Assembly: GCF_038051925.1 (NCBI RefSeq)
Contig: NZ_CP150634.1
Coordinates: 868,001 to 932,000 of the forward strand
DNA length: 64,000 nt
From: Methylotuvimicrobium sp. KM2
GTDB lineage: Bacteria; Pseudomonadota; Gammaproteobacteria; Methylococcales; Methylomonadaceae
Direction: 5' to 3'
Each line of letters begins with the position of its first letter. Position 1 is the first letter of the stretch. Positions 1 through 64,000 of this stretch are shown here, piece by piece. The position numbers and the translations under genes were made by a program. Under the pieces are notes generated by a model. It worked only from the letters and a program-made list of their open reading frames with translations, searched no databases and was not told where the DNA came from.

Positions 1-1281
1 GCTAATCCATGGAAGCATCGTCTGGTTTTTTGGTTAGGGGCTATCGTCATCGGCGTATCGATCGCATCGATGACATTGTTGAGCGAATGGGTCGTAACGA
101 TTTTTCGCACGACTTCAGCCGATTATCGCTGGTTTAAATTCGTCGCCCCTCCATTCGGTATTGCCTTCACAGCCTGGTTGACCTTTCGATTTTTTCCAGG
201 CAGCCAAGGAAGCGGGATTCCTCAGGTAAAAACGGCATTAGAAATTCCTTATACCTTAAGCGAACGCACCAAGTTGGTTTCTTTACGTATTGCCGTCGGT
301 AAAACTTTCTTGCCGATTCTGGGTTTGTTATCGGGGGCTTCAGTCGGATTTGGCGGTCCGGCTACGCATGTTGGTGCATCGATCATGGCATCTTTAGGCA
401 AAGTAGCTAATTTCCCTACACTTTACATGAGTAAAGGGTTGCTTTTGGCGGGGAGCGCGGCCGGATTTGCCGCGATGTTCAGTGCCCCTTTGGCCGGAAT
501 TATGTTTGCTATTGAAGAAATGGGAAGAGCGCTGGAAGAACGGATTAGCACCTTGGTATTAACCGCGATTATTTTTTCCGGTATGACTGCTTATTCGATA
601 CTGCACTACAGCATTTATTTTACCGATAATCCCTTAGATTTACCTTGGGGCGATGAATGGCTCGCTATTCCATTCTGCGGCATTGTCGGCGGTTTATTAG
701 GCGGTCTATTCAGCCGGATCATTGTTTCCGGTCATCATTTTATGCGTCGATTACAACTACCTTACATTCCGTCTGCCTTTGTTTGCGGTTGTATCATTGC
801 ATTGATCGGTTTTGTCTCGGAAGGCCAGACTTTCGGAACCGGATATCAAATGGCCAAAAACATAATGTACGGTAGTGCGCCAATGGACCCGCTATTACCC
901 GTTTATAAAATGTTGGCCACTTGTGCAACGTTTTTCAGTGGCATTCCGGGTGGACTTTTTGTCCCCTCTATCGCTACCGGCGCCGGATTCGGCGCTAATT
1001 TGGCCAATTGGTTTCCGATCGCGCCGGCTTCGGTGATGATCATGTTGACTATCACGGCCTATTTCTCCGGAATGCTACAATCGCCACTGACTTCATTTAC
1101 GCTTATCTTGGAAATAACCCACAATCATGATATTTCCATTCCGATTATGGCCGCCGCATTTATCGCTTCAGGGGTATCTAAGTTGATGAATCCTCAGCCT
1201 CTCTATAGAGCGCTGTGCGATGCCTTTCAGCAATATCTGCCGGAACAGACCGATGAGGATGACGATGGCAGAACACAGTAA
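1..1281 (+). CDS. ClC-family chloride channel/transporter (5' truncated by window edge)
   Basis: The frame is open from base 1, so the start lies outside the window; 426 residues are visible. This is a polytopic inner-membrane anion channel or exchanger of the ClC family. Visible motifs are GSGIPQ (central Ser site), IEEM (the internal proton-glutamate region of E. coli ClC exchangers), GGLFVPSIATGAGFGA (the GxFxP filter) and PQPLY carrying the conserved pore Tyr. The usual GREGP/GKEGP motif reads GFGGP here, so the external gating glutamate is replaced by glycine. That suggests a passive channel rather than a coupled H+/Cl- antiporter (inference). The C-terminus is short and acidic (EQTDEDDD), with no CBS domains. 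Family assignment is secure. Confidence 0.93.
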   Translation, partial: ANPWKHRLVFWLGAIVIGVSIASMTLLSEWVVTIFRTTSADYRWFKFVAPPFGIAFTAWLTFRFFPGSQGSGIPQVKTALEIPYTLSERTKLVSLRIAVGKTFLPILGLLSGASVGFGGPATHVGASIMASLGKVANFPTLYMSKGLLLAGSAAGFAAMFSAPLAGIMFAIEEMGRALEERISTLVLTAIIFSGMTAYSILHYSIYFTDNPLDLPWGDEWLAIPFCGIVGGLLGGLFSRIIVSGHHFMRRLQLPYIPSAFVCGCIIALIGFVSEGQTFGTGYQMAKNIMYGSAPMDPLLPVYKMLATCATFFSGIPGGLFVPSIATGAGFGANLANWFPIAPASVMIMLTITAYFSGMLQSPLTSFTLILEITHNHDISIPIMAAAFIASGVSKLMNPQPLYRALCDAFQQYLPEQTDEDDDGRTQ

Positions 1282-1403
1282 ATAAATCACACAATCGTTG
1301 TTACTCAGTCACCGCAATTCTTCCTCGAAATCGAGATACTGTACCCAAGTTCAACGGCGGGTTGAACCCAATACACTAATTACAGTAACCAGAGGAAACT
1401 ATC

Positions 1404-1694
1404 ATGAAAAACGTAACATTTGCAGCAGTCGCTCTACTAGCCGTATTTAGCAGCAACGCAATGGCCGAAGGCTCTAAAATCGAAAAATCCACCTTGATCA
1501 ACGCATCGAAAAACACATTGACCAATACACAAGCCATCGGCCGCAACAGCGCCGCCAGCACCGGTTCGATCAATGTGGTTGGTTCGAAAGTCGAAAAATC
1601 CACTGTGATCAATGCCTCCAAAAATACGCTGACCAATACGCAAGCCATCGGTCGCGACTCGGTGGCTAACACCGGGTCGATCGACATCCGATAA
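1404..1694 (+). CDS. Small secreted protein made of two tandem ~36-residue repeats
   Basis: This 96-residue protein has a good ribosome site (AGAGG 9 bases before the ATG) and a clear Sec signal peptide (KNVTFAAVALLAVFSSNAMA) with an AMA cleavage motif. The mature part is almost entirely two tandem repeats, each beginning GSK(I/V)EKST and containing INASKNTLTNTQAIGR followed by a TGSI motif. The Asn/Thr/Ser-rich, Cys-free repeats could form a beta-solenoid-like or fibre-forming surface or periplasmic protein, but I recognise no named family. It stands alone, between the ClC gene and a strong terminator. Function unknown. Confidence 0.75.
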   Translation: MKNVTFAAVALLAVFSSNAMAEGSKIEKSTLINASKNTLTNTQAIGRNSAASTGSINVVGSKVEKSTVINASKNTLTNTQAIGRDSVANTGSIDIR

Positions 1695-1770
1695 CCGTTT
1701 TGTTGGAATGCCGTGGAGAACAAGGGAAGGATTTAGCACAGGCATGTGCCGACCAAGGAATAAAAAAGAC

Positions 1771-1817
1771 TACGGCCTGATCGATTGAAAAAACAATCGA
1801 CCAGGCCGTACGTTTTT
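1771..1817 (+). terminator. Rho-independent terminator after the repeat-protein gene
   Basis: A 17-bp stem with one mismatch (TACGGCCTGATCGATTG paired with CAATCGACCAGGCCGTA, separated by six A) is followed by CGTTTTT. It lies about 75 bases after the stop codon of the small repeat protein. Confidence 0.8.
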
Positions 1818-1830
1818 ACGGCGCAAAAAA

Positions 1831-1912
1831 AATGCGGTTGCTAAACCGCATTGAGAGAAGGATATATGCCTTAGTCGGAGAACAATTAAGTATTCATGAT
1901 TCTATCTCCGAC
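1831..1912. other. Two further perfect hairpins in a gene-free stretch
   Basis: AATGCGGTT at 1831-1839 pairs with AACCGCATT at 1844-1852, and GTCGGAGA at 1874-1881 pairs with TCTCCGAC at 1905-1912. Together with the terminator at 1771-1817 this makes three consecutive stem-loops in 140 bases without an ORF. They could be a structured 3' UTR, a small RNA or degenerate repeats; the sequence alone does not decide. The rest of 1913-2012 shows nothing recognisable. Confidence 0.4.
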
Positions 1913-2012
1913 TTCGTGTCGCGCAAGTGTGACTAATTGTCGCATTTCAAATATCGTCAAACCGCCCAAAACTTTTCCATGAAATTAAAATCGAAATGGG
2001 TACAATGAAACT

Positions 2013-2186
2013 TACTCCCTTTTGACCGAAAAAGCGTATAAGAACGAGAAGGTGTGGGGTATGCCTAGCGAGGATGTCGGCGGCAGGGAGCCGCCGTCAA
2101 GCCCCCATGGACGGGTTCACGGCGCTCCTCGATAGGCATACCCCATACCCAACAAAGTTGAACGATTCTTCAGTAAGAAGGGAGTA
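2013..2186. repeat. MITE-like palindromic repeat, family 1, copy 1
   Basis: A ~174-bp element with terminal inverted repeats TACTCCCTT / AAGGGAGTA and an extended inner palindrome (GGGGTATGCCTAGCGAGGA on one arm, TCCTCGATAGGCATACCCC on the other) around a core containing CCCCCATGGACGGG. Related copies lie at 9766-9940 and 13650-13825, and a half copy at about 38231-38316. It has no ORF, which suggests a non-autonomous element mobilised in trans. This copy sits just upstream of the GTP cyclohydrolase II operon. Confidence 0.85.
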
Positions 2187-2260
2187 GTTGTATGAAGTTT
2201 CGAAACCAGCCGGTCTGATCAAGGCCTGTCCATTATAAAAACAAAACAACCGGCAAAATT

Positions 2261-3604
2261 ATGAATGTTAAGGCGACATCGACGATTGAAACGCTTGTTA
2301 GAACTCGTTTACCGACGGCTCACGGCGAGTTTCAATTGCATTATTTCAGCAATCCTGTCGACGACAAGGAGCATGTCGCCTTGGTAAAGGCCGATGTGGC
2401 GGGAAAGACAAACGTGCCGGTGCGTGTGCATTCGGAATGTTTGACCGGCGACGTATTCGGCTCGCGGCGCTGTGATTGCGGAAAGCAATTAGACTTATCA
2501 CTACAATTGATCGAGCAAGCCGGTTTCGGCATATTGATTTACTTACGCCAGGAAGGGCGAGGCATCGGTTTGCTGAAAAAACTACAAGCCTACAATCTTC
2601 AGGATCAGGGGCTCGATACCGTCGAAGCCAATATCCGGCTCGGTCATTTGCCCGACGAGCGAGACTATACGCAGGCGGCGCTGATATTGCACGAATTGGG
2701 CGTGTCGTCGATCGAATTAATTACCAACAATCCAGATAAAATCAGCGGGTTGGAGGCGATGGGCATCAAGGTTGAAAAGCGCGTGCCGATCGAGTCGGTC
2801 TATCATCACGAAAACGTGGGTTATTTGAAGTCCAAAGCCGAGAAATTACGGCATTTGTTGCGTTTTGACCAACCGAATACAGCCGGGCCTATTCCCGAAG
2901 AGTTGCAATTCATGCAGCCGTTCATCGAAAAGCTTGACGACCTCAATCATGGCAGAGACCGCGTCCCTTTTTTTACGCTGAGTTATGCGCAAAGCATCGA
3001 CGGCAGCATTTCGCTGAATGCCGAATCATCGCTGCCGTTGAGCGGCAGCGCCTCGTTGAAGCTGACCCATCTGCTCCGCGCCCATCACGATGCCTTGCTG
3101 ATCGGCATCAATACGACCCTGGTCGACAATCCGCGCCTGAACGTGCGCCATGTCGAAGGCGACGACCCGCAACCAGTCATCTTGGATTGCCTGCTTCGGT
3201 TTCCCGAAGACGCGAAGATGCTCGATGCTTCGAGCAAACTGCCGATCGTGGTCGCGACCGATCAGGCGCCCGCCGACAAGCAGCGCCGGCTCGAAGCAAA
3301 AGGTATCCGGGTGTACCGGGTCGAACAAAGTTCGCACGGTCATATCGACCTGGCGGCACTGCGCAAATTATTGACTGAACTCGACATCAAGACCGTGATG
3401 GTCGAAGGCGGGGCCGAGGTGATCAATGCCTTTTTGCTGGAAGGCATGATCGATTATTGCGTGATCACGATCGCGCCGAAAATCATCGGAGGACTCAGGG
3501 CAATCGAAAAACCGTGTCGTCCGATGCTCGAAATAAAAAATTGCTACTATCACCCGCTCGGCGGCGATCTGATTTTATGTGGGGCCTTGCATGATGACGA
3601 TTGA
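2261..3604 (+). CDS. GTP cyclohydrolase II fused to a RibD-type reductase domain
   Basis: This is a 447-residue bifunctional protein. Residues ~1-205 are GTP cyclohydrolase II, with the zinc cysteines in HSECLTGDVFGSRRCDCG, the RQEGRGIGL motif and DTVEAN. GCH II converts GTP to 2,5-diamino-6-ribosylamino-pyrimidinone 5'-phosphate. Residues ~225-445 match the RibD C-terminal reductase (YAQSIDGSIS, LLRAHHDALLIG, VMVEGGAEV). No deaminase domain is present, so the pair may reduce the undeaminated GCH II product, the order used by fungi and archaea (inference). It leads a four-gene run with overlapping or very short junctions to MDR, PTPS-like and methyltransferase genes, which argues for a special pathway rather than housekeeping riboflavin synthesis. 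No FMN riboswitch is visible upstream. Confidence 0.9.
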   Translation: MNVKATSTIETLVRTRLPTAHGEFQLHYFSNPVDDKEHVALVKADVAGKTNVPVRVHSECLTGDVFGSRRCDCGKQLDLSLQLIEQAGFGILIYLRQEGRGIGLLKKLQAYNLQDQGLDTVEANIRLGHLPDERDYTQAALILHELGVSSIELITNNPDKISGLEAMGIKVEKRVPIESVYHHENVGYLKSKAEKLRHLLRFDQPNTAGPIPEELQFMQPFIEKLDDLNHGRDRVPFFTLSYAQSIDGSISLNAESSLPLSGSASLKLTHLLRAHHDALLIGINTTLVDNPRLNVRHVEGDDPQPVILDCLLRFPEDAKMLDASSKLPIVVATDQAPADKQRRLEAKGIRVYRVEQSSHGHIDLAALRKLLTELDIKTVMVEGGAEVINAFLLEGMIDYCVITIAPKIIGGLRAIEKPCRPMLEIKNCYYHPLGGDLILCGALHDDD

Positions 3605-4631
3605 AGCGAAGGCCGTCTTCCATACCGCTCCGCGGGAAGTCGCGCTGCAGACGATCGAACTGCCGCCGCCCGGAGAAGATCAGGTGCTGATCAAGGCTCA
3701 TCATTCGGCGATCAGTCCCGGTACCGAAGGGATGATTTTCGACGGGCGCTTTCCGCAGGAGTTGGCGCAAGACGCGACGATACCGAGTCTAGCCGGCAGT
3801 TTCGCTTATCCGTTTCGATACGGTTACGCATTGGTAGGCGAAATTATTGAGGTCGGCGCGAATGTCGATAAAACTTGGCTTAAGCGCAAGGTGTTTACGT
3901 TTCACCCCCATCAGGATTATGCCGTCGTTGCTATCGGAGAATGCCTGCCGATTCCGGACGGTTTATCGCCGCTCGACGCGTTGTTTCTGCCGAACATGGA
4001 ATCGGCGGTCAATTTCGTGATGGATGCCGCACCGCTCTTGGGTGAAAGGGTGTTGGTCTTCGGGCAGGGCGTCGTCGGACTGTTGACCTGCGAACTGTTA
4101 GCGCGTTTTCCGCTGGCCAGCTTGGTCACGGCCGACCCGGTCGCATCGCGGCGCGAGCTGTCGAAATGCATCGGCGCGTCGAATTGCATCGACCCGAACG
4201 ACGAAAATGCTTGGCGCGATCTGCAAGACCGTTTGCAAGAGGACGGTTCGGGTGGCTTCGACCTGGTGATCGAGTTGTCCGGTAACAGCGGGGCATTGAA
4301 CCGGGCCATCGAGATGACCGGCTTTTCGGGCCGCATTCTCGTTGGTTCCTGGTACGGCAACAAGAGGGCCGATATCGATTTAGGGGGGCATTTTCACCGG
4401 CGGCGCATTCAATTGCTGTCGAGCCAGGTCAGCACGATGAATCCGCTGCTGTCCGGTCGCTGGGACAAGAGTCGGCGCATCGCTTTAGCTTGGCATTGGC
4501 TCGATGTCATCAAACCGGGGCGCTGGATCACGCATCGTTTTGGGCTCGATCGGTGCATGCAAGCTTTCGACACGAATGCCGGGCAAAAAGAAGCGGCATT
4601 TCAGATTATTTTCGATTATCAAGACGACTGA
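3591..4631 (+). CDS. Zinc-less medium-chain dehydrogenase/reductase (MDR family)
   Basis: About 346 residues, beginning at one of two adjacent ATGs (3591 or 3594) that overlap the end of the preceding gene, so translation is probably coupled. The GroES-like N-terminal domain (~1-135) has AISPGTEG where zinc alcohol dehydrogenases carry their catalytic Cys, as in BchC-like and other zinc-independent MDR proteins. The Rossmann segment carries VFGQGVVGLL. It should be an NAD(P)-dependent oxidoreductase working on the pterin- or pyrimidine-type product of its neighbours (inference from context). The substrate is unknown. Confidence 0.82.
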   Translation: MMTIEAKAVFHTAPREVALQTIELPPPGEDQVLIKAHHSAISPGTEGMIFDGRFPQELAQDATIPSLAGSFAYPFRYGYALVGEIIEVGANVDKTWLKRKVFTFHPHQDYAVVAIGECLPIPDGLSPLDALFLPNMESAVNFVMDAAPLLGERVLVFGQGVVGLLTCELLARFPLASLVTADPVASRRELSKCIGASNCIDPNDENAWRDLQDRLQEDGSGGFDLVIELSGNSGALNRAIEMTGFSGRILVGSWYGNKRADIDLGGHFHRRRIQLLSSQVSTMNPLLSGRWDKSRRIALAWHWLDVIKPGRWITHRFGLDRCMQAFDTNAGQKEAAFQIIFDYQDD

Positions 4632-4638
4632 GGTGTTC

Positions 4639-5007
4639 ATGTACCAACTCGCCATTTGTAGAGATTTCATCGCACAGCATTATCTGGTCGGGGGCGACTG
4701 GGGCGCCGAGAATCAGCGGCACAGCCATCATTACCGCATCGAAATCCGAATCGAGCACGAACGCTTGGACAAGCACGGTTACCTGGTCGATATTGTCGAT
4801 CTGGAAAACGCGCTATCTGTCTTAATAGAGCGGTTCAAGGACGTCACATTGAACGATCTTTCCGAGTTCGATGGACTCAATCCGTCGCTCGAGCATTTCG
4901 CGCGCATCATTTACGAAGGGTTACAGTCGAGACTAGATTTCGGCGAGCAAAAACTGACCGTCAAATTATGGGAAAACGAGCGAGATTGGGCGGCCTATCG
5001 GGAATAA
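4639..5007 (+). CDS. 6-pyruvoyltetrahydropterin synthase-like enzyme (PTPS-III/QueD fold)
   Basis: 122 residues; the start at 4639 follows AGGTG, which overlaps the previous stop codon. The zinc ligands are His14 (FIAQH), His28 and His30 (RHSHH). The position of the catalytic Cys of QueD is occupied by Glu24 in an ExxxHxH pattern, which is the PTPS-III signature linked to conversion of dihydroneopterin-type substrates. Here the upstream enzyme is GTP cyclohydrolase II rather than FolE, so the real substrate may be different. It belongs to the 2261-5910 operon. Confidence 0.85.
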   Translation: MYQLAICRDFIAQHYLVGGDWGAENQRHSHHYRIEIRIEHERLDKHGYLVDIVDLENALSVLIERFKDVTLNDLSEFDGLNPSLEHFARIIYEGLQSRLDFGEQKLTVKLWENERDWAAYRE

Positions 5008-5010
5008 GCC

Positions 5011-5910
5011 TTGGACGCCTTCGCCCAATTCCTGCAAGCCAAATACGCCTTGGATCAACGCAGCCTGAATCCTGTCGTTTGGCGGTTCTTTCTAAACGAA
5101 CTTTCCGGCAGAAATCCGCTCGAATGGCTCGATGTCGGTACCGGCACCGGTGCTATGCTTCGGCGCATCCTTCAGTATTACGATCACGGCGCGATGCATC
5201 TAACCGGGCTCGATATTGAATTCGACCTGCTCGATATCGCCGAAACGGAGATCGCCTCACTTTTGCAGGCCAAAGGTTTTGCGGTCGAAAATGCAGCCGG
5301 CCGTCTTCAAGCGGAACGCGGCGCGGATTGTATCGTTTTCCAACCCGTCTGTACACCGCTGAGCGAATTTCAGCTTCCACCGAACCACTACGACGTTATC
5401 ACCGCGCATGCCTTCATGGATCTAGTTCCGCTGCGTCAAACGCTGGCCGGTTTTCATGACGGGTTGAAACCAGGCGGCTTGTTCTACTCTACGATCAACT
5501 ACGACGGAGAAACGGTCGTGTTCCCGCCGTATCCTGACAGCGAATTCGAAGACGCGTTATTGCAGACCTATGATGCGTCGATGGAAGCGCGCCGCCTGAA
5601 CGGCTCGGAGACGGGCGGGGCAAAGTGCGGGCGGCGTCTGTACGGCGAATTGCTGAACGTCGGATTCGAAATCGTCAGCTACAGCAGCTCCGACTGGAAC
5701 ATCACGCCCTGCAACGGCGTTTATCTCGATGATGATCAAGTTGTCCTGGATCGCTTGTTGGAGTGGGTATGTTCGGAAGGCCGAAACGATCCGTCGCTGG
5801 AACGGGAAAAACTCGACCGATGGTTGGAATGCCGGCGGCGGCAAAGGCAAGAACGCACGCTCGGCATCATCGTTCATCAAATCGATATTTTGGCGAGGAA
5901 GCGTGCTTGA
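5011..5910 (+). CDS. Class I SAM-dependent methyltransferase
   Basis: 299 residues from a TTG start 3 bases after the PTPS stop. Motif I is LDVGTGTGAM (~residues 34-43). The LTGLDIEFDLLDIAE segment gives the acidic residue of motif II, and YDVITAHAFMDLVPL then HDGLKPGGLFY give motifs IV and VI. Substrate not recognisable. As the last gene of the GTP cyclohydrolase II operon it probably methylates the heterocyclic product or its side chain (inference). The C-terminal ~70 residues are Arg/Glu-rich. Confidence 0.82.
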   Translation: MDAFAQFLQAKYALDQRSLNPVVWRFFLNELSGRNPLEWLDVGTGTGAMLRRILQYYDHGAMHLTGLDIEFDLLDIAETEIASLLQAKGFAVENAAGRLQAERGADCIVFQPVCTPLSEFQLPPNHYDVITAHAFMDLVPLRQTLAGFHDGLKPGGLFYSTINYDGETVVFPPYPDSEFEDALLQTYDASMEARRLNGSETGGAKCGRRLYGELLNVGFEIVSYSSSDWNITPCNGVYLDDDQVVLDRLLEWVCSEGRNDPSLEREKLDRWLECRRRQRQERTLGIIVHQIDILARKRA

Positions 5911-6261
5911 GTCGTTACAATATGAAATTGAGCGGCCCGGTGTTGCATTTATTATATGAATTTAAGAGAGTTGAAGTCTTCTTCATAAGCTTTTATGCAC
6001 ATTGTTCTATTTGGTTTTAATTTGATTGGTAAGACGGGTTTTAAATACTGATACGTCTTCAATTGCGCATGTAAGTTATTGATATAAAAAATTGACCGCG
6101 TTTTGTATAAAAATTAGACGATTTAACAAAGTTGTAATAAACATGCGGTTTTATCGCGTCTGTCTTCAAGATATACACAAAGTTATCCACAGGTTTTGTG
6201 GTTAACGGTCGCCTACTTTATATTTTCAAGATACAGAGCCTAAAAATTTTTAAAAAGCGGC
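5911..6261. other. AT-rich gene-free region with a DnaA-box-like cluster
   Basis: No convincing gene lies here. Within 35 bases there are three DnaA-box-like 9-mers: ATATACACA at 6171-6179 (one mismatch), TTATCCACA at 6183-6191 (perfect) and TGTGGTTAA at 6197-6205 (inverted, one mismatch). The surrounding sequence is AT-rich. This could be DnaA-dependent control of groESL or a titration site. It is not close to dnaA, rpmH or gidA, so I do not call an origin. Confidence 0.4.
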
Positions 6262-6289
6262 CTTGAAATTCAAAAAACCACCCCTAAAT
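6262..6289 (+). promoter_or_regulatory. Sigma-32-like heat-shock promoter of groESL
   Basis: CTTGAAA at 6262-6268, a 12-base spacer, then CCCCTAAAT at 6281-6289 resembles the sigma-32 consensus (CTTGAAA, 13-15 bases, CCCCATnT). It implies a leader of about 190 bases before groES. No CIRCE (HrcA) operator was found. Confidence 0.6.
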
Positions 6290-6486
6290 TTGCGTCGAAG
6301 CTAGCACAGCGCCATTTTTACAATGACGATTTCGAATAGGACGGTTGTTTAATGAATCAGAAGTTTTTTAACCTCTAGTTCGTCATAGCAAAATGGTCGC
6401 TGCCCTAGTCAATAGCGATATGAAACTTTATTCAACATTCATTTTATTTATTTATTGATTCATTCATTCATGAGGTGCACATTCTT

Positions 6487-6777
6487 ATGAGTATTCGTCC
6501 TTTACATGACCGTGTCGTCGTCAAACGCCTGGAAAGTGAGAAAACCACGCCGGGAGGCATTGTGATCCCTGATAATGCGAAGGAAAAACCGATCACCGCC
6601 GAAGTTATTGCCGTCGGCAACGGAAAATTGCTCTCTAATGGCGATAAACATGCATTGACGGTCAAAGTCGGCGACAAGGTCTTGATCGGAAAATATTCCG
6701 GCACCGATGTCAAAATCGACGGCGATGAGCTCGTCATGCTGCGCGAAGACGATATTTTGGGTGTTTTAGAATCTTGA
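6487..6777 (+). CDS. groES: Co-chaperonin GroES
   Basis: 96 residues starting [14 protein letters not shown]. The ATG at 6487 is preferred over the in-frame GTG at 6475 because it matches family starts and GAGG at 6472-6475 is the ribosome site. It has the typical GroES mobile-loop region ([20 protein letters not shown]) and the DDILG(V) C-terminus. It caps the GroEL folding chamber in the cytosol. groEL follows 38 bases downstream in the same operon. Confidence 0.98.
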
Positions 6778-6791
6778 TGTAATCGATTTGA

Positions 6792-8438
<1,647 letters not shown>

Positions 8439-8556
8439 TCCGGCTATTATACCTTTCGCACTTCAAATTTCGGCAGCTTCTAAGGAGGCGTCGGGGTGTT
8501 CGGCCTCACCTAACGCTAGCTGAGGGGCTGGCATAGAGCCTACAGGGACGTATTCA

Positions 8557-8621
8557 CCCAGCACCTAAATAAGCCATGATATTGAATCATTTTCAATGAT
8601 CTATGGAATTTAGGTGCTGAG
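8557..8621. repeat. AGCACCTAAAT palindromic element, copy 1
   Basis: CCCAGCACCTAAAT at the left end and ATTTAGGTGCTGAG at the right end form an inverted repeat around ~37 bases. The flanks (GGACGTATTCAC and GTTCACGGCATCC) match those of the copies at 57210-57274 and 61779-61856, and resemble the centre of the family 1 MITE, indicating insertion of a small palindrome at a fixed site in a host repeat. Confidence 0.75.
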
Positions 8622-8676
8622 TTCACGGCATCCTGTCGGGCGAGTGACCGCACCCTCCAGCACCAAGAGCTTTCAT

Positions 8677-8852
8677 CCTGAATTCGGCAGTTTAACCATG
8701 AAGCACATGAAGTTCATGAAGGATTCCAAGAACTTACCAAATTCTTCTCGCTAACCTTTTTGGTGAGCGAAAGTTCTATACAAACGCGTAATAAGCTATT
8801 GAATTAACTTCCTATTCTTCATGATCTTCATGGTGAAATGCTTTTTCTAGGT
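8677..8852. repeat. 176-bp ATGAAG-type repeat, copy A
   Basis: It begins CCTGAATTCGGCAGTTTAAC and ends GAAATGCTTTTTCTAGGTT. Near-identical copies lie at 47326-47502 and 55998-56172, and a diverged inverted copy at 35295-35470. Subterminal inverted repeats are ACCATGAAGCACATGAAG and the complement of CTTCATGATCTTCATGGT (16 of 18 match). No significant ORF, so probably a MITE-like element. Confidence 0.85.
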
Positions 8853-9124
8853 TCATTTGCCTAGGCGAAGCTAGGCCTTCATGAACGTTACGATGGAGGA
8901 GAAAGCCTTGAAGACGGATTAATTGGAAAAAAGGTGATCCGTGATAATATCTCTGTACCCGATTCAAGGTATTACGTTTAATGTAGAAGAAACTTTATAA
9001 AACTTCGACACCGTGCTTTTCACATCTCTTATATCCCCATCAAAAGGTTCTGAGCACTTCGATTTAACCTAACTTTCTGATGCTTTATCATTGGTAGGGC
9101 TGTATAAAAAATTCGGAGCGGCCA

Positions 9125-9727
9125 ATGGCTAAAATCAATCGATTATCACAGTTAGATCTTAATCGACACTACAGTTATGCCGATTATATGACTTGGCAGC
9201 TTGACGACATGATCGAGTTGATCAAAGGCAAAATCATGCTGATGTCGCCCGCGCCGAATGTTAAACACCAAGGCATCTCGGTTAATTTTACGCGGTTATT
9301 GGCTAATCATTTTCTTCATAAATCTTGCAAGGTGTTTGCCGCGCCTTTCGATGTCCGGCTGTATGACCGAAAAAAATCGGTATTAACTAGCCAAGACATT
9401 CACACGGTAGTGCAACCTGATTTATGTGTGATTTGCAATCCCGAGCTATTAGATTCGCAGGGCTGTAACGGTGCGCCTGACTGGATTATCGAGATATTAT
9501 CGAAAGGTAATGCCAAACGAGAAATGAAATTAAAATACGAAATCTATCAAGAAAGCGGCGTAACAGAATATTGGCTCGTTTATCCGGAAGAGCAAGCCAT
9601 TTATCAATTTGTCCTAAACGATGAAAGGCAATACCGCCTTAAGCACATGTATGCCAATGACGATGTTGCCGTCCCGCATTTGTTCCCTGAGCTGCAACTT
9701 GATGTGAATGAAATATTTGAGCTGTAA
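9125..9727 (+). CDS. Uma2-family (DUF820) PD-(D/E)XK nuclease-like protein
   Basis: 200 residues. The nuclease-fold signature is visible as VQPDLCVIC (the Asp), then WIIEILSKGNAKREMKLKYEIYQE (the E-x-L and downstream Lys), followed by GVTEYWLVYPE and a C-terminal Glu-rich strand. Uma2 proteins are abundant in cyanobacteria and some gammaproteobacteria, often in many copies; their biological role is poorly known. A family 1 MITE starts 39 bases after the stop. It is more distant from the two tandem Uma2 genes at 13-14.5 kb than those are from each other. Confidence 0.85.
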   Translation: MAKINRLSQLDLNRHYSYADYMTWQLDDMIELIKGKIMLMSPAPNVKHQGISVNFTRLLANHFLHKSCKVFAAPFDVRLYDRKKSVLTSQDIHTVVQPDLCVICNPELLDSQGCNGAPDWIIEILSKGNAKREMKLKYEIYQESGVTEYWLVYPEEQAIYQFVLNDERQYRLKHMYANDDVAVPHLFPELQLDVNEIFEL

Positions 9728-9765
9728 GGCGAAAATACCCGAAGCGACAAGCCGTTAAATTACGT

Positions 9766-9940
9766 TACTCCCTTTTGATTGAAAAACCGTCTAAGAATAA
9801 AAGGTATGGGATGTGTCTATCGAGGAACGCCGTAAACCCATCCATGGGGGCTTGGCGGCAGCTCCCTGCTGCCGACATCCTCGCTAGCCACACCCCATAC
9901 CTTCATTAAAGTTAACCATTTATTGAGTATAAAGGGAGTA
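9766..9940. repeat. MITE-like palindromic repeat, family 1, copy 2
   Basis: A 175-bp element with TACTCCCTTT / AAAGGGAGTA ends. It is in the opposite orientation to copy 3 (13650-13825), and the two are close reverse complements. Its core contains CCATCCATGGGGGCTTGGCG. It lies between the first Uma2 gene and the SNF2 helicase gene. Confidence 0.9.
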
Positions 9941-9977
9941 GAATACCCTAACTTCCGACTTCTTAACGGCAAACGCT

Positions 9978-12900
9978 ATGGACAACGACTTTTTCCTTTT
10001 CGATACCGAACGACTGCATGCCGTCGCGGCCGATGACCGCGTAAAGCAAGGTCTGGCCTATTTTTCCGAGAACCGTGTGTTCGATCTCGATCTTCATGAC
10101 GGCATTTTGTCGGCGCAGGTCGAAGATGAGGATGCCGATTTGCCGTATTATTTGGAATTGTCCGAAGGCGGGGATATGCAGCTTTATGTCGATTGCCGCT
10201 GCGGCGATCATCAGCCGGTTTGCAAGCATGCTGTCGCGGTCTTGTACGCTTACGCCGATCAGTTCGGTGGCGATGAAGAGACTCTGCTCGGTAGCGCGGT
10301 CGAGGAAGCGATCGCCGAACGCGCCAAAAAAGGCCGCAACGAAGTCCGTGTTAAATTGATCAGCGGCAATCTCGGTTTCGGTATTTGGCAGGCGTCGTCG
10401 ATCCAATCGGCGACGCATTGGCAGCAAACCTATCAGGTGCAGATTCGTTCGCTCGACCAACGAATGAATTATTGCACCTGTCCCGATTTGGCAAGTAACC
10501 GCCTCGGCACTTGTAAACATATCGAAGCGGTCTTGCATTATGCGAGCAAGCAGCCCGAGTACAAAAAACTCAAACATGCCGGTTGTCCGGTGTCGTTCGT
10601 TTACCTGGCCTGGGAATCGGCGACGCATCCGGTGTTGCGCTTATACCGCAGTCCGCATATCGAAACGGACTTAGCAGAATTGCTCGCGCATTATTTCAAT
10701 GTCGACGGCAGTTTCAACGGGCGCGTGCCGGAGGATTTTTTCAGATTCTCGGAACAAGTCTTCGGGCGCGAGGATTTACAATTGGGCGACGATGCGGTGC
10801 GCTATGCCCGGCAATGTGCCGAGGATGCCGTGCAAGCTGAGCGGGGTCGGCAGATTGCTCAGGAAATTCTGCGCGCAAACGGCGTGTTGTCTGGCATCAA
10901 GGCGCGTTTGTTTCCTTATCAAACAGAAGGCGTGGCGTTTTTGGCGTCGCGGGGGCGGGCGCTGCTTGCCGACGACATGGGGCTGGGTAAAACCTTACAG
11001 GCAATTACCGCGGCATCCTGGATGGCCGACAATCTCGGTATTCGGCGCGTCCTGATCGTTTGCCCGGCCTCGTTGAAATCGCAATGGGCGAGGGAAATCG
11101 AAAAATTTACTTCGCATACCGCGCGCATCGTGCAAGGCCCGGCCGAAAGCCGTTCGGTACATTACCGTGCCGATGCCTTGTTTTTCATTGTCAATTACGA
11201 ATTGATCTTGCGCGATCTCAGCGTCATCACCGAAACGCTGAAACCGGATCTGGTGATTCTCGACGAAGCGCAGCGAATCAAGAACTGGCGTACCAAAATT
11301 GCTTCTTCCGTTAAATTGATTCCGTCGCGTTATGTGTTCGTGCTAAGCGGTACGCCGCTAGAAAATCGATTGGAAGACCTCTACAGTTTGTTGCAGGTGA
11401 TCGACGCGCGCGTGCTCGGTCCGCTGTGGCGCTGTTTGCTCGATTTCCATGTGACCGACGAGCGAGGCAAGGTGATCGGTTATCGCAATTTGTCCGAATT
11501 GCGGCGGCGCATTGCGCCGGTCATGCTCCGTCGTAATCGCAGTCTGGTCAGCGATCAATTGCCGGACCGGACCGAAGTGCGCCTGGATATTCCGATGACG
11601 TCCCAGCAAATCGAACTGCACGGATCCGCGCTGTCCGCGGCCGGTTATATCGCACAAATCGCGAAACGCCGGCCGTTGACGCCGAGCGAACAAAACCGCT
11701 TCATGGCCGCGTTGCAACAAGCACGTATGGCTTGTAATGCCGCCGGTCTGGTCGATAAGGAAACCGAGGGTTCGCCGAAACTCGATGAAATGGCCGGCAT
11801 ACTCGAAGAGATTTGCCTCGAAAGCAGCCGCAAGGCGGTTATCTTCTCGCAATGGGCGCTGATGACTGAAATGGTCGAAGCTAAGGTTCGTGCGATGGGA
11901 CTTGGCTGCGTGCGATTGCATGGCGGCGTGCCGAGCGAGAAGCGCGGCGAATTGATGGAGCGCTTCGAAAAGGACGATGCGGTGCAGGTGTTCATTTCGA
12001 CCGATGCCGGCGGAACAGGCTTGAATCTGCAATCGGCGACCGTGTTGATTAATTTGGACATGCCGTGGAATCCTGCCATTTTGGATCAACGCATCGCGCG
12101 TATTCATCGTTTGGGGCAGAAGGAGAATGTGCTAATTTTTTTGTTGTTGTCCGAGGATTCCTACGAACAGCAAGTCGCGAAACTGGTGCAAAACAAGCGC
12201 GATCTGTTCGACAATGTCATCGATCCCGAGGCTTCCGAGGATGTCGTCGGCGTGTCGAAAAAAATGCTGCAGACATTGATCGATGAGCTGGCAGCAACGG
12301 AGCCCTCGGCAGACACGGAAAATAAGCCGCCGTTGCTGGAGCTGGAAGAAAGCCTCGAAACGGAATCCGCCGATCAGTCCGAAAAACCGCTTAAACATAC
12401 GGAGCCTGCCGTCAGCGAGGACGAATCCGATAGCGCGATTCGGCAATTAATCGTGAATATACAGAACTGTTTCGGCACACGTATCGAACGCATACTTGGC
12501 GCAGGCGGCGGGTTGCTGGTCGTTTTGAATGCGGTTGACTATGCCGACGAAGATAACGCGCGCAACCTGTCCGAGCCCGATGTCCCGGTGGCGCTTATCG
12601 ACCGGCGAACCTTGGCCGGTTTACAGCGTCTCGGAGCCGCTTCGCCGGTCGCGCAAACCGAAGTACTGTTCGAGTCGGGAGAGAGCGAAGCCGAACCGGT
12701 CAGCCCGTTGCATCGAACGGCCGAAGACAAATTGAAATCGGCTGAATTGCTGTGGTCGCAGCATGCGAATGCCGGCGTGATGGACTTATTGACTGCGGCT
12801 TTATTGGCGAAAGCCGCGGCGATCAGCGGTAAGACTCAGTCGCTACCGGCTGAACAGGCAACCGTTTGGCTGTACGGCGAATTATTGCCTCAACAGCGCG

Positions 12901-13025
12901 TCACGCAAGAACAAGCTGCCGCATTTGCACGGGTGTTTTCGTTAGGCCAAGTGCCGTCAGTTCCGGATGCATTGATCGAACAATGCCTGACCGACGTACG
13001 CTGGCTATTGTCGGTGCTGGCTTGA
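9978..13025 (+). CDS. SWI2/SNF2-family helicase with two SWIM zinc fingers
   Basis: 1015 residues. N-terminally there are two SWIM-type zinc motifs, CRCGDHQPVCKHA (~residue 73) and CTCP...TCKHIE (~residue 166). The Superfamily 2 core follows: Walker A ADDMGLGKT (~residue 335), Walker B DEAQ, SGTPLENRLEDLYSL, then the C-terminal helicase domain with KAVIFSQW, STDAGGTGLNLQ and QRIARIHRLGQ (~residues 620-700). A Glu-rich linker and an uncharacterised ~200-residue C-terminal region follow. This is an ATP-dependent DNA translocase or remodeller, probably acting on protein-DNA complexes or in repair. The adjacent Uma2 nuclease 16 bases downstream could be co-transcribed. Confidence 0.93.
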   Translation: MDNDFFLFDTERLHAVAADDRVKQGLAYFSENRVFDLDLHDGILSAQVEDEDADLPYYLELSEGGDMQLYVDCRCGDHQPVCKHAVAVLYAYADQFGGDEETLLGSAVEEAIAERAKKGRNEVRVKLISGNLGFGIWQASSIQSATHWQQTYQVQIRSLDQRMNYCTCPDLASNRLGTCKHIEAVLHYASKQPEYKKLKHAGCPVSFVYLAWESATHPVLRLYRSPHIETDLAELLAHYFNVDGSFNGRVPEDFFRFSEQVFGREDLQLGDDAVRYARQCAEDAVQAERGRQIAQEILRANGVLSGIKARLFPYQTEGVAFLASRGRALLADDMGLGKTLQAITAASWMADNLGIRRVLIVCPASLKSQWAREIEKFTSHTARIVQGPAESRSVHYRADALFFIVNYELILRDLSVITETLKPDLVILDEAQRIKNWRTKIASSVKLIPSRYVFVLSGTPLENRLEDLYSLLQVIDARVLGPLWRCLLDFHVTDERGKVIGYRNLSELRRRIAPVMLRRNRSLVSDQLPDRTEVRLDIPMTSQQIELHGSALSAAGYIAQIAKRRPLTPSEQNRFMAALQQARMACNAAGLVDKETEGSPKLDEMAGILEEICLESSRKAVIFSQWALMTEMVEAKVRAMGLGCVRLHGGVPSEKRGELMERFEKDDAVQVFISTDAGGTGLNLQSATVLINLDMPWNPAILDQRIARIHRLGQKENVLIFLLLSEDSYEQQVAKLVQNKRDLFDNVIDPEASEDVVGVSKKMLQTLIDELAATEPSADTENKPPLLELEESLETESADQSEKPLKHTEPAVSEDESDSAIRQLIVNIQNCFGTRIERILGAGGGLLVVLNAVDYADEDNARNLSEPDVPVALIDRRTLAGLQRLGAASPVAQTEVLFESGESEAEPVSPLHRTAEDKLKSAELLWSQHANAGVMDLLTAALLAKAAAISGKTQSLPAEQATVWLYGELLPQQRVTQEQAAAFARVFSLGQVPSVPDALIEQCLTDVRWLLSVLA

Positions 13026-13050
13026 TAGATAACATCGGAGGGTGATTATC

Positions 13051-13635
13051 ATGCGCGTCAACTATGCCGAAAACCGCTTGAGCGAAGCAGACTATCTGGA
13101 AGGCGAACGAGACGGTCGAATCCGGCATGAATTGATTGACGGCCATGCCTATGCGATGACCGGCGCGAGCGATAAGCACAATAAAATAGCCGTAAATTTG
13201 ACCTTTCAATTGATGGCGGCATTGAGAGAAAAAGGCTCCGGTTGTTTTCCTTATTCGATGGACATGAAAGTCAAAGTACAAAACGACTTTTATTATCCCG
13301 ATGTGATGGTGGTCTGCGACCGGCAGGACCTCGAAAGCGACTATTACAAAACCCATCCGGTCGTCATTATCGAAGTGCTGTCGCCGGCGACACGGCGCAT
13401 CGACAAAACTTTAAAGCGCCAAGCTTATTTGTCTTTGGAATCGTTACAGGAATACGTGCTGATCGAGCAAGATAAGGCAGAAATCGAAGTGTTTACGCGG
13501 CAAAACGGTTGGCAGGCGGCTTATTATTATCTCGGCGATACGATTCATTTTGAATCGATCGATACGAGTATTTCGGTCGAGGATATTTATTACCAGGTTG
13601 ATAACGGCGATGTCTTGGCATTTTACGAAGCTTGA
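13051..13635 (+). CDS. Uma2-family nuclease-like protein, tandem copy 1
   Basis: 194 residues. The ATG at 13051 is chosen because GGAGGG lies at 13037-13042. The fold signature is YYPDVMVVCDR (Asp) and VVIIEVLSPATRRIDKTLKRQAY (E-x-L and Lys). It follows the SNF2 gene by 25 bases. Its C-terminal ~100 residues are nearly identical to the next Uma2 gene, while residues ~50-75 are different, a mosaic pattern. Function unknown beyond a predicted endonuclease fold. Confidence 0.87.
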   Translation: MRVNYAENRLSEADYLEGERDGRIRHELIDGHAYAMTGASDKHNKIAVNLTFQLMAALREKGSGCFPYSMDMKVKVQNDFYYPDVMVVCDRQDLESDYYKTHPVVIIEVLSPATRRIDKTLKRQAYLSLESLQEYVLIEQDKAEIEVFTRQNGWQAAYYYLGDTIHFESIDTSISVEDIYYQVDNGDVLAFYEA

Positions 13636-13649
13636 CTCATTGAGTATTC

Positions 13650-13825
13650 TACTCCCTTTATACTCAAAAATTAGTTAACTTTATGAAGGTATGGGGTGTG
13701 GCTAGCGAGGATGTCGGCAGCAGGGAACGCTGCCGTCAAGCCCCCATGGATGGGTTTACGGCGGTCCTCGATAGACACATCCCATACCTTTTATTCTAAG
13801 ACGATTTTTCAATCAAAAGGGAGTA
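13650..13825. repeat. MITE-like palindromic repeat, family 1, copy 3
   Basis: A 176-bp element ending TACTCCCTTTA / AAAAGGGAGTA, close to the reverse complement of copy 2. It sits exactly between the two tandem Uma2 paralogues, 15 bases after one stop and 30 bases before the next ATG. Confidence 0.9.
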
Positions 13826-13854
13826 GATTGCTTTATTATCACAGAGGTGCGGTC

Positions 13855-14451
13855 ATGAGACTCAACTATGCCGAACACCGCTTGAGAGAAGCGGATTATC
13901 TGGAAGGCGAGCGAGACGGTCAAATCCGGCATGAATTGATCGACGGGGTTGCCTATGCGATGACCGGCGCGAGCGACAAGCATAATAAGATTAGCGGCAA
14001 TATTTTTGCCGAGTTTAGAAATGTGTTGAAACAAAGAAAATCGCCATGCACTGCCTATATCAACGACATGAAAGTCAAAGCACAAAACGACTTTTATTAT
14101 CCCGATGTAATGGTCGTTTGCGACCGGCAGGATCTCGAAAGCGACTATTACAAAACCCATCCGGTCGTCATTGTCGAAGCGCTGTCGCCGGCGACGCGGC
14201 GCATCGATAAAACCTTGAAACGCCAAGCCTACCAATCCTTGGAGTCGCTGCAGGAATATGTGCTGGTCGAACAAGATAAGGCAGAAATCGAAGTGTTTAC
14301 GCGGCAAAACGGTTGGCAGGCGGCTTATTATTATCTCGGCGATACGATTCATTTTGAATCGATCGATGCGACTATTTCGGTTGAGGATATTTATTATCAA
14401 GTCGAAAACGAGGATGTCTTGGCATTCATTCAGGAAAAACAGCAATCTTGA
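13855..14451 (+). CDS. Uma2-family nuclease-like protein, tandem copy 2
   Basis: 198 residues. The ATG at 13855 with AGAGGTG upstream is chosen; an in-frame extension further upstream would run through the MITE and is not credible. It has the same signature as copy 1 (YYPDVMVVCDR, VVIVEALSPATRRIDKTLKRQAY). The variable window at ~residues 50-75 (KISGNIFAEFRNVLKQRKS) differs from copy 1, and the C-terminus ends in QEKQQS. It arose by tandem duplication, with the MITE now between the copies. Confidence 0.87.
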   Translation: MRLNYAEHRLREADYLEGERDGQIRHELIDGVAYAMTGASDKHNKISGNIFAEFRNVLKQRKSPCTAYINDMKVKAQNDFYYPDVMVVCDRQDLESDYYKTHPVVIVEALSPATRRIDKTLKRQAYQSLESLQEYVLVEQDKAEIEVFTRQNGWQAAYYYLGDTIHFESIDATISVEDIYYQVENEDVLAFIQEKQQS

Positions 14452-14522
14452 ATCTATCAAGCCGCTTATTTCAATGCCGAAAACGCTTATCGATTGACAG
14501 GTGGACATTTTTTGCTAGCATG

Positions 14523-14541
14523 GATATACAGTTTGTATATC
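14523..14541. promoter_or_regulatory. Putative VapBC operator palindrome
   Basis: GATATACA at 14523-14530 and TGTATATC at 14534-14541 form a perfect inverted repeat with a GTT spacer, 22 bases before the vapB start and overlapping a plausible -10 region. VapBC modules normally repress themselves through such palindromes; that this is the operator is inference. Confidence 0.6.
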
Positions 14542-14562
14542 TCGGTAAAGAGGAGGGCTAGT

Positions 14563-14793
14563 ATGGTTCAAACGACGGTGTTCAAGAATAACCGAAGCCA
14601 AGCGGTTCGGTTGCCCAAGGAAGTCGCATTGCCGGACGGCATAAAATCGGTCGACGTCATTGCGGTCGGTAATAGACGCATTATTTCGCCGGCCGGCACG
14701 GCATGGGACGATTGGTTCGAAGGGGCGGGCGTCTCCGATGACTTTATGGGCGAAAGAAATCAGCCCGAGGTGCAACGAAGAGAGGCGTTCTGA
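14563..14793 (+). CDS. vapB: VapB-type antitoxin (AbrB fold)
   Basis: 76 residues from the ATG at 14563, which has a perfect AGGAGG at 14551-14556. VFKNNRSQAVRLPKEVALP is the typical swapped-hairpin AbrB/SpoVT DNA-binding segment of VapB antitoxins. The C-terminal region (WDDWFEGAGVSDDFM) matches the toxin-wrapping tail. The vapC start lies one base after its stop. It neutralises VapC and probably represses the operon via the palindrome at 14523-14541. Confidence 0.9.
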   Translation: MVQTTVFKNNRSQAVRLPKEVALPDGIKSVDVIAVGNRRIISPAGTAWDDWFEGAGVSDDFMGERNQPEVQRREAF

Positions 14794-14794
14794 G

Positions 14795-15202
14795 TTGCTG
14801 AAATACATGCTCGATACCGATACCTGCATTTTCACGATCAAAAGAAGACCGGTTCATCTCAAACGCTTATTCAATGCGCACATCGGCCAACTCTGCATTT
14901 CTTCGGTAACGTGGGGTGAATTGGTCTATAGCGCTGAAAATTCAGAACAGGTTGAGCGTAATTTATTGGACATCGAAGGTTTTGCCGCGCGTCTTGAAGT
15001 TCTTTCTTTCGACGCGCATGCTGCAAGACAATTCGGTCAGATCAAGGCCGAGTTGTCACGCGCAGGCATGACGATTGGCGCTTACGATATGATGATTGCT
15101 GGGCATGCGAGAAGTCAAGGCTTGATTGTCGTTTCCAATAATGTCAGAGAATTTAGCCGCGTAAGCGGGATTCGTTTGGAAAACTGGCTCGAAAACAACT
15201 AA
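14795..15202 (+). CDS. vapC: VapC toxin, PIN-domain ribonuclease
   Basis: 135 residues from a TTG start at 14795, which gives the family-typical MLKYMLDTDTCIF. The acidic PIN residues are visible: Asp in MLDTD, Glu in WGELVYSAE, Asp in AYDMMIAGHA. The VVSNNVREFSRVSGI ending places it with the tRNA(fMet)-cleaving VapC group (family knowledge; substrate not proven here). Its stop codon overlaps the start of the next gene (TAATG), so toxin and nuclease translation are coupled. Confidence 0.92.
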   Translation: MLKYMLDTDTCIFTIKRRPVHLKRLFNAHIGQLCISSVTWGELVYSAENSEQVERNLLDIEGFAARLEVLSFDAHAARQFGQIKAELSRAGMTIGAYDMMIAGHARSQGLIVVSNNVREFSRVSGIRLENWLENN

Positions 15203-16608
15203 TGTATCCAACAATCGAACATCACGGCGCAGTCGAAGGCGTTACCGGCTCCTGCCACGAACTGAAGATCGACGCCGACGATTCCGTGTTGATCGATTGC
15301 GGTCTGTTTCAAGGCGCGGAGGTCTCGAATGACGGCGCGGCCTTCGACAAACTGCAGATCGAATTTCCGGTCGAATCTGTCCGCGCGTTGATCGTCACGC
15401 ATTGCCATATCGATCATGTCGGCCGCATACCTTATTTGCTGGCCGCCGGTTTTGACGGGCCAATTTATTGTTCGCAGCCGACGGCAGAATTGTTGCCGCT
15501 GGTGCTCGAAGATGCGGTGCAGGTCGGATTCACGCGCGACAAGGCGCTGGTCGAGCGTTTCATCGGCTTGATTCGGTCCAAGATAATCGCCGTGCCTTAC
15601 GGACAATGGCAGTCGGTGCCGCTGAGCGCTAAAACCGGCAATCAATTGAAAATCAAGTTCAAACCGGCCGGGCATATCCTTGGCTCGGCCTATGTCGAAT
15701 GCGATGTCGGGATCGGCGGGCAACATAAACGCATCGTGTTTTCCGGCGATTTGGGCGGCCCCTATACGCCGCTTTTGCCATCGCCGAAATCGCCTTATCG
15801 GGCCGACGTGCTGGTGCTCGAAAGCACCTACGGCGACCGTTTGCATGAAAACCGGCGGAAACGTAAAGCCATGCTGAAGCAATTGATCAGCCATTGCCTG
15901 CAAAATCGCGGCGCGATTCTGATCCCGGCGTTCAGTATTGGACGCACGCAGGAGCTCCTGTACGAACTTGAAGAACTGATTTATCGATACCGGGAAGAAA
16001 CCGTAGCGAAAGGCTTGGCATGGGAAGACCTCGAAGTTATCGTCGACTCGCCGCTCGCGAATCGCTTCACCGAAGTTTACCGTAAGCTCAAACCGCATTG
16101 GGACGCCGAAGCCAAGCGGAAGCTGCGCGCCGGGCGGCATCCGCTGGCCTTCGAGCAGATCACGACGATAGACTCGCATCAAGATCATTTGAACACGGTC
16201 GAATATTTACAGAAAACCGCGCGACCCTGCATTGTGATAGCCGCGAGCGGCATGTGCGCGGGCGGGCGCATAGTCAATTATTTAAAAGCGCTAATCCAAG
16301 ACGAGCGCACCGACATTCTGCTGGCCGGCTATCAAGCCGAAGGCACGCCGGGCCGGGCCATTCAGACTTACGGACCGAAAAAAGGTTATGTCGAATTGGA
16401 CGGGCGGCGCTATACGATCAATGCCGGCGTGTATCAGTTGAACGGCTATTCCGCGCACGCCGACAGAGATTCGTTGATTCGTTTCGTCAAAGGCATGCGG
16501 GTCAAACCCTCGGAAATTCGTTTGATTCATGGCGACCGGAAAGCTAAGGCGGCATTACAGCATGCTTTGCTTGAAATCGTGCCCGATTCGAACGTGCTGA
16601 TTCCTTGA
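15202..16608 (+). CDS. Metallo-beta-lactamase/beta-CASP ribonuclease (CPSF/YSH1-like)
   Basis: 468 residues. The MBL zinc motif is THCHIDHVGRIP (~residue 72), followed by AGHILGSAYVE and SGDLGGPYTPLL. The beta-CASP part carries ASGMCAGGRIVNYL (~residue 350) and NGYSAHADRDSLIRFV (~residue 415). The family contains RNA endo/exonucleases of the CPSF-73 type. It starts within the vapC stop codon (TAATG), so it probably belongs to the vapBC transcript, an unusual partner for a toxin-antitoxin pair. Confidence 0.92.
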   Translation: MYPTIEHHGAVEGVTGSCHELKIDADDSVLIDCGLFQGAEVSNDGAAFDKLQIEFPVESVRALIVTHCHIDHVGRIPYLLAAGFDGPIYCSQPTAELLPLVLEDAVQVGFTRDKALVERFIGLIRSKIIAVPYGQWQSVPLSAKTGNQLKIKFKPAGHILGSAYVECDVGIGGQHKRIVFSGDLGGPYTPLLPSPKSPYRADVLVLESTYGDRLHENRRKRKAMLKQLISHCLQNRGAILIPAFSIGRTQELLYELEELIYRYREETVAKGLAWEDLEVIVDSPLANRFTEVYRKLKPHWDAEAKRKLRAGRHPLAFEQITTIDSHQDHLNTVEYLQKTARPCIVIAASGMCAGGRIVNYLKALIQDERTDILLAGYQAEGTPGRAIQTYGPKKGYVELDGRRYTINAGVYQLNGYSAHADRDSLIRFVKGMRVKPSEIRLIHGDRKAKAALQHALLEIVPDSNVLIP

Positions 16609-16659
16609 TTCGATTACCAAATTCCGGAAATACAGAATTAACGCGGAAAGGATTGAATC

Positions 16660-16761
16660 ATGTCATTGCAAGCACTTCCAATCGGTCTCAATACATTGTC
16701 GGTGATACGCGAACAAGACTTGGCCTATATCGGCAAAACACCCGTTATTTGGTGCAACTAA
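16660..16761 (+). pseudogene. N-terminal remnant of an AAA-ATPase-like gene
   Basis: A 33-codon ORF with a good ribosome site (GGAAAGGA). It starts MSLQALPIGLNTLSVIRE and continues to DLAYIGKT before a stop. This parallels the start of the intact gene 18 bases downstream (LKKLPLAIQTFAEIRE ... YVDKT), so it looks like the surviving 5' end of a paralogous copy. Confidence 0.6.
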
Positions 16762-16778
16762 CTGAATTGGAATCGGCG

Positions 16779-18356
16779 ATGAGCGACTTGAAAAAACTGC
16801 CTCTGGCGATACAAACTTTCGCCGAAATCCGCGAGAATCCTTATTGCTATGTCGACAAAACCGAGCATATTCGGAGAATGATCGACAGCAGTAAAGCCTA
16901 TTTCTTATCACGCCCACGGCGCTTCGGCAAAAGCTTGCTGGTCGACACGCTAAAAGAACTGTTCGAAGGCAATCAAGTTTTGTTCGAAGGCTTATTTATT
17001 TATGATAAATGGAATTGGAACTTAACCTATCCTGTCATCAAAATCGATTTCGCCTCGGGCATCTTGCAAAGCCGAAAGCAACTCGACGAGCGCATTGAAA
17101 TCATCTTGGCGGAAAATCAACAAAGGTTAAGCGTCGAGTCCCGCAACGAGCGAGCGGATATTCCGGGAAAGTTTACGGATTTAATCTTAAAAGCGCACGA
17201 ACAATACGGTCAAAAAGTCGTCGTCTTGGTCGATGAATACGACAAGCCGATCTTGGACAATATCGATGATTCGGAACGCGCCGCCGAACTGCGCGAAGGG
17301 TTGAAGAATTTGTACTCGGTACTCAAAGGCCAGGACGCGCATCTGCAATTCATATTCATGACCGGCGTGAGCAAGTTTTCGAAGGTCAGTTTATTCAGCG
17401 GCCTTAATCAGTTGCACGACATTACCCTGCATGAGGACTATGCGACAATTTGCGGTTACACGCAGCATGATCTGGAAACCACTTTTGCCGGCCACCTGGA
17501 AGGCGTGGACTGGCAGCAACTGAAAACCTGGTATAACGGCTATCAATTTCTCGGTGAGGCGGTCTATAACCCTTATGATATATTGCTGTTTATCAGCGGC
17601 AACCGCCGTTACCGCAATTATTGGTTCGAAACCGGCAATCCGAGCTTCTTGATCAAACTGTTTCAGCAAAAAGCTTACTTTCTGCCGGACTTGGAACAAC
17701 TGGAGGTTTCCGAAGAAATACTGGACTCGTTCGATGTCGAAGCGATAGACCCGGTCACCTTGCTGTTTCAAGCAGGCTATTTGACGATTGAAAAAGCGTA
17801 TACGGGATTTGACGGTCAATTTACGTTTCAACTCAAAGTGCCCAACCGCGAAGTCCGGCAAGCGCTAAATTCGCATCTGATCAATGGCTATACCCAAACA
17901 CTGGCTAGCGAAAAACTCAAAATTCAGCATCAGGTATTCGACTGCTTGAATCAAGGCGATCTGCCGCAATTGCAAACCGTCTTACAACGTTTATTCGCAG
18001 CCATACCGTGGCGCAACTTTACCAACAATGACTTACCCGATTCCGAAGGCTACTACGCCAGCGTGCTCTATGCGTTTTTTGCTAGTTTGAATGCTACGAT
18101 CATTCCGGAGGATACCACGAACCGAGGCCAAGTCGACTTGGCCGTAGAGCTGGGCGATTTCATCTACGTCATGGAAATCAAGCTGGACAAAAGTGCCGAC
18201 TACCAAGTGCAAACGCCGAATCCGGCTTTGCAGCAAATTCAAGGCAAAGGTTATGCGAAAAAATATCGGAATCAGGGAAAAACGCTTTTTGAAGTTGGGT
18301 TAATTTTCAACCGGTCCCAACGTAATTTGGTACAGCTCGATTGGCTGCCGACTTAA
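16779..18356 (+). CDS. AAA-ATPase-like / PD-(D/E)XK nuclease fusion protein
   Basis: 525 residues from the ATG at 16779. The in-frame extension to 16605 would read through the remnant of a duplicate copy and is rejected. The N-terminal part (~1-290) is the AAA-ATPase-like family, with SRPRRFGKSLLVDTL as the P-loop and VVLVDEYDKPI as Walker B. The C-terminal ~110 residues have the nuclease signature GQVDLAVELGDFIYVMEIKLD (Asp, Glu-x-Lys). Such proteins are common, often multicopy and associated with mobile or defence DNA, but their biological role is unknown. Confidence 0.88.
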   Translation: MSDLKKLPLAIQTFAEIRENPYCYVDKTEHIRRMIDSSKAYFLSRPRRFGKSLLVDTLKELFEGNQVLFEGLFIYDKWNWNLTYPVIKIDFASGILQSRKQLDERIEIILAENQQRLSVESRNERADIPGKFTDLILKAHEQYGQKVVVLVDEYDKPILDNIDDSERAAELREGLKNLYSVLKGQDAHLQFIFMTGVSKFSKVSLFSGLNQLHDITLHEDYATICGYTQHDLETTFAGHLEGVDWQQLKTWYNGYQFLGEAVYNPYDILLFISGNRRYRNYWFETGNPSFLIKLFQQKAYFLPDLEQLEVSEEILDSFDVEAIDPVTLLFQAGYLTIEKAYTGFDGQFTFQLKVPNREVRQALNSHLINGYTQTLASEKLKIQHQVFDCLNQGDLPQLQTVLQRLFAAIPWRNFTNNDLPDSEGYYASVLYAFFASLNATIIPEDTTNRGQVDLAVELGDFIYVMEIKLDKSADYQVQTPNPALQQIQGKGYAKKYRNQGKTLFEVGLIFNRSQRNLVQLDWLPT

Positions 18357-18779
18357 GAAAGGTCGTTCGCGATTGATGATGTTGCATAATGATGCGCGAA
18401 AACACAAACCATCGTTTTAGGCTAAACTATCCAAATGCTATTTCAATCGTCTAATGATCTGAATTCAAATTCAAGGAAAATTCCGAAGTTATAGTTATCA
18501 CGGGTAAAATGCTATCCTGGATAGCAAGTCGATTTAGTTAGAACGTCATATTCGCGAAGAAGCAGGGATCCAGTGTTATGCGCGGCATGCTTTTTCATCC
18601 ATAGGGCTTGGTTTACAATTCAAAATCTTATGCAGCTACCCTATAGCGAGTCGGGCAGGATAGGTTGCCTAGGAATAATTCCCTGCCGGAATAACGTTAT
18701 CAACAATTTGCGAACAATTGGCTGAACGATCTTACAAATCAGGGCATGCTTTCAAAGCAAAAAAATAAAGAACAGAATC
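18357..18779. other. Gene-free leader of the nonulosonic-acid island
   Basis: No gene is visible. It contains a short inverted repeat GCTATC-CTG-GATAGC near 18511-18525. The promoter of the pse operon is expected here, but I could not identify a convincing sigma-28, sigma-54 or sigma-70 match. Confidence 0.4.
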
Positions 18780-19769
18780 ATGCTACAAGGAAAAAATATA
18801 TTGATAACCGGCGGTACCGGGTCCTTCGGAAAGCAATGCGCAAAAGTATTGTTGGAGCGTTACGATCCAAATAAACTGGTTATTTTTTCTAGGGATGAGC
18901 TCAAGCAATATGAAATGCGGCAGGTTTTTAATCAAAAATGCATGCGCTATTTTATTGGCGATATCAGGGATCAAAGTCGTTTGAAGAGAGCGCTGGAAGA
19001 TATCGATATCGTGATACATGCGGCCGCACTCAAACAGGTGCCGGCTGCCGAATACAATCCTTTTGAGTGCATCAAGACCAATGTATTGGGCGCGCAAAAC
19101 CTGATCGAAGCCTGTTTAGATACCGGGGTGCAACGGGTGGTGGCACTCTCGACTGACAAAGCCGCCGCGCCAATCAATCTCTATGGCGCTACCAAGCTAT
19201 GTTCCGATAAGCTGTTTGTGGCCGCCAATAATATTAAAGGCTCTAGAGATATACGCTTTAGTGTCGTGCGTTATGGTAATGTTATGGGTAGCCGAGGCTC
19301 GGTAGTCCCGTTTTTTTTGCAACAACGTAAAACCGGTATTTTGCCGATTACCGACCCGGAGATGACGCGCTTTAATATCAGTCTTCAAGAGGGCGTGGAT
19401 ATGGTGCTCTGGGCGATCGAGAACGCCTGGGGGGGGGAAGTGCTGGTGCCGAAGATTCCCTCGTATCGGATTACCGATTTAGCGATGGCTATTGGTCCGG
19501 AATGCGAACACCGGATAGTCGGGATTCGTGCCGGCGAAAAAATCCATGAGGAAATGATCACCGTCAGCGATAGTTTCAACACGGTCGATTTAGAATCCTA
19601 TTATGCGATTTTGCCGGCGGGAGCCGCATACAACATGAAAAATTATTGCGCCCGCACCGGCTCGCAAAAAGTTCCTCCCGGATTTCGATATGATAGCGGT
19701 AGCAATGAGCGTTTTTTATCGATCGATGAATTACGTTTGTTGGTCGATAGCTTTAGGAATCATGAATAA
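18780..19769 (+). CDS. pseB: UDP-GlcNAc 4,6-dehydratase (inverting), PseB
   Basis: 329 residues. The Rossmann motif is TGGTGSFGKQ. The extended-SDR catalytic set reads STDKAAAPINLYGATKLCSDKL, with Asp-Lys replacing the usual Ser/Thr and the Tyr-x3-Lys pair. It performs the first step of CMP-pseudaminic acid synthesis: dehydration and C5 inversion of UDP-GlcNAc. pseC follows 11 bases after the stop. It opens the island that ends at the flagellin genes, so the product is expected to decorate flagellin. Confidence 0.95.
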   Translation: MLQGKNILITGGTGSFGKQCAKVLLERYDPNKLVIFSRDELKQYEMRQVFNQKCMRYFIGDIRDQSRLKRALEDIDIVIHAAALKQVPAAEYNPFECIKTNVLGAQNLIEACLDTGVQRVVALSTDKAAAPINLYGATKLCSDKLFVAANNIKGSRDIRFSVVRYGNVMGSRGSVVPFFLQQRKTGILPITDPEMTRFNISLQEGVDMVLWAIENAWGGEVLVPKIPSYRITDLAMAIGPECEHRIVGIRAGEKIHEEMITVSDSFNTVDLESYYAILPAGAAYNMKNYCARTGSQKVPPGFRYDSGSNERFLSIDELRLLVDSFRNHE

Positions 19770-19780
19770 GGTTGTTTGGA

Positions 19781-20938
19781 ATGATACCCTATAGCCGGCA
19801 AAGTATTTCAGAGGACGATATTCAAGCTGTGGTCGAGGTGCTAAAGTCCGATTTTTTGACGCAAGGACCTGTTGTTCCTCGGTTTGAGCAATCCGTGGCC
19901 GATTATTGCCGGGCTAGTCATGCCGTGGCGGTCAACAGCGCTACGTCAGCCCTGCATCTTGCCTGTCTGGCGCTGGATGTCAAGTCGGGCGATATGGTTT
20001 GGACCAGTCCGATCACTTTTGTCGCCAGTGCCAATTGCGCGCTGTATTGTGGCGCCGGTGTCGATTTTGTCGACATCGACCCCGATACCTATAATCTAAG
20101 CGTAGAATGCTTGACGAAAAAATTAGCCGAGGCCGAGTGCCAAGGTCGCTTGCCCAAGGTTGTGATTCCAGTGCATTTCGGCGGGTTGTCTTGCGATATG
20201 GTAGCGATCCGCGAATTAAGCCGGCGCTACGGTTTCAAAATTATCGAAGATGCCTCGCATGCGATTGGTGGACGATATCGTGACGAACCGGTCGGAAATT
20301 GTCGTTATTCCGACATCACCGTATTCAGTTTTCACCCTGTGAAAATTATGACTACCGGCGAAGGCGGCATTGCTGTGACGAACGATATCGAACTTGCCCG
20401 AAGAATGGCTTTGCTGCGCAGTCACGGTATCACCCGCGATGCAAATCAAATGACGCATGAACCGGACGGGCCCTGGTATTATCAGCAAATCGAGCTGGGT
20501 TTCAATTACCGGATGACCGACTTGCAAGCAGCGTTGGGGCTGAGTCAGCTTAAACGGTTGGATATATTTGTCGAGCGCCGGCATCAGTTAGCCGGCCTTT
20601 ATAGGCAAAGGCTGATAGATTTTCCGGTAAATTGGCAACTGCAACCGAATGACTGTCGTTCTGCTCTTCATTTGTTCGTTATAAGGTTGCAGAATTCGCG
20701 AATAGGCAAATCCCATTTGGAAGTATTTCGTCTGTTGCGTAATTCGGGCATAGGCATCAACATGCACTATATTCCTGTTCATTTACAACCATATTATAAA
20801 AACAAAGGTTTTCAGCTAGGCGACTATCCGGAAGCCGAAAAGTATTACGGCGAAGCAATCTCATTACCTCTTTATCCCGACTTGACTGAATGGCAACTTT
20901 GCGAGGTAGCTAAGGTTTTGGGGGCAAGTTTAAATTAG
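19781..20938 (+). CDS. pseC: UDP-4-amino-4,6-dideoxy-N-acetyl-beta-L-altrosamine transaminase, PseC
   Basis: 385 residues from the ATG at 19781 (family-typical MIPYSRQSI); a TTG nine bases earlier is possible. It is a DegT/DnrJ/EryC1 sugar aminotransferase, with the PLP lysine in SFHPVKIMTTGEGG (~residue 187) and EDASHAIGGRY upstream of it. It converts the PseB keto sugar to the 4-amino sugar. The next step in Helicobacter, N4-acetylation by PseH, has no GNAT gene in this window. Confidence 0.94.
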   Translation: MIPYSRQSISEDDIQAVVEVLKSDFLTQGPVVPRFEQSVADYCRASHAVAVNSATSALHLACLALDVKSGDMVWTSPITFVASANCALYCGAGVDFVDIDPDTYNLSVECLTKKLAEAECQGRLPKVVIPVHFGGLSCDMVAIRELSRRYGFKIIEDASHAIGGRYRDEPVGNCRYSDITVFSFHPVKIMTTGEGGIAVTNDIELARRMALLRSHGITRDANQMTHEPDGPWYYQQIELGFNYRMTDLQAALGLSQLKRLDIFVERRHQLAGLYRQRLIDFPVNWQLQPNDCRSALHLFVIRLQNSRIGKSHLEVFRLLRNSGIGINMHYIPVHLQPYYKNKGFQLGDYPEAEKYYGEAISLPLYPDLTEWQLCEVAKVLGASLN

Positions 20939-21145
20939 GTTCGGTTGAATCAATGACTGCAAATCAAATCAGAGCCTCCAACTTTTATTAGGCTCTATAT
21001 CTAACGGAATAAAGACAATCAACTGGGTTGTTTAATATTTGAATGGCGAAGTGTAATAAAATGATAGTCCTTGATTATTTTGGTTAATAAGGGGTGTGAA
21101 TAATTGAGGCTTTTTTGTCTCGGTTGTGAATTTAATGGAGCACGA

Positions 21146-21850
21146 GTGAAAATAGCTGTAATACCCGCACGGGGCGGAAGTAAACGTATTCCACGTAAGA
21201 ACATCAAGGATTTTTGTGGCAAGCCGATAATTGCTTGGTCTATCGAAGCGGCCAAAGTTAGCGACCTGTTCGATCATATCATCGTGTCTACCGATGATGA
21301 GGAAATCGCAGAGGTTGCCAGGAACTGGGGCGCAGAAGTACCATTCATGCGGCCTGCAGAATTGTCCAATGATTTTACTGGTACGGGCGCTGTAACCCGG
21401 CATGCTTTGAAATGGTCGCTAGAACATTACGGAGATATCGAGTGCGTATGTACTCTGTATGCTACCGCTCCTTTCATTCGTGCTGCGGATTTACGCGCCG
21501 GTTATCAAGCCTTAGTTGATCAAGCTAAGGCGGCTGCTTTTACCGTGACCAGTTTTCCATATCCAATTCAACGGGCATTGAGGATTACCTCCTCTGGAGG
21601 GGTTGAAATGATGCAACCCGACTATAGAATGACGCGTTCCCAAGATTTGGAGCCTGCTTATCATGATGCCGGTCAGTTTTATTGGGAGCGCACTCCAGCA
21701 TTATTGCAGGATACTTTATTGCCGGCGGATTTAGTGTTACCTATCGTGTTGCCGCGCCATCAAGTACAAGACATCGATACCGAGGAAGATTGGATACGAG
21801 CGGAATTGATGTTCAAAGTTTGGTTTCAAATTCAAAAAAACGCAGTCTAA
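21146..21850 (+). CDS. pseF: CMP-nonulosonate cytidylyltransferase, PseF/NeuA family
   Basis: 234 residues from the GTG at 21146 with GGAG at 21137-21140. The nucleotide-binding signature IPARGGSKRIPRKNI is at the N-terminus, followed by FCGKPIIAWSIEAA and VSTDDEEIAEVA. It activates the nonulosonic acid with CTP for transfer to flagellin. It sits 207 bases after pseC, so it may have its own promoter. Confidence 0.92.
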   Translation: MKIAVIPARGGSKRIPRKNIKDFCGKPIIAWSIEAAKVSDLFDHIIVSTDDEEIAEVARNWGAEVPFMRPAELSNDFTGTGAVTRHALKWSLEHYGDIECVCTLYATAPFIRAADLRAGYQALVDQAKAAAFTVTSFPYPIQRALRITSSGGVEMMQPDYRMTRSQDLEPAYHDAGQFYWERTPALLQDTLLPADLVLPIVLPRHQVQDIDTEEDWIRAELMFKVWFQIQKNAV

Positions 21851-21891
21851 AACGTATCGGGCTTCAAACACAATTACAAAAGGATAAAAAC

Positions 21892-23133
21892 ATGAGCAAC
21901 GAAACCAAGCTGCCCTGGGTTAGCATAGATAGCTTCGTCGGTAATCAAACCGATCCCTCTCTGACTTGCCATCGGCCTTGCCCTGTTTGCGATAGTTTGC
22001 GGTATCGGGTGTTGTTGGAATTCAAAGATTTTCAATTTTTTAGCGATGCGGTCGAATCGCCTAAACGGACGACAGTTCGTAACGTGCAATGCTTAGATTG
22101 CCAAGCGATTTACCTGAATCCTTGCTATAGCTCGGTTGGGTTTGATTATTTATTTGCGGAGGCGGGCTGTAGTTACGGGGCCAGTGAGGGACGTCCGCTG
22201 GAACAACAGAGTTGGCTGGTCGCAAGAAGTTTGCTGAATACTGGAGTAAACTTGTTGGACATTGGTTGCTACGACGGTCGGTTTTTAAGTCAGTTGCCAA
22301 CAAATATACGCCGTATAGGGGTCGACATCGATGCCATTGCCATTGCTAACGGTTTGGCCCAATACGGGGAGGCGGACTTAGAATTGGTGCATGGAGCTTT
22401 CGAATCATTTACATGCCCGATACAACCCGATGTCATCACCATGTTTCATGTATTGGAACATTTGTCCAATCCGCTGGCGGTACTACGGCATTTGCACAAC
22501 TTATCCCATGCCGATACTAAGTTAGTAATTGAAGTGCCAGTGATCGAGTTCGGCAACACCAACGATATTAACGGTTTTTTGTCCGTGCAGCACATGACTC
22601 ATTTCAGTCTTAATAGTTTGCGGCAACTATTGCAACGTGCGGGATGGCTGTTGTTGGAAAGCCAAAAAATAGAGGGTTACAATGGTTACCGGGTGTTGGT
22701 GCAGCCCGGCGAGGTAAGGGACGCCGTGCTCTCCAATTCTGGTGATTTGGGGTTGGCGCATGCGTATTTGGCGCATTGGTTTACCAATTTAGCGACGGTC
22801 GAAAAACGGATTGCCAGTTGTGCCGATGTGCCACGCATGGTGATATGGGGCGGTGGGATGCATAGCGAGTTTGTGTATCAGATAACTTCTTTATTTAGGC
22901 AAAATCGTAAACGCCAATATATCGTGGTTGACAGCGACCCATTGAAACAAGGTAAAAGTTGGCGAGGCTTACCGATTTTTTCATCCAAGATTCTGTCTGA
23001 GATGGATTGGACGGAATGTCGCTTGTTGGTTTCCAGCTACGGCAGTCAGGAGCGGATGGTTACCTCGGCCTTGGAGTTGGGCGTGCCGGCTGAAGCGTTA
23101 GTATGTTTGTACGATATGATTCATGTCTATTAG
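21892..23133 (+). CDS. Sugar C-methyltransferase-like protein (zinc-binding N-term, SAM domain, C-terminal domain)
   Basis: 413 residues from the ATG at 21892 (AGGATAAAAAC upstream). The N-terminus has paired zinc cysteines, CPVC and CLDCQ. The SAM domain motif is LLDIGCYDGRFL (~residue 121), with DVITMFHVLEHLSNP. The C-terminal third (VIWGGGMHSEFVYQI ... LPIFSS) matches the Rossmann-like C-terminal domain of TylC3/NovU-type sugar C-methyltransferases. In this island it probably adds a methyl group to the nonulosonate or its precursor (inference). Substrate unknown. Confidence 0.82.
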   Translation: MSNETKLPWVSIDSFVGNQTDPSLTCHRPCPVCDSLRYRVLLEFKDFQFFSDAVESPKRTTVRNVQCLDCQAIYLNPCYSSVGFDYLFAEAGCSYGASEGRPLEQQSWLVARSLLNTGVNLLDIGCYDGRFLSQLPTNIRRIGVDIDAIAIANGLAQYGEADLELVHGAFESFTCPIQPDVITMFHVLEHLSNPLAVLRHLHNLSHADTKLVIEVPVIEFGNTNDINGFLSVQHMTHFSLNSLRQLLQRAGWLLLESQKIEGYNGYRVLVQPGEVRDAVLSNSGDLGLAHAYLAHWFTNLATVEKRIASCADVPRMVIWGGGMHSEFVYQITSLFRQNRKRQYIVVDSDPLKQGKSWRGLPIFSSKILSEMDWTECRLLVSSYGSQERMVTSALELGVPAEALVCLYDMIHVY

Positions 23134-23246
23134 ATATTAGGACAAGCTTATTCGTTATCGATTACCTGACGGTTTTTAATGTGCCTTTAAAGCCTCTTAG
23201 GAATTAAATAACCATTTTTGAATGAAAGAAATTTTAGAGATAAATC

Positions 23247-23927
23247 ATGAGCCTCAAGTTTATACGCCCTCACGTTGTTTTCAATTTGATCGACCAAGCC
23301 GAAGACTGTTTCAACGAAATGCGCTTGGTCGTCCCTAATCGCCATACCTATACCGGCGGTAGCCCGACGTTGTTGGAAAAAGCGTTGATTTACGCCTTAA
23401 TGAAATACGCTAATCCCAAACGGATATTTGAGTTCGGCACCTATGTGGGTGCTACCACACGGCTTTTTCATGATAATAGCCAGGCCCAAATCTACACCAT
23501 TGACATAGGCAATTTGACTCAGGAAATCTTGGATAAAGAGGTCAATCACGCAGATATCGAATTGATCAAGAAAACCCAGGCGGCTGGGTCGAATCATATT
23601 AAAGGTTTGGATAGAATTACCAAAATTCTTTGCGATTCGACGCAGTATGATTATTCACAATTGCCTACTTTCGATTTTATCTGGATAGACGGCGGCCACG
23701 ATCTTTTTGTCGCTAAACCCGATACCGAACATGCTTACCAAATACTCGATAAAACTAATCCGAATGCCTGTGTCGCTTGGCACGACTATAACAGTGATTT
23801 ATATCCCGAGTTGACGCAATATATCAATGAGATAGCCAACGATAGGGATATATTTTATATTGAGGGTACGATGCTTTGTTTCGCATTACCTAACCAAGCC
23901 GTCGATTTGCCTTCCTCGCTGTATTAA
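23247..23927 (+). CDS. Class I SAM-dependent methyltransferase (Methyltransf_24 type)
   Basis: 226 residues. The SAM motif is IFEFGTYVGATTRLF (~residue 60), with IYTIDIG and FDFIWIDGGHD following, and a WHDY segment near residue 175, typical of the small O-methyltransferases that modify sugars and natural products. It lies between the C-methyltransferase and the transketolase pair, 18 bases before the latter. O- or N-methylation of the flagellar glycan is likely but unproven. Confidence 0.8.
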   Translation: MSLKFIRPHVVFNLIDQAEDCFNEMRLVVPNRHTYTGGSPTLLEKALIYALMKYANPKRIFEFGTYVGATTRLFHDNSQAQIYTIDIGNLTQEILDKEVNHADIELIKKTQAAGSNHIKGLDRITKILCDSTQYDYSQLPTFDFIWIDGGHDLFVAKPDTEHAYQILDKTNPNACVAWHDYNSDLYPELTQYINEIANDRDIFYIEGTMLCFALPNQAVDLPSSLY

Positions 23928-23944
23928 TTAATTTATATCCCACC

Positions 23945-24787
23945 ATGAACGAATTATCGATTAAAGCCAATCAGATTCGACGCGATGCCTTATTCTCGAT
24001 TTACCATGCCGGTTCCGGTCATCCCGGCGGTGCGTTGTCCTGTGCCGATTTGTTGGCCTACTTGTTTTTTGCGGAGGGCGGCAAAACCAAACAAGACCGT
24101 TTTATACTATCCAAGGGTCATTCTTGCCCGATATTGTATGCTGTGCTGGCGGAAGCCGGTTGGATTCCAAAATCGTCTCTGATATCTTTGCGTAAACTAG
24201 GTTCGCCGTTGCAAGGTCATCCGCATGTGTCTGTCATGCCTGCGGTTGAAGCAAGCACTGGTTCCTTGGGACAAGGATTTTCGATTGCGATCGGAATGGC
24301 AATGGGCTTGCGTCAACAAAACGACCCATCGCGAGTTTACGTCATGTTGGGCGACGGCGAACTTCAAGAGGGAGAGGTTTGGGAAGGTGCGATGTGCGCT
24401 GCGCAATTCGAACTGGATAAACTTTGCGCGATTGTTGATTACAATAAAATTCAGAGTGATGACTTCAATGATAATATCATCGGCTTGGAGCCATTGCGGG
24501 CCAAGTGGGAAGCCTTCGGTTGGCTTGTCGTTGAAATCGATGGTCACGACTTCGAGCAGATTGATGCCGCCTTTATTACTGCCAAAAGTTCGAGCTGCAA
24601 ACCGGTGGTTATAATCGCGCATACAGTTAAAGGTCAGGGCGTGTCCTACATGGCTGGCGTGCCGGCCTGGCACGGCAGCGTTAAGTTACGTGCCGAAGAA
24701 CTCCAACAGGCTTTGCGCGATCTCGGCACCGAAGAAGACCGGATACCCGCCTATCTTGACGGCAGTATTTGGAGTGAACGATCATGA
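23945..24787 (+). CDS. Transketolase-like, N-terminal (TPP-binding) subunit
   Basis: 280 residues. The HAGSGHPGGALSCADLLAYL start and the thiamine-diphosphate motif GDGELQEGEVWEGAM ... VDYNKIQ are typical of the N-terminal half of transketolase. The reading frame overlaps the C-terminal subunit by 4 bases (ATGA), so the two form a split enzyme. Split transketolases often serve special pathways. Here it could transfer a two-carbon ketol unit to or from a sugar in nonulosonate assembly (inference). Confidence 0.92.
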   Translation: MNELSIKANQIRRDALFSIYHAGSGHPGGALSCADLLAYLFFAEGGKTKQDRFILSKGHSCPILYAVLAEAGWIPKSSLISLRKLGSPLQGHPHVSVMPAVEASTGSLGQGFSIAIGMAMGLRQQNDPSRVYVMLGDGELQEGEVWEGAMCAAQFELDKLCAIVDYNKIQSDDFNDNIIGLEPLRAKWEAFGWLVVEIDGHDFEQIDAAFITAKSSSCKPVVIIAHTVKGQGVSYMAGVPAWHGSVKLRAEELQQALRDLGTEEDRIPAYLDGSIWSERS

Positions 24788-25764
24788 GCGAGCAGATGCA
24801 AACTATCTCAGCGCCGGTGTTGATTGGTACCAGCGGCGATTCCCTTCGTGAGGCCTTCGGCAGAACCCTGGTCAAACTGGCAGCCAGTCACGCCGATTTT
24901 GTCGTGTTCGATGCCGATGTGGCCGGCGGCACCGGCGTTCACCATTTCCGCAAGGCATATCCCCAACGCTTCTTCCAATTCGGTATCGCCGAGCAAAACA
25001 TGACTGCGGCGGCCGGAGGATTTGCCGCCACTGGCGCGCCGGTATTTGTGACCACTTTTGCCGTGTTTACTTTGCGGGCGTTGGAGCAGGCAAGGCTAGC
25101 GGTTGCTTATCCCAAGCGCAATGTCAAAATTGTCGCCAGTCATCCCGGTCTCGATGTCGGCCCGGATGGTGCGTCGGCACAATGCCTTGAGGACTTGGCC
25201 GTATTCCGATCCATGCCCAATATGGTGGTAGTGTCGCCGGCCGATGCCTTAGAAGTTGAGCAAGCCACGTTTGAAATCTTGAATTATCAAGGTCCTGTTT
25301 ATATGCGTACTGGACGCAGTCCCGCGCAACGTATCTTGCCAGCCGATTATCGTTTTGAATTGGGTAAGGGCAAGATTTTGCGCAACGGCAGCGACGTTAC
25401 AATAGTGGCCTGCGGTGTTGAAGTAGCAAGGGCCCTTGATGCAGCAGACGCGCTGGCAGATCGAGGTATTTACGCACGCGTGGTCAACATGGCTACGCTC
25501 AAACCCTTAGATAGCAATTTATTGAAAATTTGCGCCGAAGAGACAGGCTGTTTTGTAACTGCGGAAGACCACAATATCGTCGGCGGTTTGGGTGGTGCGG
25601 TGGCGGAGTCCTTGGCGAGAATTCATCCCTGCCCGATCGAATTCATTGGCATTCGCGATAGCTTCGGCGAGTCGGGAGAGCCTGACGAATTGGCGGAGAA
25701 ATACCAATTGACTAGCGAGTATATCGCTAACGCGGCGATCAAGGTCATCGGGAGAAAAGTATGA
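24784..25764 (+). CDS. Transketolase-like, C-terminal subunit
   Basis: 326 residues. The pyrimidine-binding domain has FFQFGIAEQNMTAAAGGFAA with the catalytic Glu. HPGLDVGPDGASAQCLEDLA and YMRTGRSP follow, then the transketolase C-terminal domain. It completes the split enzyme begun at 23945 and overlaps the next gene by 4 bases. It is distinct from the Calvin/RuMP housekeeping transketolase, which is normally one ~660-residue chain. Confidence 0.92.
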   Translation: MSEQMQTISAPVLIGTSGDSLREAFGRTLVKLAASHADFVVFDADVAGGTGVHHFRKAYPQRFFQFGIAEQNMTAAAGGFAATGAPVFVTTFAVFTLRALEQARLAVAYPKRNVKIVASHPGLDVGPDGASAQCLEDLAVFRSMPNMVVVSPADALEVEQATFEILNYQGPVYMRTGRSPAQRILPADYRFELGKGKILRNGSDVTIVACGVEVARALDAADALADRGIYARVVNMATLKPLDSNLLKICAEETGCFVTAEDHNIVGGLGGAVAESLARIHPCPIEFIGIRDSFGESGEPDELAEKYQLTSEYIANAAIKVIGRKV

Positions 25765-26507
25765 CGCAAGATAAAGTTGCATTGGTTACCGGATCCAGTC
25801 GCGGTATCGGGTTGATGATTGCCAGAGCGTTGAGTGATGCCGGTCATGCCGTGGCATTGGGTTATGCTAGAAATGCTTCGCTGGCTAGCGCTGAAGCCGA
25901 GAAGATCGTTCGCGCCGGCGGTAAAGCGATAGCTGTCGAAATCATGATTGAGGACCGGGGTAACGTGCGACGAGCTATTGCACGAGTCACCAGTGAGTTT
26001 GGCGACATCGGCATATTGGTCAACAATGCTGCGATTGCTCAAGAAAAGCCCTTCGAAACCATTACCGACGAAGATTGGAACCGGATGATGGATGTCAATC
26101 TGAGAGGCGCCTTTGTATGTTCGCAAGAAGTCATCAACGGCATGCAGAAGAGATCATGGGGGCGCATCATCAATATCACATCGATCGGTGGGCAGTGGGG
26201 AGGCGTTAACCAGGTCCATTATGCCGTCGCCAAAGCTGGACTGATCGGTTTGACGCGGTCCTTGGCCAAGGTGTATTCGAAATTTGGGATAACCACAAAC
26301 GCCATCGCTCCTGGGTTAGTGCAGACCGATATGTCGACCAATGAATTAAATACGGAAGCAGGCCGGGAGAAAGTCAAAAACATACCGGTCGGTCGGATAG
26401 CAACAGTGAATGAGGTGGCATCGGTCGCGGCTTTTCTGGCCAGCGACGATGCAGCCTATATCACCGGCCAGACTATCAACGTCAACGGAGGCATGTATTT
26501 TGGTTAA
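25761..26507 (+). CDS. Short-chain dehydrogenase/reductase (FabG-like)
   Basis: 248 residues. The NAD(P) motif is TGSSRGIGLMIA, with the NNAAIAQ segment, Ser in NITSIGGQWG and the YxxxK pair in HYAVAKAG. The C-terminus, AAYITGQTINVNGGMYFG, is FabG-like. It overlaps the transketolase gene by 4 bases and the ATP-grasp gene by 8. It probably oxidises or reduces an intermediate of the flagellar sugar pathway rather than acting in fatty acid synthesis (context inference). Confidence 0.9.
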   Translation: MTQDKVALVTGSSRGIGLMIARALSDAGHAVALGYARNASLASAEAEKIVRAGGKAIAVEIMIEDRGNVRRAIARVTSEFGDIGILVNNAAIAQEKPFETITDEDWNRMMDVNLRGAFVCSQEVINGMQKRSWGRIINITSIGGQWGGVNQVHYAVAKAGLIGLTRSLAKVYSKFGITTNAIAPGLVQTDMSTNELNTEAGREKVKNIPVGRIATVNEVASVAAFLASDDAAYITGQTINVNGGMYFG

Positions 26508-27726
26508 GACGCTGCTGATCGTCGGCGCTGGGGTGGAGCAGGTACCGGCTTACGAATTGGCCAAAAGGCGAGGTTTTTTTGTGGTCGGTAGCGATATGGA
26601 CCCCGGCGCGCCAGGCTTTGCATTAGCCGATCATGCTATTCTGGTTTCTACTCGAGATGCTGAAGGGACGCTGGCGGCAGCACAATCGTTTCACCAAAGG
26701 CATCCGATCAACGGTGTCATGACTATTGCCAATGACGTACCTTATACGGTAGCTAGAGTGGCGGACGCGCTAGGCTTGCCTTCAATAGATTTGGATGCGG
26801 CACGCGCGGTAATTGACAAATTAGTCATGAAGCGGCGCTTTTTAGATTATGGCGTTGCTTGCCCTTGGTTTACTCAGGTTGATACCGCCGATGAATTACA
26901 GCATGTCTTAGCTACTGAACCGAGACATCGCTTCGTATTAAAACCGGTAGACGGTCGCGGTGCACGCGGAGTTTTATTGATTGATAACTCCGTGGATGTC
27001 GACTGGGCTATTTCGGAGTCTCGGTCTTGGGGCGATTGCGGTAGGCTGATTTTGGAGCGATTCATTCCCGGAATGCAGCTATCAACTGAATCGTTTTTAT
27101 TGAACGGCAAATGTTATACGCCGGCGATCGCAGAAAGAAATTACGCGCGCCTCGAGCAGTTTAAACCCAACATCATCGAAGATGGAGGAACAATTCCGGC
27201 ACTGCTAGATCAAAGTCAATTAGCTTCAATCGACGATTTGTTGTTACGAGGTGCGGCGGCGCTTGGGATTACAGAAGGTATTGTCAAAGGGGATTTGGTA
27301 ATAGATGAACAAGGCCGTCCTATGATCATCGAATTGGCTGCACGTTTGTCGGGTGGATGGTTTGCCACCAAACAAATTCCGGAGGCTTCTGGGGTTAATC
27401 TGGTGGAAGCAGTGATGGATCATGCTTTGGGCAATCCAGTACAAATCGATGACTTGGTGCCTAAACAGCAGCGAGCCACGGCTATTCGATATTTCTTTCC
27501 TCCAGCAGGCAAAATTTTAGCCATTCATGGTGAAGCGGAGCTGAAAACTGTTCCAGGACTACTTAGTTACAGTTTTTACCGAAATGTCGGCGAAATGCAG
27601 CCGACAGTCAAGGCGCACCATGACCGTTTCGGTTATGTATTGGTGTCAGCCGATACTCGGGACGAGGTTCTTCAACGAGTCGAGCAGGCCATTAATAGTA
27701 TAGAAGTTGAGGTTATTAGTGGTTAA
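26500..27726 (+). CDS. ATP-grasp ligase (carbamoyl-phosphate-synthase/amide-ligase type)
   Basis: 408 residues from a TTG at 26500, with GGAGG at 26487-26491. Longer in-frame starts lie inside the SDR gene. The N-terminal pre-ATP-grasp fold reads LLIVGAGVEQVPAYELAKRRG. The ATP-grasp core has FVLKPVDGRGARGV (~residue 150), LILERFIPG and MIIELAARLSGGW. Such ligases join a carboxylate to an amine using ATP. With no PseH acetyltransferase in the island, it might acylate the 4-amino group with a carboxylic or amino acid (inference). Confidence 0.88.
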   Translation: MVKTLLIVGAGVEQVPAYELAKRRGFFVVGSDMDPGAPGFALADHAILVSTRDAEGTLAAAQSFHQRHPINGVMTIANDVPYTVARVADALGLPSIDLDAARAVIDKLVMKRRFLDYGVACPWFTQVDTADELQHVLATEPRHRFVLKPVDGRGARGVLLIDNSVDVDWAISESRSWGDCGRLILERFIPGMQLSTESFLLNGKCYTPAIAERNYARLEQFKPNIIEDGGTIPALLDQSQLASIDDLLLRGAAALGITEGIVKGDLVIDEQGRPMIIELAARLSGGWFATKQIPEASGVNLVEAVMDHALGNPVQIDDLVPKQQRATAIRYFFPPAGKILAIHGEAELKTVPGLLSYSFYRNVGEMQPTVKAHHDRFGYVLVSADTRDEVLQRVEQAINSIEVEVISG

Positions 27727-28570
27727 ATTTATTGCCGAAGTATCCAGCAACCACCGCTGTGATTTGGAGCGTAGCTTGGCCTTTATTGATACAGCCGCCA
27801 AAGCCGGTTGCCAGGCAATCAAGTTTCAGTTATTTAAGATTGATCGGTTGTTTGTCCCGGAAGTGTTAGCCAATTCCGAAAAGCATCGCAAGCGCAGAGA
27901 GTGGGAGTTGCCGGTGGAATTCTTACCTGCTTTGGCTAAGCGATGTCAAGATAAGGGTGTTGAGTTCTCTTGCACGCCATTTTATCTTGAGGCAGTCGCT
28001 GAACTCGAGACCTATGTCGATTTTTATAAAATTGCATCGTACGAGCTTTTGTGGGGGGACTTGCTCATTGCATGCGCTCTTACCGGCAAACCGGTAGTGC
28101 TGTCAACAGGCATGGCTACTATGGAGGAGATTCAACATGCAGTCGATGTGTTGAAAAATAACGGATGCCCTGCACCGGTTTTGTTACATTGCACTTCCTC
28201 TTACCCGACGCCTTACGCCGAGGCCAATCTTGCTGCGATCGATACCCTAAGACGAGAGACGGGTTGCGAGGTTGGTTGGTCGGATCATACCGTTGAACCG
28301 GCAGTCATCCATAGGGCCATTCACAAATGGGGGGCTAAGGTGGTCGAATTTCATCTCGATCTGGATGGCAAGGGTGAGGAATTTGCGGCCGGGCATTGCT
28401 GGCTACCCGATCAGATCGCTGCCGTAATAAAGGATGTGAATAAGGGCATCGAAGCGGATGGTGATGGCGTCAAGGAGCCTGTTCCGTCGGAATTGCCCGA
28501 TCGTATGTGGCGGGCAGATCCTATTGATGGTTTGCGGCCCTTGAAAGAAACTCGAGACCGATTGAAATAA
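27719..28570 (+). CDS. Short NeuB/PseI-family nonulosonate synthase-like protein lacking the SAF domain
   Basis: 283 residues from a GTG at 27719 (GAGG 8 bases upstream). The TIM-barrel synthase core is clear: FIAEVSSNH, CTPFYLEAV, KIASYE, VLSTGMAT, LLHCTSSYPTP, GWSDHT. Family members are usually ~335-350 residues with a C-terminal antifreeze-like SAF domain, which is missing here. The usual EKHFTLDR and GPDH motifs read EFHLDLDG and AAGH. It may condense PEP with a different sugar or act without the SAF lid (inference). Confidence 0.85.
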   Translation: MVKFIAEVSSNHRCDLERSLAFIDTAAKAGCQAIKFQLFKIDRLFVPEVLANSEKHRKRREWELPVEFLPALAKRCQDKGVEFSCTPFYLEAVAELETYVDFYKIASYELLWGDLLIACALTGKPVVLSTGMATMEEIQHAVDVLKNNGCPAPVLLHCTSSYPTPYAEANLAAIDTLRRETGCEVGWSDHTVEPAVIHRAIHKWGAKVVEFHLDLDGKGEEFAAGHCWLPDQIAAVIKDVNKGIEADGDGVKEPVPSELPDRMWRADPIDGLRPLKETRDRLK

Positions 28571-28583
28571 CGTCAGCCTACCA

Positions 28584-29570
28584 ATGAATGTTCTCATTGT
28601 ATGCCATGCAGGAAGTAAGGTCGGGCTTGGGCATTTAACCCGGTCTCTAGCCGTTGCGCGTATCGTGCGGCAGGCATTTGACGTAAGCATTCGCTTTTTG
28701 ATTCAAGGCGATCCGATCGCAAATCCTGAATTGCAGCAATATGAACACTGTTTTTTGTCGATTGGCGAGGATTTGACGAAAATGATCGAGAGGCAACTTG
28801 ATACGTCAGTTTCTCAATTGATTATTTTCGATCTATTTCCAGAGTGGTTGCCGATCGATTTAGCGAAACTCTTGAAAAATTTGCGAGCCAAGGCTTGCAA
28901 AATCATTGCCGTTGACGGTTTACTCAGTTATCAAGATCATTTGGATCTGATTGTCATGCCGTCTTTCCGTTGCCCGCCGGAGGTAGTGGAGAGTCAAGGG
29001 ACTCCAGTGATATATGGTTGGGATTGTTTTTTGCTGAATCCCAAGGCTTATCCTAGGCTTTGGTGTCGTGGCAATCATGTATTGGTTCTGAGCGGCGGTG
29101 CGGATGTTACGGGCTTGGGGCAGAGGCTACCAAGGCTTTTGTTAGATACTTTGCCGCATAATACGCAAGTCAATTGGGTGATCGGCCCCTATGCAAGGCA
29201 ACCCGACTTTCCCGAATCATCAACAGTAATGTTCAACAATCATCAGGCGCCCTCCAGTCTCGATGAACTGATGCTTGATGCTCACTATGCCGTTACGGTG
29301 TATGGCGTCAGTTTTTTTGAACTGCTCTATTACGGCATACCCACAGTGGTGTTTTCGCCCTATGGCAATAAGGATGATGACGAGCTAGGTCTGATCGCGA
29401 AGGAGAATGTTGCTTTGGTGGCCCGTGATGAATTGGATGCGCTGGAAAAACTGCGGAACTTGATGGCGGATGATGAAATGGCCTCCGCGTTTTCTATCGC
29501 CGCTCAAGAAAAAATGGCTGCGGCTAATGGCGGGCGCCTTGTGCAAGCGCTGAACGAGTTATTGGTTTAA
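28584..29570 (+). CDS. pseG: PseG-like UDP-sugar hydrolase
   Basis: 328 residues. The N-terminus MNVLIVCHAGSKVGLGHLTRSLAVA matches the PseG pattern with its catalytic His in GxGH. The C-terminal nucleotide-binding half has VLSGGADVTGLG and a YAVTVYGVSFFELLYYGIPTVVF segment, where the usual PseG SGG/E(L)xxxGxP elements are seen. In the pseudaminic acid route it removes UDP before condensation. It ends inside the start codon of the GH57-like gene (TAATG). Confidence 0.85.
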   Translation: MNVLIVCHAGSKVGLGHLTRSLAVARIVRQAFDVSIRFLIQGDPIANPELQQYEHCFLSIGEDLTKMIERQLDTSVSQLIIFDLFPEWLPIDLAKLLKNLRAKACKIIAVDGLLSYQDHLDLIVMPSFRCPPEVVESQGTPVIYGWDCFLLNPKAYPRLWCRGNHVLVLSGGADVTGLGQRLPRLLLDTLPHNTQVNWVIGPYARQPDFPESSTVMFNNHQAPSSLDELMLDAHYAVTVYGVSFFELLYYGIPTVVFSPYGNKDDDELGLIAKENVALVARDELDALEKLRNLMADDEMASAFSIAAQEKMAAANGGRLVQALNELLV

Positions 29571-31528
29571 TGTCGCACGCCTATCTTATTTTTCATTTGA
29601 ACTTGGCTTTCTCGTCGATTCCTACTGAGGCTCGCCCCGAGGTTATTCGCAAGTGTTATTGGCCTTTACTGGAATTAATCCGTAAAACGAAGGTTCCTGT
29701 TGGAATCGAGTTAACCGGGTGGACGCTCAATCAAATAGTTGAGATCGAACCTGAGTGGGTTGATTGTTTTCGGAGCATGTTGCGAAGCGGGCAGTGCGAG
29801 TTGATCGGTAGCGGTTGGTCGCAAATTATCGGACCCTTGGTGCCCTACCAGGTTAATGTCCGGAATCAAGCATTGGGCCTGGATGCATATCGGCAGTTAT
29901 TGGATGTCGTGCCAAACATTGCATTAGTCAACGAAATGGCTTATTCGACGGGTTTGGTCGACGTTTATGCCGAAGCGGGTTATCGAGGCATTATCATGGA
30001 TAGGGATAATGTAAGGCTCGCATTAGGGTTGGAACACAGCCCGCTATCTACGATGCCTACGCATGCGCAAGGGTGCGGTGAAATTTCTTTGCCTGTTTTA
30101 TGGTCCGATTCGATTTTATTTCAGCGTTTGCAGCGGGTGGTGCATGGGGATATCCTCGTATCGGAATATACATCTTATATCAAGCGACGTATCGAACAGG
30201 GCGAGAGAATGTTGCCTATCTATTGTAACGATGCGGAGATTTTTGATTACCGCCCCGGTCGATTTGCGACCGAGTCCAGGTTGCACTCGGAAGGCGAGTG
30301 GTTGCGGTTCGAAAGAGTTTTGAAACAATTACAAAGCGAATGCGAATTGAACTGGCTTAGTCCGAGCCAGGCGTTGTCAAGGCAGGTTGGCGATACGGAA
30401 AAAAAAATATCCAGGCTCACTTCGATAATCCAACCCGTCCCAGTTAAGAAGCAGGCCAAATATAATATTAATCGTTGGGCGGTGTCGGGGAGAGATGATT
30501 TATGGCTCAATACAGTTTGCCATCAATTATGGCAAGCGATGCAGAAAAGCGGCGAGGATTCTTCCGAATGTTGGCGGGAAGTTTGTGAGTTATGGGCTAG
30601 CGATCTACGTACTCACATCACCGACTTGCGGTGGCAAGAAACGCTTGATCGGATTGTCCGATTAAAATTGAAGTGGGCGCTTGCCGATTCTGTTCCGCGA
30701 GAACACCGAAAGCCTCAAAAGATATCGGAATCCGTGCTTATCGAAAATGATGAGGAAGGGATTTTTCTTACAATAAACACGCCGGCATTGAAATTAGTGC
30801 TGAATAAGCGGCGTGGTATGACAATCCATACTTTGGCGTTCAAATCGCAGGGTTTCGCTGCACTGATCGGCACATTATCTCAAGGATATTTTCAGACTAT
30901 TGAATTAGGTGCGGATTTTTATTCCGGCGGGGTTTTGATAGAAATTCCAAGTCAGCATGCCCGGTTGACTGATTTGGAATGGGTAAGCCCTCAGGTTCAG
31001 CAGTTTGGTAGCGAATTGTCTATTTCTGCGGTAATCGCTTTTGATCAGGGTAAGTTGCGAAAAACTATTCTGGTGGATACCGTTGCCGAGAAAGTACGGT
31101 TACGTTATGAATTCGACGATTATGAGAGACCATTGGGATCGGTGCGTGTGGGCAAGGTGACTTTGTTGCCTGAAGTATTTACGGGAGATTTGACAATTGA
31201 AAGTGTCAATGGGGGGGCTGGAAAGGAGTTGTTTTGTTTGAATCGAAATGTCGATTACGGTAAGGCAGCATCGGTGCTGGTGTCCAGTTCGTCGGCCTTA
31301 GCTTGTACTGATGGCAGAGTTTGTATTCGTGACGATTTGGGCAATGGGGTCGAGTTGGAATGGCATCCTGCTGTTTCAGCGGCAATCGTAATGTTGCAGC
31401 ATGTTCACACTTATGGTGCTCATTTGACTCGATTATGGTTTTCATTGTCAGAACTGGACGATACTTCTCGCCGAGGCGGACGTTTATTACCCTTTGAGTT
31501 TGAAATAAAACCATTAAAAAAAGATTAA
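29570..31528 (+). CDS. GH57-like glycoside hydrolase/transferase
   Basis: 652 residues, translationally coupled to pseG. The N-terminal ~270 residues have the GH57/38-type barrel: FHLNLAFSSIP at the start, GIELTGWTLNQI, LIGSGWSQIIGPL, ALVNEMAYST (candidate nucleophile Glu) and PIYCNDAEIFDYRPGR (candidate acid/base Asp). The C-terminal half is a beta-rich DUF1925/1926-like region. No signal peptide, so cytosolic. A role in trimming or building the flagellin glycan is inferred from position only. Confidence 0.72.
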   Translation: MSHAYLIFHLNLAFSSIPTEARPEVIRKCYWPLLELIRKTKVPVGIELTGWTLNQIVEIEPEWVDCFRSMLRSGQCELIGSGWSQIIGPLVPYQVNVRNQALGLDAYRQLLDVVPNIALVNEMAYSTGLVDVYAEAGYRGIIMDRDNVRLALGLEHSPLSTMPTHAQGCGEISLPVLWSDSILFQRLQRVVHGDILVSEYTSYIKRRIEQGERMLPIYCNDAEIFDYRPGRFATESRLHSEGEWLRFERVLKQLQSECELNWLSPSQALSRQVGDTEKKISRLTSIIQPVPVKKQAKYNINRWAVSGRDDLWLNTVCHQLWQAMQKSGEDSSECWREVCELWASDLRTHITDLRWQETLDRIVRLKLKWALADSVPREHRKPQKISESVLIENDEEGIFLTINTPALKLVLNKRRGMTIHTLAFKSQGFAALIGTLSQGYFQTIELGADFYSGGVLIEIPSQHARLTDLEWVSPQVQQFGSELSISAVIAFDQGKLRKTILVDTVAEKVRLRYEFDDYERPLGSVRVGKVTLLPEVFTGDLTIESVNGGAGKELFCLNRNVDYGKAASVLVSSSSALACTDGRVCIRDDLGNGVELEWHPAVSAAIVMLQHVHTYGAHLTRLWFSLSELDDTSRRGGRLLPFEFEIKPLKKD

Positions 31529-31552
31529 AGTAATTTTGTTGATTGACGATAA
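31526..31552 (+). promoter_or_regulatory. Sigma-28 (FliA) promoter of flagellin 1
   Basis: TAAAGTAA at 31526-31533, an 11-base spacer, then GACGATAA at 31545-31552 is close to the FliA consensus (TAAAGTTT, 11 bases, GCCGATAA). It lies about 90 bases before the flagellin start, so flagellin 1 is a late flagellar gene. Confidence 0.75.
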
Positions 31553-31642
31553 CTCTAGTGAGTTTAGAAACTTCTTTTCAACAATCAAAATAGCATTGTT
31601 TCGGATTGAAATTACATCTGAGGCGAGGTGGAGGATAACATC

Positions 31643-32524
31643 ATGGCAATGGTCATCAACACAAACATCGGTTCGCTGAACAGTCAACGGATGCTGAATA
31701 GTACCAATAATTCGCTGAAAACCTCTATGGAGCGGTTGTCTTCGGGGTTGCGCGTCAACTCCGCAAAAGACGATGCGGCCGGATTAGCGATCGGGAATAA
31801 AATGACTTCGCAGATCCGAGGTATGACAGTGGCTATTAGAAACGCCAACGACGGCATTTCGATGGCGCAGACGGCTGAAGCCGCAATGGGCTCTATTACG
31901 GAAACCTTGCAAAGGATGCGGGATTTGGCTGTGCAATCGTCAAACACGGGTGCAGTGAATGCCGCCGACCAATCAAAGTTACAAACAGAATTTGAGCAGC
32001 TTCAAAAAGAAATAGGCCGAATTATTACCAATACCGAATTTAACGGTAAGAAAATTTTAAATGGCGGATTGTCCGGGCAGGTCTTTCAAGTAGGCGCCAA
32101 CACGACTTCAGATAACCGGATTTCGCTAACTGTAAATAATCTATCGGCAGCAGCTTCAACCGGGTTGGGATCCATACTATTATCGGCTGTAGTGATTGGC
32201 GGCTCGGCCGGGACGAGTGCAGGCGCCACAGCAGTGACCGCAGGTTCTGTCGGAGCGGTCATCGATGGTTTGGATAGAGCGTTAAGCAGAATCGATACGT
32301 TTCGTTCTACTTTGGGCGCGATGCAAAACCGCTTTACGACTACGATTAGCAACCTGCAGTCTTCGATTGAAAATCAAAGCGCTGCGCGGTCGCGGATCAT
32401 GGATGCCGATTTTGCCGCCGAAACCGCTGCTCTAAGTCGAAACCAAATTCTGCAGCAAGCCGGAGTCGCGATGCTGTCGCAAGCAAACCAAGCCCCGCAA
32501 ACAGTGCTTAGTTTGTTGAGATAA
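31643..32524 (+). CDS. fliC: Flagellin 1
   Basis: 293 residues from the ATG at 31643 (GGTGGAGG upstream). The N-terminal D0/D1 region (MVINTNIGSLNSQRML ... SSGLRVNSAKDDAAGLAI) and the C-terminal D1/D0 region (SRIMDADFAAETAALSRNQIL) are canonical. The central variable domain is only about 40 residues, Ser/Gly/Thr-rich, so the filament subunit is minimal and likely relies on glycosylation. It assembles into the flagellar filament. flaG, fliD, fliS and a fliT-like gene follow. Confidence 0.97.
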   Translation: MAMVINTNIGSLNSQRMLNSTNNSLKTSMERLSSGLRVNSAKDDAAGLAIGNKMTSQIRGMTVAIRNANDGISMAQTAEAAMGSITETLQRMRDLAVQSSNTGAVNAADQSKLQTEFEQLQKEIGRIITNTEFNGKKILNGGLSGQVFQVGANTTSDNRISLTVNNLSAAASTGLGSILLSAVVIGGSAGTSAGATAVTAGSVGAVIDGLDRALSRIDTFRSTLGAMQNRFTTTISNLQSSIENQSAARSRIMDADFAAETAALSRNQILQQAGVAMLSQANQAPQTVLSLLR

Positions 32525-32536
32525 AGTGGTAAGATG

Positions 32537-32562
32537 TCGGATGCCCTTTATCGGGCATCCGA
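32537..32562 (+). other. Perfect hairpin after flagellin 1
   Basis: TCGGATGCCC at 32537-32546 and GGGCATCCGA at 32553-32562 form a 10-bp stem with a 6-base loop just after the flagellin stop. No T-run follows, so it may stabilise or partially terminate the abundant flagellin mRNA and lower flaG-fliD expression (inference). Confidence 0.55.
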
Positions 32563-32587
32563 AACAAGGGTGAGTTAGAGGTGGGTT

Positions 32588-33028
32588 ATGAATAATGATA
32601 TTTCAAATGTCACCAGGCTAGGTTTTACATCTTCACCACAAGGCGACGGCAATGCCGCTAAATTTCAGGCTGTTAAAAACAAGCATACAGAGCAAGTAGT
32701 TCCGCCGGATAATGTTCAACGAGTTAATAATAAGGATTCATTGGGCCAAGAGAGAGAATCTGACGGTAAACAAACTGATAATTTGATTTCGTTGGAGGAT
32801 GTCAAGCAGTTGGCGGAGCAAGGGAATAAAGTATTGGCGGAGGCTCAACGGAATCTGCAATTTAAAGTGGATGAGACTACCAATCAAGTGGTGGTTAGCG
32901 TGGTCGACCAAAAAAGCGGCGAGGTTTTGCGGCAAATACCCAGCGATGAGGTTTTGGCGCTAGCGAAGCGTTTGAAGGAATTGGATGGCGAGCAATTGCA
33001 GGGCGTGTTTTTGAAGGAGCAGGCATAG
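32588..33028 (+). CDS. flaG: FlaG family protein
   Basis: 146 residues with a polar low-complexity N-terminus, then the FlaG domain (LQFKVDETTNQVVVSVVDQK ... VLRQIPSDEVLALAKRL) at ~95-140. The family affects filament length and is usually encoded between flagellin and fliD, as here. A GAGGTGGG ribosome site precedes the ATG. Confidence 0.92.
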   Translation: MNNDISNVTRLGFTSSPQGDGNAAKFQAVKNKHTEQVVPPDNVQRVNNKDSLGQERESDGKQTDNLISLEDVKQLAEQGNKVLAEAQRNLQFKVDETTNQVVVSVVDQKSGEVLRQIPSDEVLALAKRLKELDGEQLQGVFLKEQA

Positions 33029-33053
33029 TTTTTATTTAAATTGGGAGTGGGTT

Positions 33054-34406
33054 ATGGCAATCACATCTGCATTAGGTATAGGTAGTGGGATAGATATCAA
33101 TGGCTTGGTAAGCCAATTGGTTAGAGCCGAAGGTCAGCCGGCTTTTAATGCTATTAATCGCCAAGAATCGTCTGTTAAATCTCGGCTAAGCGCCTTGGGA
33201 ACTCTCAACAGTGCTTTGTCGAGCTTTCAAACCGCGGCGAATAAACTCAAGACAGATGGCTTGTTCAGTAAGCATCAAGCATTTTCATCGAATGAAAATA
33301 TAGCGACAGCAACGGCGGGAACCCTTGCCATTGCCGGTAGCTATAGTCTGAAAGTCAACCAGCTTGCGACTTCGCATAAATTAATTACAGGCGACGGGGC
33401 CGGTTATTCGGGTTATAACGCCGAAGTGGGTACCGGCGAATTGACGTTGTCTGTGGGCGGTAACGAATTTTCACTTAACATCGGCGCTACCAATAATACA
33501 TTGAGCGGTATTCGCGACGCGATTAATAATGCGCAGGATAATACCGGAGTGACTGCAAGTATTATTAGTGTCGACGACGGCTTTAAACTAGTGCTGACCA
33601 GCAAAGAAACCGGTAGCGAAAATGCGATAGCAATTTCTTCATCGGCTCCGGGTTTGACAGAGCTGGCCGTCAACATGCAAGAGCAGCGTGCGGCTAAAGA
33701 TGCAATCATTGAAGTGGATGGCCAAATTGCCACGCGCAGTAGTAATTCCATTTCCGATGTTATATCGGGCGTAACCTTGGATTTAAAGGTTGAAGATCCG
33801 GACACCGTATTCGCTTTAGACGTATCGATTGATAGTGCAGCCATTACCGATGCGGCGAATGATTTTGTCAAGGCATATAACGGTCTAATGACTGTGGTCA
33901 AGGATTTGGGAAAATACGATGCTGGATCGAACGTGGCCGGCGCGTTAATCGGCGACTCGACTCTGAGAAGTATTCAAAGCCAGATACGCACTGATGTATC
34001 GAGGCCTGTCGAGTCCGCTTCTAATGAATCGAACTCTTTGGCGCTAATCGGAATAACCGTTGATCGGAACGGTGTTATGTCGTTGAATAACTCAGTATTC
34101 AGTGAGAAATTGAATGGCGATCTAAAGTCGATCAGCGATATTTTTTCATCGACCGACGGTATTGCCAATCGCTTAAGCGAACGTTTGACACAATATTTGC
34201 AACCTGGCGGCACCTTGGATTCAAGAACCAAGTCGCTAAATAATCAGCTCAGAGGATTTGAAACACGCAGGGAAAATGTGCAGATTAGGCTGGATAATCT
34301 GGAAAATGCCTTAATGAAGCAATTCATTGCGATGGATACCGCAGTTGGGCAGTTTCAGTCGACTGGTGCTTTCGTTTCTCAGCAATTGGCGCTGCTCAAT
34401 AAATAA
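33054..34406 (+). CDS. fliD: Flagellar filament cap protein FliD
   Basis: 450 residues. The N-terminal region (SALGIGSGIDINGLVSQLVRAEGQPA) and the C-terminal region (LNNQLRGFETRRENVQIRLDNLENALMKQFIAMDTAVGQFQSTGAFVSQQL) are the FliD_N and FliD_C signatures. The product caps the growing filament and folds incoming flagellin. It lies 25 bases after flaG in the late flagellar cluster. Confidence 0.97.
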   Translation: MAITSALGIGSGIDINGLVSQLVRAEGQPAFNAINRQESSVKSRLSALGTLNSALSSFQTAANKLKTDGLFSKHQAFSSNENIATATAGTLAIAGSYSLKVNQLATSHKLITGDGAGYSGYNAEVGTGELTLSVGGNEFSLNIGATNNTLSGIRDAINNAQDNTGVTASIISVDDGFKLVLTSKETGSENAIAISSSAPGLTELAVNMQEQRAAKDAIIEVDGQIATRSSNSISDVISGVTLDLKVEDPDTVFALDVSIDSAAITDAANDFVKAYNGLMTVVKDLGKYDAGSNVAGALIGDSTLRSIQSQIRTDVSRPVESASNESNSLALIGITVDRNGVMSLNNSVFSEKLNGDLKSISDIFSSTDGIANRLSERLTQYLQPGGTLDSRTKSLNNQLRGFETRRENVQIRLDNLENALMKQFIAMDTAVGQFQSTGAFVSQQLALLNK

Positions 34407-34440
34407 TCAATTAGGATTATAGATAATGAAAGAGGCTAAC

Positions 34441-34842
34441 ATGAGACCGAGTATGTACAGGAATAATGCCAGTAAATATGCCGCTGTACAGAACGAGGCG
34501 GTTTTAGATGATGCGTCCCCTCATAAGTTGATTCAAATGCTGATGAGCGGTTTTTTAATGCGTGTCAACGCGGCTAAAGGCGCGATCGATCGCGGCGATT
34601 TTGAGGAAAAAAGCATTCAGATTTCTAAAGCTATCGCTATTGTCGGCGGATTGATCGATGGTCTAGATGCCGAGCGAGGTGGAGAGATTGCCGAAAACTT
34701 GAGTAGTTTATATGACTACATGAATAAACGGCTTTTTCAGGCGAGTTCTGAAAACAACATTCAAATTCTGGATGAGGTGAGTGGGTTGATGCGTGAGTTA
34801 AAAGAAGCATGGGATGCAATTCCGGAAGCCTATCAGCAGTAA
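34441..34842 (+). CDS. fliS: Flagellar export chaperone FliS
   Basis: 133 residues from the ATG at 34441, preceded by AGAGG; an ATG at 34426 is an alternative. The motif ASPHKLIQMLMSGFLMRVNAAKGAI and the helical C-terminus are typical. It binds the flagellin C-terminus and prevents early polymerisation. It lies between fliD and the fliT-like gene. Confidence 0.95.
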   Translation: MRPSMYRNNASKYAAVQNEAVLDDASPHKLIQMLMSGFLMRVNAAKGAIDRGDFEEKSIQISKAIAIVGGLIDGLDAERGGEIAENLSSLYDYMNKRLFQASSENNIQILDEVSGLMRELKEAWDAIPEAYQQ

Positions 34843-34845
34843 AAA

Positions 34846-35175
34846 ATGGATTCCGTGGATGACTTGCTTGATATTTTGAGTGGTTTTTCAGATAAAATCG
34901 CGCAAGCGATTGATTGCGAAGATTGGGATACTCTCAATCATATTTTAACACATCGTCAAGAATGTCTCGAAGAGCTATTTAGCGCTCCGATTAAGCCAAC
35001 ACGGCGTGCTGCCGTGAGCGCTTTGTTGCTTAAGATTCAGCAGGAAGACAGTTTGTATCTAGCTGGCGTGAAAGATCGAAAACAAATCTTGCAAAAGCGT
35101 GCGTCTTTGTTAAGTCAGGGACGCAAGAACGTCAAAGCCTATCAAAGTGAACAAGATGAATCGAAGCCGGATTAA
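34846..35175 (+). CDS. FliT-like flagellar chaperone
   Basis: 109 residues, all helical, beginning 4 bases after fliS. It is recognised mainly by position and its helical, charged composition (IDCEDWDTLNHILTHRQECLEELF). FliT proteins are export chaperones for FliD; sequence conservation is low, so the assignment is moderate. Confidence 0.65.
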   Translation: MDSVDDLLDILSGFSDKIAQAIDCEDWDTLNHILTHRQECLEELFSAPIKPTRRAAVSALLLKIQQEDSLYLAGVKDRKQILQKRASLLSQGRKNVKAYQSEQDESKPD

Positions 35176-35193
35176 CTCCGGTTTTTATTTTTT
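35166..35193 (+). terminator. Rho-independent terminator of the fla-fli operon
   Basis: CCGGA (35167-35171), loop TTAAC, TCCGG (35177-35181), then TTTTTATTTTTT. The stem overlaps the stop codon of the fliT-like gene. Confidence 0.75.
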
Positions 35194-35294
35194 CAGTATA
35201 TCCCTTCTTTCATCATGTTTTTTATGATGAATGCGTTCCTCAGATTGTTTTTATTTTCCTGGGCAATGCAAACCGCATTGTGATCGTTGTTAAT

Positions 35295-35470
35295 CCTAGA
35301 AAAAGCATTTCACCATGAAGATCATGAAGAATAACAAGTTAATTCATTAACTTGTTATACGTTTGTATAGAAAGTTTGTTTACCAAAAAGGTTAGCGAGA
35401 ATGTTTATGTGATTTCTTGAAATCCTTCATGAACTTCATGTGCTTCATGGTTAAACTGCCAAATTTAGGT
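35295..35470. repeat. 176-bp ATGAAG-type repeat, copy D (inverted, diverged)
   Basis: It starts CCTAGAAAAAGCATTTCACC and ends CATGGTTAAACTGCCAAATT, the reverse complement of the consensus of copies A-C, with several internal changes. It fills the gap between the fli operon terminator and the end of the maf gene. Confidence 0.8.
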
Positions 35471-37971
35471 TAATGATTCTGGTCTTTGAGGTCGGCAATT
35501 TTCTTTTTCAATAAAATGGCTGCCTCTAAGTCCGGGGTTCGATCTAGAATATGATTGAGCATCATTTCAGCGGCATCGGGGATGTGGTTTTCAAGATAAA
35601 GATCGGTTAGTTTTAATTGGCATTGAAGGTCTTCCGGAAATTGAGATAAATAGTTGTTATAACTATCGATTGCAATCATCAGTCTACCCAGAATCCTGGC
35701 GGATTCAGCGTACAGAGGCAGGTAGATCGGGTTAATTTGAGCAAGGCACTCAAGAGCCATGAATGCATTTTCATCGTTAAGTTGTTTAAGGCTGATCGAT
35801 GTAATTCTCAGTAATGCTTCTTCGATCAGCGGAGAGGTTTCCAAATTTATAATGGCATCATAATAATTGAGCGCTTGATTGTCGTTCTCTTCCAATTCGG
35901 CTATAAATGCTGAAATCAATAAAAGGTAAGGTTCTTTGTCGGGTTCTTTGCTGTCGAGTTTCAAAGCGTTGTATAGGTCTTTTAATTCGTCCGTTTTTTT
36001 GTGATTGAATAAAAGAAGGGCTCTTGTTTTTACTTCCGGTAATCGTGAAGAAGTTCTCGCTTGAGAGTTTAGCGTTGTTACGCCATTCGTTAAAAATTCG
36101 TCGAACATTTTCGACAAAGATGCTATTTCATTTTCGGTTTCCGTGGATAAATAGGCGGTTGGGTGATGATCGAGCCATAATCTAGCTCGATTGTAACTTT
36201 TGTCTTTGCTCCATTGATCGAATAGCAGTGAAAAATCCGGTTTATCTACGAGCTCTTCTTGTCTGGATCGTGTACGGGAAAGAGCGTCTTCTACTTGTTT
36301 GATTAGGCGGGTCGAGCCAATTTGGAATGCTTCATAATAGATGCGTCCGATTTTTTTGGTGTACTCAGCATCCCAGTTATCTTTATTCGGTGCGGCGATT
36401 TTAAGAAAATTTCGTATCCCAAATCGTTTTACCAATGCGCTGTAATCGCGGTATTTTTGATTTAATCTCTTTTCGATAGTGTCCAGATTGCGTTTGTCGC
36501 GATAATTTGAGATTTGCCCTTCCTGGTTATACATTTCTTCATTGATTTTTAGGGCTTTTTTGGCAAGTGTTTTAATGCCCTTAAGATGATGCAATGCTTT
36601 TTCCAATTCCATTGAAATGGCAGCATAGTGCTTGCTGAGTTCCGGCTCCGATAAGCATGGAATCAGATGGGCAGCATACTCGTCTGGTGGAATGTCTAAT
36701 TCGTCGAGTGTTATTTTTTCAGGGGGAATATGATCGATGAATGCGACTTTAGCGGCTGTCTCTGCAAGATTAATGATTTTTCGGTTATCGGTCGTTATCG
36801 ACTGGGCTTGTCGAGAAAGAATAGATAGCGCTGCATAATAATCCTGACCTGTGGGTCTTTTTTCTCCGCAATAAGTTTCGACTTGCAATGAAGTTAGGTC
36901 GTATTTCGGGCCTGCTAGTTGCTCGTTACTGCCTTTCGCGTGTGTGATGCCTTCTTTGGTAAAGCATAAATCGAAGCCGGCCAGTAAAATTCGGCTAAAG
37001 CCAAAGCGGTAAGCTGTATTAAGCGCTGTATTGGTAACGGTTGGCCCGACACTATTAATATTTTTTATGTTCAGTTTCGTTTCCCATGGGAATCGTTCAC
37101 CTAGGTAAAGGCTTTTGCCGTGCCACTGATTGATCAAGGTCGGGCAAGCGTGATGCGAATGAACAAAAATGGTGTTGTCGCCAAATTTAAACATTTCTTT
37201 GCTGACTTCAGCGCTAACTTCATACGGGTCCACGGAAAAAACGAAATCAGGCTCTATGTTTGCCGAGATTAATTGTCTGGATACGCGTGAAACTGAAAAA
37301 ACCGTCAGTTTGTTTCGGTGTTGTTTTATCCAAGGCAATAGATCAGTTAAGGAAGGGCCACCAGCCAATATGATAACGGTTTGGCCGCGATACGCGTCTT
37401 GTAAGAGGCTTGCAGGCAATATATTGTCGGCGAGATTTTCCAATTGGCGGACCATAAATGCCTCGCAGCCGATGGCGACATTGTATTGCCAGTGCAACGA
37501 TTGCAGTATTTCATTTAATTGCCAACTTAGCTCGGGATAATCTTGAAGTGTCGCTTGTTGTGCGCCAATTGAATTGTGCAGTTTGACCGAATCAATGTAG
37601 AAGTAATCGTTGATTTTGAAATCATCGCTTAGTTTTTGCCAGTTTTCGAGGGTTGTGCAGGCGATTTCGGGGGGCAAATTGTCAAGCAAGCCTTGCTGTT
37701 CAAGCAGGTTCAAAATTTCTTCAGGTTCAATAAATATATATCGAGTTCCAGAGGGTATTCCTTGTTGTTGAATGAACTTTGGTAATAAGCCTGAGTCGGT
37801 CCCGACAATGATATAAAGCGAGTCTTCATTAAACAGCGCTTTACTGAAAGAGGCCTCGAAAACGACTTTTGCGCTGACTTTGTTGAAAGTAGCGCCATTG
37901 ATGAAATAAAAATACTTGTCGCCGAAAGTATTAACGGCAAGTGTGGCATGTGCTGTGTTTGACAATATCAT
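35470..37971 (-). CDS. Maf-type motility accessory factor (flagellin glycosyltransferase, DUF115/MptE-like)
   Basis: 833 residues. The central DUF115 domain (~195-370) carries VIILAGGPSLTDLLPWI, EPDFVFSVDPYEVS, SVGPTVTNTALNTAYRFG and LLAGFDLCFTKEGITHAKGS. Maf proteins transfer CMP-activated nonulosonic acids to Ser/Thr of flagellin in the cytosol before export. The C-terminal ~200 residues are helical and TPR-like (NDENAFMALECLAQINPIYLPLYAESARIL). It is encoded convergently to the fli operon and upstream, on the same strand, of the second flagellin gene. It is the probable user of the sugar made at 18.8-31.5 kb. Confidence 0.88.
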   Translation of the reverse strand: MILSNTAHATLAVNTFGDKYFYFINGATFNKVSAKVVFEASFSKALFNEDSLYIIVGTDSGLLPKFIQQQGIPSGTRYIFIEPEEILNLLEQQGLLDNLPPEIACTTLENWQKLSDDFKINDYFYIDSVKLHNSIGAQQATLQDYPELSWQLNEILQSLHWQYNVAIGCEAFMVRQLENLADNILPASLLQDAYRGQTVIILAGGPSLTDLLPWIKQHRNKLTVFSVSRVSRQLISANIEPDFVFSVDPYEVSAEVSKEMFKFGDNTIFVHSHHACPTLINQWHGKSLYLGERFPWETKLNIKNINSVGPTVTNTALNTAYRFGFSRILLAGFDLCFTKEGITHAKGSNEQLAGPKYDLTSLQVETYCGEKRPTGQDYYAALSILSRQAQSITTDNRKIINLAETAAKVAFIDHIPPEKITLDELDIPPDEYAAHLIPCLSEPELSKHYAAISMELEKALHHLKGIKTLAKKALKINEEMYNQEGQISNYRDKRNLDTIEKRLNQKYRDYSALVKRFGIRNFLKIAAPNKDNWDAEYTKKIGRIYYEAFQIGSTRLIKQVEDALSRTRSRQEELVDKPDFSLLFDQWSKDKSYNRARLWLDHHPTAYLSTETENEIASLSKMFDEFLTNGVTTLNSQARTSSRLPEVKTRALLLFNHKKTDELKDLYNALKLDSKEPDKEPYLLLISAFIAELEENDNQALNYYDAIINLETSPLIEEALLRITSISLKQLNDENAFMALECLAQINPIYLPLYAESARILGRLMIAIDSYNNYLSQFPEDLQCQLKLTDLYLENHIPDAAEMMLNHILDRTPDLEAAILLKKKIADLKDQNH

Positions 37972-38094
37972 CGTGGGTTGTTCATGTTGTTTTCGATTTC
38001 GTCAGCAATTATAGGCTTGTTTTATTACGCCCTAAGTACAGAACAGTCGTTCGACTTTGTTGGAGGTGCAGTGTTTGTCGAGAACCGCCGTGAG

Positions 38095-38316
38095 CCCAGT
38101 ACCTAAATCCAGCACCTAAATTCCATAGGTCTTTGGCAATGAATCAAAATCATGGCTTATTTAGGTGCTGGATGAATTATCCAAGAGAACTAACTTATAG
38201 CCAATCGATTATGGAATTTAGGTGCTGGGTGAACCCGTCTATGGTAGCGCCGACATTCTCGCTAGCCACTCCCTATATCTTCATAAAATTAGCTATTTTT
38301 TAGTATAAAGGGAGTA
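38095..38316. repeat. Compound repeat: AGCACCTAAAT palindromes inside a family 1 MITE half copy
   Basis: CCCAGTACCTAAAT (38095), a second AGCACCTAAA, and two right ends (ATTTAGGTGCTGG near 38159-38172 and ATTTAGGTGCTGGG near 38217-38229) sit between GTCGAGAACCGCCGTGAG on the left and a family 1 MITE right half (GAACCCGTCTATGG ... AAAGGGAGTA, to 38316). This is the clearest case of the small palindrome nested in the larger repeat. The rest of 37972-38094 holds nothing recognisable. Confidence 0.75.
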
Positions 38317-38333
38317 GCTCAATGATAAGGAGT

Positions 38334-39218
38334 CTATTGTAGTAATTGGAGAACCGATTGCTTCGATTGGTTGGCTTGGGCTAGCATCGCTGTTCCGGCT
38401 TGCTGCAGTATTTGATTTCTGCTTAATGCGGCGGTTTCAGCCGCGAAATCGGCATCCATGATCCGTGACCGCGCGGCGCTTTGATTTTCGATTGAAGACT
38501 GTAGGTTGCTGATCGTCGTGGTAAAACGGTTCTGCATGGCACCTAGGGTAGAGCGAAACGTATCGATTGTAGTTAGCGCCTTATCTAAGCCATCAATGAC
38601 TGCTCCAATCGCGCTAGCGGTCTTTGGTGTAACACCTGCGCTCGTTCCGGCTGAGCCGCCGATCACTACGGAGGTCATTAGTATAGAGCCCAAACCGGTT
38701 GAGGTTGCTGAGGCTAGGTTATTGACGGTAATCGAAATTCGATTGTCCGAAGTCGTGTTAGCACCCACTTGAAAGACCATTCCCGAGAGGCCTCCATTCA
38801 AAATTTTCTTACCGTTAAATTCGGTATTGGTAATGATTCGGCTAATCTCGCTCTGTAATTGTTCAAATTCTGTTTGTAACTTGGCTTGGTCGGCGGCATT
38901 CACCGATCCTGTGTTCGACGATTGCACAGCCAGGTCACGCATGCGTTGTATGGTTTCCGTAATCGATCCCATTGCGGCCTCAGCCGTTTGCGCCATCGAA
39001 ATCCCGTCGTTTGCATTTCTGATTGCGACTGTCATGCCTCGGATTTGCGAAGTCATTTTATTACCAATCGCTAATCCGGCGGCGTCGTCTTTTGCGCTGT
39101 TAACGCGAAGCCCTGACGAGAGGCGCTCCATTGAAGTTTTGAGGTTATTGTTGGTTTGAGTCAGCATGCGCTGACTATTGATAGAAGCGATGTTCGTATT
39201 GATTACCATGCCTGACAT
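38334..39218 (-). CDS. Flagellin 2
   Basis: 294 residues, with the same D0/D1 ends as flagellin 1 (MVINTNIASINSQRML, SRIMDADFAAETAALSRNQILQQAG) and a similarly collapsed central domain (~40 residues, Ser/Thr/Gly-rich). It is close to flagellin 1 over most of its length and lies upstream of the maf gene on the minus strand. The predicted sigma-54 site upstream suggests timing different from flagellin 1. Confidence 0.96.
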   Translation of the reverse strand: MSGMVINTNIASINSQRMLTQTNNNLKTSMERLSSGLRVNSAKDDAAGLAIGNKMTSQIRGMTVAIRNANDGISMAQTAEAAMGSITETIQRMRDLAVQSSNTGSVNAADQAKLQTEFEQLQSEISRIITNTEFNGKKILNGGLSGMVFQVGANTTSDNRISITVNNLASATSTGLGSILMTSVVIGGSAGTSAGVTPKTASAIGAVIDGLDKALTTIDTFRSTLGAMQNRFTTTISNLQSSIENQSAARSRIMDADFAAETAALSRNQILQQAGTAMLAQANQSKQSVLQLLQ

Positions 39219-39266
39219 AGCGATTCTCCAAAATGAAAACGAAATTTAAGAAGTCATTTCGGGATA

Positions 39267-39282
39267 AGCGATTGTTATGCCA
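39267..39282 (-). promoter_or_regulatory. Candidate sigma-54 promoter of flagellin 2
   Basis: Read on the minus strand, TGGCATAACAATCGCT keeps the GG-N10-GC spacing of sigma-54 promoters (consensus TGGCACG, 4 bases, TTGCA). The start codon is about 49 bases downstream. No FliA-type match was found there. Confidence 0.5.
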
Positions 39283-39402
39283 TGTTGATAAATAATTTAT
39301 CTATCAGTTATTTATGGTTGTAATTGAGTGGGTTTGCCGGGCGGGCGGCAAAATATTGACGCCCGACAAATGGGGTGTTCGGTTTTTCGCCGGTTCTGAG
39401 CG

Positions 39403-40200
39403 TTAGCGCTTTTGCAGAAAAATCTCTAAAACCAACTTACTGCCGAAATAAGCCAACAGCAGCAGTACAAATCCCGCCAATGTCCAGCGGATAGCAATTT
39501 GTCCGCGCCACCCGTATCGGATTCTGCCCAACAATAAGCCGGAAAAAATGATCCATGCGACGATCGATAACACGGTTTTATGTACTAAATGTTGAGCAAA
39601 TAAATCGTCGATAAACAAGGCGCCGCTGACCAGCGAGATCGTTAGAAAAAAAAGGCCGGCTCCGATCATTTGAAACAATAACGATTCCATCGCCTGCAGC
39701 GGCGGCAGAGAGCGAATGAGGCGTTTAGGCTGGTGACTGCGAAGTTGTCGGTCTTGAATGGCCAAAAGCATGGCTTGTAAAGCCGCGACGTTCAATAGGC
39801 TAAAGGCGGCGATCGAGGTTAGGATGTGTACGCTCATCGGCCAGTTGTAGCGCAAGCTTGTCTGGGCTTTGAAGGGGAAGATCATATCCAAGCCGAGCAG
39901 TATCGCAGCCGTTGGAAATACCGCAATGCCAAGTTTTTCCACCGGTTTATCGAATGTGGCAAAAAGAATTAACAAGGCGACCAGCATGGAGACTAGCGAT
40001 GCCGTATCAAAAAAACCGAAATTCAGTCCGCTTTGTCGTTCGATGATGACTAAGGTGTAGGCTCCATGGGCGGATGCACCGAGCCAACCTAAGTAAATCG
40101 AAGGTTTTTGTGTATTCTCGGTAACGGTTTCTCGAATCAAAAAGCCGGTTGCGGCTAAATAGCTCAGAATGGAAAAGATACCTATGGCTGTTATGTTCAT
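39403..40200 (-). CDS. ypjD: CcsA/YpjD-family inner-membrane protein
   Basis: 265 residues with about eight hydrophobic segments. It belongs to the cytochrome c assembly (CcsA/CcmC/HemX) superfamily, but the Trp-rich haem motif of true CcmC/CcsA is absent, as in E. coli YpjD. It is divergent from ffh, the usual genomic neighbour of ypjD in gammaproteobacteria. Molecular role not established. Confidence 0.85.
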   Translation of the reverse strand: MNITAIGIFSILSYLAATGFLIRETVTENTQKPSIYLGWLGASAHGAYTLVIIERQSGLNFGFFDTASLVSMLVALLILFATFDKPVEKLGIAVFPTAAILLGLDMIFPFKAQTSLRYNWPMSVHILTSIAAFSLLNVAALQAMLLAIQDRQLRSHQPKRLIRSLPPLQAMESLLFQMIGAGLFFLTISLVSGALFIDDLFAQHLVHKTVLSIVAWIIFSGLLLGRIRYGWRGQIAIRWTLAGFVLLLLAYFGSKLVLEIFLQKR

Positions 40201-40332
40201 GGTCGCGTTGGCGAGAGATAAGGAATAATCGAAAGGCGATCTTAAAGGGTTATGTTAAACTATCCGACTGAATAGTTCTAACCGATTTGCGTTAGCGAAC
40301 ATCCGTTTGAATCATAAATAAAAGATGCCGAT

Positions 40333-41688
40333 ATGTTTGATAATTTAACCGACCGCCTAAGCAGTACGCTTAAAACGATTAAAGGTCAGGGTCGTCTGAC
40401 TGAAACCAATATCAAAGACACATTGCGCGAAGTCCGCATGGCTTTGCTTGAAGCCGATGTCGCGTTACCTGTGGTAACCGAGTTCATCGAGCGTGTTAGG
40501 GAGGGGGCGCTCGGGCAGCAAGTGCAAACCAGTTTGACGCCGGGACAAGCGATGATCAAGCTGGTTCAGTCGGAGCTGATCAAGGTTATGGGCGAGGAGA
40601 ATGAAGGGCTTAATCTAAAAGCCAATCCTCCCGCTGTTATTTTAATGGCCGGTCTGCAAGGTGCCGGTAAGACGACCACGGCGGCAAAATTAGGCCGCTT
40701 TCTGAAGGAAAAGCATAAGAAAAAAGTCGGCGTGGTCAGTGCCGATATTTATCGCCCGGCCGCGATTAAACAATTGCAAACGCTGGCTGACGATTTGTCG
40801 TTGGATTTTTTTGCCAGCGACGCTTCGCAAAAGCCGATCGATATCGTCAATAATGCTTTGGATGCGGCGAAAAAGAAATTTCTCGATGTGCTGATCGTCG
40901 ATACCGCGGGTCGACTGCATATCGATGATGAAATGATGGGTGAAATCAAAGCGTTGCATGCCGCGATCGATCCAATCGAAACCTTGTTTGTCGTCGATAG
41001 CATGACCGGCCAAGATGCCGCCAATACGGCAAAAGCATTCCATGATGCCTTGCCGCTGACCGGCGTTATTTTGACCAAGGCCGACGGCGATGCGCGCGGC
41101 GGTGCGGCCTTGTCGATTCGCCATATCACCGGTAAGCCGATCAAATTCATCGGTGTCGGCGAAAAAACCGATGCATTGGAGCCGTTTTATCCCGATCGTG
41201 TCGCGTCACGTATTCTGGGTATGGGCGATGTGCTCGGTTTGATCGAAGAGATCGAACAAAAGATCGATAAGAAAAAAGCCGAGAAGCTGGCGAAAAAAAT
41301 TCAGAAAGGCAAGACCTTCGATCTAGAGGATTTACGTGAGCAGTTGCTGCAAATGCAAAGCATGGGCGGCGTCGGTTCATTGATGGAAAAGCTGCCCGGT
41401 ATGAATCAAGTGCCGCAGGGAATGAAAGATAAGGTCAACGATAAAGAGTTGGCGCGTCAAATTGCCGTCATTAATTCAATGACGATGCAGGAGCGCAGGT
41501 ATCCGGACTTGATTAAAGGTAATCGTAAAAAGCGTATCGCGACCGGTTGCGGCCAAGAATTGCAAGACGTCAATCGTGTTTTAAAGCAACACAAAATGAT
41601 GGAAAAAATGATGAAGCGATTCAAAAAAGGCAACATGGCGAATATGATGCGAGGTATGCAAAGTAATATGCGCGGCATGAGAATGTAA
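40333..41688 (+). CDS. ffh: Signal recognition particle protein Ffh
   Basis: 451 residues. The N domain is followed by the G domain with GLQGAGKTTTAAKLG (G1), DTAGR (G3) and TKADGDARGG (G4). The Met-rich M domain ends MRGMQSNMRGMRM. It binds signal sequences and 4.5S RNA and targets nascent chains to FtsY at the membrane. The gene heads the conserved rpsP-rimM-trmD-rplS block. Confidence 0.98.
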   Translation: MFDNLTDRLSSTLKTIKGQGRLTETNIKDTLREVRMALLEADVALPVVTEFIERVREGALGQQVQTSLTPGQAMIKLVQSELIKVMGEENEGLNLKANPPAVILMAGLQGAGKTTTAAKLGRFLKEKHKKKVGVVSADIYRPAAIKQLQTLADDLSLDFFASDASQKPIDIVNNALDAAKKKFLDVLIVDTAGRLHIDDEMMGEIKALHAAIDPIETLFVVDSMTGQDAANTAKAFHDALPLTGVILTKADGDARGGAALSIRHITGKPIKFIGVGEKTDALEPFYPDRVASRILGMGDVLGLIEEIEQKIDKKKAEKLAKKIQKGKTFDLEDLREQLLQMQSMGGVGSLMEKLPGMNQVPQGMKDKVNDKELARQIAVINSMTMQERRYPDLIKGNRKKRIATGCGQELQDVNRVLKQHKMMEKMMKRFKKGNMANMMRGMQSNMRGMRM

Positions 41689-41765
41689 ATTATCCTTCAC
41701 TTATGCAGAAAAATGCGTAAAATAGGCCGATTAAATTTTTGATTAATGTTTTTTGAGGATTTTAG

Positions 41766-42017
41766 ATGGTAACCATTCGTCTTTCCAGAGGCGGCGCGAA
41801 AAATCGCCCTTTTTATCAAGTCGTTGTCGCTGATAGCAGATGTGGTCGTGACGGACGCTATATCGAACGCGTCGGTTTTTTTAACCCATTAGCGCGTGGT
41901 AATGAGCAAAAGCTACAATTAGACATTGAGCGTGTTGCTTATTGGCAAGGTCAAGGTGCTCAGCCATCGGATCGTGTTGCCAGTTTGATTAAAACCGCTA
42001 AAAAAGCAGTAGCTTAA
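41766..42017 (+). CDS. rpsP: 30S ribosomal protein S16
   Basis: 83 residues beginning [25 protein letters not shown], the S16 signature, with [16 protein letters not shown] lies upstream. First gene of the rpsP-rimM-trmD-rplS operon. Confidence 0.98.
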
Positions 42018-42020
42018 AAT

Positions 42021-42527
42021 TTGACCGATCGACAGTATATCCTTGTCGGAGAAATTTCCGGCGTTTTCGGCTTAAAAGGCTGGGTCAAAATTTTTTCTTA
42101 CACCGAACCGCGGGAAAATGTTTTGTCCTATTCGGCGTGGCAGCTAAGAAAAAACGGGGAGATCAAGTCTGTTAAAGTTAAAGAGGGGCAGCGACAAGGT
42201 AAAAATGTAGTCGCCCATCTTGAAGCTGTCGACGATCGAGATGTTGCGGAAAGTTTGATTGGTTGGGAAATTTATATCGAACGCGATCAGTTGCCTACAC
42301 TTGCACAAGATGAATACTATTGGGCTGACCTTGTCGGTCTCAATGTCATCACGAAATCGGGTGTGGAATTGGGGGTGATCGATCACTTGTTTGAAACCGG
42401 CGCCAATGATGTTTTGGTGGTGAGCGGAGATCGGGAACGTTTGATTCCGTTTTTAATGGGGCAGACAGTCCTGGAGGTCGATTTGGACGGCAAATGCTTG
42501 ACGGTCGATTGGGATCCTGACTTTTAG
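42021..42527 (+). CDS. rimM: Ribosome maturation factor RimM
   Basis: 168 residues from a TTG start 3 bases after rps[30 protein letters not shown] is the RimM N-terminal beta-barrel, and the PRC-barrel-like C-terminal domain follows ([29 protein letters not shown]). It assists 30S head maturation through S19. trmD follows 10 bases later. Confidence 0.96.
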
Positions 42528-42537
42528 TCGACGGTCG

Positions 42538-43278
42538 ATGCGTTTCGATGTAATTACGCTGTTTCCCGAGATGGTTAAGGCCGCGTCGAGATACGGCGTT
42601 ACCGGTAAGGCGATAGACAACGGTGTGGTCCGTTTGGAGACTTGGAATCCTCGGGATTATACTTACGACAAGCATCGGACAGTCGATGATCGACCTTATG
42701 GCGGCGGCCCCGGCATGGTCATGAAGTATCAACCGCTTTTTGACGCGGTTAGCGAAGCGAAACAGAATGGCTTTGGCGACCGTGCAAAAGTCGTTTATTT
42801 AAGCCCGCAAGGCAGACCCATTACGCAAAGCTTGTTGAATGAATCGGTCCATTGCGAGCAATTAATATTAGTTGCCGGGCGTTACGAAGGTATCGACGAG
42901 CGTTTTATCGAAACGGTTTGCGATGAAGAATGGTCCCTGGGCGATTATGTTATCAGCGGCGGCGAGTTAGCTGCATTGATCGTTGTCGATGGAGTCTCGC
43001 GTTTATTGCCTGGCGTGCTCGGTGATGAGAACTCGGCCCTTCAAGATTCGCATATGGATGGCTTACTGGATTATCCGCATTTTACACGGCCGGAAAATAT
43101 CGAAGGTCGAGTCGTCCCGGAAGTTCTGCTTAGCGGTAATCATGCGGATATCGAGCGCTGGCGGCTGAAGCAAGCGTTGGGGCGAACTTGGCAGAGACGT
43201 CCTGAATTATTAAAAAACAAGCAGTTGAGTGATGTGGAATACGAACTGCTGCAAGAGTTTATTGTGGAATTGGTTTAA
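42538..43278 (+). CDS. trmD: tRNA (guanine-N1-)-methyltransferase TrmD
   Basis: 246 residues. The SPOUT-fold knot motifs are [15 protein letters not shown] and [18 protein letters not shown], and the N-terminus is [12 protein letters not shown]. It makes m1G37 in tRNA and prevents frameshifting. Conserved operon position. Confidence 0.98.
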
Positions 43279-43291
43279 TTAAGGTGTGGTG

Positions 43292-43636
43292 ATGAGCAAT
43301 ATTATTGATGTATTGGAAAAAGAACAATTAAGAAATGATATTCCTGAATTTGGCGCGGGCGATACTGTAGTCGTCAATGTTAAGGTAAAGGAAGGCGATC
43401 GCGAAAGAATTCAGGCTTTTGAGGGCATCGTGATTGCAAAACGCAATCGTGGACTGAACTCTGCGTTTACTGTTAGAAAAATTTCTCACGGCGAAGGCGT
43501 CGAGCGGGTTTTTCAAACGCACAGCCCTATTATCAGCGATATCAAAGTTAAACGCCGCGGTGATGTACGTCGCGCCAAGCTTTATTATCTGCGGAACTTG
43601 ACCGGTAAAGCCGCTCGTATTAAAGAAAAAATTTAA
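43292..43636 (+). CDS. rplS: 50S ribosomal protein L19
   Basis: 114 residues from the ATG at 43292, with AAGGTG at 43281-43286 as the ribosome site. Signatures are [29 protein letters not shown] and [13 protein letters not shown]. The terminator at 43657-43699 ends the operon. Confidence 0.98.
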
Positions 43637-43656
43637 GTCGAGATTTTGCTTCGTTC

Positions 43657-43699
43657 CGGCAATAAAAAAGGCAGCCTTGGCTGCCTTTTTTATTGCCGG
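43657..43699. terminator. Rho-independent terminator after rplS
   Basis: AAAAAAGGCAGCC-TTGG-CTGCC with flanking CCGGCAATAA / TTATTGCCGG arms gives a long perfect stem, followed by TTTTTTATT on the plus strand. The symmetry would also work on the minus strand. Confidence 0.88.
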
Positions 43700-43763
43700 A
43701 AAAACCTGGATTTCCTTGCTTCCACGCGCCAACATACCGATCTTGCCTAGGCAGCTAAGGTAT

Positions 43764-43897
43764 CACTGCCATTAAGTTAAGCCGTTCGTGGTGAGCCTGT
43801 CGAACCATGGACGGCTTAACTTATCGACCCAGGATTTTTCCATTCACCCTTCGACAGGTTCAGGGCGAACGGAAAAATCCTTAACTTAATGGCAGTG
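43764..43897. mobile_element. 134-bp MITE/REP-like element with 11-bp target duplication
   Basis: Perfect 18-bp terminal inverted repeats: CACTGCCATTAAGTTAAG at 43764-43781, and its complement at 43880-43897. The element is flanked exactly by the direct repeat AGCTAAGGTAT (43753-43763 and 43898-43908). Inside are GCCTGTCGAACC and TTCGACAGGTTC, the widespread REP-type motif. No ORF. The rest of 43909-44082 contains a GTAGGGTACGC...GCGTACC hairpin and no gene. Confidence 0.85.
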
Positions 43898-44082
43898 AGC
43901 TAAGGTATGGGTTCCCACGGAGGACCGCTCATCGCTATTCATAAATTGTAGGGTACGCTGTGCGTACCATGGTAACTATAAACTGGTGAAAATTTTCGTG
44001 ACTTTCGAGTATTTCGTGGTTCAATCACTTTTTACAGACAGTTAATCGATACGACAATTCTTTTTAAGAATGGGAGCGCGAT

Positions 44083-44592
44083 ATGCCTTTCATCGTTCAC
44101 TGGGTCAGCGAGTGCCAGGGGGCCAAAAATATTCGAATACTCCAAACGCCTGCCGGAAAACTGTCGGTACAGCGGTGCGGCGAGGTAATTTGCGGCATCG
44201 ATTGGTTGCCCGGTGGGCCAGCCATGGTCTCCAGCCTCGATAACGACGATAAACAAAGCTTCGATCCGGTTGAAAATTATTGGCGAGAGCCTAATGCTAT
44301 CGTGGAACTCAAACTGTTACGGCGCGGCAGCCCATTCGTGCAAACCGTTCAAGACGCATTACTCAGGATTCCGTTCGGGACGACGTTGACTTATAAGGAT
44401 TTGGCTAAAGTCTTAGATTCCGCGCCGAGAGCGGTCGGCGGCGCATGTCGGAGAAACGATTATCCGTTGATTGTGCCGTGCCATCGGGTTGTTTCAGTAA
44501 CCGGCCCCGGCGGTTACTCGGGACAAACACAAGGCGAGTCGATGGCTGTTAAACTCCAATTATTGGCTTTCGAGGCTTCGTTTAATCAATGA
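44083..44592 (+). CDS. ogt: Methylated-DNA-[protein]-cysteine S-methyltransferase (Ogt)
   Basis: 169 residues with the suicide alkyl-acceptor motif IVPCHRVVS near residue 130, RIPFGTTLTYKDLAK for DNA binding, and GGYSGQTQGESMAVKLQLLAFE at the end. It repairs O6-alkylguanine and O4-alkylthymine. It overlaps xerD by 4 bases (ATGA), so the two are co-translated. Confidence 0.94.
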   Translation: MPFIVHWVSECQGAKNIRILQTPAGKLSVQRCGEVICGIDWLPGGPAMVSSLDNDDKQSFDPVENYWREPNAIVELKLLRRGSPFVQTVQDALLRIPFGTTLTYKDLAKVLDSAPRAVGGACRRNDYPLIVPCHRVVSVTGPGGYSGQTQGESMAVKLQLLAFEASFNQ

Positions 44593-45473
44593 ACCCCAGC
44601 GATTTGATCGACCAGTTCCTTGATGCGTTGTGGGCCGAGCAAGGCGTTAGCAACAATACCTTGTCTGCCTATGGTAGCGATTTAACTATTTTCGCGCAGT
44701 GGCTCAAGAACATCTCGCTGTTGGAAGTGGGAGGAGGCGATATTTCTCGATTTCTGGCCTTCAGATATAATCAAGGCATCGGTAGCCGTTCAAGTGCTCG
44801 GTTACTGTCGACATTGCGGCGTTTTTATGCTTATCAGCTTCGGGAAAACCGGATCAGCGTCGATCCGACCGCATTGATCGACATGCCTTATATCGGCAGA
44901 AAATTGCCGTCTTCATTATCGGAAAACGATGTCGAAGCCTTGCTTAAGGCGCCCGAAACGTCGAACCCTTTAGGCTACCGCGACAGAACGATGTTCGAAA
45001 TGCTCTATGCGACGGGACTTAGGGTTTCCGAGTTGGTCGGTTTGCGTTTGGAGCAGGTCAGCCTTCGGCAAGGCGTCGTCAAGATTACCGGAAAAGGCAA
45101 TAAAGAGCGCTTGGTGCCGTTCGGCGAAGAGGCGATGGAATGGCTTGAAGGCTATTTGCAAACGATACGTCCGTCGATTCTCGGCGAGCGGCAAAGCGCT
45201 TTTTTATTCGTGACGAATCGAGGCGACGGCATGACAAGGCAGGCGTTTTGGCATATTATCAAACGCCGCGCGAAAGAAGCCGGCATCGTCAAGGAGCTGT
45301 CGCCCCATACGCTACGGCATGCCTTTGCGACGCATTTGCTGAATCATGGCGCAGATTTGCGCGTCGTGCAATTGTTGTTGGGCCATTCCGATTTATCGAC
45401 GACGCAAATTTACACGCATATCGCGCGCGAACGACTGAAAGATCTCCACGCAAAATTTCACCCGAGAGGATAA
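44589..45473 (+). CDS. xerD: Tyrosine recombinase XerD
   Basis: 294 residues. The N-terminal SAM-like core-binding domain is FLDALWAEQGVSNNTLSAYGSDL. The catalytic residues are visible as ATGLRVSELVGL (Arg), GKGNKERLVPF (Lys), LSPHTLRHAFATHLL (His, Arg), LLGHSDLSTT (His) and IYTHIARERL (Tyr). The product resolves chromosome dimers at dif with XerC and FtsK. Chromosomal XerD fits better than a phage integrase because of its size and context. Confidence 0.95.
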   Translation: MNPSDLIDQFLDALWAEQGVSNNTLSAYGSDLTIFAQWLKNISLLEVGGGDISRFLAFRYNQGIGSRSSARLLSTLRRFYAYQLRENRISVDPTALIDMPYIGRKLPSSLSENDVEALLKAPETSNPLGYRDRTMFEMLYATGLRVSELVGLRLEQVSLRQGVVKITGKGNKERLVPFGEEAMEWLEGYLQTIRPSILGERQSAFLFVTNRGDGMTRQAFWHIIKRRAKEAGIVKELSPHTLRHAFATHLLNHGADLRVVQLLLGHSDLSTTQIYTHIARERLKDLHAKFHPRG

Positions 45474-45479
45474 GCCAAG

Positions 45480-46253
45480 ATGGCGCAAAACATTCATCCG
45501 ACAGCCTGCATTGCAGAAAACGTAAAATTAGGCGAAGACGTCACGATAGGGCCCTTCGCGGTCATTGAAAGCGATGTCGACATCGGTGCGCACTGCCAAA
45601 TCGGCCCGCATGCAGTCGTGCAACGTTATGTCAAGATGGGCGAAGGCAATATAGTGCATCCGCATGCCGTGCTCGGCGGCCTGCCGCAAGACTTAGGGTT
45701 CAATCCCGAAACCGTAACGTGGCTCGAAATCGGTAATGGCAATCAATTTAGGGAGGGCTTTACCGCGCATCGGGCGACCAAGGAAAACGGCGCGACGCGC
45801 ATCGGTTCGGGCTGTTATTTCATGAACAACAGCCATGTCGCGCACGATTGCTCGATCGGGGATAACACGATATTCGCCAACAATGTCGCGATCGGCGGCC
45901 ATGTTGAAATCGGGCGCAAAGTATTCATGGGCGGTGCCGTAGTTGTGCATCAATTTTGCCGAGTGGGCTCTTATGCCATCGTACAAGGTACGACCGGGCT
46001 CAACATGGATGTGATTCCGTTCATGTTGATCGGCGGACGTCCGGCCAGGCATTACCGTTTGAATACGATCGGTCTCAGGCGCGCCGGGATTACCGGAGAA
46101 CGTTACAAGGTGCTCGAAACGGCGTTTCGCCGGCTTCGCAGTAAAAAGAGCTTCGACGATTTGGAAGAAACCGAAGAGCTCAAAGAATTAAAAGAATGGT
46201 TGGCGGTCAAATCGAAACGCGGTTTGCACGGCTTCGTCGATCTGTCGGATTGA
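45480..46253 (+). CDS. lpxA: UDP-N-acetylglucosamine acyltransferase LpxA
   Basis: 257 residues of left-handed beta-helix hexapeptide repeats (VTIGPFAVIESDVDIGAHCQIG), with the catalytic His in NNSHVAHDC. The C-terminal helical domain (YRLNTIGLRRAGITGERYKVLETAFRRL) is typical. First step of lipid A synthesis, adding an acyl chain to UDP-GlcNAc. It starts 6 bases after xerD rather than in the usual fabZ-lpxA-lpxB cluster. Confidence 0.96.
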   Translation: MAQNIHPTACIAENVKLGEDVTIGPFAVIESDVDIGAHCQIGPHAVVQRYVKMGEGNIVHPHAVLGGLPQDLGFNPETVTWLEIGNGNQFREGFTAHRATKENGATRIGSGCYFMNNSHVAHDCSIGDNTIFANNVAIGGHVEIGRKVFMGGAVVVHQFCRVGSYAIVQGTTGLNMDVIPFMLIGGRPARHYRLNTIGLRRAGITGERYKVLETAFRRLRSKKSFDDLEETEELKELKEWLAVKSKRGLHGFVDLSD

Positions 46254-46534
46254 GCTGAAATGTAGGCTTTCGAAAAATGCCATTTTTAGCTAGTTGCTGT
46301 GTTCCCGTATTATTAAACTGAGATATATTTGAAATTGTTGGTGTTCATAGGCTATTAAGCGCCAGGTGTAGGGTGCGCGATGCGCACTCCACGGCGCTCA
46401 AACTATCTTGAAAATTGTTGATTATCACAGGGTTATAAAGCGCTAGTTATTTTCTCAAAAGCCATAAAACAGTCATTTGTTCTGACATGAAAATCGGAAA
46501 ATTTCGACAGCCTAGCTGAAATGTCGCCTGCCGA
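46254..46534. other. Gene-free stretch with a short hairpin repeat
   Basis: No gene. GTAGGGTGCGCGATGCGCACTCC near 46373 is a hairpin of the same type as GTAGGGTACGC...GCGTACC near 43950, a short intergenic repeat. Confidence 0.5.
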
Positions 46535-46864
46535 TCAATTGCCGTAACCGATGCTACGAATTTCCATTAATATACCGTTTTCGAAAATCAGCTGTTGCTT
46601 GAGCCTTCTCGGGCCGAAGTTGTAGACCCATTCGTCGATCGTGATTTGCTGATATTCGGATATGTCGAGCGTACCTTGCGGAAAACGAAAACGACTACCC
46701 GAAACGCCAAAGCGTTTATCGGCATAGTCGGGTTCGCCGCATTTCATTCGAACATCGCTGATATGATCGCCGGTTTGGACGATCCTTTGTCCGCAGCGGA
46801 ATGCGAAGGCTTCGGGGGCTGCGGCGAACAAAAAGAATCCCAGCAACAAATAAATTTTTTTCAT
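46535..46864 (-). CDS. DUF2845-family secreted small protein
   Basis: 109 residues with a signal peptide (KKIYLLLGFFLFAAAPEAFA). The mature part has two Cys (FRCGQRIVQ ... RMKCGEPDYADKR) that probably form a disulfide in the periplasm, then DEWVYNFGPRRLKQQLIFENGILMEIRS, typical of DUF2845. Function unknown; it stands alone. Confidence 0.85.
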   Translation of the reverse strand: MKKIYLLLGFFLFAAAPEAFAFRCGQRIVQTGDHISDVRMKCGEPDYADKRFGVSGSRFRFPQGTLDISEYQQITIDEWVYNFGPRRLKQQLIFENGILMEIRSIGYGN

Positions 46865-47075
46865 AAATAAATCGAAATGGAAGTATAAAGTTAACTTAAC
46901 CCAGCCTTAATATTGCGCGTCAATAGGTTATTGAATAATATGTAATAATTAATTTTATGGTACTACAAAGTTAAATTTGGCATGATTTTTAATTATTATA
47001 TTTCAATAGCATAGGCGGTAGGCACTACACTTGTTAAAGCTGGGTTAATACAAGCCGGAAGCACCCTATTCGCGC

Positions 47076-47204
47076 ATGGCCTTACCGTATTATTTGATCG
47101 GACTGGTCGGCGAAAACAGCATGTACTTAAGAAAATCGCCGGATCATTTCGAACGATTGGCTATCGAAATTGGCGAACACATTATAAAAAATTATTCACC
47201 ATGA
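47076..47204 (+). pseudogene. Possible short coding remnant
   Basis: A 42-codon ORF (MALPYYLIGLVGENSMYLRK ... AIEIGEHII) with protein-like composition, no ribosome site and a C-terminus formed by the start of a repeat. It may be the C-terminal fragment of a lost gene. Family not recognised. Confidence 0.3.
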
Positions 47205-47325
47205 AGAACATGAAGGAAATGAAGAAAAATGTTATAAAATCAAAAGTTTTATTATTTATGTTACCCTGCGGAACGGGTTAATAAACCCGTTCCCAACGTT
47301 TCGGCTTGCTTCGGCCACGGTTGAA

Positions 47326-47502
47326 CCTGAATTCGGCAGTTTAACCATGAAGCACATGAAGTTCATGAAGGATTCCAAGAACTTACCAAATCCTTCTCGC
47401 TAACCTTTTTGGTGAGCGAAAGTTCTATACAAACGCGTAATAAGCTATTGAATTAACTTCCTATTCTTCATGATCTTCATGGTGAAATGTTTTTTCTAGG
47501 TT
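47326..47502. repeat. 176-bp ATGAAG-type repeat, copy B
   Basis: Nearly identical to copies at 8677-8852 and 55998-56172, with the same ends (CCTGAATTCGGCAG and TTTTTTCTAGGTT) and the inner GTTCTATACAAACGCGTAAT. Confidence 0.88.
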
Positions 47503-48062
47503 GAAACATTCCGGACGGGCCCGCATCCGCTCTTTCCCTGGCTGAAGCTTGGGTGGCTTCAAACCTCCCGGATTGCGCTGCACTCCATCCGGGCTACGCA
47601 ACTACCCATCTTACATTAACTGCCTACCAAGCTTCCGGTGCCGTAGGATGGGTAGTAGCGAAGCGGAAACCCATCGCTTTGTTTGAGCGTAGGTACGGTT
47701 GTGATAACGCTGCTATTTACCAAGCCCGCGACTCGCTTGTTCCCAAGCTCTTTGCTTGGGAATGCAGTACGAGAAGCTCTAGCTTCTCGAAACCGGTAAG
47801 CAAGAGCTTAAGTGAAGAGTTTCCCAAGCCATAGAGGCTGTCAAAGTATTGACGAACACATCATAAAAAATGTATTCACCATGAAGAACATGAAGAACAT
47901 GAAGAACATGAAGGCAATGAAGAAAAAGGCTATAAAATTAAAAGTTTAATTCTTCATGTTACTTCATGATCTTCATGGCGTAATGCGTTATCTAGATTTA
48001 TCGTTTGGTAGGCAACATTTTACCAAAGTACGAAAGCAATTTACGCTATGGATCCGGCGGAG

Positions 48063-49409
48063 TTAACGCTTGAAATAATCGCTAAAAATCCCCACTAGTG
48101 ACAGCTCGTTTTTTGCTAGAGGCTTAATAATGGTCAACGCATCCGATAATATTTTAGTGGCCTTGGGCAGGTTGCTAATGTTTTCTCGCACTAAGGTATA
48201 AGCGCCGAAAAGCGCGACAAAAAAGAATTGCTTCATCAATGAAAAATGATTTTTATTTAGGCCGGCCAATATCGCAATCGATTCTTTCGCGTTTACCCCA
48301 CCACGTTGCAGGTATTTGAATACCGCATTTTTGAGTAAATCGTTGGACATGACCCCATATAGCGCGTTAGCAAGAATATTAAGGTTGGCGTTGGCATATT
48401 GCCGGTCGCGGTAGTAAGCTTCGATTTTTTGATAGATTAAATCGGTGTTGTTGAAATCGGGCATGGCCAGTAAATGCGCGCTCAATATTTCTATGTCCGA
48501 AAATACCGCTGTCAAGCCGCCGCCGGTTAAAGGGTGACGCATGTTCAATGCATCGCCGAGCATGACCGCGCCTTTACGTATTTTCGGTTTGGCCGCCATG
48601 TAGTGATTGGGCATGACCTTAAGCCGGTCTTCTTGTAGGGCGTGTCGGTAGCTAGTCTGCATGCCTTCGGGAATGTAAGGCGTTACATTTGTTTCTAAAT
48701 GCGCCTGCAGGAATGCCTTTCTGGGAAATTGGTCACCAGGAAAGTCGATTAAAAGCCTGACTTCATTACTGGAAATCGGATAACAAATGAACGGTGTCGG
48801 CCCCGATAAAAACACATGGCCATGCTTGGGTACGGGGGTTTCGCAGTCTTTTAAAATCAAACCAATAAAGTAAGAGGTAACGGTTTTTTCGTTGTTGCTG
48901 AGAAGCTCTCTAAAATTAGAAAAAAAACCGTCGCTGGTAATGGTTAACGGTGCATAAATAGATTTGATTTCGTTCGAAACCGAATCGCGGTAATTTACAC
49001 CGATGATTTCGTTTTGGTCGTTCTCCAATAAACTCAAGGCTTTACCTTGAATTTTTGTAACCGAAGAGTTTTGTAAGGCTGCGGCTCTAATTTGTTGTAG
49101 AAAGCGACCGTTATGCAAGCCCATGCCATGATTGGGCGTTGGATAAGGTATGGTCGTTTGCTCATTGCCTTGCAGCAGCGCATAGCCTTCGACCGGTTGT
49201 GCGTCGATACCGTGTAATAAATGCCCGAGACCTAATTGCTCCAGCGATAATACGGCCCCTGGCTGTAACAGCTCGCCGACAATTCGTTTTTTCTCTTTGT
49301 AGCAGTGATCGATCAACGCGATGTTGATACCTTTGGGCGCTAGATAAGCGGCGATTGTCGCGCCTGCCATGCCCGCGCCAATAATGCAAATGTCGAAATT
49401 TGGTTCCAT
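48063..49409 (-). CDS. Squalene monooxygenase (squalene epoxidase)
   Basis: 448 residues, an FAD-dependent monooxygenase. Motifs are IIGAGMAGATIAAYLA (dinucleotide binding, residue ~10), ITSDGFFSN (DG motif) and VMLGDALNMRHPLTGGGLTAVFSD (the GD/NMRHPLTGGG signature of squalene epoxidases). It converts squalene and O2 to 2,3-oxidosqualene at the membrane. The gene lies 41 bases downstream of the oxidosqualene cyclase gene on the same strand, so the two act in order and are probably co-transcribed. Confidence 0.94.
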   Translation of the reverse strand: MEPNFDICIIGAGMAGATIAAYLAPKGINIALIDHCYKEKKRIVGELLQPGAVLSLEQLGLGHLLHGIDAQPVEGYALLQGNEQTTIPYPTPNHGMGLHNGRFLQQIRAAALQNSSVTKIQGKALSLLENDQNEIIGVNYRDSVSNEIKSIYAPLTITSDGFFSNFRELLSNNEKTVTSYFIGLILKDCETPVPKHGHVFLSGPTPFICYPISSNEVRLLIDFPGDQFPRKAFLQAHLETNVTPYIPEGMQTSYRHALQEDRLKVMPNHYMAAKPKIRKGAVMLGDALNMRHPLTGGGLTAVFSDIEILSAHLLAMPDFNNTDLIYQKIEAYYRDRQYANANLNILANALYGVMSNDLLKNAVFKYLQRGGVNAKESIAILAGLNKNHFSLMKQFFFVALFGAYTLVRENISNLPKATKILSDALTIIKPLAKNELSLVGIFSDYFKR

Positions 49410-49450
49410 TTTTAGTTACTTGATACGCATCATCATTGTTCTAACATCCT

Positions 49451-51685
49451 TTAATTATAGATCCTACAGTATCGGTTCAGCGCCCAAATAGGAAAAATAT
49501 TCCTATAATTCGCATAAGTGATCATGCAATTATAGTTAAATACGCCGGAAATATTTTCTTGAGGCCAGTCGCCTAGCTCGGTTTGTTTATTCAATAAAAC
49601 GCGGATTCCTTTGTCGATAATCGATTTATCTTGAAAATTTCCTGACAGTAAAGCCAATACTGCCCAGGCGGTATTGACCGATTGTGAAGTCTCGGCTTCG
49701 GTATAAACCAATTCGGAACATGATTTAAAACTTTCCCCCCAACCGCCGTCGGCTTTTTGTTTGCCAACTAAAAAAGCGCAAGCTTTGTTGATGCTGTTGA
49801 TTAAAATCGCGTCATCGAAATAGCCTTTATTTAAAGCCTTGCTCAATGTCTCCACGGCAAACCAAGTCGCATAGGTAAAACAGACGGCCCAGCCGCCATA
49901 CCAGGAACCATCGGCTTTTTGTTGCTTAATGATAAAACCGAGCCCGGCGTTTATCGCCTTGCGTATTTCATTATTTTTATAGTCGGGATAGTCTTCTTGA
50001 CTCTCCATCAGCGAAATTAGGCAAGCGGCGCTGCATTCCGTCCAGGAATAGTCGATCATTATATCGGCAAATACTTCAGAAGGGTTGAGTTTTTCCAGCC
50101 ACTGAGACGCGCGTGTCGGTTCATAAGTCGACCAGCCGCCATTCGTATTTTGGTAAGACAGAATGATGTCGATAGCTCGTTTCAACCGCTGCTCGTCGAT
50201 AACCGCTTCAACCAGGCCGGAACGGTGTACGGCCAAAGCCGCGCTTAAGCCTTCCGCGGTGCAATCCGATACCGGCCAGCCGTTGTCTGCTGTCGAAAAC
50301 GGCCAACTGCCGATCATCGGGTGACGGAAAAACTCGGCATGCGTTGGGTGTTCGGACTTGATTTGCGAGCGTTCGATGAAACGATAGCTTTTGACAATCG
50401 TTTCCGGAAATTGTTTGCCCAAGTCGCTTTCCAAAATAGCACGGGTCGCTAACGCCGTATCCCAAAGTTGCGAACCGTTGTAGCCGTTCATTTTCATGCC
50501 GTCCTCGGCAACCCATAAATAATCGTACCAGCGTTCCACATGGCGTTGAAATCGGTCGGAGTCCTTACCGTAGGCATGCCAGATACATATCGAATTGATT
50601 GCCTTGCTGACCGGGCCGATATCGATGTATTGAGTTTGTTGATCTTCGGCGTCGAGGTATTTGAGGATGTAATCGGTCGTCTTTTTTCTAAGCCGGGAGC
50701 TGGCGAATTTTTCGTAAGCGTTCGTGAACAAATTCATCCATTTGAGTACGCCCGACGGCTTATAGTAGCGGTCTTTATCGCATACGGCATCGCGTTGTTT
50801 CGGCCAGTCTATCGAGTCGAAGTTTTCATAGAGTTCTTCTCTCAAGCTTAGTATCAGTTCGTCTTCGGGGGCTTGAATCCGGTGAGCCTGGCAATAGGCC
50901 ATCGGCAGGTACACCATTCGGCAATGGCACCAGTAGCGCGACGGATGCATCGGCAGCCATTTCGGCAGCAACCACATTTCCGGAAACAGGCTGTTGAAGC
51001 CTCGCCAATCGTAAAGATTCATCACCGCCAGGTAAAACTTGCCCCAGGAAGGAACGCCGGTTGCCCCGCCGTTGTTTTCGATCCAGTTTCGGGCCTTGAG
51101 GATGGCCGGATTCTCTTTATCGACGCCGAGTATGCGTAGCGAAACATATTGCATGACCGTGCCGAACATTGTCGACTCGCCTTCGATATGCATGCCCCAG
51201 CCGGCGTCGGGATTCTGATGATTGAAAATATAAAGTTTCATCATTTCGCGGTGTGCCTTAGGGAATGGCGTCCCGCTGATATAGGAAGCAATCAATAAGC
51301 CGGGTAACAGAAACAGCGGGCCGCCGTAATCGCCCGGCCAATGCCCGTCCTCGCATTGTAAGTATGAAAAATAGTTAATGCCCTTGACGATAGAGTCGAT
51401 AACGACTTGATCTTCGGCGCTTTTTGCTTGCGGAACGAGACCGTCGAAAGGCTGAAATTGATTGTTGATTGCGCAATGCCGATAGACCTGGTCGGCGGAA
51501 TTCGGATTGAACGACGAATCGAAGCGGAAATCTTCGGCAAATTGTGCGATTTCTTCGTCCGAGACCGTTTCGGCATTGTGCAGATGTTGATCGATTTGAT
51601 CGGAGACGGGCTTGAATGCCCAGATATGCCGTCCATTGTCATTCAAAAGACGCCATTTTTTCCAAGCGGGTTTTACAGTCAACAT
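49451..51685 (-). CDS. Oxidosqualene cyclase (lanosterol-synthase type)
   Basis: 744 residues. VSDCTAEGLSAAL carries the catalytic Asp of oxidosqualene cyclases, instead of the DVDDTA of squalene-hopene cyclases. QW repeats are visible (GHWPGDYGG, ADGSWYGGW, KADGGWGESF). Product-determining positions, compared with Arabidopsis cycloartenol synthase: Tyr at 410 (GYNGSQLWDTA), Asn at 477 and Val at 481 (NGWPVSDC). Val481 and Asn477 favour lanosterol, while Tyr410 is the plant-like residue. It cyclises 2,3-oxidosqualene to a protosterol, most likely lanosterol (inference). Confidence 0.94.
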   Translation of the reverse strand: MLTVKPAWKKWRLLNDNGRHIWAFKPVSDQIDQHLHNAETVSDEEIAQFAEDFRFDSSFNPNSADQVYRHCAINNQFQPFDGLVPQAKSAEDQVVIDSIVKGINYFSYLQCEDGHWPGDYGGPLFLLPGLLIASYISGTPFPKAHREMMKLYIFNHQNPDAGWGMHIEGESTMFGTVMQYVSLRILGVDKENPAILKARNWIENNGGATGVPSWGKFYLAVMNLYDWRGFNSLFPEMWLLPKWLPMHPSRYWCHCRMVYLPMAYCQAHRIQAPEDELILSLREELYENFDSIDWPKQRDAVCDKDRYYKPSGVLKWMNLFTNAYEKFASSRLRKKTTDYILKYLDAEDQQTQYIDIGPVSKAINSICIWHAYGKDSDRFQRHVERWYDYLWVAEDGMKMNGYNGSQLWDTALATRAILESDLGKQFPETIVKSYRFIERSQIKSEHPTHAEFFRHPMIGSWPFSTADNGWPVSDCTAEGLSAALAVHRSGLVEAVIDEQRLKRAIDIILSYQNTNGGWSTYEPTRASQWLEKLNPSEVFADIMIDYSWTECSAACLISLMESQEDYPDYKNNEIRKAINAGLGFIIKQQKADGSWYGGWAVCFTYATWFAVETLSKALNKGYFDDAILINSINKACAFLVGKQKADGGWGESFKSCSELVYTEAETSQSVNTAWAVLALLSGNFQDKSIIDKGIRVLLNKQTELGDWPQENISGVFNYNCMITYANYRNIFPIWALNRYCRIYN

Positions 51686-52084
51686 GGTTTTTTATTGTTA
51701 TTACAAAATTGGAAATGAACCTATAAAAAGCATTTTGTCCAAAAAATATACGAAAATCGCGAAGCTATTTAATTGATTTCGTGGAGCGCTCTATTTTCGG
51801 TATCGTTGGTTCATTGGCTCGCGCAATTATAGGCTTCAAGTGTGAATATTACCTGAAGTGTCGAGTTTATAGTTGCGTAGGTCGGGTTAGCGTATGCGCA
51901 ACCCGACAGATAGCCAACGTCAAGTCGGGTTACCCCTGCGGGACGGGTTATTTAACCCGTCCCCAACGTTTCGGTTTGGCCTAAGCCTTTCGGCTTGTTT
52001 CGGACGGGGTTGAAAACCCCGGCCTGCCAAAGGAAAGAGCGAAAATCTCCGTGCTATGGCGCCTTCGCGCGAGTCTCTAGGATT
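51686..52084. other. Gene-free gap inside the sterol locus with hairpin repeats
   Basis: A GTCGGGTTAGCG...CGCAACCCGAC hairpin (~51882-51906) and the palindrome GGGACGGGTTA-TT-TAACCCGTCCC (51940-51963), which is related to 47270-47293, lie here. The promoter of the cyclase-epoxidase pair is expected in 51690-51870. No gene. Confidence 0.55.
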
Positions 52085-52687
52085 TCATCGATTAAACAAC
52101 GCGATCCGCACCATCGCAAAAAAACCTTTCAGTTTTTTTCCGAAGCTGGGCGGTTTACGCAGGCGCTCATGACCCGGCAACAACTGGCCTTTGGCCAACT
52201 TGCCGATTTTTCGTTTGACGGCGGGGTCGAGCTTGCCGTCGGCGGCCAGTTCGAAAAATAAGGCTTTCACATTGCCCAGATCGAAAAAGTCGCGTTGCCA
52301 TTCCCATTGATAATTGCCGCCGTAACGGAACCACGAGCCGCCGATGCCTTCGACTTGATAAGGTGTGCCGTCATCGCGCAAAGCAGGAGAGACTTGGGTC
52401 CATAAGCCTATCGCTTCACCGATTTTTTCGTCGATCAGGATGCGGTGATAAGGATAACGCCATTCTTCGAAGCCTTCCATTTGTACGCCTAATGCCCATT
52501 CTTCGATTTCTTTACGGCTGCGCGCGACGAATTCTTCATTCGGGCCGATATTCCAACGGTACTCGGCGTCGTCGGTATACATCGGGCCGAGGTGTTTGGG
52601 CCAATTGCCTTCTTTTTCGGCGTCCCGGTTGGCCTGAAGCCAGCGTTCGACCATTTCTTCCAGTTCTTCTCTTGGGTATGCGGGCAT
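52085..52687 (-). CDS. SnoaL/NTF2-like protein of the sterol locus
   Basis: 200 residues. The N-terminal ~140 have an NTF2-like cone-fold pattern (VERWLQANRDAEKEGNWPKHLGPMYTDDAEYRWNIGPNEEFVARSRKEIEEW ... EWRYPYHRILIDEKIGEAIGLW). A basic C-terminal tail (PPSFGKKLKGFFAMVRIALF) could touch the membrane. It begins 9 bases after the CYP51 gene stop, so it is co-transcribed. A role as isomerase, carrier or accessory factor for sterol demethylation is inference; the function is not known to me. Confidence 0.72.
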   Translation of the reverse strand: MPAYPREELEEMVERWLQANRDAEKEGNWPKHLGPMYTDDAEYRWNIGPNEEFVARSRKEIEEWALGVQMEGFEEWRYPYHRILIDEKIGEAIGLWTQVSPALRDDGTPYQVEGIGGSWFRYGGNYQWEWQRDFFDLGNVKALFFELAADGKLDPAVKRKIGKLAKGQLLPGHERLRKPPSFGKKLKGFFAMVRIALFNR

Positions 52688-52696
52688 TTTCGCTCT

Positions 52697-54328
52697 CTAT
52701 TTTAATTGAATTTTAATGGCTTGGGTCGGGCAATATTTTTCGGCTTGCTTGGCTTTGTTCAACAAATCCAGCGCCGGGTTTTCTTGTAACACGGTCAAGT
52801 TGCCGTCGTCGTCGACCTGGAACAGTTCAGGCGCCTCGCTCATGCAGGTAGCATGGCCTTGGCAAAGTTCGCGGTCGATGATGATCCGAAAGGATTCTCC
52901 GGTCGGGGTTTTTTCGGCCGTGTCGACTTCCGATGCTTGGGTGGCGGTGTCGCTCATGGCTTGACGTTTGCGGTAACGTACCCGGCACGGCGATACCGGT
53001 TGCACCACCATTTGCGTAAAGTCATCTTGATAGTGGTCTTTGGCGTCTGTCAACTCGAAGGTATAGCGGCGCAGCAATACGGCAATGATTGCTTTGAGTT
53101 GCAGCATCGCGAACGCATTGCCGGTGCATTTATGTTTGCCGCCGCCAAACGCGATCCAGCTGAACGGCTTGGCGTCTTCTTGGCGCGCTTCGGTATAGCG
53201 CTCGGGATCGAATTTTTCAGGTTCCGGAAAAATTTCCTCGATGCGATGCGATACGCGCGGCGACGTGCAGACATATTTCCCGGCCTTGATCGTGTAATCC
53301 TTGAAATGAAAATCCTGCATGACCTTGCGAATCAAGAATATCAGCGGCGGGTGCAGGCGCAAGACTTCTTTGATGACATTTTCCAGCAACGGCATTTCGC
53401 GCAGGGATTGAAAAGTGACTTCGCCGTCCGCGCCGAATAATCGATCCAGTTCTCTCAATACGGCTTGCATGTGCTCGGGCCGGCGTGCCAGTTCTAGTAG
53501 CGTCCATGCGGCGGTGCCTGCTGTGGTATGGTGTCCGGCGAAGATCGTACCGATCAGCATGCCGGTGATTTCATGAGGCGACAGGCGGCTGCCGTCGTCA
53601 TATCGGGCGTCGATCAAGAGTTGAAAGGCGTCTTCGCTCTTCTCGGTTTTTTGTGCGCGCTTGGCAATGATGCCGGTGACCAGTTCCTGAAGCCTGGTGC
53701 GCGCCTTGTCGCGGCGGCGGAAGACCGGCAGCGGCAAATAGGGAAACACGAAGGCGAGGGGATTTACGCCTTTTTCGAGATCGTGATAGATTTGAGCGAA
53801 TTCTTCATTCAATTCATAGCGGAATTCGTTGCCGAGCAGGCAGTGGCTGGATGTGTAAATCGTCAATTCCTTCATGAATTCCAATAAATCGATCTCGCCG
53901 CTGTCGCCCCAGTCGGCAACCATTTGCTCGACTTCGGCGACGATGATTTGCGCATAGCCGCGCATCGGTTTATCGCGCAACACTGGCATCAGCATCTTCA
54001 GTTGTTGATCTTTTTTATTCGGCGGTGCATCGAAGACCACGCCCTTGCCGAAAATAGGCGTCATGATTTTATAAGCTTGGCTTTGGTCGAGTTGCGTGTC
54101 GGGCGCGCGAAAAAACGCCTCGTTCGCCTCGGGTCCGGTCATCAGCACCATGCGTTGATGAAACATGCGGAATTCGCCGATCTCTCCGAGCGTATTTCTA
54201 AGCTTCATCATATAGTTGAAGGGATTCTTGCCGAAGTCGAGCATGTGCCCGATCAACGGCAATGCGCCGGGCATTTTAGGCGGTGCTTTGTCGGAAGAAA
54301 CGGGTTTTTCGGAATTGATTGTATTCAT
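52697..54328 (-). CDS. CYP51 sterol 14-alpha-demethylase fused to a 3Fe-4S ferredoxin
   Basis: 543 residues. The P450 domain (~1-465) has YKIMTPIFGKGVVFD (the CYP51 B'-helix signature), TIFAGHHTTAGTAAW (I helix, GHHTT in place of GQHTS), ENVIKEVLRLHPPL (ExxR) and FGGGKHKCTGNAFA (haem Cys). A linker leads to a C-terminal ferredoxin (~480-543) with CQGHATC and YCPTQAI, one [3Fe-4S] cluster. This fusion is characteristic of methanotroph CYP51. It removes the 14-alpha methyl of lanosterol with the ferredoxin as electron donor. Confidence 0.95.
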   Translation of the reverse strand: MNTINSEKPVSSDKAPPKMPGALPLIGHMLDFGKNPFNYMMKLRNTLGEIGEFRMFHQRMVLMTGPEANEAFFRAPDTQLDQSQAYKIMTPIFGKGVVFDAPPNKKDQQLKMLMPVLRDKPMRGYAQIIVAEVEQMVADWGDSGEIDLLEFMKELTIYTSSHCLLGNEFRYELNEEFAQIYHDLEKGVNPLAFVFPYLPLPVFRRRDKARTRLQELVTGIIAKRAQKTEKSEDAFQLLIDARYDDGSRLSPHEITGMLIGTIFAGHHTTAGTAAWTLLELARRPEHMQAVLRELDRLFGADGEVTFQSLREMPLLENVIKEVLRLHPPLIFLIRKVMQDFHFKDYTIKAGKYVCTSPRVSHRIEEIFPEPEKFDPERYTEARQEDAKPFSWIAFGGGKHKCTGNAFAMLQLKAIIAVLLRRYTFELTDAKDHYQDDFTQMVVQPVSPCRVRYRKRQAMSDTATQASEVDTAEKTPTGESFRIIIDRELCQGHATCMSEAPELFQVDDDGNLTVLQENPALDLLNKAKQAEKYCPTQAIKIQLK

Positions 54329-54430
54329 GTCTTGGGTGATTAAAAAATTAACCGTATTGATGGCGGATGAGCCGGGATTATTTGAGCTGAGGCTGAAGCC
54401 ATGTATCGGCGAATAGTACGTGAAGTCTTT

Positions 54431-55441
54431 TCAGGAAGCCAAAAAACCGAATAGATCTTTAGGGTCTTCCACTTCGGGTAGCATGGCTATTTCGGTTCCG
54501 AACTTAAATTCTGTCACGAGTTTGTAGACGATGCGAAGTATCGAAAAGTCTTCCAGTGCGAAACCTACCGAATCGAATAGCGTGATTTCTCGATTATTGT
54601 CACGACCGATTTTCGTTCCGCAAACCAACTCCGCTAATTCGGCATGGATCAATCCGGCATCGCCTTGTTGAATTTCGCCTTCGATCAAGCTTTGCGGCGT
54701 ATATTCGACGACGAGTTTGACTTGTCTTAGCAGTTGCGCCGGTAATTCGGTTTTGCCGGGGCAGTCGCCGCCGATTGCATTGATATGCGTGCCTGGCGCG
54801 ATCTCTTGAAGGCCGAAAAGCATTTGTCGATGTTTGGCGGCTGTTGCGGTAGTGACGATATCGGCACCATGCACGGCTTCGAGGATACTGCCGCATGGAA
54901 TTAAATCTAAGGACAGACCTGCCAAGTTTCGGGCATATTTAACCATGGCGCCGCTATCGATATCGAAATAAAAAATTTTTTCCAGCGCATAATTGCCGGC
55001 GAAGCCGACCGTCTGGAATTCCGCTTGTGCGCCGGTGCCGATGACAGCCAATGATTTGGCAGTGCTGCGTGCGAGATAACTTGCCGCTAGCATGCTGGTC
55101 GCTGCAGTTCTTATCGCGGTCAGCAAGGTCATATCGCAAAGCATTAAAGGGTAGCCGTTGCCGGCATCGCTGATTTGGCCAATCGCGGCAACGCTGAGCT
55201 TACCGTTTAAAACATTACCGGGATGGCCGTTGACGTATTTGAAGGTATAAAATTCGTTATCGCTACAAGGCATCAGTTCTATGACCCCTTGCGGAAAATA
55301 TGTAGCATAGCGAGGCGATAGGCAGTACGAATCCCAGCGGCCGAAGTCTTGTTTCAACGAGGCAGTCGCTCGGTTAATAAATTGCTCAAGACCAATATGG
55401 CGGGTTATGTCTCGGATGTCGCTTGCGGTTAGAATGAGCAT
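54431..55441 (-). CDS. Ornithine cyclodeaminase/mu-crystallin family protein
   Basis: 336 residues. The Rossmann motif is LAVIGTGAQAEFQTVGF (~residue 130), with NAIGGDCPGKTEL and the conserved Asp in LFDSVGFALEDFSIL. Members are NAD-dependent cyclodeaminases, imine reductases or dehydrogenases. It lies ~100 bases upstream of the CYP51 gene on the same strand and might share its transcript, though a sterol role is not established. Substrate unknown. Confidence 0.85.
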   Translation of the reverse strand: MLILTASDIRDITRHIGLEQFINRATASLKQDFGRWDSYCLSPRYATYFPQGVIELMPCSDNEFYTFKYVNGHPGNVLNGKLSVAAIGQISDAGNGYPLMLCDMTLLTAIRTAATSMLAASYLARSTAKSLAVIGTGAQAEFQTVGFAGNYALEKIFYFDIDSGAMVKYARNLAGLSLDLIPCGSILEAVHGADIVTTATAAKHRQMLFGLQEIAPGTHINAIGGDCPGKTELPAQLLRQVKLVVEYTPQSLIEGEIQQGDAGLIHAELAELVCGTKIGRDNNREITLFDSVGFALEDFSILRIVYKLVTEFKFGTEIAMLPEVEDPKDLFGFLAS

Positions 55442-55997
55442 ATCGAATCTTGAAAGTGAATGACTGAAACACCTTGATATGTGTTAGTTTAGCGCTCATG
55501 AAGATCACTGTTAAATTATTTGTCGGTTTTATTGCCCGACGGCTATTCGGTCGATGCCCAAACATGGCTGTTAAAAGAATCAGGGAGGTTGCTGAAGATC
55601 CGTATGCGCAGCACCTCCGATCGTGTGTTGGGCAAGCCTCGCTTGCCGCAGTTACGCGTTGAATTCGAGTTTGACGCGTATCTGAACAGGATGTCGACAT
55701 TTTTATGTCGCCGTCTTTCACGGGTATATCATCGAGGCGGCGGTTAGCGGAAAGCAAAACTTGCTGAACAGAAGATATTAAATACCGGAGAACAGTGCTG
55801 TTTGAAAAATCTGCCGATATTGAGCATCAGTGGCTTCGACAATCGCGACGAAGGCGTCGCTCCCACAAGGAGGCCGGAAGCTCTGTGGGAGCGATCCCCA
55901 GATCGTCTCTCACCTAACGCTAGGTGAGGGAAAGCCACCAAACGTCGGGTGGCAATATATGGTATCGAGGTCGCCTTGGCTAAGGAACAATCATAAA
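55442..55997. other. Gene-poor stretch with a possible decayed small gene and short repeats
   Basis: ATG at 55498 opens MKITVKLFVGF, resembling a MoaD/ThiS-type start, but the frame then shifts (LLPDGYSVDAQTWLLKESG lies in the next frame, 55529-55585). A broken small gene is possible but weak. 55838-55925 holds a GTGGGAGCG-type hairpin repeat (GCGTCGCTCCCACA / TGTGGGAGCGATCC) and TCACCTAACGCTAGGTGA. Confidence 0.35.
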
Positions 55998-56172
55998 CCT
56001 GAATTCGGCAGTTTAACCATGAAGCACATGAAGTTCATGAAGGATTCCAAGAGCTTACCAAATCCTTCTCGCTAACCTTTTTGGTGAGCGAAAGTTCTAT
56101 ACAAACGCGTAATAAGCTATTGAATTAACTTCCTATTCTTCATGATCTTCATGGTGAAATGCTTTTTCTAGG
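55998..56172. repeat. 176-bp ATGAAG-type repeat, copy C
   Basis: Same ends and interior as copies A and B, with a few substitutions. It ends 34 bases before the SDR gene, so it may influence that gene's promoter. Confidence 0.88.
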
Positions 56173-56205
56173 ATAAAAATTTGTCATCGATAAGGAGTCA
56201 GTACC

Positions 56206-56901
56206 ATGCAAACTATTTTAGTTACCGGAGCCAATCGCGGCTTAGGTTTGGAATTTTGCCGCCAATATGCCGAGGCGGGTGACAGGGTTATCGCGGCGTG
56301 CCGGCATCCCGATAGCGCCGATCAATTACAGGCATTGGCTGAGAATTATGCCACGATTCAAATCGAAGCCTTGGATGTTGCCGATTTCGCGCAAATCGAT
56401 GCCTTGTCGGTTCGATTGGCCGATGACGCCATCGACGTGTTGATCAATAATGCCGGCGTTTACGGCGATAAGTCGGGAGGCCGTTTCGGCAGTTTGAATT
56501 ATCAGGCGTGGTCGCATACCCTGCTGGTCAATACGCAGGCGCCGGTTAAAATGAGCGAGGCTTTTTTGCCGCAGCTTCAGCGTAGCGATAAAAAATTGAT
56601 CGTGGCTTTGAGCAGTCAAATGGGCAGTATTGCCGATAATTCCAGCGGCGGCAGTATTTTGTATCGTTCCAGCAAGGCCGCGTTGAATGCCGCGATGAAA
56701 AGTGTGTCGATCGATTTAATGGGTCGCGGAGTAGGCGTGCTGATTTTTCATCCGGGTTGGGTCAGAACCGATATGGGCGGACCAAACGGTTTGATCGATG
56801 CCGATGAGAGCGTCACCGGCATGCGTAAGATGATCGATGCTTTTTTGCTTCGGCAAAGCGGTAGTTTCATCAAATACGAAGGGTCGGTGATGCCTTGGTG
56901 A
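56206..56901 (+). CDS. Short-chain dehydrogenase (C-factor/sniffer-like)
   Basis: 231 residues with an AAGGAG ribosome site. TGANRGLGLEFCRQYAEAG binds NAD(P), and NNAGVYGD, Ser in VALSSQMGSIAD and Tyr-x3-Lys in LYRSSKAALN are present. It resembles carbonyl-reductase/C-factor-type SDRs. It is monocistronic and the substrate is unknown. Confidence 0.9.
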   Translation: MQTILVTGANRGLGLEFCRQYAEAGDRVIAACRHPDSADQLQALAENYATIQIEALDVADFAQIDALSVRLADDAIDVLINNAGVYGDKSGGRFGSLNYQAWSHTLLVNTQAPVKMSEAFLPQLQRSDKKLIVALSSQMGSIADNSSGGSILYRSSKAALNAAMKSVSIDLMGRGVGVLIFHPGWVRTDMGGPNGLIDADESVTGMRKMIDAFLLRQSGSFIKYEGSVMPW

Positions 56902-57388
56902 TTCGTTCTCCGAGGGGTGCTGTTACGGGTTAGAGCTCGTGTTTGCGTTAATCCTAAATCCAGCTGTCAGTCCACGAAGATCACGAAAGTAATCAGGTAA
57001 ATCTTTTGGATTACTCATTGGGAAAGTGATTCGAAAGTATAACTAATTGAATATTTTAGTGATTTTTATGGTCAAAATGTTTTTTATAGGCGCGGATTCA
57101 ACTATACCTTTCGCACTTCAAATTTCGGCAGTGCCGGAGGAGGCCTCGGGGTGCTCGGTAAAGGCTTTGCCGGCATGGAGCTGGCATGGAGCCTACATGG
57201 ACGTATTTACCCAGCACCTAAATTATCCAAGATAGTTAACCATAGCTAATGGACTATGGAATTTAGGTGCTGGGTTCACGGCGTCCTTTGACGGGCACCC
57301 CGAGGCCGAATTTTCATCTACGATGAGTATAACAAGTGCAATTATCTTTCCTTCATTATCTTCGTGCCCTTCATGGTGAAATGCTTTT
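56902..57388. other. Repeat-filled intergenic region
   Basis: It contains the TATACCTTTCGCACTTCAAA module (also ~8448), an AGCACCTAAAT palindrome (57210-57274) with its host arms, and a partial ATGAAG-type end (57350-57396, CTTCATGGTGAAATGC). No gene. Confidence 0.65.
57210..57274. repeat. AGCACCTAAAT palindromic element, copy 3
   Basis: Perfect 14-bp inverted repeat, CCCAGCACCTAAAT at 57210-57223 and ATTTAGGTGCTGGG at 57261-57274, with flanks ATGGACGTATTTA and TTCACGGCGTCC. Confidence 0.8.
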
Positions 57389-58336
57389 TTAGGTTAATGG
57401 GGGATTCGGACTCTGAGCAATTTTCAGCTCTCGCAATTTCATCAAGGCATAGAGCGTTTCCAGGTGCGGGCAATCTATGTTTTCTCGCCTCGCGGCATGA
57501 ACCGCATTGCGGAGTATCGCTTCGGTCTCCATCGGGCGGCCTTGTTCGTAATCGAGTAGCATGCTGGTCTTGTAGGGCGGCATCGTGTGCGTGTTTGCGA
57601 TATTTCGATCGATGATGTCTTCGGGCAATGGGTGTCCGCAGGCCGAGGCGATCGCGGCGATTTCTTGCATGATGCCTCGCACCAAGGGTTCCTGCGTGTT
57701 CAATATGTCCTGAGTCGCCAATCCTCCGGATAACACCGACAGTGGATTGAATGGTGCGTTCCAAATGCATTTTTGCCAGCGCGCGCCGATGATGTCGTCG
57801 GTAATTCGGCATTCGATGCCGGCCGAATTGAAAAAGGTGCCAAGCTGTTCGGCTTTGGGGCTAATAGTGTTGGTTAAGCTGCCCAAGGTCAATCGGCCGT
57901 AGGCCAAATGAGCTATTTGTCCGGGTCCGGTTCTGTTGCAACAGATGAAAGCCAAGCCGCTGATAATTTCGTTGCCCGGAAAGGCATCGATGAAAGCTTG
58001 TTCGGTTTCGACGCCGTTTTGTATAAAGACGATCGCGGTGTTATTCGAAACTGCGGGACGGATGAGCTCGAGGTTTTCCGAAACATCGATCGCCTTGGTG
58101 CATAGCACGACATAATCGGCTTGTTCCGGATAGTCTTCGGCATGTCGCAAGACATGTTGTGGCTTGAAGCGCCAGCCGCCCAGGTCGCGGCTTTCGATAG
58201 AATAGCCGGATTGTTCGATCAGGTTGAATTCGGACCGGCATACGACCGATACCGTGGCGCCGGCTTTCGCCAATAATGCGCCGTAAAAACCGCCGATCGC
58301 ACCGGCACCGAGGATTAGTATGTTAATCGGTTTCAT
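57389..58336 (-). CDS. panE: 2-dehydropantoate 2-reductase family protein
   Basis: 315 residues. ILILGAGAIGGFYGALLAKAG (NADPH binding), AIVFIQNGVETEQAF, the catalytic Lys in WQKCIWNAPFNPLSVL and the C-terminal PPYKTSMLLDYEQGRPMETEAI match ketopantoate reductase (pantothenate pathway). Related ketoacid reductases share this pattern. The ATG overlaps the end of hda by 14 bases. Confidence 0.88.
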   Translation of the reverse strand: MKPINILILGAGAIGGFYGALLAKAGATVSVVCRSEFNLIEQSGYSIESRDLGGWRFKPQHVLRHAEDYPEQADYVVLCTKAIDVSENLELIRPAVSNNTAIVFIQNGVETEQAFIDAFPGNEIISGLAFICCNRTGPGQIAHLAYGRLTLGSLTNTISPKAEQLGTFFNSAGIECRITDDIIGARWQKCIWNAPFNPLSVLSGGLATQDILNTQEPLVRGIMQEIAAIASACGHPLPEDIIDRNIANTHTMPPYKTSMLLDYEQGRPMETEAILRNAVHAARRENIDCPHLETLYALMKLRELKIAQSPNPPLT

Positions 58337-59027
58337 CTTGACTGAGAAATTGTTTCAAAAAAGGCAGAGTCAATTTACGTTTGGCGGCCAGCGTCGCATG
58401 ATCCAGCCGATCGAGCAAGCGCCACAATGAAGCTAAGTCTCGGGCGTGATGATTCAGCAAAAAACGGCCGACCGTGGGATTGATTTCAAAGCCCATTTGT
58501 TTAGCTTTAAAGGCCAGAGCCTCAATGCTTTCTTGATCCGACAGTTCCTGCAGTTTTAGTGTCAATCCCCAGTTGAGCCGGGTTTTCAGATCGGGCAGTC
58601 GGATGGTCAGCCAATTGGGCGGACAATTCGAAGACAGTATTAACTTAAAACCACGATCCCGGTGGCGATTATAGAAATTGAAAAACGCGAGCTCCCAGTT
58701 CGAGGTTTCGGCAATCGCATCGATGTTGTCGAAGCAGACGACTTCGTAATCTTCGAGTCCGCTTAGAATTTCGGTGCTAGGCAAAGCGTCCGCTGCGAAA
58801 GAATAGTAAAACGTGGTTTTTTTCAGTTCCTGGGCCAAATGACAGCAGGCTTGCAATAAATGGCTCTTGCCCAGGCCAAGATTGCCCCAAAGATAAATCT
58901 GTTGCTCTCCGGTACCGGAAACGCAATCTTTGAGGTGGCCGATAATTTCCCGGTTTTTGCCCGGATAGAAATTGGCAAAGGTCAGATTAAATTTGTGTTC
59001 GAAAAGTAACGGTAATTGCTCGGCCAT
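58323..59027 (-). CDS. hda: DnaA regulatory inactivator Hda
   Basis: 234 residues, DnaA-like AAA+ domain. Walker A is WGNLGLGKSHLLQACC, Walker B VVCFDNIDAI, and sensor-region residues lie in DLKTRLNWGL. No DNA-binding domain IV is present, so it is Hda rather than DnaA. The N-terminus QLPLLFEHKFNLTFANF resembles the clamp-binding motif start. It stimulates hydrolysis of DnaA-ATP with the beta clamp. The arsC-DUF2069-hda order is common in gammaproteobacteria. Confidence 0.95.
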   Translation of the reverse strand: MAEQLPLLFEHKFNLTFANFYPGKNREIIGHLKDCVSGTGEQQIYLWGNLGLGKSHLLQACCHLAQELKKTTFYYSFAADALPSTEILSGLEDYEVVCFDNIDAIAETSNWELAFFNFYNRHRDRGFKLILSSNCPPNWLTIRLPDLKTRLNWGLTLKLQELSDQESIEALAFKAKQMGFEINPTVGRFLLNHHARDLASLWRLLDRLDHATLAAKRKLTLPFLKQFLSQDETD

Positions 59028-59030
59028 GCA

Positions 59031-59378
59031 TCAAGGCTTTTTTTTATGATAACGAACATAAAGGCTTGCGCCGACAAACAGCGTTAAACTGAAGGTAACT
59101 TCCAGTAACGCATAAGGCCTTTGTAATGGGTTGGCATAAGCTTCGACCGATCCATGGATAAAATACATCAGGCTGATATAGGCCATCCAGGCGCAGCTTC
59201 TGGTTTTGCCGGCGAGTAAACCTCGCATCGGCAATAATAACGGCGAAACGCTCAGCAGCAATACCAATGCGGTAGGCAGTTGATCCGGCGGCGTCAATAC
59301 GGTAGGCCAGGCCATCAACAAACCAAACAGCCCGAAAAAACCGGCTAAGGCGATGCGGTGATAATGTTTTGCAGTCAT
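59031..59378 (-). CDS. DUF2069 membrane protein
   Basis: 115 residues with about four hydrophobic segments (IALAGFFGLFGLLMAWP, ALVLLLSVSPLLLPMRGLL, AWMAYISLMYFIHGSVEAY, EVTFSLTLFVGASLYV). The HGSVEAY...P(L)QR motif is typical of the family. It starts upstream of hda and ends 3 bases before it. Function unknown. Confidence 0.88.
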   Translation of the reverse strand: MTAKHYHRIALAGFFGLFGLLMAWPTVLTPPDQLPTALVLLLSVSPLLLPMRGLLAGKTRSCAWMAYISLMYFIHGSVEAYANPLQRPYALLEVTFSLTLFVGASLYVRYHKKKP

Positions 59379-59424
59379 TGGCCGGTCTTAGTTATTGGTG
59401 TGAGCCATGTCGAACCGGAACAAG

Positions 59425-59772
59425 TTATAAAATTTCCAGAACGTGTTCGGGAGGACGTCCGATAGCCGCTTTGCCGTTGGCTAGCACGATCGGTCGCTCG
59501 ATCAATTTAGGCGTTGCGACCATGCCGGCTATCAAGGCTTGCCGGTCCAGCGAAGGATCGTTCATACCGGTTTCCTTATACTCGCTTTCGTTCTTTCGCA
59601 TCAAATCGCGCGGCTCGATGCCAAGCAGATTGAGGATTTCGTTTAACTCATCTGCGGTAGGCGGGGTTTTTAAGTATTCGATGATTTCGATATCGAGATT
59701 TTTGTCTTGCAGAAGTTGCAAGGTTTGACGCGATTTGCTGCAACGGGGATTATGATAAATTTTTACGTTCAT
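59425..59772 (-). CDS. arsC: Arsenate reductase (glutaredoxin type) ArsC/YfgD
   Basis: 115 residues. IYHNPRCSKSRQTLQLL has the catalytic Cys, and IEYLKTPPTADELNEIL plus LIERPIVLANGKAAIGRPPEHVLEIL are typical. It sits upstream of DUF2069-hda, the YfgD context of E. coli, so a general thiol role is possible instead of arsenic resistance. Confidence 0.92.
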   Translation of the reverse strand: MNVKIYHNPRCSKSRQTLQLLQDKNLDIEIIEYLKTPPTADELNEILNLLGIEPRDLMRKNESEYKETGMNDPSLDRQALIAGMVATPKLIERPIVLANGKAAIGRPPEHVLEIL

Positions 59773-59980
59773 CGTGATTTAGCTATGATCAAATATTAAA
59801 ACGTTATAATAACATCATTTATGCGGACGGCAGATTGGAAACGAAGTCTGTAATATTTTATTTTCCTTATTTCTAAATGTAGGGAGCCTGCTGACTCCCT
59901 GGTTTCGTGTGACGCTAAATTGCCGAAGCTTATTCGCCGTTCCGATATTGTTAATGTATCCAGGAATTAAAGGAAAGTCA

Positions 59981-60853
59981 TTGAATACTCAAGCTATCGT
60001 CAATAGAGCAACACTATACTGGCGCCTGGCCCGATTCGATCGCCCGATCGGTATATTGATACTCTTATGGCCTACACTGTGGGCGCTTTGGTTAGCCTCG
60101 AGCGGTTCGCCGGATTTGAAAATTTTGACCGTTTTCGTGTTAGGCGTCATATTGATGCGGGCGGCTGGTTGCGTGATCAATGACTATGCCGATCGCGAAT
60201 TCGATCCGCATGTCGAGCGCACCAAGCAGCGCCCGATCGCTACCGGAAAGGTACGACCGAAGGAGGCATTGGCGCTCTTCGTCGTGTTGAGCCTAATCGC
60301 GTTCGGTTTGGTTTTATTGCTCAATACGATGACTATTCTATTGTCTATCGGCGGCGCCATTCTCGCTGCCGGCTATCCGTTTATGAAGCGCTATACCTAT
60401 TTACCGCAAGCCTTTTTGGGCATGGCTTTCGGTTGGGCCGTGCCGATGGCTTATGCAGCCGAAACACAAAGCTTGCCCTTGGTTTCATGGTTACTGTATT
60501 TGGCGGTAATTTTGTGGGCTTTGGTTTACGACACAATGTATGCGATGGTCGATAAGGACGACGACTTAAAAATCGGCGTCAAATCGACCGCGATATTATT
60601 CGGCGATAAGGACAGGGAGATTATTGCCGGCTTGCAGATCGTTATTTTGATGCTGTTGGTTATTGTCGGTCGATTTGAACAAATGGGCTGGATTTATTAT
60701 GTGGGGCTAACCGCTGCCGCCGGATTTTCTGTTTATCAACAGAAGCTGATTGTTCATCGCGAAAAAGCCGATTGCTTTAAAGCGTTTCTCAATAATAACT
60801 GGTTCGGTTTGGCTGTGTTTACAGGTATCGTTGTCGATTATTTAATGGGCTAG
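59981..60853 (+). CDS. ubiA: 4-hydroxybenzoate octaprenyltransferase UbiA
   Basis: 290 residues from the TTG at 59981 (AAAGGAAAG upstream); an ATG at 59954 is possible but gives a longer-than-usual N-terminus. Aspartate-rich motif 1 is [23 protein letters not shown] and motif 2 is [17 protein letters not shown]. There are about eight membrane segments. It prenylates 4-hydroxybenzoate in ubiquinone synthesis. It is divergent from arsC. Confidence 0.95.
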
Positions 60854-60868
60854 TCGGTGTTTAAGACG

Positions 60869-61684
60869 ATGGACTCAGTCTTTTATTGGGTGTCGAAACT
60901 GGTTTGGAGCTTATTGGCTCCGGATCATTTGTTGTTGATTTTATTGACTTTGGTTTGCGGCTTGTTTTGGTCGGGCTACCAACAAATAGCGCTTTATGGG
61001 TTCAGTGCCTTGGTTTTCTTATGCTGGTTGATTGCTTTATTGCCTGTCGGTAGTTGGTTGCTGCTTCCTTTGGAAACGAAATTTCCGGCGAACCCGTCGT
61101 TGCCGGAGCATTTGGACGGCATCATCATGCTCGCCGGAGCCGAAAAAATCGACGCCAGCTATGCTTGGCAACAGGTCGAGCTAAAAGCCTATTCGGAACG
61201 TGCGTTGACCTTCATGCAGATGGCTAGAAAATATCCTAACGCAAGATTAGTCTTTACCGGGGGATTGGGTAGTAAGCTGGATAAGCATTTTCAGGAGGCC
61301 GACGTAGCATCGCAACTTTTCGAGCAGCAAGGTCTCGATATCGGGGCAATTCAATTCGAACGGCGCTCGAGAAACACTTACGAAAATGCCTTGCTGGGCA
61401 AAGAATTGGTTAAGCCCAAAAAAGGTGAAAAATGGTTATTAATCACTAGCGCTTCACATATGCCAAGAGCAGTAGGCGTATTTTGTCGGGTCGGTTGGCC
61501 GGTTATTCCGTATCCGGTCGATCACTGGACGGTGCCGGGCGAGTTGACAAGTCTCGGTTTTGCATTCGGCGAAAATTTAGAACAATTGACTTATGGTGTC
61601 CGGGAATGGTTAGGATTGGCTGCCTATCATATCACCGGTAAAACAAGTGCTTGGGTGCCGGATACGTGTTCAAATGAGCCATAA
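60869..61684 (+). CDS. DUF218/YdcF-ElyC family membrane protein
   Basis: 271 residues from the ATG at 60869; a GTG at 60857 is an alternative. Two N-terminal membrane segments (LLILLTLVCGLFW; LVFLCWLIALLPVGSWLLL) are followed by the DUF218 domain: GIIMLAGAEK, ARLVFTGG, FERRSRNTYENALLGKEL, WLLITSASHMPRAVGVFCRVGWPVIPYPVD. ElyC-type proteins affect envelope biogenesis. It follows ubiA after 15 bases. Confidence 0.87.
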   Translation: MDSVFYWVSKLVWSLLAPDHLLLILLTLVCGLFWSGYQQIALYGFSALVFLCWLIALLPVGSWLLLPLETKFPANPSLPEHLDGIIMLAGAEKIDASYAWQQVELKAYSERALTFMQMARKYPNARLVFTGGLGSKLDKHFQEADVASQLFEQQGLDIGAIQFERRSRNTYENALLGKELVKPKKGEKWLLITSASHMPRAVGVFCRVGWPVIPYPVDHWTVPGELTSLGFAFGENLEQLTYGVREWLGLAAYHITGKTSAWVPDTCSNEP

Positions 61685-62056
61685 ACAGTAACGTTCATGA
61701 AGGTCTAGCCATCGCCCCGACAAATGAAAGTGCGAGGGATGGCTGGGTACGGTCACTCGCCCGACAGGACGCCGTGAACCCAGCACCTAAATCCAGCACC
61801 TAAATTCTATAGGTCTTTGGCAATGATTCAAAATCATGGCTTATTTAGGTGCTGGGTGAATACGTTCATGTAGACTCGACGGCGGCTGTCCTTGCCGCCG
61901 ACGCCTGCCGGTCGAGCAACCGCACCCGCTTCGGAACCGACATTGATTTTTATATCGAAAAATTAGATAAGGAATGCAAAACTGCGAACTTTCACAGTAA
62001 GAAAAATAAAAAAAACTTGCAGCGAAAAAAATGTTCTGTATAATTTCGATTTCTTC
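61685..62056. other. Repeat-containing region before tRNA-Thr
   Basis: The AGCACCTAAAT palindrome at 61779-61856 is flanked by host arms with GGTCACTCGCCCGACAGGAC on the left and GGCGGC...GCCGCC on the right. 61925-62056 is AT-rich and should hold the tRNA promoter. No gene. Confidence 0.6.
61779..61856. repeat. AGCACCTAAAT palindromic element, copy 4
   Basis: Left end CCCAGCACCTAAAT (61779-61792) with a second AGCACCTAAA directly after it, and right end ATTTAGGTGCTGGG (61843-61856). The doubled left end, TCTTTGGCAATG and AATCATGGCTTATTTAGG are shared with the copy at 38095-38172. Confidence 0.8.
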
Positions 62057-62132
62057 GCTGGTGTAGCTCAGTTGGTAGAGCAGCTGATTTGTAATCAGCC
62101 GGTCGCGGGTTCGAGTCCCATCACCAGCTCCA
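62057..62132 (+). tRNA. tRNA-Thr (anticodon TGT)
   Basis: 76 nt with encoded CCA. The acceptor stem is GCTGGTG/CACCAGC with discriminator T, the D-arm starts GCTCAGTTGGTAGAGC, the anticodon stem GCTGA/TCAGC encloses the loop TTTGTAA (anticodon TGT), and the T-arm contains GGTTCGAGTCC. It reads ACA codons. A terminator follows at 62141. Confidence 0.97.
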
Positions 62133-62140
62133 ACAAATTC

Positions 62141-62169
62141 AAAGGCTTGCAGAAATGCAGGCCTTTTTT
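62141..62169 (+). terminator. Rho-independent terminator after tRNA-Thr
   Basis: AAAGGCTTGCAGAAATGCAGGC folds into an interrupted stem (AAAGGC-TGCA / TGCA-GCC) followed by a run of six T. Confidence 0.8.
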
Positions 62170-62516
62170 GTTTGTGCCTGGGTTAGGTATGGGTTAGGAT
62201 TCAGAGAGAACTTCGTGGAATAGGCGAGGCGCATTTTCTCTTATACCTTGATACCGTCCAGAATTTTTTTCTTCCCGAATTCTCCAGTTGTATTATGGCT
62301 TTTAATTACGCTTAATGCAATTTCATTTCAAATCGTTCTCACCTTTCGCTCTCTGAACCCTGCGCGCTGTTAACTGAATGTGTCGGACAAAATGAACAAA
62401 ATCGCCTTTTTCAATAAATATATCGGGCTTTGAGCAGTTTTTATGTCGGAGATACCGAACAAACGAGTTGTTTTGCGAAGGACGTCATTTCGTAGGGATT
62501 TTTGGTCCAGAGAAAT

Positions 62517-63083
62517 TTATCGCTCGACCGGCTTAGCGTCTCCAGTTGTCTCATCCACTCGTTGTGCATAACGCATGACCATATCGATTTGGCCCTTTAC
62601 CCATTCATGGTCGCCGGTATAGTCGATCAGTAAATCGCCTTCGGTCGATTCGATTCGTTCGAAATGGATCGTTTGTCCCTGTTGACACAGGCGCGGGCCA
62701 TGATCGGCCAGCGATTCAAATAAAGCTTCCAAAAGAGGCACCCAACCGCAATCGATCCAATATTTCTCCGGCAGTTCCAGAATGTCGCCGGTTCTATCGT
62801 TTATATTTTGATCGGCGCCATGGGGCGAATGCCAAGGCATCATGCCTTGAATCAGGCCATGTCGTTCGCATAGCGTTTTGACGCCGATGCGTTTGTGCAG
62901 CGTCCCTAAATTGCCGCAAATTTTGCAGGTTCGATACGACAAAGATTCGGCCATGACGCGAATGCCGTTGACATAATGACTTTTCTCGGGACCGCTGAGA
63001 TACACTCGAAGCCCGCCCATTTTCTGTTTAACCTCGACGATTTCGGCTCTCAAGTCATGGGCCTCGATCAATTCAGACATCAC
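62517..63083 (-). CDS. Hypothetical protein with a CxxC...CxxH zinc-binding segment
   Basis: 188 residues from the ATG at 63083. EIVEVKQKMGGLRVYLSG and CKICGNLGTLHKRIGVKTLCERH match a widespread uncharacterised family in which a VKEKFGGLR segment precedes a CEVCG...TLCDEH zinc knuckle. The frame stays open upstream (WFHLIDV before the Met) to a stop near 63120 with no better start. Family members often have such residues N-terminally, so this copy may be 5'-truncated. Role unknown; similar domains occur near toxin/immunity genes. Confidence 0.65.
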   Translation of the reverse strand: MMSELIEAHDLRAEIVEVKQKMGGLRVYLSGPEKSHYVNGIRVMAESLSYRTCKICGNLGTLHKRIGVKTLCERHGLIQGMMPWHSPHGADQNINDRTGDILELPEKYWIDCGWVPLLEALFESLADHGPRLCQQGQTIHFERIESTEGDLLIDYTGDHEWVKGQIDMVMRYAQRVDETTGDAKPVER

Positions 63084-63092
63084 GTCGATCAG

Positions 63093-63628
63093 ATGAAACC
63101 ATTGGGATTGCTGCTCATTTTAATATTCAGCCAGCCCACGCTATATCTCTCACGCTGATCCCGTCTTCGTCTACTGTTACAAGTGGCGATTCAGTTGATG
63201 TCAATGTGATTATATCTGATTTAGGTAGTGGAACTTATCCTTCAGTGGGCGCCTTTGACTTGGATGTGGCTTTTGATCAGTCGATCTTCGCTCCCACGTC
63301 CGTTACCTTTGGACTCTTTTTAGGCGATCCATCGGCGTTTGAAGCATTTACGGATTTTAACTTCCTTTCCGGTGTGGTGGACTTCGCTGAAGTTTCCCTC
63401 CTCTCTTCGGCGGAACTAGATATTTTACAGCCTTCCAGCTTTTCGCTGGCAACTTTATCATTTAATGCAATTGGGGACGGAACGAGTCAGTTTGGCTTTG
63501 TAGGAAACCAAACGGTAGACGATGCATTTGGCGAAAAACTTTCGGTTCCTGAGCCAGGTACAATTCTTCTTGTGGCTTCTGGTCTTCTAGGTCTTGGCTT
63601 GAGAAAACGCATAGTTCAAATTAAATAA
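63093..63628 (+). pseudogene. PEP-CTERM cohesin-like exported protein, frameshifted at the signal peptide
   Basis: The ATG at 63093 opens a signal peptide (MKPLGLLLILIFSQP) but stops at 63158. The mature protein is in another frame: QPAHAISLTLIPSSSTVTSG followed by DSVDVNVIISDLGSG and VGAFDLDV, running to 63628. It ends with a PEP-CTERM sorting tail (VPEPGTILLVASGLLGLGLRKR). One indel near 63115-63130 (CATTTTAATATT) would restore a normal precursor cut after AHA. Either a recent frameshift or a sequencing error. If translated from the GTG at 63206 it would lack a signal. Confidence 0.75.
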
Positions 63629-63849
63629 AGGTTAACATAAACCTGCAAACTTTCACGGATGAGGTGATGCCTAAATTTTGATCGTTATATTAAGACGGGG
63701 GAGTCCGCATAGAAGGGCATGTAGAAACTGATAAGTAGGCTTCTTTGATTGACCGCTTTTATAAGACTGACCTGACATTCATTAAAAACACATGAATGAC
63801 AGTTGATGGCCGTTTTAAACCTACAACTGAAACTATGTCCGCACAAATT
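63629..63849. other. Intergenic region, nothing recognised
   Basis: No ORF with family features, no terminator and no repeat shared with the other regions was seen. Confidence 0.4.
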
Positions 63850-64000
63850 TTACACCGACTCCAACTCTATTTTTACCTTTTTACCGAGAGCTGCGGCGGC
63901 GCTCACCAAGGTGGTCAAGGTTAAACTGGTATCTTCTTCATCTAGCAGCCGGTTCAGCGAAGCTCTGCTGGTGTGCATTTTTTTTGCCATTGCCGTTTTA
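63850..64000 (-). CDS. HTH antitoxin-like protein (partial, XRE/HigA-2 type)
   Basis: On the minus strand the frame is open from the window edge to TAA at 63850-63852. It reads MAKKMHTSRASLNRLLDEED, then TSLTLTTLVSAAAALGKKV ending KIELESV. This is the helix-turn-helix end of the addiction-module antidote family (COG5606-like). The start and any toxin gene lie beyond the window. Confidence 0.75.
   Translation of the reverse strand, partial: KTAMAKKMHTSRASLNRLLDEEDTSLTLTTLVSAAAALGKKVKIELESV

Follow-up and report, generated by a model that had tools for sequence, protein, structure and literature searches.

In the 64,000-nucleotide stretch of the Methylotuvimicrobium sp. KM2 genome analyzed here (the window), a flagellar gene cassette joins a pseudaminic acid (Pse) pathway that has a single NeuB-family synthase and no PseH scoring above cut-off to a middle set of genes that forms an exchangeable module and recurs with the synthase in other genomes. 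The explanation that we favor, by a modest degree, is that this is an acyl module serving a Pse pathway devoid of PseH, in which an ATP-grasp ligase (ATPG) would attach an unusual acid through an amide bond. We infer every reaction of this pathway from gene content and predicted folds, and part of the published data agrees poorly with it.

Pfam and NCBIfam profile scores bore out the cassette genes named by the first-pass annotation at 18780-31528, all on the + strand. PseB, the inverting UDP-GlcNAc 4,6-dehydratase (18780..19769; TIGR03589, 530.8 bits against a curated NCBIfam cut-off of 407.75), PseC, the C4-amine-forming aminotransferase (19772..20938; TIGR03588, 558.4 against 423.5), and PseF, the CMP-pseudaminic acid synthetase (21146..21850; TIGR03584, 319.8 against 205.7), uphold the proposed pseudaminic-type route; the PseG-like protein (28584..29570; TIGR03590) reaches only 59.6 bits, below its curated cut-off of 153.55. 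The reported lack of PseH likewise extends to the whole one-contig genome, whose top score against TIGR03585 is 26.8 bits for a cut-off of 93.1, so that a hidden PseH exceeding the curated cut-off is ruled out genome-wide. None of nine genomes (seven with cassette genes and two with a distant ATPG) has PseH above cut-off. Two related clusters do contain GNAT (acetyltransferase) domains, one in L077 (57.7 bits) and one in L040 (42 bits), and the L040 protein scores 43 bits against the PseH model, below cut-off.

The cassette ends with a GH57-like protein (29570..31528; PF03065, 51.3 bits) and is followed on the + strand by flagellin (31640..32524; Flagellin_N 147 and Flagellin_C 93 bits) and on the - strand by a Maf-type flagellin glycosyltransferase (35470..37971; PF01973, 156.1 bits). 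Junctions are tight in part, with overlaps of 4, 4, 8, 8 and 1 bases, but spacing is less uniform than the 4-14 bases described earlier: with the start codons chosen, gaps measure 2, 13, 17, 41, 113 and 207 bases. Sigma-28-like sites with at most two mismatches number 27 on both strands and are mostly chance matches; two have a single mismatch, one within pseF and the other ahead of flagellin, at 31526.

Both the module exchange and the synthase itself had been overlooked in the first-pass annotation. The synthase, here called NeuB-short (27719..28570, + strand, GTG start), is the sole NeuB-family match in the KM2 genome, which rules out a second synthase that would free it for another role. 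It reaches neither of the synthase cut-offs (PseI, 170.2 of 340.25 bits; NeuB_NnaB, 180.1 of 399.65 bits), and a profile search gave no match to the SAF domain. SAF presence alone is not decisive because the ordinary NeuB of L040 also has no SAF match, whereas that of L039 does (57.3 bits).

Drawn from the best 80 of 577 confirmed relatives, the NeuB-short subfamily comprises at least 40 loci at an identity of at least 59%, many of them in metagenome bins whose contigs may be misassigned. ATPG adjoins NeuB-short at 27 of 40 such loci and at 0 of 40 ordinary NeuB loci, and among 369 genomes of the class, close ATPG and NeuB-short occur in an identical set of 7; the grouping is therefore more than chance. 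No ATPG was found at the other 13 loci, 7 of which lie on stretches shorter than 18 kb, and in G033, G204, G233 and G307 the two genes are on separate contigs or about 28 kb apart. Acetolactate-synthase-like genes (5/40 versus 3/40) and PseC (12 versus 13) do not separate NeuB-short loci from controls. Score thresholds in this comparison were chosen by the analyst; the references for ATPG, GH57, transketolase, SDR, PseB and PseC were window proteins, and those for DXS, UxaC, KduI and acetolactate synthase came from the NeuB-short loci themselves, so counts for these four favor the NeuB-short set. L033 and L065 are one contig, and L065 was omitted as a duplicate from the 46-row table, in which labels were assigned by hand and 15 rows have none. 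As the first reading had anticipated, related gene sets recur elsewhere, near maf, flagellin or pse genes.

The exchange of the middle genes is evident from Methylomicrobium sp. wino1 (L062). By blastn, positions 21687..27726 have no nucleotide counterpart there and are replaced by a glucuronate-isomerase module, between matching flanks of 86-94% identity. The left border falls at 21686/21687, inside the 3' part of pseF; the synthase flank is kept where the transketolase is replaced, and maf lies outside the swapped block. Uronate isomerases of two families occur in other modules, all above curated cut-offs: the L062 glucuronate isomerase (575.8 bits, cut-off 387) and the 5-deoxy-glucuronate isomerases of L077 and L101 (218.9 and 229.5 bits, cut-off 205).

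Across 20 Shewanella loci, one slot holds a split transketolase (4), an acetolactate-synthase (ALS)-like enzyme (6) or a DXS-like enzyme (10), and the ligases of three transketolase and six ALS loci are 60.8-79.2% identical. These 20 were sampled together from 23 Shewanella genomes with an ATPG match, the other three being L079, L087 and L100; L182 and L088 very likely represent one genome. Among acetolactate-synthase-like enzymes, a pattern for a single lysine position picked out 6 of 15 rows (two from the same contig), all with Met, which is a hint only. The distant ATPG of L039 adjoins a phosphosulfolactate synthase-phosphatase fusion (ComA 253.7, ComB 133.6 bits), whose activities belong to a different carboxylic acid. 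Sulfolactyl was rejected as the KM2 acyl group, as no gene of the window cluster matches this fusion.

ATPG (26500..27726, + strand, TTG start) carries an ATP-grasp domain and the L-amino-acid-ligase domain LAL_C2 (56 bits), and its predicted structure (mean pLDDT 92.6) has a full-length ligase fold. The top fold match is the L-amino acid ligase 3vot (Z 40.6, rmsd 2.5 over 383 residues), followed by 4dim (Z 37.3) and PurT (Z 32.5), pointing to a putative carboxylate-amine ligase of L-amino acid ligase type. Viral contigs gave no match to ATPG. Together with the locus comparison, this lends support to the first-pass suggestion that ATPG equips the PseC-made amine with an unusual acyl group, where it probably takes the place of PseH. 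We consider it likely that the neighbors of ATPG make a carboxylic acid, which ATPG joins to the Pse amine through an amide bond. It is about as likely as not that this acid is a sugar acid in open-chain, modified form, and its more specific identity as a hexuronate extended by two carbons is rather doubtful.

Four further enzymes could supply such an acid. The transketolase halves TKN (23945..24787, + strand; Transketolase_N PF00456, 161.2 bits) and TKC (24784..25764, + strand; Transket_pyr 132.5, Transketolase_C 101.7 bits) together carry the three transketolase domains and are followed by a FabG-like SDR (25761..26507, + strand; adh_short_C2 PF13561, 208.2 bits). To judge from the gene set, transketolase and SDR probably make the acyl group, one of two roles suggested earlier. 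The active-site His473 of E. coli transketolase sits in the motif DGPTHQ; 12 of 13 TKC sequences, including that of the window, have Ala at this position, and so do all four TKC sequences of a separate Shewanella comparison. The thirteenth of the first set, in L072, keeps His and has no ATPG found beside it, and His is present in the genome's own tkt (L142). Transketolase activity of TKC is not assured because of this Ala.

The methyltransferase MT1 (21892..23133, + strand; Methyltransf_23, 68.6 bits) gave a single weak PDB match by sequence (29.9 bits), and its structure was therefore modeled (mean pLDDT 80.7). Thirteen fold matches score Z 27.9-28.9 over 355-365 residues, the next only Z 17.1, and the best include, at full length, the sugar C-methyltransferases KijD1, TcaB9 and MtmC. 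MT2 (23247..23927, + strand; Methyltransf_24, 34.5 bits) is a possible O-methyltransferase.

From these genes we propose the following route. PseB and PseC, going by their family definitions, would yield a UDP-sugar acetylated at N2 with a free C4 amine. A ThDP enzyme, in KM2 the split transketolase, would add a two-carbon unit to a sugar-acid aldehyde, most likely hexuronate; MT1 would C-methylate next to the resulting ketone, SDR would then reduce the ketone, and MT2 may O-methylate. With ATP, ATPG would activate the carboxylate and amide-link the acid to the PseC amine, which later becomes N7. NeuB-short would make the nine-carbon acid, PseF would activate it, and Maf would transfer it onto flagellin.

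The first-pass annotation knew of no biochemical account of the extra enzymes. One exists for a cassette of the same type: the flagellin modification operon sfmABCDE (SO_3261-3265) of Shewanella oneidensis MR-1 has published deletion phenotypes and glycopeptide mass spectra, and the accessible text of that report contains no enzyme assay for its proteins (PMC3765264). MR-1 flagellin carries C11H18N2O6, a mono-N-acetyl Pse, and a nitrogen-free outer unit of 236, 250 or 264 Da (C9H16O7, C10H18O7 or C11H20O7) whose structure was unsolved in 2013 (PMC3765264); we found no later structure of a Shewanella flagellin glycan in the open-access literature. Hexuronate plus C2H4O and 2H minus H2O gives C8H14O7, and one, two or three CH2 added to this give the three outer-unit formulas. 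Also in keeping with the acyl module, mutants lacking the ligase gene sfmE still form filaments and swim (PMC3765264). The formula fit is not unique and counts against us to that extent: the same composition is obtained from a dideoxynononic acid without methyl and from a heptonic acid bearing two methyls.

Other data also weigh against the acyl module. The authors conclude that the 274-Da part bears a basic amino group, and doubly charged ions of the intact modified peptides form part of their argument (PMC3765264). Were the amine free in the intact glycan, the outer unit would sit on oxygen; we judge the argument weak because the peptide has Lys and a free N-terminus, and still count it. Deletion of sfmB, sfmC or sfmD shifts flagellin to about unmodified size, like deletion of sfmA; deletion of the ligase gene sfmE gives an only slightly smaller shift (PMC3765264). 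The sfmB, C and D shifts count against the model because pure acyl-donor mutants should resemble sfmE; a dead-end acyl product in those mutants might explain the stronger shift. Also counting against the model are the 13 NeuB-short loci without ATPG, the GNAT domains of L077 and L040, L063 and L064, which have no MT1-like gene, the Ala in TKC, and an identity of only 23% between SfmD and MT1 (hhalign 99.3).

The MR-1 outer unit is easily lost in source (PMC3765264), which also suits a glycosidic bond. It might then be a separate sugar, for example a methylated branched octose, glycosidically linked to a hydroxyl of mono-N-acetyl Pse, with the ThDP enzyme and SDR making the sugar, GH57 or a Maf-like protein transferring it, and ATPG adding a small group or acting elsewhere. 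The free basic group that the authors infer agrees with this, an octose residue likewise has the formula C8H14O7, and GH57, for which the closest solved structure is a 4-alpha-glucanotransferase (1k1w, 27.9 bits), occurs in 20 of 40 NeuB-short loci (from the best 80 of 577 relatives) and 0 of 40 controls. We nevertheless consider it unlikely: the spectra showed no oxonium ion from the outer unit (PMC3765264), profile search found no ordinary glycosyltransferase family in the window block, and a side role fails to explain why ATPG is the nearest companion of NeuB-short (27/40) and is co-exchanged with the acid enzymes.

Ordinary Pse acetylated by an unrecognized GNAT enzyme, the block serving another surface sugar, is improbable. 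The 26.8-bit protein of this genome is a GNAT protein, and L077 and L040 have GNAT domains, but the only NeuB gene sits between the ligase and PseG-like genes directly before flagellin, and the same gene set is required for MR-1 flagellin modification (PMC3765264). Least probable, although NeuB-short is divergent and its substrate unproven, is that the nonulosonic acid itself serves as substrate of the extra enzymes: the other role once suggested for the transketolase, altering the carbon chain, is not supported because PseB, PseC, PseF, the PseG-like protein and one NeuB already account for a nine-carbon sugar, the first three above cut-offs, the synthase flank persists where another module has displaced the transketolase, and the MR-1 inner unit has the plain mono-N-acetyl Pse formula (PMC3765264).

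The acyl-module reading suggests why PseH is missing and would mean that close relatives have, in nature, exchanged an acyl module as a whole. More tentatively, flagellar Pse may carry an interchangeable acyl code, in which varied acids are fed to a co-exchanged ATP-grasp ligase and amide-linked, their sources being three kinds of ThDP carboligase (split transketolase, ALS-like and DXS-like), two uronate isomerase families and, distantly, sulfolactate enzymes. If so, C-methylated uronic acids with a two-carbon extension would make up a natural N-acyl class not described before, transketolase-type enzymes would have a new use in glycan biosynthesis, and microbes, one archaeon included, would change surface type by block swapping, as in O-antigen clusters. 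The short NeuB subfamily would mark the system across phyla, and the S. oneidensis 236/250/264-Da group would gain a testable chemistry.

Known systems share parts of this arrangement. The canonical CMP-Pse5Ac7Ac pathway (PseB, C, H, G, I, F) has PseB, PseC and PseF in common with KM2, which differs in having no PseH above cut-off, a PseG-like protein below cut-off and a short synthase below the PseI cut-off. ATPG shares its full-length fold and LAL_C2 with the L-amino acid ligase BL00235 (3vot) but is 21% identical to it, and its predicted substrates are a sugar acid and an amino sugar. Campylobacter jejuni puts a Cj1295-dependent di-O-methylglyceroyl group on Pse, like the proposed KM2 product an O-methylated hydroxy acid on flagellar Pse; there, however, the acid is at N5 and N7 is acetylated (Pse5dimethylglycerate7Ac), and the accessible text mentions no ATP-grasp enzyme, transketolase or SDR (PMC3068675). 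In Clostridium difficile type B flagellin, as is predicted for KM2, an ATP-grasp gene takes part in modification: a terminal sulfonated peptidyl-amido sugar depends on CDR20291_0245, but the core that bears it is GlcNAc-rhamnose and not Pse (PMC5207246). For sfmABCDE, locus L186 matches the published gene lengths of 873, 1746, 768, 1188 and 1239 bp and has a FliA site beginning 57 bp upstream, as published (PMC3765264), and its cassette lies near maf, GH57, pseC and pseB, as in KM2. Both combine NeuB-short, a ThDP enzyme, SDR, methyltransferase and ATP-grasp ligase, and KM2 carries this sfm-type gene set near maf or flagellin. Gene order differs, and sfm has a cytidylyltransferase-PseG-like fusion where KM2 has separate PseF and PseG-like proteins. 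Because a split transketolase replaces the acetolactate-synthase-like SfmB, the KM2 locus is a variant and not sfm proper.

The first-pass annotation of the cluster at 18780-31528 had listed its genes and remarked on a missing PseH. Both points were borne out: the named genes are present, PseB, PseC and PseF score over their curated cut-offs, and the best PseH match in the whole one-contig genome reaches 26.8 bits against a cut-off of 93.1. The list had passed over a synthase gene at 27719-28570. Because this is the single NeuB match in the genome, it is the one candidate for nine-carbon sugar synthesis. The encoded 283-residue protein scores under both the PseI and NeuB_NnaB cut-offs, a family search gave no SAF match in it, and its alignment with six relatives contains a conserved C-terminal stretch, WRADPxDGLRPxxxxR; we refer to this subfamily as NeuB-short. 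Past maf, 38334-39218 (minus strand) is probably a second flagellin gene, and an adjoining stretch aligns with a partial flagellin at one end of L062, a locus of Methylomicrobium sp. wino1. Upstream of pseB, 16605-18356 (plus strand) encodes an AAA-ATPase_like and PDDEXK_9 protein that seems to have no part in the pathway.

A scan of genome contigs returned at least 40 NeuB-short loci at 59% identity or more; among the matches listed, the next stand at 38% or less. Judged by record titles and origins, the loci listed, many of which are metagenome bins, come from Gamma-, Alpha- and Betaproteobacteria, Desulfobacterota, Myxococcota, Acidobacteriota, Nitrospirota, Nitrospinota, Actinomycetota, Verrucomicrobiota and the archaeon Methanocalculus. 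Within the window's class, 7 of 369 sampled genomes have a NeuB at 61% identity or more (next best 41%), and the same 7, which do not count as seven independent events since 3 belong to one family, encode a close, nearly full-length ATP-grasp ligase (ATPG, at least 39% identity). A further 71 genomes have ordinary NeuB matches only (E at most 1e-20), two of them (G269 and G141) with a distant ATPG adjoining the ordinary synthase. PseH over the cut-off was found in none of these nine genomes; the G141 cluster itself includes a GNAT domain of about 43 bits.

We compared fetched flanks of 40 NeuB-short loci with those of 40 ordinary NeuB loci that came out of the same scan, with an ATPG threshold of at least 100 bits. 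Among the matches listed, ATPG is present in 27 NeuB-short loci and no ordinary locus, a GH57 protein in 20 and none, an SDR-type reductase in 25 and 4, and a split transketolase in 12 and 1, whereas PseC (12 and 13) and an acetolactate-synthase-like enzyme (5 and 3) do not separate the sets. NeuB-short loci of at least 18 kb carry ATPG in 19 of 25 cases among the matches listed. A variable slot is occupied by a split transketolase, an acetolactate-synthase-like enzyme, a DXS-like fused enzyme, a glucuronate isomerase or an IolB/KduI-type isomerase; among the matches listed, 4 of the 40 loci have ATPG with none of these five, and only one, L078, combines two module types. The slot's glucuronate isomerase scores 575.8 bits (curated cut-off 387) and its 5-deoxy-glucuronate isomerases 218.9 and 229.5 (cut-off 205). 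Uronic acids are substrates of both isomerase families, and E. coli KduI, of the same Pfam family as IolB, is described in excerpts of PMC3578941 as speeding glucuronate conversion in cell extracts. The common denominator of the modules is enzymes that make or alter a carboxylic acid beside a carboxylate-amine ligase.

At L039:9423-13644 a distant ATPG adjoins a ComA-ComB fusion (phosphosulfolactate synthase and phosphatase); the locus also has an ordinary SAF-bearing NeuB, PseB, PseC and PseF, its whole genome gave no PseH match, and sulfolactyl-pseudaminic acid is a possible product, with a predicted acyl increment of 151.978 Da. Four cassettes (L066, L067, L089 and L101) carry three ATP-grasp proteins each, which would suit the stepwise addition of several acyl or amino-acyl groups. 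That of the archaeon Methanocalculus taiwanensis (L101:7755-20724) holds in one run PseB, PseC, NeuB-short, the three ATP-grasp proteins, a formyltransferase, a class III aminotransferase and an IolB-type isomerase. In another NeuB-short cluster, L077:13895-15397 (plus strand) encodes a 500-residue protein in which a PseG-like match accompanies a GNAT domain at the N terminus, so that acetyltransferase and ligase may both be present there.

In a tree built from 46 NeuB-short proteins, the window's sequence has that of L062 as its sister. The left flanks of the two loci match over 18017-21686 (86-94% identity) and their right flanks over 27727-38067 (about 92%, interrupted briefly at 35298-35473), and between the flanks 21687-27726 has no nucleotide counterpart in L062. 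One border cuts pseF in its 3' part, and the other lies where the synthase gene begins. In the window this block contains two methyltransferases (MT1 and MT2), the N- and C-terminal transketolase halves (TKN and TKC), SDR and ATPG; in L062 the same interval contains a Methyltransf_23, a TylF-type and a third methyltransferase, a glucuronate isomerase, an SDR and an ATPG 29% identical to the window's. Acid enzymes and ligase were thus swapped together as a single block, with the pseudaminic acid (Pse) genes, flagellin and maf kept. On this quick tree, with module labels on 31 of 46 rows, the five module types require 9 changes, against a minimum of 4 and an average of 15.9 for shuffled labels.

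ATPG matches occur in 23 of 117 Shewanella genomes sampled. All 20 fetched regions have NeuB-short and GH57, and the slot is acetolactate-synthase-like in 6, split transketolase in 4 and DXS-like in 10. One of the 4 transketolase-type cassettes (L193:1-16501), with TKC, MT1-like, ATPG, PseB and Maf in fragments, is decayed or badly assembled. Compared between the two types, ligases of 3 transketolase and 6 acetolactate-synthase-type Shewanella loci are 60.8-79.2% identical. Across 39 ligases, identity between these two types averages 47% (50 and 52% within types), against 38-39% to DXS-type, 33-34% to KduI-type and 31% to glucuronate-isomerase-type ligases. Because their ligases are so alike, the two ThDP enzymes probably share one product acid or have very similar ones.

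Gene lengths in the Shewanella locus L186 (873, 1746, 768, 1188 and 1239 bp) equal those of sfmABCDE, the published flagellin modification operon of S. oneidensis MR-1, and the published FliA site is present, starting 57 bp upstream; we therefore take L186 as MR-1 or a near-identical strain. According to excerpts of the MR-1 study (PMC3765264), flagellin serines bear a unit of 274 Da (C11H18N2O6), which is most likely mono-N-acetyl pseudaminic acid, and on it a nitrogen-free outer unit whose mass is 236, 250 or 264 Da (C9H16O7 with CH2 increments) and which gave no oxonium ion. The same excerpts report almost no filaments in sfmA, sfmB and sfmD deletions, a visible flagellum in sfmC mutants, and flagellin of about unmodified size in all four; mutants of sfmE, the ligase gene, kept filaments and swimming, and the shift of their flagellin, though still pronounced, was slightly less. 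Its authors found no clear PseH, PseG, PseI or PseF; downstream in L186, a 574-residue cytidylyltransferase-PseG-like fusion (13002-14726, plus strand) may supply the PseF and PseG roles.

We propose an exchangeable acyl module on a PseH-less Pse pathway, in which ATPG would replace PseH. PseC would provide a free amine at C4, later N7, that would stay free without PseH, as the formula of the 274-Da unit after loss of its substituent supports. The high-confidence predicted structure of ATPG (mean pLDDT 92.6) has the L-amino acid ligase BL00235 as its best match (Z 40.6), followed by 4dim (37.3) and PurT (32.5). The MT1 model (mean pLDDT 80.7) has a full-length sugar C-methyltransferase fold (13 entries at Z 27.9-28.9; next 17.1). 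Such enzymes methylate beside a ketone, the group that a ThDP carboligase would introduce. In this scheme an acetaldehyde unit would be added to a hexuronate, and the product, once reduced, would be attached as an acyl group. The calculated increment is C8H14O7 (222.074). A single C-methyl group brings it to 236.0896, and O-methyl groups bring it to 250.105 and 264.121, which matches all three published formulas; measured totals of 510.2093, 524.2299 and 538.2403 compare with calculated 510.2061, 524.2217 and 538.2374. The arithmetic fits this scheme but does not prove it, since other acids share the formula. Glycolyl in place of acetyl as the C2 unit would shift predicted masses by 15.995 Da.

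For TKC the best match (295 bits) is the C chain of the Carboxydothermus split transketolase. Ala replaces the conserved transketolase His in 12 of 13 aligned TKC sequences, the window's included, and in all 4 additional Shewanella sequences; the one exception is L072, next to which no ATPG was found. In DXS, the Arg of motif YPRG binds phosphate of the usual acceptor. It is absent from 6 of 6 DXS-like cassette proteins and from a seventh in L078, and kept in both DXS proteins of the window's own genome. Both replacements, seen in alignment, point to changed substrates. Genome G000 has two equal-scoring transketolase matches about 5.2 kb apart (C1:4880185-4885885), and two DXS genes elsewhere.

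An O-linked outer unit is favoured by its easy loss in source and by the MR-1 authors' charge argument, which assigns a basic group to the 274-Da part and draws on ions of the intact modified peptides as well (excerpts of PMC3765264). Against the acyl model, the whole modification is lost in sfmB, sfmC and sfmD mutants, unlike the prediction for a pure acyl donor; this could be reconciled if the ligase attached a wrong acid that blocked later steps. GH57 is conserved yet has no place in the scheme, ATPG is absent from 13 of 40 NeuB-short loci among the matches listed, L077 has a GNAT domain, and SfmD is only distantly like MT1. No MT1-like gene was found in loci L063 and L064.

In the open-access literature we found nothing on the exchange of such modules, on the NeuB-short subfamily or on a transketolase used in this way, and the words ATP-grasp and transketolase are absent from the main text of a 2026 Clostridium survey. 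There are precedents for parts of the scheme: excerpts of PMC3068675 describe Campylobacter jejuni Pse with a dimethylglyceroyl group, and excerpts of PMC5207246 an ATP-grasp gene required for an amido-sugar on C. difficile flagellin. We file the window's cassette as a variant of the sfm type.
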